Below, one piece after another: positions 1-33,261 of a stretch of 33,261 bases of DNA; position 1 is the first letter of the stretch; every line of letters starts with the position of its first letter. The position numbers and the translations under genes were made by a program. The notes below the pieces were generated by a model, which saw only the letters and a list, made by a program, of their open reading frames with translations, had not been told where the DNA came from and did no database searches. Source of the stretch: Saccoglossus kowalevskii. Its lineage: Eukaryota > Hemichordata > Enteropneusta > Harrimaniidae. The stretch spans positions 384,334-417,594 of the forward strand of contig NW_003109084.1 in NCBI RefSeq assembly GCF_000003605.2, read 5' to 3'.

Positions 1-2209
1 GTTTGCCAAATTTGTGTTTTATTTCATTTACCAATGTTTTCCTGCAACAAGTATTGCCCCCCCCCCCCCCAAGGCTGGCTCGACTGTCTCATCTGATGGA
101 TTTGACACAGGCTCTCTTGACTTAAATTTTCGAAGAGCATTAATACAATTGTCAGTATCACGCGAGTGTGCACTAAAAGTGCGATAACATGTATATACGA
201 GTCTGCGTGTTGACAATCAAAGAATGCATCTGGGATAAACACAGAGAGAGGCCATATTGATTCTGTTCTCCAAATGAACTGAGAACCACTCAAACATCTC
301 TTTGTGCGAAGGGTATCATCATCACGGAGATCTCTAGATGAGTCATCAGCTCAATCGGATTTCTAACTTCTGGTCCTTGACGGATCAAATTGATACGATT
401 TGTTTCAAACGTATGTAAATGAGTGATTTCATTTGCACAGTACGCTAAACTGGTTCTCAAAAACTTTAGTTTAACATCATAAGACTGAGATTGTTATTCT
501 TGCGGTAGACACAGGGTTTTTCAAATGCCATTCTCACAGAGACTTCAGATTGATCACGTGATGACTGCAAATCAGATCATTCTGGCTTTTGAAATACACA
601 TCATCTTTATTATGATCTGGTTTTATAGCTGCAACAACAGCCGCAAAGTCTTTCTTGTTACCTTGGTACCAGTATGGTACTCAACATGCATGGACTTTCG
701 TCCATGTCACCATCAAATTTGGTCCTCCATATCCTTTGCAAACAAACTACTAAGTTATGAGATAGTGCTGATGGTTTTCTTAAAATGCATTGAATTTGTA
801 CTCACTTGAGAAGCACTGTCCTCTCTGGCTTTATGTGTACATTACAAAACTGCTGTCTTGGGCTCCCTTCTTTGTATCCACTCTCTTGCTTTCACTTTAA
901 ACTATAGGACGGACTCATTATGGTTTTGAAGCAACCCTGGTTATCTGCATGTTGGTCATCAAAGGAAAGCATTTGCTGATGACTAATTAAAAGGTCCTCA
1001 TATATCACCATCCAGTATTTGCAAGCCTTTTGTGATGAGTTCAGATCTGCTTCATCTATCATTAATTGTAGGACTTGACCTGTTTTTCTATTTAACTGCT
1101 CACATAGCTTGTTACACCTCTGTCCGTTGTGCAACTATGAACAAACTCTAAGATTACTGGGGTCGAATATACATGTGATGTTACCAATGAAATGTTCACT
1201 GATACTAGAATGTTTCTCACCAAATTGTCTCATACAAATGGCTGAAACAAATACAAATAGGCCTTGATGATTAATTTATTCCAATCTCAGTATCGCATGA
1301 ACAATGACTAAGCAAATACCTGTACATGCGAAACATTTCATAGAGTAAAATACAGCATACTACACGACTTGAACGACAGTGCCCCAATCGGGTAAATTCA
1401 CATTTCACTGAATCCGTACAGTAAAAACTCATGCAGAGCGACATAAATCTGACATAAATGCTGAATTTTGAAAAGCATTAAAATGCAACATGTCAACAAG
1501 GATGGTGTTGTAAATAGCCTTTAAATTAATCGATCAAACACAACTTAATGATGTAGTATTTACGGCCAATGTAAGTCATTACATCATAATCTTGTAATCG
1601 AGCAGCATGGAAAGTCTCAGTACATATAAAACAAGGCAAATTGCAAGAAATGGTATTCTCACCGTATGTATAGATTGACCTAGCGTACAACGCAATTCTG
1701 TGGCTTTCAACCAGTCAAGATTAGGAGTGCTCGATGGCAGTTATAAAGTAAATTTGGCGGAACTCCACACACAACTTTCTCTGTCACCCATCATTCACTG
1801 ACCTCTGACCCTGGCTTGCCAAAACCTGCCATTAGAGGCGCTATTCGCTCATCAGGTAATACTACCAAATTACATACATAAAGCATAGTTGTATAATGAA
1901 GTGCATACTTTATTATTTTGTGACGACTTAAATAACAACAATAAATAAATCTACATTTTGGTTCTAACAGATATGACATGACAAACTCAATACTGTCTCG
2001 ACGCCCCACACGTTTACCCACGTTTAGAAAAAAACAATTAGATTCAAATGCTTGCAATGTATATTACTGATTAAAGCATTGCACGATTGTGGCGCTTTAA
2101 CCTTGCCTTGTCTGAGCTGCCCAGTCTTGAACGAATTTACTCGTGATTCTCGTCATTACATTTCGGACTTAGCTAGATGGGCAATATGCATTTATATATG
2201 TAATATACA
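1..2209. other. no gene supported; intergenic
   Basis: AT-rich sequence with a run of about 14 C at 57-70. Short open frames on both strands have neither recognisable motifs nor splice context. A TCACGTGA palindrome occurs at 555-562. Confidence 0.5.
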
Positions 2210-2540
2210 CAACATAATGCTCCCGAATGAAGGAGCTCCACAAATATAAGAAAATGCAATTTACAGTTTTGTTTATATCACTTTTTATTCTCTAGATATT
2301 CAACTTATCATCAATGTATGTATCCACCATCTTGATTCTTCAGATGATTAAAGTATTTTCTCAATTTGTCACAACAATGGATATGATGTCACGCTTTACC
2401 CATAATCCTTTTCTGGAGAATCAAATGGCGGACTACATAATACTGATCAGATCGAAAAGTGATATAAAAAATATGTAAATTTCATTCTCCTACATTTGTT
2501 AAGCTCTTTAATCTTTTGTTTGTCTTGACTTTTCCTTTAA
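2210..2540. mobile_element. fold-back MITE family 1, copy A
   Basis: The ends are inverted repeats: left reads ACATAATGCTCC...GGAGCTCCACAAAT...TTTATATCACTTTTTATTC; right is the complement (GAAAAGTGATATAAAAAATA...ACATTTGTTAAGCTC...CTTGACTTTTCC). A second copy is at 9121-9793 and a fragment at 25100-25250. No coding capacity. Confidence 0.75.
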
Positions 2541-3409
2541 AATTATTCAAATCAATTTACTCAAAGCTTGGTGTGATTAATTGTGTCATTTTTTGATTAA
2601 ATTCCATTCCTCACCATATACATATCAGACCGTTGATACAGCATACCGACGATTTTCATACACAAACCATTGCTACTAGTGATTTCGAATAGCATTTTAA
2701 AATTATAAAACGGGTCGATCAATCTTTCTTGTTAATAATTGTATATGCTCGAAGCTTGTATAACACTGGTTCTATGAACATTTTATATAATCTCTGGATC
2801 CGTGCAATATGGCGATCATCCGGGATAATTGCGCCCACCCCAGAAATCCACCGTATGAAAGGCGGCGCCTGGTGCTAAGAGCACATCACACACAAGGAAT
2901 TCAGGCTGTGGAAGACAACAGTAGCAACAACCTAGATGGGCACTGTTTGTGTAGCTGTATCTTAATCGATTCAAGATTAATTAAATCGACGATAATGATA
3001 TCCGATTTTCGTATATTAGTTCTAATCAAAGTATCTATTATTATCTATATAAATTATATCAACATCAAGTGTTTTGTTTGTTTGTATCGGTTGTGATGGT
3101 GGCTTACTATGTAGTGTGTGTATGATGTACAAACTACAACCAATTTAAGTTGTCCAAATGTTAATTGTCTATCCGCTCAAACTGTCTTGACATAATTGTG
3201 CATATAACTACCTCACTGATTAACCTGTTACTTGGTTCATCAAACTTAGTAAATTTGGATGACTATTTTACGTACCATACAAGCTCCAATTACGAATCAG
3301 AATATATCCAATAGCTAGTTTAAAAACATGCCGGAAGTAATATAATCGCCTATGTCTATGCACATGCCATCTATGCCCATGGGCATACCATATATCTCAA
3401 GTGTATATA
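2541..3409. other. no gene supported; region downstream of the NXPE-like gene
   Basis: AT-rich. An open frame starting ATGGCGATCATC at 2809 has a GC-richer first 100 bp but no domain and degenerates into AT-rich sequence; I do not call it. Confidence 0.4.
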
Positions 3410-3415
3410 TTTATT
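3410..3415 (-). promoter_or_regulatory. candidate polyadenylation hexamer AATAAA of the NXPE-like gene
   Basis: On the minus strand AATAAA starts two bases after the TAA stop. If used, the 3' UTR would be only about 20-30 nt, which is unusually short; an ATTAAA near 2513 is a weak more distal alternative. Confidence 0.3.
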
Positions 3416-3417
3416 GT

Positions 3418-4208
3418 TTATATTTTACAAAGATACGATAAAAATGTATTCACTTCCTGGCGTATCACTTCCATTGGCATATGAATATTGTTGGGAGCTG
3501 GATAGGATAAATTCATATCCCATACATCTAGGAATATCGCGCCAATTCCGTGGAATATTTTTCTCATTAGGACGTTCATTTCAAACAAATAAAAATCGTT
3601 ACTGTGAATGTATGACGTCAGTACATTATGGTCACGTGGTTTGCTACCTTTTATGAATACGTCACTTCCTGGACATCGTTGTTTAAATCTAAGTAAAGCT
3701 TCTTTGAGTAACTGTAATCTCTCAACGTAACTTTCGCGACTCCACGATGTGTAGTGTGCGTATGGTCCGACTAAGACCACGTAGTTGCATTCTGCGCTCC
3801 GTAAATTATCTATTACGTCAACCTCAAATTTTACTTCGTTTATAGGATAAGGACTGCCCCCAACGGCCCAGGGATGGTGTTGAAAGGTGAAGGAAATATT
3901 GTAAGTAGGTTCAGTCACTTTTCGGTACGTTCTGGCAGCGTGGCGTTTTTGTAAGATTGACCCAAGTCCAAACAATTCGACAACCACGTTGGAAAATTGT
4001 CGAGTGGTGGAATCTCCAAGAAAGTACATATCTTTGCCTTGTAAACATTCCTTGACTGTGATCATTGGTACCTTTTGCCACTGCGTTAATTTGCATAATA
4101 ATGAATGCCAGATGTCTCCTTGCCAATACCCTGACGTGATTGGTTGTTGTAACCCAGATTCACAATATGGTAAATTGTCTTCGTAAACTCTTCCGTGTGG
4201 CGAGTTCG
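3418..4208 (-). CDS. NXPE-like gene, exon 4 (C-terminal PC-esterase-like domain)
   Basis: The acceptor is tatgcatttgtttgcag; the exon opens in phase 1 with ..NSPHGRVYEDN and runs 262 codons to TAA at 3418-3420. Visible family hallmarks: GYWQGDIWHSLLCKLTQW (family pattern G-W-L-C), ECLQGKDMYFLGDSTTRQF with the putative nucleophile Ser in GDS, YVVLVGPYAHYTSW (family: IVITLGQHF), FIKGSKPRDHN (family: ILKTEN), and DVWDMNLSYP...NNIH with the Asp and His expected of an SGNH-like triad. It ends YLCKI, like the YIC terminus of vertebrate members. No stops or indels; catalytic-type residues are intact. Confidence 0.93.
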
Positions 4209-7200
4209 CTGCAAACAAATGCATATACTGTTATTCGTGTAAGTTATAAGTAATTATATTATAGCATTATCAATACCAGTGGATTTTATGACGTCATTGC
4301 AGCAGATTATTCGCGATAATGTATTACATTATTGAGCATCAAGGCCCTGTCCCATGGATATGAATACAATGTTATTTTCGAAAACGAATAAAGAAGAAAC
4401 TATTGAAAGAGAAAAGCAATAGTCAGATAACAAGTATTTAATACTAAAAATAGCATCAAATAAAACGGTCCATAACCAATAACAGCGAATTCCAATATCG
4501 AAATCAGACAATATTGTGAGGAGGGGAGGCAAGGAGGTAGCTGGTACGGTTTTACGGGAAATAAAAAGTTTTTTTTGTTGCAATTTACAATAAAAAAAAG
4601 ACGTTTTTACAGTTTACAGTGTTAAAATATGGAACATTGAATGCGCCGTGTGTATCCACGCATGCGCATGTTACCCTCGTAATGCTCTTCATTCGGTTAG
4701 AGGGCCTTTTACGTCTTGACATTCAATTTTGTAGTGGATTGTGTCATCTAGTCGTTATAAAAGTTTCTATAAAATGTAATTTCCCTGGATTATTTTTTAC
4801 GATATTTTTATTTGGATGTAAATTCTTGTACGTACCGAGAAAAATGACACATTTTTACAGTGTACGAAAAAATATTTGATTGATTACGTTGTACGAACAA
4901 AAAAATATTGCAATTACGTTAAACGAAAGTAGTCTGCTCTGTACGCTAACGCGCGTTCGGTCGAAGCATTCCATCTAGTACGCACGCTTCTAGATTCCGC
5001 GACTGATGGCGCTGTCCTTGTGGTCTCCTCATTAGTTCGCCCTATCGTGTTGATGAAGTGAGGTTAACCGAGGATAATTTATCCAAGCAAATGCGATAAA
5101 CGAAATGGGGGTACAATGTATGTCTACCATCGTGTTGATGAAGTGAGGTTAACCGAGGATAATTTATCCAAGCAAATGCGATAAACAAAATGGGGGTACA
5201 ATGTATGTCTACCAGTCCAGAGAGATGAATTTGTTCTGTTTTTGTAGTGAGTAGTACTACACAATTTGCGAAACGAGATCGACGTAAGACCGGCGTAAGA
5301 CCGCCGTGACTTGTATTATCTCAGCGTCGACTCCCGGTAAATGTAACAGTCCGGGCACAGTTTGCATAAATAAATGAAAGTACCCGTGTTCCCAGGTGTG
5401 TATCTGTTTATTTATACAGTGAGATTAAAATAACTGTTGGTTCACCTTCTAGGATGGCTAACACAAACTAGCTTTCCGGTCATGTTCGTTCGCCCGCTTC
5501 AAAGTTTACGTCCCCCCCCCCCCCACTCAGGATCCATAGGGGGCCGCATGCGCGTTCCCATTTTCTCGGGAAAGAGGGTACTTTTTGACGATCTGTCTCG
5601 GGAACATTTTCCCGAGAAAATCGTAAGAAAAGGGGGTATTTTTTGCTTGTTTTCCCGAGATTCTCAAAATAGGGGGTGTATTTCAAAACACTTCCCGGGG
5701 GGGGGGGTTTTAAAAGGAGTTCTAGACTGAAAAGTTCCCTAGATAGGGGGTGAAATTCATCGGAAAAGCCCATGAAAGAGGGGGTTAAATTTTCTTCTTT
5801 TCCCTAGAGAGGGGGGTGGTCAAAAAAATGAGGGAACAAGCATAGCCCCCCCTAAATATAGGGAGTGGGGGGCCGGGTTTACGTCAAATCCCCGCCCTGT
5901 CGTAGAATTTAAAATAACTCTTACACAGAAAGGACAGTTGCTAATAATATCTACCTTAATAGTTTGAAAACACTAGTGGGATGGGGTAACGATGCAACTA
6001 CGTGCATGTACCCCGGGTACGTACCCCTACGCACAGTCGATCCAGCTGGACCACACCGGCGATTCAGCGTAGCGTAGTGCAAGGCCGCGGCGGACACCGA
6101 TACGACGTACCAGTCACGGCGCGCCGTTAGCTCGGGCGATCACTGCAATGTTACTTCACACCACACATCAGTCACTCATTCACTCGCGGTGCAAATGAGT
6201 TCAATACAATAATATTTGATGGATTAAAATCAGTTTCTTTCTTAGTTTGCCAGTGGAGCTATAGGTTTATAGTTCCATGGTTTGCCATGTGAGATTATGG
6301 AAACAATTTCCAGAAAGACATTTTAAAATATTCCGATTCACGGGCCAGTGACTGTGAAACTACTCCGTTCACTGTAGATTTTTCTCCAATTTTTTCCGCT
6401 TTTTAGAGGCAGCAAATCCACTGGTAATGAGAACGCTACAAAATAATAACAACAATGAACTCCTCGACAACGCATAATGGACTCAAGCACACTTTGTGCT
6501 CCATATATGTACTCGGCTCACGCCTCGTACATATATGTCGCACAAAGTGAGCTTTCGCCCATTATGGGTTGGTGGGTCGTTCATTATTGTTTAAATATAT
6601 ACTATTTACACTGCTCAGTTAAAGCGGGAGCGTCGTCACCTGCGCACGCGCAGGAATTGAGTCATAAGCGACGATAACAACCCATGCTAAAAACTACAAG
6701 GCTCATGGGTAGACGCTTGTTTGTAAACAATGGCACGTTATGGCCATCTGGCGCATGTGCAGGTGACTACTCCCCGCTTTAAGAAAACAAAACTGACGAT
6801 AAATGCAATTACATAATAAAAAGTTATAAATACAGCAGTGTTCATACCTATCTTAATAACATTGGGTCCAGATGTTAATTTCTTCATCAGGAAGTCACTG
6901 CGAGGATAAAAAACGTCTATATTGGTAAAGGTCATAGCTATTAGCATTCGATGACATTGATGTGTGTGACAAGAAGAGCGTAATGGGGGTGATGGGTGGC
7001 AGCTACAAACTACACTACTAGTATCAGTGAATAAATATTGACTTGCAAACGGATCGATAAAGATGTCGGCAGAATGTTGAACTGATAACCTCTGGTCAAT
7101 CAGTTGATGTTTATTTTTGTATCACCTTACTATTTGTATACATTGTTCACTCGTTGTGTTTTGTTTTATTTGCCTGTAGGTGTTTATGAGGAAGGAGATT

Positions 7201-10200
7201 GCTGCACATACTCCGAAACGTGAAATAAACATTTACTCTTTGACCAGATGTTGTTGTGTCTTATGTTCTACTCTTAATCTAGTAAAAGAAATTGTTGTGT
7301 GATAATTCACATACATGCAAGTCATGCATATTAAAAGGTGCGTTTCAAGAAAACTTATGCAAACAAAACCCGAAAAGGCGGCCATTTTCCATAGGATTCC
7401 ATGGTAAACACATTATCCCATTCGAAATATTCAAAATTCTCCAATTTTTTGGGTCACAGCCATATGTAGCCCGCATAAAACTACAGATCGTTTCTAGTAT
7501 AGTTCACCGATATGATGGAATGTTTTTGCCATAGCAACCAATTGGAAACCACTTAAAATACGCATTTTTGATACTAATTGTTTGAGGTCGTTTGATGGGA
7601 AACTTAGTTTGGTGACAATATATTTTTATTTCAAAATTTTGAACATTACAGTCCCCAACCTCTCTTGCTGGATTTCGATGAATTCTTAGTTTGTTTTTAA
7701 GGTAGCAAACTACATTAAATACAGTGTTTATGGTTCGTCATTAAATGGTGGCCAATTTCTTTCCGACACAAATAAGTAATAAAGGTTAATGTCAATAAAT
7801 ACTCTGTGGATTACACACTGTTCCTGGTAAACCTACCTTTTAAACAGAACTTCGTTCTCTTCCAATGCCTGCAATGCCTTCTCGTTCAACCATGTAATGT
7901 TTCCCTGTGTCAACGCAAAGCTGTTGCATGGCAACCAAGACAATTTATCGCAAATAAAGACCGTTTTCCCCTAAAGCGTGTTCGTATGTGTAAACACATT
8001 CATCTTCCGTGTTCTCCAAACCTTGTTCTTTCACTCTTTTTGCAAAACATCGACTGTATGTGTAATTGTTATTTGTTTCCTCAAAATGTCCCTTCCACGT
8101 GATACGATCCCACCGCTGCCACCGATGGTAAAGCCATCTCACAGTTAGACTGGTGTACACCAATGTGATGTCGATTTCAGCAATTCCTGGCCAGGCAGCA
8201 TAGAAATGGACGGTATACGTCCCATTATTGTGATCAACCACACGTCCAACTGTACTAGTTTTAAGTTCCACATTGCGCATAACAGCAAGCCAGAAATCGC
8301 CGCCAGTTGTTCGAAGTTCGCCTTTCATGTTATACGTCACTACTTTTATCAGAAACACCGTTCCTTCATGTACTTCTTCTTTTTCCAATAAATCGAATTT
8401 AGTGATATTCGGATCAGTGAAATCTTCATATTGCTTAATATTGTTCCCGAGTGCTTCACTACTCGGAGAGAAAGTTACTGAAACGTCGGAAATGTTTGGA
8501 TGAAACGCGTTAGATATTTTGGCCAGTGAGGGCGTTCTTTCGGTTGCACTTCGTGGTTCACTTGGATTTAAGTTGTCAGCCTCTGTTGGCCGCGATCGTC
8601 TTCGAACTGTTGTCAGGCTGAAAGATAGTTCTCTTACCTAAGATTATAAAATGTAAACGTCACATTTCAGAAAACACACTGCAGAGCGTGTTTGTATTGT
8701 ACCAGATGGTTGTTCGGATATTCTGGGTTTATACTGCCCGCAAACTATACAATGTGGTAACAAAAAGTTCACATTAGCTCATATGTTTATTTGCAGAATT
8801 ATTACTCAGCTATTGAAAAAGGCGTTTGAAATTGAAAAAGCTAATTGGATCAAATGCCACGAATGAGTAGAATCATCACACAATGCACGCAAAGAATTCA
8901 TTACACTATGCTCGCGCGATGACTTTCGCTTTCGTTTCACTTTTTCGGTCTTTGGAAATATGCATGTGATAAATATATTAGGTTGACGTCATCAAACACT
9001 AGTGTGCTTACCGCCAGAATAGCACTAATTCTTGCTTTCAGTGGTAAATCACTCATGGTAGCTGACACCATCATATTAAGGAATGTCGTTGAATTATATA
9101 TACTGTAAACTAGTTTGTTTTTAAAGGAAACATCAAGCCACACAACATAATGACCCCTCAAGAAAAAGCTCCACAAATGTAGGGGAATGCAAGTTACAGT
9201 ATTTTTATATCACTTTTCATTCTCTCTTTTCATTATCTAGTCAGCCATCTTGATTCTCAAGCAAAAGGTAAGGTATGACATCATAGAATCTGTTGTCAGA
9301 AATTGAGAAAATATTGAGACGAGAAATATTGATGCTAATTAGTTCAAATTTAGTGGTCAACAGGTAATATGTCACCTATATAACCTACTCACACCGGTAA
9401 ATTGTATACAATATAAGGAAATTCGAGCATTTGGTAAAAAAAATACATAAAAATAAATATTTTTAGTTCAGTTTCTATGACAGTTATTTTAGAAGCAAGT
9501 TTGGCACCAGTACATAATGCTACCATGTTCTAAACTTTCAGCCAATTTGAAATTCAACTTTTGAAGTTATAGTTGAAATCATTTTCTCAATTTCTGACAA
9601 CATATTCTATGATGTCATACTTTACCCATAATACTTTGCTGAAGGGTCGAGATGGCGGACTACATAAATTGATGAAAAGTTGAATATCTAGAGAATGAAA
9701 AGTGATATAAAAAACTGTAAATTGCATGTTCTTACATTTGCCGAGCTCTTTTATCTGGGAGTATTATGTTGTTAGCCTTGACTTTCCTTTTTAAAAAGAC
9801 ATTGTAGTTGTTTTGTATAAAATTTATTTTCACTGATTTTTGATGATTTCGATGATTTTTAATAGATTTTATTTTCGTTGAATCGTCCCTTCAGCGAATA
9901 TAGTAGAAACAAACAAAACACTTCACAGTACTGTATATGCAATGATTCTATATACTAGTATTAATATGTTGTAGACATACAGACTGGTTCATACTTGACA
10001 CCGTCTTTGTTTTGCTCCACTAATTACTTATTAATGACGCCGCATGATATATACAGCCAATGGCATCCATTATACGACCCACCTCTTCGACTTTCTCGAC
10101 GAGCGCAATCGAATACTAGTATTACAACTCAATAAGCATGGAAATCACTACATCGTACAAGGTTCTGCGTTAACCTGCGTATTTCGTACATCGTAATATG

Positions 10201-10734
10201 ACCAAAGTCAAAGTCCAAGGGTCGCAATGACCGTCTCGGTGTCAACCTGAATGTATCGTTATTTAAATATAATATGAACGGTGTAGTATTTAGTTATTAT
10301 AAATGATTGTTGCGTCAGTTAACATAACTGTCCGTGATTTGTTGACGCAGGTTATGATTTATAACCGAATGATGCACAGTACATATGTCACGTACAAATA
10401 CGACAGGTTTGTGTGATCGCATTCGTTGATGAATGAAAATTGGCCAGTGGCGATGACCTCCCTATTTTAGTCATGCTCTCATCAGAGCGATCACCTGTGT
10501 TTATGTTCAACCTCGCCCACGGTTACATTTGGAGCATGTTGACTTATAGACGTTTGCCCTTGGATGATTCGGTTACAGTACCTCCCTACTTTCATCTTAT
10601 TAACAATTCCCATACAGTTTACATGTTGGTTACCCAGACGAATCATTTACATGTAGTATTGTTGAAGGCATACTTACAATAATTGACACGCCAATCACTA
10701 GTAACACTCTCAGAATTCGCCGATAGATTTTCAT
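3418..10734 (-). CDS. NXPE-family type II membrane glycoprotein, four-exon gene model (frameshifted as given)
   Basis: Spliced model: 10734-10678, 8637-7837, 6897-6848, 4208-3418, with GT/AG at every intron. Phases agree at all three junctions (0, 2, 1) if one base of the A4 run at 7964-7967 is discounted; the product is then about 565 residues, close to human NXPE proteins (about 550). Order seen: short basic N-terminus and hydrophobic segment, a polar stalk rich in Ser/Pro/Arg, a filamin/Ig-like domain with the family signature VVDHNNGTYTVHFYAAW (about residues 152-168), a Cys-containing linker, then the NXPE C-terminal domain with GDST (about 367-370) and WDM...H (about 532-545), as in PC-esterase/SGNH-like folds. 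From family knowledge, these proteins are anchored in or secreted through the Golgi, and human NXPE1 has been reported to O-acetylate sialic acid; a glycan O-acyltransferase role here is inference. The family is clear; which paralogue it is cannot be told. Confidence 0.88.
5044..5213. repeat. 85-bp tandem duplication, two copies
   Basis: ATCGTGTTGATGAAGTGAGG... begins at 5044 and again at 5129. The two units differ at one visible base (cgaaat versus caaaat), so the duplication is recent. It lies in intron 3 of the NXPE-like gene. Confidence 0.92.
5505..5890. repeat. G/C-run repeat block, probably an interspersed repeat
   Basis: Runs of C12-13 (about 5513) and G11 (about 5697) and many G5-G6 blocks, with recurring words TCCCGAGA and AGGGGGT and an end (gtttacgtc) present near both edges. 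The long open frames here on both strands are low-complexity artefacts. Such G runs are quadruplex-prone and error-prone in assembly. Confidence 0.55.
5990..6150. other. CpG-rich block inside NXPE-like intron 3
   Basis: About 160 bp rich in CG (CCCGGG, GCGTAGCGTAG, CCGCGGCGGACACCG, GGCGCGCCG) within an AT-rich intron. No open frame or tRNA is recognised. It may be an internal promoter, an enhancer or a transposon remnant. Confidence 0.4.
6450..6600. repeat. long imperfect hairpin
   Basis: The arms CATAATGG...CACTTTGTGC...CATATATGTAC (6473-6515) and GTACATATATG...GCACAAAGTG...CCATTATG (6528-6566) pair around a loop of about 14 nt. The pairing continues more weakly outward through AATGAAC/GTTCATT. 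Intronic. Confidence 0.8.
6619..6782. mobile_element. MITE family 2, copy A (TTAA-bounded)
   Basis: The ends TTAAAGCGGGAG..GTCACCTGCGCA and TGTGCAGGTGAC..CTCCCCGCTTTAA are inverted repeats. A second copy in the opposite orientation is at 14604-14753, sharing the internal words AGATGGCCA, TTGTTTACAAACAAGCGTCT and GAGCCTT. The TTAA boundary suggests a piggyBac-like origin (inference). Confidence 0.82.
6848..6897 (-). CDS. NXPE-like gene, exon 3 (50-nt linker microexon)
   Basis: The acceptor is a pyrimidine-rich tract ending cctcgcag, and the donor is GTATGA. The 50 nt carry one base that completes the AG| left by exon 2 (Ser), sixteen codons DFLMKKLTSGPNVIKI, and one G that joins CG of exon 4 (Ala). 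Both phases fit, and the segment sits where NXPE proteins have the short stretch between the Ig-like and C-terminal domains. It was found by phase logic, since exons 2 and 4 cannot be joined directly. Confidence 0.75.
7837..8637 (-). CDS. NXPE-like gene, exon 2 (stalk and filamin/Ig-like domain; contains a +1 frameshift)
   Basis: The acceptor is ...ataatcttag at 8638-8639; an in-frame stop lies immediately upstream, so the exon cannot extend further. It encodes a polar stalk (RRRSRPTEAD...), then the domain containing GTVFLIKVVTYNMKG, GDFWLAVMRN and DHNNGTYTVHFYAAWPG, with several N-glycosylation sequons (NIS, NIT, NGT). After ECVYTYEHALGE the open frame runs to a stop at 7945, but the +1 frame continues as TVFICDKLSWLPCNSFAL and then QALEENEVLFK, ending at a GTAGGT donor. 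That matches the family pattern (Cys, GEPW-F-C, Cys, then ...LFFR). A single extra A (7964-7967) or G (7968-7971) explains the shift. It could be an assembly error, a null allele or a pseudogene. Confidence 0.85.
9121..9793. mobile_element. fold-back MITE family 1, copy B (longest copy)
   Basis: The termini TTAAAGGAAA.ATCAAG.C..ACAACATAAT and ATTATGTTGTTAGCCTTGACTTTCCTTTTTAA are inverted. The pairing continues inward through GAGCT..ACAAATGTA, TATATCACTTTTCATTCTC and ATGACATCATAGAATCTGTT. It lies in intron 1 of the NXPE-like gene. Confidence 0.82.
9794..9912. mobile_element. degenerate fragment of TA-MITE family 3
   Basis: Contains TTGTATAAAATTTATTTTCACTGATTTTTGATG and GAATCGTCCCTTCAGCGAATATAGTAG, shared with the copies at 25690 and 26105. 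It abuts the family 1 copy, so one inserted beside or into the other. Confidence 0.55.
10678..10734 (-). CDS. NXPE-like gene, exon 1 (signal anchor)
   Basis: Nineteen codons, MKIYRRILRVLLVIGVSII, followed directly by the donor GTAAGT. A basic stretch followed by a hydrophobic run is what an NXPE type II signal anchor needs. The exon ends in phase 0, and exon 2 at 8637 opens in phase 0, so the helix continues as VREL... The hydrophobic core is short (about 11-12 residues), so it might be a signal peptide instead. Two upstream ATGs (near 10810 and 10749) are in another frame and would form an overlapping upstream ORF if the transcript starts beyond them; transcription may start downstream. The ATG at 10734 was chosen because only it gives a membrane segment and the right phase. 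Confidence 0.72.
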
Positions 10735-12804
10735 ATTTTCTGTTCATGAACGAAATCGACGATAAAGCTTGCTCTGAAACACGAAGCTTTTCCTGTAGTT
10801 TGTACTTCATCGGGCAAGAATACAAGGCAGACTAGCCTGACATTTCGTTACGCCGTAGGCGGGTATCCCGGGAGAGGGATAAACAGTCGGGTAATCTCGT
10901 GTTAGGACTCTCTTACTTCCAGGTTCAATTTGTTTGTTAAATATTAACCATATATGTATGCGAGCAAGTATATGCGAGCAAGATATAACGTTGGTGGCGT
11001 ACGAGTAAATTGTGCCCTCGTCGATACATTCGATACATTGGGGAGAATTCAGAGTCTGATTCGAACGCTGGCGGCGCAGTAACTTGACATCGTCTTCTAT
11101 GGGAAAAAACGTGTTAACTCCATATTGGATTTTCCAAAGGATTGTGGGATAGAAAACTGTAGAGTGCGTTTGGGCTCAGGTTGGTTGTCCAGTTTTCAGG
11201 ATATACGTTAGTGGGTTTTTTTAATTGTATGCTTATATTGTTCGACTTTCCATTAATTTCACTGACAAGATTGTTTTTAATTTTTTTTTAATTGTTTTTG
11301 GCTGCAAGCTGTCTAACTGTGAGAACCACAAAAAATGGTAATTGTGTCCGATTTCTTCACTCATTCTAATTTACGTTTTATTATTTTCCATAAAACAGTT
11401 GAAAAGACATGCATTTTAAAGGGCGGTGGTCGTCGCGCATGTGTGACTTTTGCGTCGATAAACATTGATTTTCCACAATCCAATGCGCTCTACTAAAGAA
11501 ATTACGAGTAGGAGTTTTGGCCTGGACGCGACATGCATTAATTACTACCGGTGACTCCTTCGATACCGGTGCAGAGACGGCGGCACGGAATTTTGCAAGG
11601 GGCGAGATCCGCACACCGACCTCGCGCCGAAGGTGTGACTTTACTAGGGGGTTCGGGACACGCACTCCCTTAACAATTTAGACCCTCCGAAACGCTATTT
11701 CCTGCATTTGAAGGGCACGTTTTGCTGACACAAACGGTTTCAGCTTGATTTTAGAGGGCTACGCCCCAAATTTTTTTTGAGGGGCGAGCCCCTATGCGCC
11801 CCTGTATAAATACTTAGTAAATAATACTAAAAAAAAAATCGATTTCCTCTCGACAACTATTCGTCGTTTTTAAAGATGTTTTATTTTAAACTTGCAGTTA
11901 AGCCTAATCTCACAACAAACTTACTTTCTGGATTGAAATTACAATGGATAACGAAATATAGATTAACTTTGTAAATAACATAAACAATAGTGGCCCATGA
12001 TTCTTTGGTGCAATCCCTCGGCTTGGAAGGTTCCTCTTTAAGAAACGTATTCTTTTGGGCCTAATGGTATATTCACACATAGCATAGTTCACACAATTTA
12101 CACAATTTACACATAGGGTTCACACATAAACGTTTAAGTGAAACAAAACTTGACTGACGCTCGTATTCATAAGTGAGCATTGTTATGAACAATAAATAGT
12201 GTGCGTGTACTCAGACCTTATTGGTTGTCTGAGGTGTGTGCTTGACACCGTGCCACCAGAGCGGAAGGCGTGCATCGTGCTAAAATGAAAGGGTTAGTTT
12301 GTTGAACTCTGAAAAATGTCTTTCAAAAGACGAAAAATAAGTTTTGGTTAATAAAGTCATACATTAGTTGTGTATTTAATATATTAGCACTAGATATGAA
12401 CACATGCCAAATATAATTCATACCAGGGCCGTAAAAATCAACCTGTTTTTGGACCGTAACGTCTTGTAATTACCAGGACCGGAAACGACCAGGGCCGGAA
12501 CGTCTAGAAATCTATTGTGTGAAAGACGCGACTCGAACGTCTGTCGCAAAAACTGTCTATTAAAATTTCCGAGTGGTCTGATATTTTTAATCATATCACA
12601 GTCCCTGGAACAGTCAGAGTATCAGTTTATAATGCTTATACTCCAATATTGTATGCTTGACACGGGATGTCGAGATTGTTATATTACTTCTAATAAATTA
12701 CAACCATTCAATTTGAGCCCGGGCTTTAACTAAAGTTAAACGTGCTGCAATACATGCAAGTATCCGACCCTGTGCCCAAGCACGTACAGACGCCGTTTTT
12801 GTCT
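10735..12804. other. intergenic region between divergent NXPE-like and OCA2-like genes
   Basis: Upstream of the NXPE-like start. Contains moderately GC-rich patches (10840-10900, 11050-11110, 11560-11660), a repeat-like patch at 11690-11815 with the hairpin-like AGGGCTACGCCCC and GGGGCGAGCCCC, short CACAATTTA repeats at 12088-12120, and CCAGGGCCG repeats at 12424-12505. I see no coding exon other than repeat-derived open frames. Confidence 0.45.
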
Positions 12805-12814
12805 GTCACGTGAC
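12805..12814. promoter_or_regulatory. perfect GTCACGTGAC palindrome (CLEAR-type E-box)
   Basis: The 10-bp consensus bound by MiT/TFE factors (TFEB, MITF) in lysosomal genes. It sits about 0.5 kb upstream of the candidate 5' exon of a gene whose product carries a lysosome/melanosome sorting signal. The match is seen; the function is inferred. Confidence 0.45.
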
Positions 12815-13200
12815 ACTTTGAATATACATTCCTCACCAATTATAAATGTCTGCGTGCATCGTTCCATTATTATTATTTTATTAATATTAATCATTTTCAT
12901 CACATAACAGAGTTGGAATACACATTTCTTAGGAATATAACATATGTCAAATGTGAAGCAATTCTTCTCATTTTTTATGAAATAAAAAAACATAATAATA
13001 ATATCATATTTAATAAAGTGAGCCACTACGAGCCGTGATATCGCACTAAAATTATAAAATGCGGTTGCCAGTATAATAATCTACCCGAACAAACTCAGTG
13101 ACCTTTCCCCTGCTTTACTCGTCTCGCCGGTACCTGGTCACCCAGGCATTCAGTTGCAGTCTCGACATATAATAACGAAGACCTTACTCCCCTATCTAAT

Positions 13201-13326
13201 AATAGATTGGCCCATTGACCCCATTTCAAGCGATCATGGCGTCCTACTGCTTCTAGTTTTTTCGTTGGTTGTTCTTATATTTTTCACGGTGGCGATATAC
13301 AGATTTTGGTTTCTAGTGATAAACTG
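13201..13326 (+). other. candidate noncoding 5' exon of the OCA2-like gene (ends at GTGAGT)
   Basis: Exon A has an upstream acceptor, so a 5' exon is required. AAACTG|GTGAGT at 13327 is a consensus donor and the preceding sequence is less AT-rich than its surroundings. A second consensus donor, GACAT|GTGAGT, lies at 13673. All three frames are open over part of this stretch but none has a usable ATG, so I treat it as 5' UTR. The left limit is arbitrary. Confidence 0.3.
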
Positions 13327-14086
13327 GTGAGTGTTACATGAAACTGGTTTGGGGGTATATCATTCTAACCGCCGTAAGTGGTGCGATTTTCTTGGTGTGA
13401 GACGTTTTTAAGTCTCGCAAATCACGGGGACCCTGTTCATTGTGGTCACGTCTTCCAATACATATTGCTAGGGTAGGTCATTCAACTCGAACCGGTGTTC
13501 TACTTTTATGTTTTAGTTTCGGTGGTTAATATTTGACGAATTGTCACGAGGTTTGCATTGATAGTATCAACATTTTTCACACAGCAAACGTCACAGCACA
13601 ATCGCCGACTGCTATAAACAGTGTATAAACCTCGGCATTTTTAGACTTGCCTGAACAGACCTGTAACGACATGTGAGTGACGTAATGTTGACTTCAATTT
13701 AATCGATGTCGATTTTTTCTGAGCAATTATTTGATTTGCATCAAATCCAAATTGATTTGTAGTTATGATGTTTTCAAAAAAAGTTATAATCTTGTGTAAA
13801 TCTCAGCAGATGAGTTCAAAGGAATGTGGTCTGACATGGTCACAAAAGCGGGTTGGGTAGTATTTAGGGGGGTTATGATAGATAGGTGAATCAAAATGTT
13901 GAAGGGTGGGTGGGTTTGTGTTTGGAAGTAGACTTTTATGTTGGGCTGTGTTGTTTTTCTCAAAATGTCATGACCCTTGAAATATCTGTTTTATCAATAT
14001 TGGAGGTGACCACTGGCAGAAAGTATGCACATTTCCTCCACTAAGTCTTTGTTCTTCAATGGTGAATTCGCTGTATTTTTTCCTGT

Positions 14087-14111
14087 TTGTATGTGTGTGT
14101 GTGTGTGTGTT
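14087..14111. repeat. (GT)n microsatellite
   Basis: GTATGTGTGTGTGTGTGTGTGT tract within the first intron of the OCA2-like gene. Confidence 0.9.
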
Positions 14112-14169
14112 CCCAATAAGAAGTAGGTGTACGGGTATTTCTGTTATTGACCCTTGTAGGATTTTTTCT

Positions 14170-14370
14170 GTGCAATTTTTTTTAGTTCTACCACCTCCAG
14201 TGTTTCTAATGGTCCACCCCTTAAAAGCCTGATTTTCAACCGTTTCTCAGTCAATTCATCCCAATTCGCCCTACAAGTTGATTTGTCCCAAATCGTTTTT
14301 GTCCCATTGCCTTTGGTCAGCTTTATGTCCTTGTGATCGATGATGTCAATTTCTATGTTTGTGTGCAAGT
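14170..14370. repeat. degenerate GGGACAAATC/GGGATGAATTGACT word repeat
   Basis: On the minus strand the words GGGACAAATCAACTTG, AGGGCGAATT and GGGATGAATTGACT follow each other. The same words occur at 15165-15235 on the plus strand (GGGACAAATCGACTT, GGGATGAATCGACTG). The 74-codon minus frame here is a by-product of the repeat. Confidence 0.6.
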
Positions 14371-14603
14371 GTCAGTTGTCAATTTTGACATACATGTGTA
14401 TGCTTGGTCTTGCCGATTTCTGTTTCGGCCAACTATGTTTACTATATTTAATCATATGCCTGCTATATACCATGAAATATGACTACCCAGGACTAACATA
14501 GAATTGTGTGCTGTAATGAAGGAATATGTATACTAGTATATGTCAACATTTCGATTGGTTGGAATGGTGAACAGGAATTGTGGAAACACAATTTTTCAGA
14601 ACA

Positions 14604-14753
14604 TTAAAGAGGGGGAGTCGTCACCTGCGCATGTGTCAGATGGCCACAGCGTGTCATTGTTTACAAACAAGCGTCTACCAATGAGCCTTTGCGTTTTTAG
14701 CGTGTGTTATCGTTGCTTGGGACTATATTCCCGCATGCGCACAGGTGATTTAA
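14604..14753. mobile_element. MITE family 2, copy B (inverted relative to copy A)
   Basis: Begins TTAAAGAGGGGGAGTCGTCACC and ends GCGCACAGGTGATTTAA. The interior matches the reverse complement of 6619-6782. Confidence 0.8.
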
Positions 14754-14829
14754 TTAATTACACTCTAATCTTGAAATGGGAATTACTTGATTTGACGATT
14801 GACTGATTAACGTATTGCAAAGTGTGATA

Positions 14830-15058
14830 TACTGTAAAACATTTTGGAAAAGCGACATGCAATTTTAGCGAATTGTGTTAAAATGACGTAATGAGTGTAA
14901 TTATGAAACGTCCTAGATTTTTATGTTCCGGATTACTGTATATTACTGTACTGCCAACCCTTGGCCATTTTGAATTTATAATAAAGTCATTAGCGAATCA
15001 GTTCTCTCGCTAAATTTGCTAAAAAGACATGCTCGTGAAAAGGACATGTTTTACAGTA
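14830..15058. mobile_element. TA-MITE family 4, copy A
   Basis: Left end TACTGTAAAACATTTTGGAA, right end AAGGACATGTTTTACAGTA: inverted termini bounded by TA, with GACATG and TTTAGCGAAT words mirrored internally. A relative is at 28973-29158. Confidence 0.75.
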
Positions 15059-15059
15059 A

Positions 15060-16180
15060 TAAATGATGGGGTGCAGTCTTCGGGTTGTATGCACGATGAG
15101 TGTGTGAACACGATTTGATAGTGTTTTGTTGTTCAGAGTTAGTATCTGGCCATTCTAATAAATCAAATTAACTTGTGGGACAAATCGACTTTAGGAAGAA
15201 TCAACCTGTGGGATGAATAGACTTGGGATGAATCGACTGCCCACCTTTCAACCATACCTAACAATGGTGTCACTTTGAATGGTATAGGTAAGCTGAAATA
15301 AGTGTTCAATCCATTCCACACAGGTGGGGGGGGGGGACATTTTTTTCTGTTGTTTTTGTGTCAAATATACATTGACACAAGTGTGTTATCAAGTGGTACG
15401 GCTAATACTTTCAGTTTGACTTGTTTCTGTTTCGTTATGACTGTACTGTACTTGTGTTTCCATGAAGTCATTTCAGAAGTTGGGTGGTTTTTTTTTCTTG
15501 CATTCATTTCCATTTTGTCTTAGAGGTAAATATGTCTATTTATGTCATAACGTATTAAAAATAAAAACATTAGCAGAATAACAATATGTACTGTCAAAAT
15601 GTAATTTAAACTTATTCATAAAATGGGTTTCATTCTTGCCAAAAACATAATCTCTTCCAAAGCTCTGTGACCATATACTGTAACCATGATGCTGTAACCC
15701 ACAAAGTAATCACACTTATTTATTGATATCACAAGCTTTGTTCCACTAATCCAGCTGATTTCAGGCTGGGGATAGAGGGACTCTTGTTTGTTTCTAATGT
15801 TTTACCCTTACAAATCAATAAAAAGTCCACAGTTCCACTGAATTGGCAAATTCTAGGATATCATTGTAAAATATTAAAAAGTAAGTAAAATGTGGCAATA
15901 CAGAATAATTTGTAGAAAAAAATACACACCAAAAATCTGTTTTGGGTGGCAGTGTATTAAATCATGAGTTTGTTTATGTTTGGTCTTAATGTAGCAGGGT
16001 GGAGCTGTTTATATTTGGCTTTACCCAGTAACATGTGTTTTCACAATCCTTTTCCTGCAAAGTAATGGTTGATATTGTAGAAAATTTCATGTGGTAGAGT
16101 CCTGTCCACACTTCAGATTTTAACCTGTCTTATTTCTCACTGCACATGAACTAAAGTTTGATTAATGTTTATCTGTTACA
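15060..16180 (+). other. intron of the OCA2-like gene; no exon recognised
   Basis: Holds the word repeat at 15165-15235 and a G9 run at 15325-15334. The rest is AT-rich intron ending in the acceptor at 16180-16181. Confidence 0.5.
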
Positions 16181-16181
16181 G

Positions 16182-16370
16182 AAATCAACTGGTGTACTTA
16201 AATTGATTGTAGGAGATTATGAGGGAAACCCTTAGCACTAAATCAGGTGAAGAATTGAGTGTTGATATGGCTTCTCTAGATGAAGATATTAAAGTTCGTG
16301 AACATGCCAGTTTAATGGATTCTACCCCTCTATTACATGGATATGGTTCTATACCAAATCACACCAAAGG
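16182..16370 (+). CDS. OCA2/P-protein-like transporter, alternative first coding exon A (acidic dileucine isoform); CDS starts 16219
   Basis: The exon begins after the acceptor tctgttacag and has a 37-nt 5' UTR part. An in-frame TAG at 16210-16212 fixes the ATG at 16219. Fifty codons plus GG (phase 2) precede the donor GTATGT. The peptide runs MRETLSTKSGEELSVDMAS, then a charged stretch, then MDSTPLLHGYGSIP. DSTPLL is an [DE]xxxL[LI] adaptor-binding signal; human OCA2 has ENTPLL in its N-terminal cytosolic tail, where it directs the protein to melanosomes/lysosomes. Joining to exon 26634 is in frame (GG+C = Gly). Because an acceptor precedes it, at least one noncoding 5' exon must lie upstream (candidates end at 13326 or 13672). 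The coding exon is well supported; the OCA2 assignment is tentative. Confidence 0.72.
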
Positions 16371-16980
16371 GTATGTTGTTTATCAGTGATTTACTGTTTC
16401 ATTTTTGAATTTTAATTCCCACAAAAGTGCTTATAAAGTAGTGCTAATTTTTGCAACATACGTTTATTTTGACAATCTCTACTTTACCATGCCGCTGTGC
16501 TAACTAATATTAGCATTTATTATATGGAAGTAAAAAATATTCTAGAAACAACTTTTGAGCAACATTTTTGCCAATTTTTCATATTTTTGAATCCGTGTAT
16601 ACTAATGCAGAGCATCCAGGATCACAGACTGTATTCGTCCAACTGGGCTTTTTCTATGAACCGAATTATAATTTGTAATAATTTCCAGGAGCTATGATAA
16701 TGTTTTGATTTACATGTTCCTTTCGTTCAAGTGTCATTTATTCAGCCACAATTACCAAACGAAAAAAAACGCAGTGAATTGTTGTTCACTTGCATATGGT
16801 AATAGCATACTGCTAGAAATACATTTTTGTTCCCATAGTGATGCCGAATTTATAATTATTATCGTACTCCCATGGTATGTGTCAAGACTTGAAAACTTAT
16901 ACTGTATTTGCTTTTGTTGTACAGCATACTCTTACAAAATTACAGAGTTATGTCTATGGTCAAAATAATTTATTTTTCAG

Positions 16981-17130
16981 TGATTCAGTTTACAATACAT
17001 GCAACTGTCTGTTGGTTTACATTTCTTTCTATTGGAGTGCTTCTGATAGAGCAAATAAGATGGTTAAATCCAAGTGATGAGAAAAAAAGTTAAGGTTGCT
17101 TGTGAATAAACTCCCTTCAATCACTGTTAC
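16981..17130 (+). CDS. possible alternative terminal exon encoding a short membrane helix
   Basis: A strong acceptor (ataatttatttttcag) is followed by an open frame to TAA at 17091-17093, with AATAAA at 17105-17110. In that frame (first complete codon at 16983) it reads IQFTIHATVCWFTFLSIGVL, then IEQIRWLNPSDEKKS: a hydrophobic helix with a charged tail. This frame needs a phase-1 donor. Exon A (phase 2) would instead read DSVYNTCNCL... to a TGA at 17075-17077. Entering from exon A in the helix frame is possible only from the ATG at 16337 (MDMVLYQITPK...), giving a 48-residue peptide. It could be an intronic-polyadenylation isoform of the transporter gene or part of an unrecognised small gene. 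Confidence 0.3.
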
Positions 17131-17765
17131 ATAATGTGTATACCAGTATACAGTACAAGCTTTCTTTCAAAGTCTTTGGCAGTTACTAGTAGTTGGTATC
17201 TAGAATTTGCATATTGGCATCTAAACTTCCAAGAAAGGTTATTCTATTTTTAGTTTCATGATTGCATTCACATATGATTAACTGTATGCTGCTAGCTGTG
17301 TGTGATGTAATATTAGTACTATTAGGATAGTGCTCCATGACAGTTGGATACTCAGACATAAAGCAACCCCATGGAATCCTAACTATGGCTAGTAACAATT
17401 AATATGTATCATATTAATAGTGATTCAACTTCTGAATTCATGAGTTATAAAATCAGAATTTGAGATTACTCAGCTTACCAGCCCTTCATTGGAGATTACG
17501 TTACCATTCAAGTAAGCATCACAAACACTCAGATTCTTCCTACACTCAAAAGAATAATTTATTTCAAATTTCTCATTTTAAAATGTTCTGTTCTTTATTT
17601 CACAACTTTGTATTAGATTTCACAGCAGAGTAGCATTTCCAAAATTTGCATTCAGGCAGACCATGAATAAATGTTACCTAAGTACTACTGGGCATGTAAG
17701 TTTTAATTTTTACCAGCCACTTGAAAAGTCACACTTCTCAGACAGGCAGTAATTTTAAACACTGA
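17131..17765 (+). other. intron; nothing recognised
   Basis: AT-rich sequence without motif-bearing open frames or obvious repeats. Confidence 0.5.
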
Positions 17766-17976
17766 TACTGTAAAACCATTTATACAATTTTTCATTTAAT
17801 TTCACTATTTTGATGTTTTGAGAATATTCACTGTGTTTTAATTTCACAATTTGTCAAAGAAACACTGACTTTTTATTGTTTTTTGACATGTTTACGTAGA
17901 TTTAATTCAGCAGATTTTACTTATCAGTGAAAATAGTAAAATTATAACCCAGTGAATAATTAATGCATTTACAGTA
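17766..17976. mobile_element. TA-bounded fold-back element (family 5)
   Basis: TACTGTAAAACCATTTATAC at the left and GCATTTACAGTA at the right form inverted ends bounded by TA. The interior is AT-rich with mirrored ATTTCACTATTTT and AAAATAGTAAAAT words. Confidence 0.6.
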
Positions 17977-18080
17977 AGGTTAATTATCTTTCCAACAATT
18001 TTGTAAAAAAATTTGTAATTTATCACATGAATATCTCATTTACAGTTGTTTCATTTAATGTAAAATATCACTATCTAATA

Positions 18081-18292
18081 TACTGTAGAATACTTTATTA
18101 TCGCTTGGAATTTATTTTCGCTATTTTCGCTGAAGGGATGATTCCGTGAAAATAAAATCCAGCGAATATACTTTTTCTCCTATATTTTACATTAAACTCA
18201 TCAAAAATCAGTGAAAATAAATTCCATACAAAATGCCCAAAAAGCCTTTTCAGTGAAAATTAATTCCAGCGAAAATAAAGTATTCCACAGTA
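18081..18292 (-). mobile_element. TA-MITE family 3, copy 1
   Basis: Ends TACTGTAGAATACTTTAT and ATAAAGTATTCCACAGTA. The interior carries CGCTGAAGGGATGATTCCGTG and TTCCATACAAAATGCCCAAA, the reverse complement of the copies at 25690 and 26105. The strand given is relative to those copies. Confidence 0.88.
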
Positions 18293-20276
18293 GTAGAATA
18301 AATTTCACAATATTTGCATAAAATATCACTATTTTATGCGAGTTTGAACAGTAATTGAGAGAATAAATGCAACCATTTTATACTGGATATCAATATTTAC
18401 TCCAATAGTGCAATGGCATATTATTATTGATAAAAAAAATTGTAGCACTCAGCATCCATAACATCATGTGCATGTCCACAGAGACATCATGCTCATCAGC
18501 ATAAATTAACATTTAATTTTTTATCATGGTTCCATAAAATTACATTTTTTGTCTTTTGATACTTGAAAGTAGTGATAGGTAGTAATGTGTTAGATGTGTT
18601 ATCACCTGATATAATGCATTCATTCATAGAGCTGATTGAGATAGGTGACCTTATAAGTAATTAATATTCAACTTAAGGTGAGTAGATATTAAATAACATG
18701 TGATGCAACATGTCACTGGTATAAATCACCTCTTCCTCAACTGATATCAAGTGTTAACCATGTAATATTGTGGATTTAGATTGGTGATGTGGTGTATTAT
18801 ACTAAAATCGTTATCATAGTTTCGCTAAGGCATACAATGGTTTATTTTGCTGATGGTATTTCTGTTGTGCTGCAACATATTGTAAAACACAGACTTTACT
18901 GGATCCTAAATAGAACATGCAGTTAAAAAAAATGTTCAAGTTATTTTGTACTTGACATCAAATAATGTAATCTACCAGTAAGCTGATTTCTTGCAGGGAA
19001 TTCAGTTAAAAATCCTCATTTCCTGTGTTCATATCTCAGTAGCCTTTCATATACAATTATTGAACATTAAATTATTATTAAAAATGTCTTTACAAGAATG
19101 CATCACATATGCATGCAGGTGTACATCTTATTGTACAAAAAATGTTAAAAATTTTGAAATCACATTAGGTAATGTTTAGTAAAAAGGTAAGTTTTTTTTA
19201 ATTTTATTTAAAAATATCAGTACTGCTAGGATTACAAATATCAAATGGTAGCTGCTTTCACAGTAGTGATGGACAAAAAAAATTGTTGACCATATGATGT
19301 ACCGGTATTAAATTTACCACATGGGGAACCAGTCTTAAAACTCCTCGACTGAGGGAAGATATTGACCCAAGACATACACATCTACTGGAGTCTTCAAATG
19401 TATGACATTATAAAGGAAACTCAGCATGTGGTGTGAGTGTGTGTGTTATGTGACTGCCATACTGTTATGCTGGAATGTCACAAGTATACTATTTTTATTC
19501 AGTCATTCCATTCTCTGCTGTAAGTGATGCTGAAAAGATTGAGAGTAATATACACTTACAGAAACCAATTCATTTCAAATTAATATAATCTATAAGTATC
19601 ATGAATTAAATGTGTTCGAGCATATTTCTACTATCATACCATTTATACAATTACAATGTATGACTAGCAGTTTTCTGCCAATTTATTTTTATGTCATTGC
19701 TCAGTTTATGCTTATAGAACATGAAACAACAAGAAAGATAATTGAGTATATTTGCATTGTCTTCTTCTAAGAATTGAGTCAGATAATGGAATAACCTGAT
19801 AGGGTATATATTATAATATACATATATGGCACACACCGGAATATCTTGCTATATTATTTAGTGTATAGTGCTGTCTATTTTCTTATAACAGATGTACTTA
19901 TAATGGATAAATTTGTACCACAATTAATTTTCTGAATTTAAAATTGTACAAAAGTAACATTTTTACTTATTTCACTAAAATCACAAAAAATGTCATTTAA
20001 TTGGTTTACGATTTTTGCTGCTCATACTCTATTTCACAGTGCAAATAGAAATACATGTACATGTATATACATACTCAAAATGATACCAGGTGTTTCAAAT
20101 CAGTGAACACATCCTGCTTCAAATGCGGCTCTCGCTACCGTATATATCACAAGACTTAGCTGACTAGTACACCACAGTTAATACATAGTGAACATGTTTT
20201 CAATCCTCTTTCACTTGGAATTCATTTTCTCTTAAAGGTAGAATCTGGGACATTAAAATCTAATGGAATATTTTTT
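18293..20276 (+). other. intron; no supported exon
   Basis: AT-rich. A stretch at 18997-19186 is bounded by AG (cttgcag) and GTAAGT but has an in-frame stop near its end in its only long frame, so it is not called. Confidence 0.5.
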
Positions 20277-20396
20277 TTTTTATATTTGTCATTCATCAAC
20301 TCATCAAAAATCAGTAAAAGTACTATTTATGCAAAACTGATGAAATGTCTTTTCAGCAAAAATTAATTCAAGCTATAATAAAGATTTTGCAGTATA
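20277..20396 (-). mobile_element. degenerate TA-MITE family 3 fragment
   Basis: Contains CAACTCATCAAAAATCAGT, TTTTCAGCAAAAATTAATTC and ATAAAGATTTTGCAGTATA, matching the right half of the copies at 18081 and 27587. Confidence 0.65.
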
Positions 20397-20482
20397 AGAT
20401 AATAATTAATCATGTTTTGAAATTGTATTACAAATGTATGTACGTGCAATAATTCAAATTATCTAGAAGACAAATTTCAAAC

Positions 20483-20589
20483 ATGTGTGCATGGAATGAA
20501 AGGGATTTCCTGCCGAAACCAGAGCTTTATGTAGGCAGTTGTCAGAGCCACAGAAAATCAAAGTCCTGGAAGATTCTTTTTGAAATCAG
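20483..20589 (+). CDS. weak candidate for a third alternative first exon
   Basis: ATG at 20483 opens thirty-five codons (MCAWNERDFLPKPELYVGS...) plus AG, phase 2, before the consensus donor GTGAGG. The phase is the same as first exons A and B and would join exon 26634 as Ser. The patch has more balanced base composition than the flanking intron. No promoter or domain is seen, and the phase match alone has a one-in-three chance. Confidence 0.2.
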
Positions 20590-20844
20590 GTGAGGTTGCC
20601 ATGGAATAAGAGTTATTTCAAGCGCTTGGTGAGAAAATACGCTGCAAACTATAGCGGTGGTTTAACCTTTGTTCGACCCTCATGGTTTCAGAAGTAGGGG
20701 TCAGAGGACTGACACTTTGGAATAACTTACTTTATGAGGAATGAAATAGTGTATTGTGTATGTTTGTGTCCACTCATTTGTTGTCTTGCTCTAGTAATCT
20801 TTATGATTCACCAACTGTCAACATTTATTAGAAGCATGGCGCCT

Positions 20845-21175
20845 TAATGATGTCATTGCCCTATGAAGCCACAGTTTATGTCGTCATTGCCATAATAATG
20901 CATGCCGCAGTTTATGATGTCATTGTCATGTAAAGCCACATTTTGATGATGTAATAGCCATGTGTGAGTTTTATATCATTGCCATATAAAGACAGTTTGT
21001 GATGTCATAATTATATGAATCCAGTTTGTGATGTCATTGTAATATGAAGTCAGTTTGTGATGTCATTGTAATATGAAGACAGTTTGTGATGTCATTGTAA
21101 TATGAAGACAGTTTGTGATGTCATTGTAATATGAAGACAGTTTGTGATGTCATTGTTGTTTAAAGCCCCAATTTG
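20845..21175. repeat. 29-bp minisatellite
   Basis: Units of about 29 bp, TGTCATTGTAATATGAAGAC plus AGTTTGTGA, are near-perfect from about 21028 to 21155. Degenerate earlier units (GATGTCATTGCCATAT..AGCCACAGTTTATG) reach back to 20845. Confidence 0.88.
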
Positions 21176-21257
21176 ATGATATATTAGCCATACTAAAAGT
21201 GTATACATGTAACGACATAGTGATGAACAGTAAAAAACTATCAGGAAGTCAGTGTGG

Positions 21258-21258
21258 A

Positions 21259-21290
<32 letters not shown>
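21258..21290. repeat. (TA)n microsatellite
   Basis: An uninterrupted AT/TA tract of about 30 bp. Confidence 0.95.
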
Positions 21291-21293
<3 letters not shown>

Positions 21294-22277
21294 TTACTTT
21301 AATTCAAATCATAAGATCCATAGCAGAACAGACATCAATGTGTTAATGTATGGCAAGGAACCACCAGAAATACTGAAGGTAACGAAAGTTTGACGATGTT
21401 TGCCCTTAATAGTGCCCTCAGTGTTCAATAACCAAAACATTGTTTTTTTTCTGTCCTGGAATTAAATGCAATTTTGCGGCGATAAGAAATACCTAATTAC
21501 TAAAATGTTTTTTTCTGTTTATTCGCATGTCATTAAGAGACTGATAAACTACTTACTGATAAACTCGCTTATAAACTACATTCCTAACTGTTTTTTTTTT
21601 TTTCGTGACAAAAATAATCGTATTCACATAAATAACGTTGATGGCGCTATAACAATACAACGTTGAAGAAAATGTTTTGATTAATTTGTGGATACGATTT
21701 ACTGCTCTTTGATCAAAATTTATCAGTATACATATAGTCTAGCTTCCGTCAGAAATTCTGTGACGATCGAGTGGTGATTTGTAATGAAATGATTTTGAAA
21801 TGCGACGCTTCATGAAACATGACGCAGTGTACATGCATATTTTCGGGGCGGATTGCGTAATTATGATTCTGTATGTCAGTTTTAGTTATTTCGACGGCAA
21901 CATTGCATGTCGCAGAACTACACGTACTAGAGTGTTTCTATAATTGATTGGTCGTGGGAGCTCATAGCCGAGAGACCGAAAAAGGACACAGTGCGTGCGT
22001 AGAACGACTTGACAGCGTCGATTTGAAATTATATCTGCGATAGTGACTGTGTCCCAATTTTTATGTTTCATGGTCGCCGGGAAGTTGACTGACCGGGCAG
22101 ATGCCCCAACAGCTGCACGTCGCTCAGTCGCCATTATCTGCTAGAAAAAAGGAAAGGCAAACTAAATTAAAAAAAAAGAAAGATTTTGTTGACAAGCCTA
22201 GTAAGACGTCAGTTATAAAAATAATTGCGACCAGTCACTAGATCGTTGAGCGGGATTGCCGTTTTCTTCTCCTAAAT

Positions 22278-22410
22278 CTATAAATAGATTTGCATAATTA
22301 GACCATCTAATTGACGTCACTTTCCGTTGCCTGAGAACGTTCGATGCTTATAATAATGTGCCGGGCATACATCTACGCAGTTGTCGCTCGACTATAATAC
22401 TACAGTAAAC
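22278..22410 (+). promoter_or_regulatory. candidate promoter of isoform B
   Basis: Within about 240 bp of the exon B start codon: a TATA-like CTATAAATAG (22278-22287), an octamer ATTTGCAT (22288-22295), a full CRE TGACGTCA (22312-22319) and a second TATA-like stretch (ctataatac, about 22391). The region from about 21.7 to 22.7 kb is richer in CpG than its flanks. No splice acceptor is evident before the ATG at 22520, so transcription probably starts here. Confidence 0.45.
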
Positions 22411-22519
22411 CAGCTAGGCCAAAAGATGGGTTTTTGAAGTAACGAACAAAAAAAAGCCGGTTGACATTCGCTCGTGTACACACTGTCAGCGACCACAGGA
22501 AGATTTAACTTGCCGCTAA

Positions 22520-22710
22520 ATGAGTACTGCTACGTTCGACGATGACCACGATTTGGACAATGGCATCGATATTACCAAACCGCCGCCGCCACCTCACACC
22601 TTGCTGGCGACGCCGGTCGCGGTGGATACATTGGAACGTATCGGCAGCAAGGCGAGCCTCTGTGCGTACCACCACTGCGTCATTGTAGGGCCTCCATCAT
22701 CAAATTCAAT
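22520..22710 (+). CDS. OCA2/P-protein-like transporter, alternative first coding exon B (no dileucine)
   Basis: An in-frame TAA sits directly before the ATG (22517-22519), so the start is fixed. Sixty-three codons plus AT (phase 2) precede the donor GTAAGC. The peptide opens MSTATFDDDHDLDNGID, has a KPPPPPH run, then LLATPVAVDTLERIGSKAS and a His/Cys-containing end. It joins exon 26634 in frame (AT+C = Ile). Codon use is GC-richer than the surrounding AT-rich intron, as expected for a promoter-proximal exon. Its LL pair has no acidic residue at -4, so this form would lack exon A's classic sorting signal. Confidence 0.68.
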
Positions 22711-25099
22711 GTAAGCTTCGTTTCACTTCACATCCTGCAATTTGCACCAAACATTTTAAAAATTCACACTTTTCAGATATTTAAAAAAAAAGCGAAACCA
22801 GGAAAGCTGGTAGTTGTAGATTTGGACAACTTCGTGCGAGACCGGTATAGTAGCGCCACCAAGAAAGGGATGCGAATGCTAAGTGGTTTTGCATGGTCGT
22901 ATTTCGCAATTACTTTGTATTCTAAGTGTGCAAATGTCAAAGCAAATCGGACTTGCGTTTAATAACTTTAATAAACAAATCTGGGTGTTTCCTCCAGCCT
23001 CATTCTTTTGACACATGGCGAACTGATTTTAATATTGAATGAAGTTTCATTCTCTATAACCAAGCACTCTAAAACAGTTGATTGCCAACCATGTACGTTC
23101 AGTGTATGATATATTAAACATAATTAGTTGTAATAACTTATAATTAAAAAAAACACACAATTAATTGCCTTGTAAATTATTTTGAGATGTTGTTCAAAAT
23201 TAAACTTTTTAATTTCAATTAAACAAAATTATTATTTATACAATTATTTATACCAAAACATAGTTAAAAATACCGATATATAGATGAACAACTCAGTAGG
23301 TAAAAGATTTACAAATTCAGAGTCAATGCTTTTTATCTACACTGTCTATAACTGCTCACATCATCTCTATTTTCCACTAAAATATTTAATATTCTACTTG
23401 CATGCTATCTTCTTGTTTTCAGCTATAATTTATTTAACTCCTTTTCTTGAGTAGTTTTTATTTATATAAAACAATAATGAGAAACTTGGGAATACTTCAT
23501 TTCAAACAGAATGTCTTGTGAGCAAATATTGCTCTGTGATTGTTTCCCAATGATCCCGTCATACTAGTCAGGCTGTCTACATAGAAATGATAGTGTAAGC
23601 TCTCTGATAATAATTTTATTAACGCATAACGCAACTCGTAGATGAGATGAAAGAGGTTACAAAAAGGAATTCAAAACTTCAGTGACGACTTATTTCCTTA
23701 CTGTCTCTTCAAACTCACCTTTCTCACCTCACGTTTCCATCAGGACTATCAGTGACTTTATTTTGTTGTATGAGTTGATTATTCTAAATATATTTTTAGT
23801 GATATGGATACTAAAGTTGTAACAGCTAATAGTTTATATAAGTGATGTTTTACTTTAATTCGGTGTTGAATTACTTAAGAAGAGAAATCTGATTATAATA
23901 ATTCACTATGTCATATGTGTATAGTGGGATCACTGTCCTACTGTGAGGAAAATTGTTAGTGTAGACTCCCTTTTGATCTCCTTATCTACCATGTGATGTA
24001 AGAAACATAATTTACAGTCCCACCTCTTTTTCAAATATCCAATAGTGGTAGTTCAGTGCTGGTAGTTGACTTCTGTCAGCAGATTGTTTTTTTGTGTGTG
24101 AACTGATATGGAAATTTATTGTGTGTAAAAATATATATGCTCCTTTAAATCTAGAATTAAAGCTGAATAAAATGATTTATTTACTTTGGTTTTGAGGTTT
24201 GCAGTGTTTTGGGTATTTTGCTCTCATCTATACATCAACTTCTCATAAAAAGAAATCTAATACAACATGTACTATGTTATTAGCTGACCACAGTGTCCCT
24301 CTATAGACAGGTATGAAAAATGACCGTCTTTCATGGATATGATAAATATGATAATGATAATTAAGACCATATCATTAACGCTGCCCAAAACACTTAACTT
24401 GACACAAAAAGTGATCAGGGAATGTGAAGGAAACATTTTGTGACAGATATTTTAAAATAGAAAAATTAGAATTCAACTTGAACTAGTCCACCATGTTACT
24501 GGCATGCCCATTTCAATTAGTTCCAAAACATGTTTTTTTTTTTCTTCACACCTCAAACAACCATACCATACTACCCTGACTGATCCAATTCATTAACTGT
24601 CTGTTCAATCAGTGTTCAGATTGCTGTACATACTTGGTATGATAAACATATTGCATAACTTAATTTGAAATTTTTGTTGTGCAGTCGGGCTGAAATTTTT
24701 CTGTCATAGCACGTTAAAAATGAGAGAATTTCAGCGCAAATCACTGCAAACTAACTGGCTTTGTGCCCATTCCTTCCTTTTTCCCATTCTATTAAGTCTA
24801 TGGATATACATAAACAAATTCAAAAAAGTAACTTTTCTTTTCAAATTTGCCTTGTGTATGCTATCTGGCCTGTACCCTTTAGTGAGATGGCTTATATTTC
24901 AACCTGAACAAAATCTAATTTTTCTTTTGAGGAATCTCAATTTTATGTTACATTTGGTTGACTTGATGGTCTGGCTATTTAACATATTAGTGTTGATGTG
25001 GTTCATATACATTTTTCCTCCCAGATTTTGACCAGAATGGCTGACATTTGTATGGCGGTCATTTTATTTTTTTATTTATCTTCATGCCATTTTCCATTT
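22711..25099 (+). other. intron after first exon B; no exon recognised
   Basis: Strongly AT-rich. The longest open frame (24720-25031) is hydrophobic low-complexity translation of T-rich DNA. Confidence 0.5.
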
Positions 25100-25250
25100 C
25101 CATACTCTCCAACAGTTGCTATGATGTCACACTTTACCCACAGTCCTTTGCTAGAGAATCAACATGGTGGACTACACGCAATACTAAAATATCTAGAGAA
25201 TGAACATTTGTGGAGCTCTTTTATTTGGAAGCATTATGTTTTCTCTTTTA
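25100..25250. mobile_element. fragment of fold-back MITE family 1 (copy C)
   Basis: Contains ATGATGTCACACTTTACCCA, GAGAATCAACATGGTGGACTAC, ATATCTAGAGAATGA and TTTGTGGAGCTCTTTTATTTG in the same order as the right halves of copies A and B. The left half is missing. Confidence 0.75.
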
Positions 25251-25689
25251 ATCTTTTTACTTGAAGCAATCATTCTAGAATTGAGATTATGCATTCCATA
25301 GATTTTATGTTGAGCTGGTTTAAACTAACTTTGCCCAATTCATATTCTCAGGGTTGTGAATTTGTACATGCAACGATTCGCATCAGTAGCAAACAGGCAT
25401 GCACGTAATGTACAATGTATAATCAATCTGCTTTGCCAAACCATTCGTGAATGAATCGGGTGAGGGGTAAGAATAAAAAATATATAGGCAGGATACTGTA
25501 ACCATGAGTAAGGTTAAATTCTCGTATATTCACTTGTATTAATAATCACACCTTCTTGCAGCAAATGGGTATTTCTTGAATTACCTAGTACCCCTACGTG
25601 CCTTTACAAAGTTGTCTGTCAGGACATTCAGAGATTGTTAGTACAATTATAGTTTTAAAATGGTGTATTGATAGCACTCTGAGAATATT

Positions 25690-25866
25690 TACTGTAGAAT
25701 ACTTTATTTTCGCTGGAATTAATTTTCGCTGAAAAGGCTTTTTGGGCGTTTTGTATGGAATGTATTTTCACTGATTTTTAATGTGAAATATAGGAAAATA
25801 AGTATATTCGCTGGATTTTATTTTCACAGAATCATCCCTTCAGCGAAAATAAAGTATTCTACAGTA
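25690..25866 (+). mobile_element. TA-MITE family 3, copy 2
   Basis: Ends TACTGTAGAATACTTTATTTT and AAAATAAAGTATTCTACAGTA are near-perfect inverted repeats bounded by TA. The interior has GGCTTTTTGGGCGTTTTGTATGG. Confidence 0.92.
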
Positions 25867-26104
25867 TTTTAATTTCATGCACGTTTCATTCAAGGCCGTA
25901 ATATATTGTCATCGTCGTCAAGATATTTCTTACACGAAAAATTCAACAATTCCTATAATTATTCTGTTTGATTTTTTTATCTAATTATTAAATGTTTTTT
26001 AAAAATTGCCAAGAAGTAGTTTAGTTATACCAATAATGTGACAACTCTATCATTGACGTAATTTACTTCAAGAGGGAAAGGGATACTAATTCAGAGAAAT
26101 AAGT

Positions 26105-26298
26105 TACTGTAGAATACTTTATTTTAGCTGGAATTAATTTTCTCTGAAAACACTTTTCAAGTGTTTGTATGGAATTTATTTTCACTGATTTTTGACAAGT
26201 TGAATGTAAAACATAGGTAACATTGTATATCCGCTGGATTTTATTTTCACTAAATCATCCCTTCATCGAAACTAGCGAATATAAAGTATTCTACAGTA
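26105..26298 (+). mobile_element. TA-MITE family 3, copy 3
   Basis: Same ends (TACTGTAGAATAC..GTATTCTACAGTA) and orientation as copy 2. It lies 335 bp upstream of exon 26634-26735. Confidence 0.9.
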
Positions 26299-26633
26299 TT
26301 ATAAAATTCCTTAGCCTGCATACATGTAATGTATGTAATAATTGTATTTATGTGCTTTTCTAAAAACAAAGGGAAAAAAACAACGTTGTAATGTAGGTTT
26401 TATGAATGAAAATTTGCATAAAATATGCAAACACAAAAAAGGGATATATGCTGTGGCTTCATGGACAATATTACGCCTGTCTTATAATGCACTACTCTAG
26501 TACATATGTAACTGTTCGCAATTACAAATTGTTGAGAAATTTTTGAACTCCATAATTCCCATTCTGTTTATAGTCAAAGAGAACACTGCAGTAGCTGGTA
26601 ATTCATACTTGTCATTGTTTTCTTTTTTTACAG

Positions 26634-26735
26634 CAAAGATCAAGACACAGTTGATGTGCACACATTTACTTTCCATGATCATGAGAAGAAAATTAAGAAA
26701 AAAAGATTGGGATGCATAGTGCATGGAACCACCAA
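26634..26735 (+). CDS. OCA2/P-protein-like transporter, shared exon (cytosolic tail)
   Basis: Flanked by acceptor tctttttttacag and donor GTGAGT. The exon is 102 nt (a multiple of 3), phase 2 in and phase 2 out. It encodes KDQDTVDVHTFTFHDHEKK followed by the basic run IKKKRLG and CIVHGTT. This resembles the tail of OCA2-type proteins, which is charged and becomes basic just before the first membrane helix (positive-inside). Both upstream first exons and the downstream exon fit its phases, the main evidence that these are one gene. Its length means skipping or circularisation would not shift the frame. Confidence 0.78.
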
Positions 26736-27209
26736 GTGAGTCTATCCGTCTATAACTACCCATACACACACCCACTTAAAACACTTTTTCCATCCCACCC
26801 ATCAACCACAAACACACCCACTGACTGACTGATCGATCAATTGGTTTATTTGGTCATACAGTCATTCATTTTTATAATTTCCAAATATATTTTTTTTTTA
26901 TTTATTGTATAATTATTACATAGCAATCCTTTTATACAATGTCACAAAATTTGCAGAAATGAGAACATAATCTTCGCAAATTAAACCATGGCATTTATAC
27001 CTATGTTTGATTTTGTGTTGTAACTTTTTACAGCCAATACAATTATAATTCTGTATATAAATACAAGCTGTTGAAATATAACTGTAAAAGCATGTAATAC
27101 CTAAACCTACCCTCAGATGTCTGTTTCGGGATATAACCGTCTCAGTTGATTCACCATATTTTCTGTTTAATCTATTGGGAAGGCATGCATTGCTTTATAG
27201 CGTATATAA

Positions 27210-27232
27210 TCTCTACTTACTTACTTACTTAC
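27210..27232. repeat. (CTTA)n microsatellite
   Basis: Short ACTTACTTACTTACTTACT tract in the intron between 26735 and 27890. Confidence 0.85.
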
Positions 27233-27586
27233 TGATTATCACACTATGACGTACAAAAGATTAATAGTTTAAACAAAATAATGGTGTCCCATGACTCCAT
27301 AGTGCAATCCCAGGGATTAACAACTTCCCCTTTAAAAAGATTTGATGCTGTTTTCTTTTTGTCTCTGTTATTCTGTTATAATGAACAAAATATTGAACTG
27401 ACCTCCCATGGTATGAATGTAGTAGTAATGTGTATAGAAAATCAGCAAAGTGTGTCAATATACTGTCATTGATTTTTAATTTCCTGCCCAGTAATTTAGA
27501 CTTTATAATTACTTTTCCAAAGCAATTGTTTATTGTTTGATGACATTACCACGGTTTATTAATTGAACGCTTTACCATGGTACATG

Positions 27587-27798
27587 TATTGTAAAATACT
27601 TTATTTTTGCTTGGAATTAATTTTCGCTATTTTCGCTGAAGGAATAATTCAGTGAAAATAAAATCCAGCAAATATACCTTTTTTCCTATATTTTACATTC
27701 GACAAGTCAAAAATCAACGAAAATTAATTCCATACAAAACACCCAAGAAGACTTTTCAGCAAAAATTAATTCCAGCTAAAATAAAGTATTTTACAGTA
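27587..27798 (-). mobile_element. TA-MITE family 3, copy 4 (inverted)
   Basis: Ends TATTGTAAAATACTTTATTT and AAATAAAGTATTTTACAGTA with an interior in the opposite orientation to copies 2 and 3. It ends about 90 bp before exon 27890-27947. Confidence 0.88.
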
Positions 27799-27889
27799 AC
27801 CATGAAGAAATAACCTCAACATATGCAAGCATTCTCTATAAAGAACTTCTATTTATTAATTGATTATTGTTTTTTTATTTTATCTTTAG

Positions 27890-27947
27890 GCAATTGATGA
27901 AACATATTAAAGTAGCCACCATTTTCAGTCTAACTGTTCTCTGTGCT
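27890..27947 (+). CDS. OCA2/P-protein-like transporter, shared exon (start of first membrane helix)
   Basis: Flanked by acceptor tatttttatctttag and donor GTAAGT. One base completes Lys (AA|G), then nineteen codons give QLMKHIKVATIFSLTVLCA, ending in phase 0. The segment is a basic flank followed by a hydrophobic helix. It lines up with the first helix of human OCA2 (WLKVMGLFAFVVLCS): K-V, F and V-L-C fall at the same positions. The rest of the transporter (SLC13/ArsB-like IT superfamily) would be downstream; I found no convincing next exon before 33261. Another multi-pass lysosomal protein with a dileucine tail remains possible. Confidence 0.7.
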
Positions 27948-28972
27948 GTAAGTACATGTTTATCAACTTCTATAGTATTTGCAGAGTGGAAAATTTGAAA
28001 ACAATAACAATATGGTCAATTATCTATATATGGTACTTGTGTCTCTGTAGAATACTTTAATTAAATTATTTTTTAATACCCGGATTTATTGCAATTTTCA
28101 TAAAATTTTGATGTGGTGTTTGTAATTTGTTTCCAGATTCAAGTATTGATCGTGATATATAAATACATGTAGTACATGTATTAATCAGATTTTTGCTCGA
28201 GTACTTTAGCATGTTTCCATGGAAACAATGACTTATGATTTTCTCATAGTCTTGTGTTCATAATATTGCAGCCATTTTTAATTACCAGTAATAATTCATA
28301 AAAACTCGAAAGATTAATTATAATTAAAAAAATATCAGTTTTGTAACTTTGAACTCTCAAAAAGTTTAAGTTGACAACAAAATATTACCTTTGCAAGGAA
28401 TTCCATGAAAATTATGATTTATTATAATATTATAATTAAATGCTTGCAAATTTTGCAATCTAGATTGGCATCTGTGAAATTTTCTGATTTAGATCTGTCG
28501 AAATTGCAGTTGTGAGAAATGAATAATTCATTGCTGAACCTTGGCCCACAATGCCGAGCAGCCCTGACCTGACTGTAATCCACAGCTTACAATACATTAT
28601 ACATCAACTTTGCACAAGACACATACATGGTTGTTATTTTTGCTTGTACCGCGATAAATACAAATTCATAAATGTGCAGTGTATATGTAGCAGAGTTCCT
28701 AAATGTTGCATTTGTATATAGACATTGATTACCTCTCAAATAAATACAGCAAGACATTAAAATCAATATCGATTGTCCTGCAATATCCCTTGGGGATGAC
28801 TATAATATGTCTAGTAGAGTACAATTATTGAGGCTAGATAAAATCTACGAAAACTATTTATTGTATCTGTGAAGCAAATGAGTTATCACATTTTAAAAAG
28901 ATTTCTCAAACAATGGCCTTCCTTTATAACCGAAGATATTCTAATCTGTGGTATAGGATCGGATAGCAGAAA
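27948..28972 (+). other. intron after the membrane-helix exon; no exon recognised
   Basis: AT-rich. A small TA-MITE end fragment (CTGTAGAATACTTTAATT) is near 28046. An acceptor-like site at 28137 opens only eleven codons in phase 0 before a stop. Confidence 0.45.
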
Positions 28973-29158
28973 GATACTAGCATGTTATTTTAGCTAATTT
29001 AGCTAATCTGTAATTTCGCTAATTCAAGATGTCGCTAATTTAACAGAAAGTATATTCTCACAATGTCGACACTTTAGCTAAATTTAGATTTTGTTAATTC
29101 ATGTCAAGAGTCAAATCCACTAAAATTGCATGCAGCTATTTCCACGTGTTCTACTGTA
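28973..29158. mobile_element. TA-MITE family 4, copy B (degenerate)
   Basis: The right end read in reverse, TACAGTAGAACACGTGGAAA..GCATGCAATTTTAG, matches the left end of 14830-15058. The left end (TACTAGCATGTTATTTTAGC) is diverged. Confidence 0.6.
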
Positions 29159-29611
29159 TTCCAGCTCTGAGGCTAATTTACATATTAAAGATGGGGGCCT
29201 TGAGCTGCTTTTTTATTTGAGTATTGAGCCAAAATGATATCACATGTAGACACTTATCATAAATACATGCCCATGATAAAGCACCATGTTTTTACTAAAT
29301 TTTGACACACAGTTAATATTAGATTGGGATTATATAGATTTTCAATATGAAAAAATTGGTGAAAAACTCATCTTATGCCCCTTTAACAATGCTTTTCATT
29401 AGAAGTCTGTAACCGGTTAATTTGCCCAACTACTTTAACCAATTTTCGGCTACTTTGAAAATCTGAAATTGATAATTCACTTAGAGAATCTTTTGTTTGT
29501 GCAAGGTACAACTTAGGCGAAATATTTTTATTTGGAACGATAATTTTTTTTTGTATAGTTCTATAGGAATACATGTTTGCACAAAACCATGAAATATTTC
29601 TAAAATATCAA

Positions 29612-29668
29612 CATATACCATTAAAAATGCCATATATACAGTATATATGGCATTTTTAATGGTATATG
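29612..29668. repeat. perfect 57-bp palindrome at the edge of the 21-bp satellite
   Basis: Two 28-bp arms, CATATACCATTAAAAATGCC... and its exact complement, around a single A at 29640. The arms are made of the satellite unit, so the array flips orientation here. Confidence 0.95.
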
Positions 29669-29831
29669 CCACAAATATGCCACAAATACCATCAAATATG
29701 CTACATATACTATCAAATATGCTACATATACTATCAAATATGCTACATATACCATGTACATGTATAACATCAAATATGCTACATATACCATCAAATATGC
29801 TACATATACCATCAAATATGCTACATATACC
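29669..29831. repeat. 21-bp satellite, left part
   Basis: Tandem units CATCAAATATGCTACATATAC with a few variants. The array is continued at 31128-31366 beyond the inserted element. Because 21 is a multiple of 3, both strands read as 7-residue peptide repeats, which I regard as non-coding. Confidence 0.92.
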
Positions 29832-31127
29832 CAGTGTTCTCCCCAGAAAAATGTATCAGAGTGGTGGCTAATTTGCATATAATTTACATATCATTAGCAT
29901 ATGTCTGGAGATAAAGAAAGCAACAATGACAGGCTTGCATGGATGAAATTATGTCTTTATTTTTTAACAAATTTATGTACAAGATTAAATGAATCTGCTG
30001 CTGTGTGATTCCTATGTAATGTTGATTCTTCGGACTTTCATGGAAGCCCAGTGATCTGCAGCTTTTGAGAACGCCGTGATTTTCTTTGCTTCCCACTTCT
30101 AATGACATGGCCTTCTTGTGCATCTCTGAGTGTGCGTGTTTAGATAGCATATTTCGTAATATTTATACATGGCATAGAATTCCATACCAAAGAACTATTT
30201 CTGGATGTTTTTAAGTTGAATTTTCCACATATGTGACACAGCATTCCTAAAAGATAAGAAATAGGAGCGAATCAATACTTGTATTTAAAAAATATCGCCA
30301 CGATCAACACGAAAATAAACAAATTGACGCCATTTTGAAAAGTCGCTAAACTAAAAAATTGACACGATAAAATTTACCCAACTATTTCAAAACACAATAC
30401 TAGTATTAGTTATTTTGATAAATCGTAGCCAACAATTTTTGAACTTCCAGAAAGAAAGTCGTTTCCAAAAAAATGTTTCGACGATCGGCAAAAACTGAAG
30501 CCATACAAAAGTTTACTAAACTAGGTCAAAATACGCTTCCAAGTAAAACGCTACAAATAAATACTTTTTTTACCTTTGCCATCGGATGTTTCTCTCAGCC
30601 ACGTATATTTTGTTGTCCATTGTGCATCAAATCCAGAGTTTATTTTTTTGCACCCTTCGTTGTAGCATCATCTTGGACACGTTTAGTACCACTGCCGACA
30701 GGGGTACCGGTGACAGCGTTGCTGGTGGGTTTATCGCTCGCAACCAGGGGCCCAGCAGGGCGTTCTACGCGGAACCACGACGTAATATTTCTGCTTTTTG
30801 ACATCGTTGCTTCTTCCAGCCGAATATGCTACTGAGAAAATACTCGCTATTACCCCAATTAAATAGGGCGAAAGTGTTTATTGTCGAAGTACGAAGCTGT
30901 ATTAGTCCATTGTCTTTGCGTAATCACTGACATGTTTCCATTCACACCTGATTTGGCTCACAGTACCGGACGCTGATGATGCTGACTAACAGATTCGCAC
31001 GTGTATTTACAAGCTAAAACAAAGAGTAACAGGAAATGCCACAGAGTAGTGGGCAATCTCTCAGAGTAGCGGCATAAATAATAGAGTAGCGGCCCCGCTA
31101 CGCTAAAACGCTTTGGGGAGAACACTG
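29832..31127. mobile_element. hAT-superfamily element, 1296 bp, inserted in the satellite
   Basis: Perfect 14-bp terminal inverted repeats CAGTGTTCTCCCCA / TGGGGAGAACACTG and a perfect 8-bp target duplication CATATACC (29824-29831 and 31128-31135), both hAT hallmarks. Subterminal copies of AGAGTAG(T/C)GG occur near 31043, 31063 and 31083, with CAGAGTGGTGG at 29857, as expected for transposase-binding repeats. On the minus strand, MLCHICGKFNLK (ATG at 30244) and, in another frame, MLSKHAHSEMHKKAM (ATG at 30150) look like a broken CxxC...HxxxxH zinc finger of the kind in hAT proteins. No transposase core is present, so it is a non-autonomous deletion derivative. Confidence 0.9.
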
Positions 31128-31366
31128 CATATACCACATACTATGCTACACATACCATTAAATATGCCACATATGCCATCAAATACGCCACATATACCAT
31201 CAAAAATGCCACATATACCATCAAATATGCTACATATAAAATCAAATATGCTACATATAACATTAAATATGCTACATATAACATCAAATATGCTACATAT
31301 AACATCAAATATGCTACATATACCATCAAATATGCTACATATACCATTAAATATGCCAATAAACAT
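31128..31366. repeat. 21-bp satellite, right part
   Basis: Same unit as the left part (ATATGCTACATATACCATCAA) with variants ending ATAACAT or ATAAAAT. It begins with the duplicated CATATACC of the hAT insertion. Confidence 0.92.
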
Positions 31367-32787
31367 ATAACAAGTACAACTTGAATATGAAGTACTGATT
31401 GATCCTAGTGACGTCTAACAGGGACGTTTATTGACAAGATGCCAAATGAGGCAAACAGATAATAATAATAATTAGACATGAAAGTGTGTCATTGAGAGGT
31501 TATTGAAAGTTCAGTAAATCTACAATGAAGTTATTGTGGGGTCACATTAAGTGTTGTTCAAAGTTTGACTTGTTATTGAGAAGTGAATAAAGATTTGTGT
31601 CATCAATATCATTCTGATTTGCACATGAATGTCAGCTATTTTGTAGTTTTTATCTAGAAAGATTAACTGCAGACTACTCCATACAAGATGTAACCTACTG
31701 TGTTTAAATTGTAAAAAATACTTTAAATTTTAATTATATAGTGAGTAACATTAACCAAAATAATAACCAGTAACTGTGATAGACCTTTTTTAAACACAAC
31801 ATTTTTTTGAATAATCTCCCAGCATGCAATTTTTTATAATCTTGTATATTGCAATGTATGGAATATACCTAATCTAATTTAATTTAATTTACCACAATTT
31901 TAAACCCAAACTGGTGAACAAAAATTATTTATAATGGCAGCAACCAGGGAGATGGGTTCAAGAAATTGGATTAGTTTATAATTTGGAAATAAAATCTATT
32001 AATATAATGATAGTATTAATGATTTTGCATATTAAGCAATTACAGCATATACAGTTACATTACAGCCTGAAAAACTAAATTGCATGGCAGTAAAGGAATC
32101 CCTAAAATCAAACAAACAACCATTAAAACCATTAAAACAAGATCACTCAGTCAATTGCTGAATTACAACAATGTCAAAGGCAACTCACTGTAATATCCCA
32201 GTTTATTTTTTTTTTAAGACTCGACCATGGTCACAGTCTAAAAACACTGTTAACTTTTATCACATTCTGTATACCATCTATTAAATGAATAATAACAATA
32301 TAATTGAGATAATTGTAAGGACATTTTTATAAAGGCATAAAATATAGAAAGAAATGATAGTCATTTCATCTAAATATTTCTCTTGATAGAACTGATTTTC
32401 ATCATATTCATCATGTCTCCAGAGAGAATGAAGGAATTACAATTCTGTGAACTTCCATCAGTTTATCTCAGACATGTCTGAATCAATTATATTCAATCTT
32501 GACACAATAATATGTACAGTTTTGCAGTTTTGTTGACCAGATTCAAGATGGCTGCCTGATAGCCATTCAAGTTTTAAAAAATCGTGCGTTTCTTTCCAAT
32601 TCTGCCAAACAAGTATTCCAGGAAAAAAATCATATATGCAATGCATATTGGGTTGCAGGTGTACCTTGTTATTTTTGAGATTCAATATGACCATTTGGCG
32701 ACCATTTTGTTTTTTCCCGTTTTGTTTTTCTACATATTGTTTCCCTCTTTTTTACTTTTTACTTTTTAATCTCAGTGACATATGTTT
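31367..32787 (+). other. intron; no exon recognised
   Basis: AT-rich with T and A runs. No phase-0 exon continuing the membrane helix could be identified. Confidence 0.45.
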
Positions 32788-32818
32788 AGCTCCGCTGTTG
32801 ACTTTGTCGAGCGGAGCT
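32788..32818. repeat. hairpin AGCTCCGCT / AGCGGAGCT
   Basis: Perfect 9-bp arms with a 13-nt loop at the head of the repeat block that follows; a (CGT)n-like tract (about 32838-32857) comes next. Confidence 0.85.
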
Positions 32819-32873
32819 TATCATATGAGTGATTGTCCGCCGTCGTCGTCGTCGTCCGTGTCAATGTTTTACT

Positions 32874-33261
32874 TTTTCGACTTCTTCTTGAAAACTACAA
32901 GCCTGAATGCTTTGATACTTGGTGTATATGTACCTTGGGTAGACCTCTCTTAGGTTTGTTCATTTCATGTTGATCTCTTCAATTCTCTAATTTTGGTGAA
33001 TATTTTTGTTATTTTTGGTAAAAAGTGATATTTTCGACTTCTTGTTAAAAACCGCAAATGCAATTACTTTGATATAACATATATAGGTACTACATGTGGA
33101 CCTCTCTCAGATTTGTTCATTTTGTAATGATATCTTTAATTCTCTAATTTTGGTGAATATCTTTGTCATTTTTGGTAAAAAGTGATATTTTCGACTTCTT
33201 GTTAAAAACCGCAAGTCCAATTGCTTTGATACTACATATATAGGTACTACATGTGGACCTC
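32874..33261. repeat. 157-bp tandem repeat running off the right edge
   Basis: TTTTCGACTTCTT recurs at 32874, 33031 and 33188, exactly 157 bp apart, with conserved words TCTCTAATTTTGGTGAATAT and GGACCTCTCT within each unit. The third unit is cut by the window end. With the hairpin and CGT tract it resembles a common interspersed repeat of marine invertebrates (from memory, not checked). Confidence 0.88.

Follow-up and report, generated by a model that had tools for sequence, protein, structure and literature searches.

An OCA2-like transporter gene of Saccoglossus kowalevskii with a possible internal promoter and two predicted N-termini

The acidic dileucine signal of human OCA2 reads ENTPLL. 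According to the accessible parts of PMC10372470 and PMC13195334, the dileucines of its cytosolic N-terminal tail are required for melanosome targeting and bind AP-1/AP-3, and three such motifs lie in one tail. Among the literature matches listed, judged by titles and the first lines of abstracts, no OCA2 alternative promoter is described, and no match was obtained for a transporter combining an alternative first exon, a dileucine and the plasma membrane. A promoter inside the gene is described for mouse Tpcn1 (excerpts of PMC4386455), where it yields, besides Tpcn1A, a Tpcn1B form with a shorter N-terminus that has lost an N-terminal dileucine of this endolysosomal membrane protein, as established by RT-PCR, CAGE and imaging. 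The truncation keeps a second dileucine, and TPC1B stays late-endosomal/lysosomal (PMC4386455, same excerpts). The long and short forms of SLC2A9 (GLUT9) likewise differ at their N-termini only, and a title cited in PMC3883675, of which parts were available, states that splicing alters the trafficking of this transporter. The locus described here shares with human OCA2 the transporter family and an acidic dileucine in a predicted cytosolic N-terminal tail, but has one such motif in the exon concerned; it differs from both Tpcn1 and SLC2A9 in family, and its forms, in contrast to those of Tpcn1, are predicted from sequence.

The DNA analysed, a stretch of 33,261 nt hereafter called the window (S. 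kowalevskii, GCF_000003605.2, NW_003109084.1, positions 384,334-417,594, forward strand), encodes one OCA2-like transporter gene as judged by sequence comparison, which runs from about 13 kb past the end of the window to about 55.5 kb (same contig, window coordinates; Table 1). In a Pfam scan, five of six downstream exon pieces matched CitMHS (PF03600) at E ≤ 0.1 and two of them passed the Pfam cut-off (6.2e-16 and 7.1e-10); CitMHS is the Pfam annotation given for OCA2 (PMC10372470, in the portion available). An exon-by-exon PDB search returned a single ArsB-type match (E 0.00013), with none for the last exon piece and no credible one for the tail encoded by exon A. For a comparison with human OCA2 the alignment was anchored on V443, which we place within LDNVTT: M395, D408, V443, A481 and N489 are identical, and F385Y, E403D and R419K are conservative changes. 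The distance between W679 and P743 is 64 in both proteins, with a tentative exon join, whereas the position of human H668, as judged by the W679 spacing, holds L and counts against the match; the comparison covers the residues named, with K614/H615 unplaced. The exon at 45.67 kb matched itself alone in a genome search for paralogues or haplotypes.

Table 1. Features of the OCA2-like gene discussed in the text (window coordinates)
Feature	Position	Strand	Remarks
CLEAR element GTCACGTGAC	12805..12814	.	perfect match; upstream of presumed A promoter and likely leader exon
Donor GTGAGT of presumed non-coding leader exon of A transcript	13327..13332	+	inferred
Exon A	16182..16370	+	CDS 16219-16370, ends in phase 2
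DSTPLL, predicted acidic dileucine signal	16318..16335	+	exon A residues 34-39
YGSI, YxxPhi-type motif	16342..16353	+	exon A residues 42-45; motif match
CpG-rich island, presumed internal promoter	21400..23200	.	inside CpG-depleted gene body
TATA-like TATAAAAA	22214..22221	+	weak evidence
TATA-like TATAAATA	22279..22286	+	weak evidence
CRE-type palindrome TGACGTCA	22312..22319	.	in island
ORF B, candidate alternative first coding exon	22520..22710	+	ends in phase 2
Shared exon, KDQDTVDV...HGTTK	26634..26735	+	phase 2 in and out; donor score 4.95
Shared exon, start of presumed first membrane helix	27890..27947	+	Met 27897

The sequence-only reading from which we started proposed that two alternative first coding exons, A and B, splice in the same phase to shared exons, and that only A carries a sorting signal. 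The features claimed for exon A were confirmed in the sequence. Its coding part opens at an ATG with an in-frame TAG 9 nt upstream and ends at a usable GTATGT donor (rank 20 of the 1020 GT sites in 12-28 kb by a hand-made splice score), and 21 of 500 shuffles equalled or exceeded its codon score. Exon A is not the first exon of its transcript, however, because an acceptor AG (16180-16181) precedes it, and at least one leader exon is therefore predicted upstream. The best donors in 12.0-16.2 kb lie at 13326 (score 7.0) and 15323 (6.64). An upstream promoter near 13 kb would give rise to transcripts in which the leader exon is spliced to exon A, and their product would carry a cytosolic N-terminal tail bearing DSTPLL and YGSI. 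The perfect CLEAR (TFEB) element in this region (consensus from PMC9562866) occurs once in the window and was present in 3 of 100 shuffles; genome-wide the pattern was found 1832 times in 572 Mb (about one per 312 kb) versus 352 times for a reversed-pattern control. Counts of M-box and E-box motifs did not rise above those in shuffles.

DSTPLL is the sole instance of [DE]xxxL[LI] among the seven protein pieces scanned, and the motif scan found neither this pattern nor YxxPhi in ORF B or in the common N-terminal exons, which bears out the claim that A has the signal and B does not. A cytosolic N-terminal tail with an acidic dileucine is accordingly a predicted property of the A isoform only. 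Among 20,000 shuffles of exon A, any [DE]xxxL[LI] appeared in 13.7% and the narrower [DE]xTPLL in 0.045%. A genome search with the DNA pattern of DSTPLL gave one match elsewhere, in unrelated-looking sequence.

ORF B lies in an island that stands out from the rest of the gene. CpG observed/expected, measured in 600-bp windows, has a median of 0.41 over the gene body (15.2-56.2 kb, 186 windows), while the island reaches 1.32-1.49 at 21.4-22.8 kb and falls to 1.06 at 22.6-23.2 kb. Values above 1.1 were found in the gene body at 21.2-23.2 and 30.0-31.0 kb only. The second of these is a young repeat (30201-31050, 18 other genomic matches at 89-98% identity), whereas 21335-23400 matches only itself in the genome, so that the same explanation was rejected for the B island. 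Of 20 control stretches of 10 kb, six consisted of N throughout and 14 could be used. Five of these were mainly depleted, and their 177 windows of 1200 bp peaked at 0.60-0.84; one mixed stretch reached 1.27. The control is small, since two depleted flanks occurred at 9 of 55 tested positions, none of which had an island. In the oyster, promoters are generally free of methylation and gene-body methylation is mosaic (PMC4378273, parts available). The island contains a CRE-type palindrome, TGACGTCA; this sequence occurs four times in the window versus a mean of 0.46 in shuffles, the other three copies lying in the NXPE region. The two TATA-like sequences weigh little, TATAWAWR being found 69 times in the window versus 35.5 in shuffles, with many instances inside a TA repeat. 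Taken by its sequence, the island looks like an internal promoter.

Transcripts starting in the island on the plus strand would lack exon A, which is situated 6 kb before it. Any of them that entered the gene would therefore do so without DSTPLL, with or without use of the ATG of B. The simplest splice would run from 22710 to 26634, the acceptor that ranks first among the 742 AG sites in 12-28 kb. As the sequence-only reading had it, ORF B has a stop just upstream of its ATG (TAA, 3 nt) and a usable phase-2 donor (GTAAGC after 22710, rank 29 of 1020 GT sites in 12-28 kb), and both A and B would join this acceptor in frame if spliced as predicted. One exon-like acceptor lies between B and 26634, at 25352, with donors at 25459 or 25466; the extra exon was left out of the model, as it brings a stop in the phase of B with either donor. 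We also rejected ORF B as part of an in-frame cassette exon placed between A and 26634: of the two acceptors that score at least 0 in 22.10-22.69 kb, one gives a 212-nt exon containing a stop and the other a 22-nt exon, and neither keeps the phase.

For B as a candidate alternative first coding exon, the frame is open, and its ATG as the real coding start is only plausible. No codon-usage signal was detected in ORF B, whose score was equalled or exceeded by 112 of 500 shuffles. The start context has T at -3, and a cap site farther upstream would bring in uORFs at 22344, 22356 and 22426 (the last of 3 codons). These features fit the strongest rival, a serious if rather doubtful one, in which the island acts as an intronic enhancer or drives a non-coding, perhaps antisense, RNA, ORF B and its donor are there by chance, and A is the only start. 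Indeed, the ORF-plus-donor pattern itself is not above chance: over 73 kb, 13 donor-bearing ORFs of at least 45 aa were counted on the plus strand and 12 on the minus strand, and the intron that holds B contains another phase-2 candidate (16714-16874). What raises ORF B above chance is the surrounding CpG-rich island with its single-copy core. Against an enhancer or RNA promoter, the most simply placed donor of the island suits the phase of the strongest downstream acceptor, as would happen by chance in one case out of three, and no Rfam family was found in the window. A nested gene around B was discarded, no Pfam match being found in the three plus frames of 22700-26633 or the three minus frames of 16371-22300, which were the frames scanned.

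The weak start and missing codon signal of ORF B, together with the uORFs, would also suit a real internal promoter whose first exon codes for no part of the transporter, with translation beginning at Met 27897, the first in-frame Met of a transcript without B, just before the first membrane helix. Mouse TPC1B offers a precedent for such an N-truncated protein (PMC4386455, excerpts). We give this only a small chance, as the frame of B is open for 64 codons and joins in phase, and truncation would cost the protein the basic stretch that the shared exon encodes ahead of the first helix. A transposon fragment, old or rare, that has retained its CpGs is a very improbable origin for the island: other CpG-rich patches in the gene are repeats (30.2-31.05 kb, and dispersed elements near 25.7-26.3 kb), but the island core is single-copy, and within a methylated body a fragment of great age would be expected to have decayed.

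An OCA2-like gene with an upstream and an internal promoter and two N-termini is the best explanation of the whole, and we consider the chances for and against it about even. The internal-promoter protein would start either at Met 27897 or at the ATG of B, the latter giving a 64-residue tail devoid of an acidic dileucine, and sorting of the protein through AP-3/AP-1 could be altered. A sorting switch by promoter choice is plausible. The OCA2-like gene, the dileucine restricted to A and the predicted in-phase joining all withstood analysis, and the CpG island with its single-copy core adds support for an internal promoter near B. The further claim that loss of DSTPLL relocates the protein is only plausible, given that mouse TPC1B lost one dileucine through an alternative promoter and yet remained endolysosomal (PMC4386455, parts available). 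Sorting could survive the loss of A here too, because a shared loop carries YSRM (YxxPhi). A full division of labour, in which a CLEAR-driven (TFEB/MITF-type) promoter makes the dileucine form for lysosomes or pigment organelles and the CpG-island promoter with its CRE makes a signal-less form for another membrane, e.g., the cell surface, appears unlikely.

To our knowledge, little is understood of what OCA2 does beyond pigment organelles and in animals that lack vertebrate melanocytes. If the two-promoter model is true, promoter choice would be tied to organelle address within one gene, and a natural signal-less isoform would put the transporter into a different membrane, making its currents accessible to recording. 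More generally, where a gene body is methylated, its CpG depletion can reveal internal promoters in an animal genome without recourse to RNA data.

The body of the OCA2-like gene is depleted of CpG (median observed/expected 0.41 in 186 windows of 600 bp, 15.2-56.2 kb), and within this range only two patches exceed 1.1. One is the island that surrounds ORF B, a candidate first coding exon, with values of 1.32-1.49 in the windows at 21.4-22.8 kb and down to 1.06 at 22.6-23.2 kb; the other, at 30.0-31.0 kb, is a young repeat. The simplest reading of the island (21.4-23.2 kb) is an internal promoter, which would be kept unmethylated in the germ line; in the oyster, gene-body methylation is mosaic and promoters are generally without methylation (PMC4378273). 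That such a promoter feeds the OCA2-like gene is, on sequence grounds, an even bet. The genome itself is a CpG mosaic: a control drew on 20 10-kb stretches of two contigs (six all N, 14 usable), and in it 30/430 windows of 1200 bp reach 1.25. Five mainly depleted control stretches (177 windows) have maxima of 0.60-0.84 and one mixed stretch reaches 1.27, and in a depleted-flank test 9/55 testable positions had two depleted flanks, 0/9 of them with an island, this control being small. Scans of reading frames near B turned up no nested gene. A young repeat is ruled out, as 21900-22720 matches only itself in the genome; for 21200-23400, matches elsewhere are limited to ∼55 left-edge bases and a TA repeat there, so that 21335-23400 is single copy at this search sensitivity.

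A young dispersed CpG-rich repeat, with 18 further genome places at 89-98% identity, occupies 30201-31050 and has on each side an array of a near-identical 21-nt tandem repeat of the CATATACCATCAAATATGCTA type (29664-29831 and 31128-31356). Related dispersed elements in both orientations were also seen around two introns (18078-18292, 25689-25874, 26103-26304 and 27584-27804).

Promoter motifs were sought post hoc, after the sequence had been read. The island holds TGACGTCA at 22312 (four copies in the window) and two TATA-like sites; E-box and M-box counts were not above those of shuffles. A perfect palindrome of the TFEB-type CLEAR element (consensus from PMC9562866), GTCACGTGAC, is found at 12805-12814, ∼510 bp upstream of a donor at 13326, as a single occurrence in the window (present in 3/100 shuffles). 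Genome-wide it occurs 1832 times, about once per 312 kb, versus 352 for the reversed pattern, which suggests that it may be widely used in S. kowalevskii.

The sequence-only reading had proposed A, which carries the acidic dileucine DSTPLL, and B, which does not, as alternative first coding exons spliced in the same phase to 26634. The sequence agrees with their ATGs, stops, donors and phases, and the acceptor preceding 26634 is compatible in frame with both.

Coordinates of exon A, ORF B and the shared exons
Feature	Position	Strand	Remark
Exon A start	ATG 16219	+	TAG 9 nt upstream
Exon A end	16370, donor GTATGT	+	phase 2
ORF B start	ATG 22520	+	TAA 3 nt upstream
ORF B end	22710, donor GTAAGC	+	phase 2
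Shared exon	26634-26735	+	takes A or B
Next shared exon	27890-27947	+	after 26634-26735

An acceptor AG at 16180-16181 directly precedes A, which makes it the second or a later exon. The top upstream donors within 12.0-16.2 kb, by a hand-made splice score, are 13326 (7.0) and 15323 (6.64). An ATG-less open frame at 13058-13326 has a hydrophobic end at the former and is in phase 2 with 26634 by chance. An in-frame cassette exon B is ruled out with the acceptors found. At 25352-25459 lies an exon-like acceptor/donor pair whose donor is strong (6.99); every frame between the two sites contains stops, and the pair may mark a non-coding exon in B-type transcripts.

By the same score, the 26634 acceptor tops the list of 742 AG sites between 12 and 28 kb; of 1020 GT sites, the donor of A ranks 20, that of B 29 and that of the 27947 exon 34. 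In 73,195 known bases, ORFs that start at the first ATG, reach 45 aa and have a donor of similar quality occur 13 times on the plus strand and 12 times on the minus strand. Five such combinations fall in 12-28 kb, and A, B and 16714-16874 are the three with phase 2. Because counts are similar on both strands and a rival phase-2 ORF lies nearby, the anatomy of B alone is not above chance. A codon-usage score, trained on 1093 codons from other exons of the OCA2-like gene and neighbouring NXPE exons, was equalled or exceeded by 21/500 shuffles for A, 51/500 for the shared exon and 112/500 for B (280, 337 and 383 of 500 for three other ORFs). B, with no codon-usage signal, is a candidate coding exon. 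Its ATG has an unfavorable T at -3, and uORFs at 22344, 22356 and 22426 count against it if transcription starts before them. B may be a real coding first exon, with the balance leaning against it.

The downstream exons (41.7-55.5 kb in window coordinates, same contig) match Pfam CitMHS, with 5/6 pieces at E ≤ 0.1 and two of the six above the Pfam cut-off; this domain is present in human OCA2 (PMC10372470). In a comparison anchored on V443, with residues from PMC10372470 and PMC8347052, M395, D408, V443, A481 and N489 are identical to human OCA2, F385Y, E403D and R419K are substituted, no counterpart of K614 or H615 could be placed, W679 and P743 stand 64 apart in both proteins (over a tentative exon join), and by the W679 spacing H668 is replaced by L. 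A ∼3.4-kb run of N lies just right of the window, where exons may be hidden. On the minus strand, an NXPE-family gene occupies 3418-8637, with an NXPE4_C domain at 3418-4230 (PF24536, E 3.1e-51) and a Neurexophilin-type match at 7945-8637 (PF06312, E 1.1e-11).

Among seven protein pieces scanned, [DE]xxxL[LI] occurs in A only, and A additionally bears YGSI, a motif of the YxxPhi type; B and the shared N-terminal exons carry neither, and a shared loop carries YSRM. Shuffles of A contain [DE]xxxL[LI] in 13.7% and [DE]xTPLL in 0.045% of cases. Human OCA2 has an ENTPLL dileucine signal. Three N-terminal dileucine motifs of human OCA2 are required for melanosomal targeting via AP-1/AP-3 (PMC10372470, PMC13195334, PMC10235903), and an LL-to-AA change missorts TMEM163 to the plasma membrane (PMC13195334). 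However, mouse TPC1B, which loses an N-terminal dileucine through an alternative promoter, stays late-endosomal/lysosomal (PMC4386455), which counts against a simple sorting switch. A real switch between A- and B-type proteins is considered improbable.

As the earlier reading had held, no description of such an arrangement in OCA2 was found in literature covered at the level of titles and abstracts, mostly outside subscription papers; precedents exist in other families, and the arrangement is not new as a kind. Any plus-strand transcript that begins in the island and joins the gene through ordinary splicing would lack exon A, which is 6 kb farther upstream, and with it DSTPLL. If B's ATG were not used, the next in-frame Met would be 27897, just before the presumed first membrane helix; the loss of DSTPLL in island transcripts is thus independent of whether the ATG of B is used.
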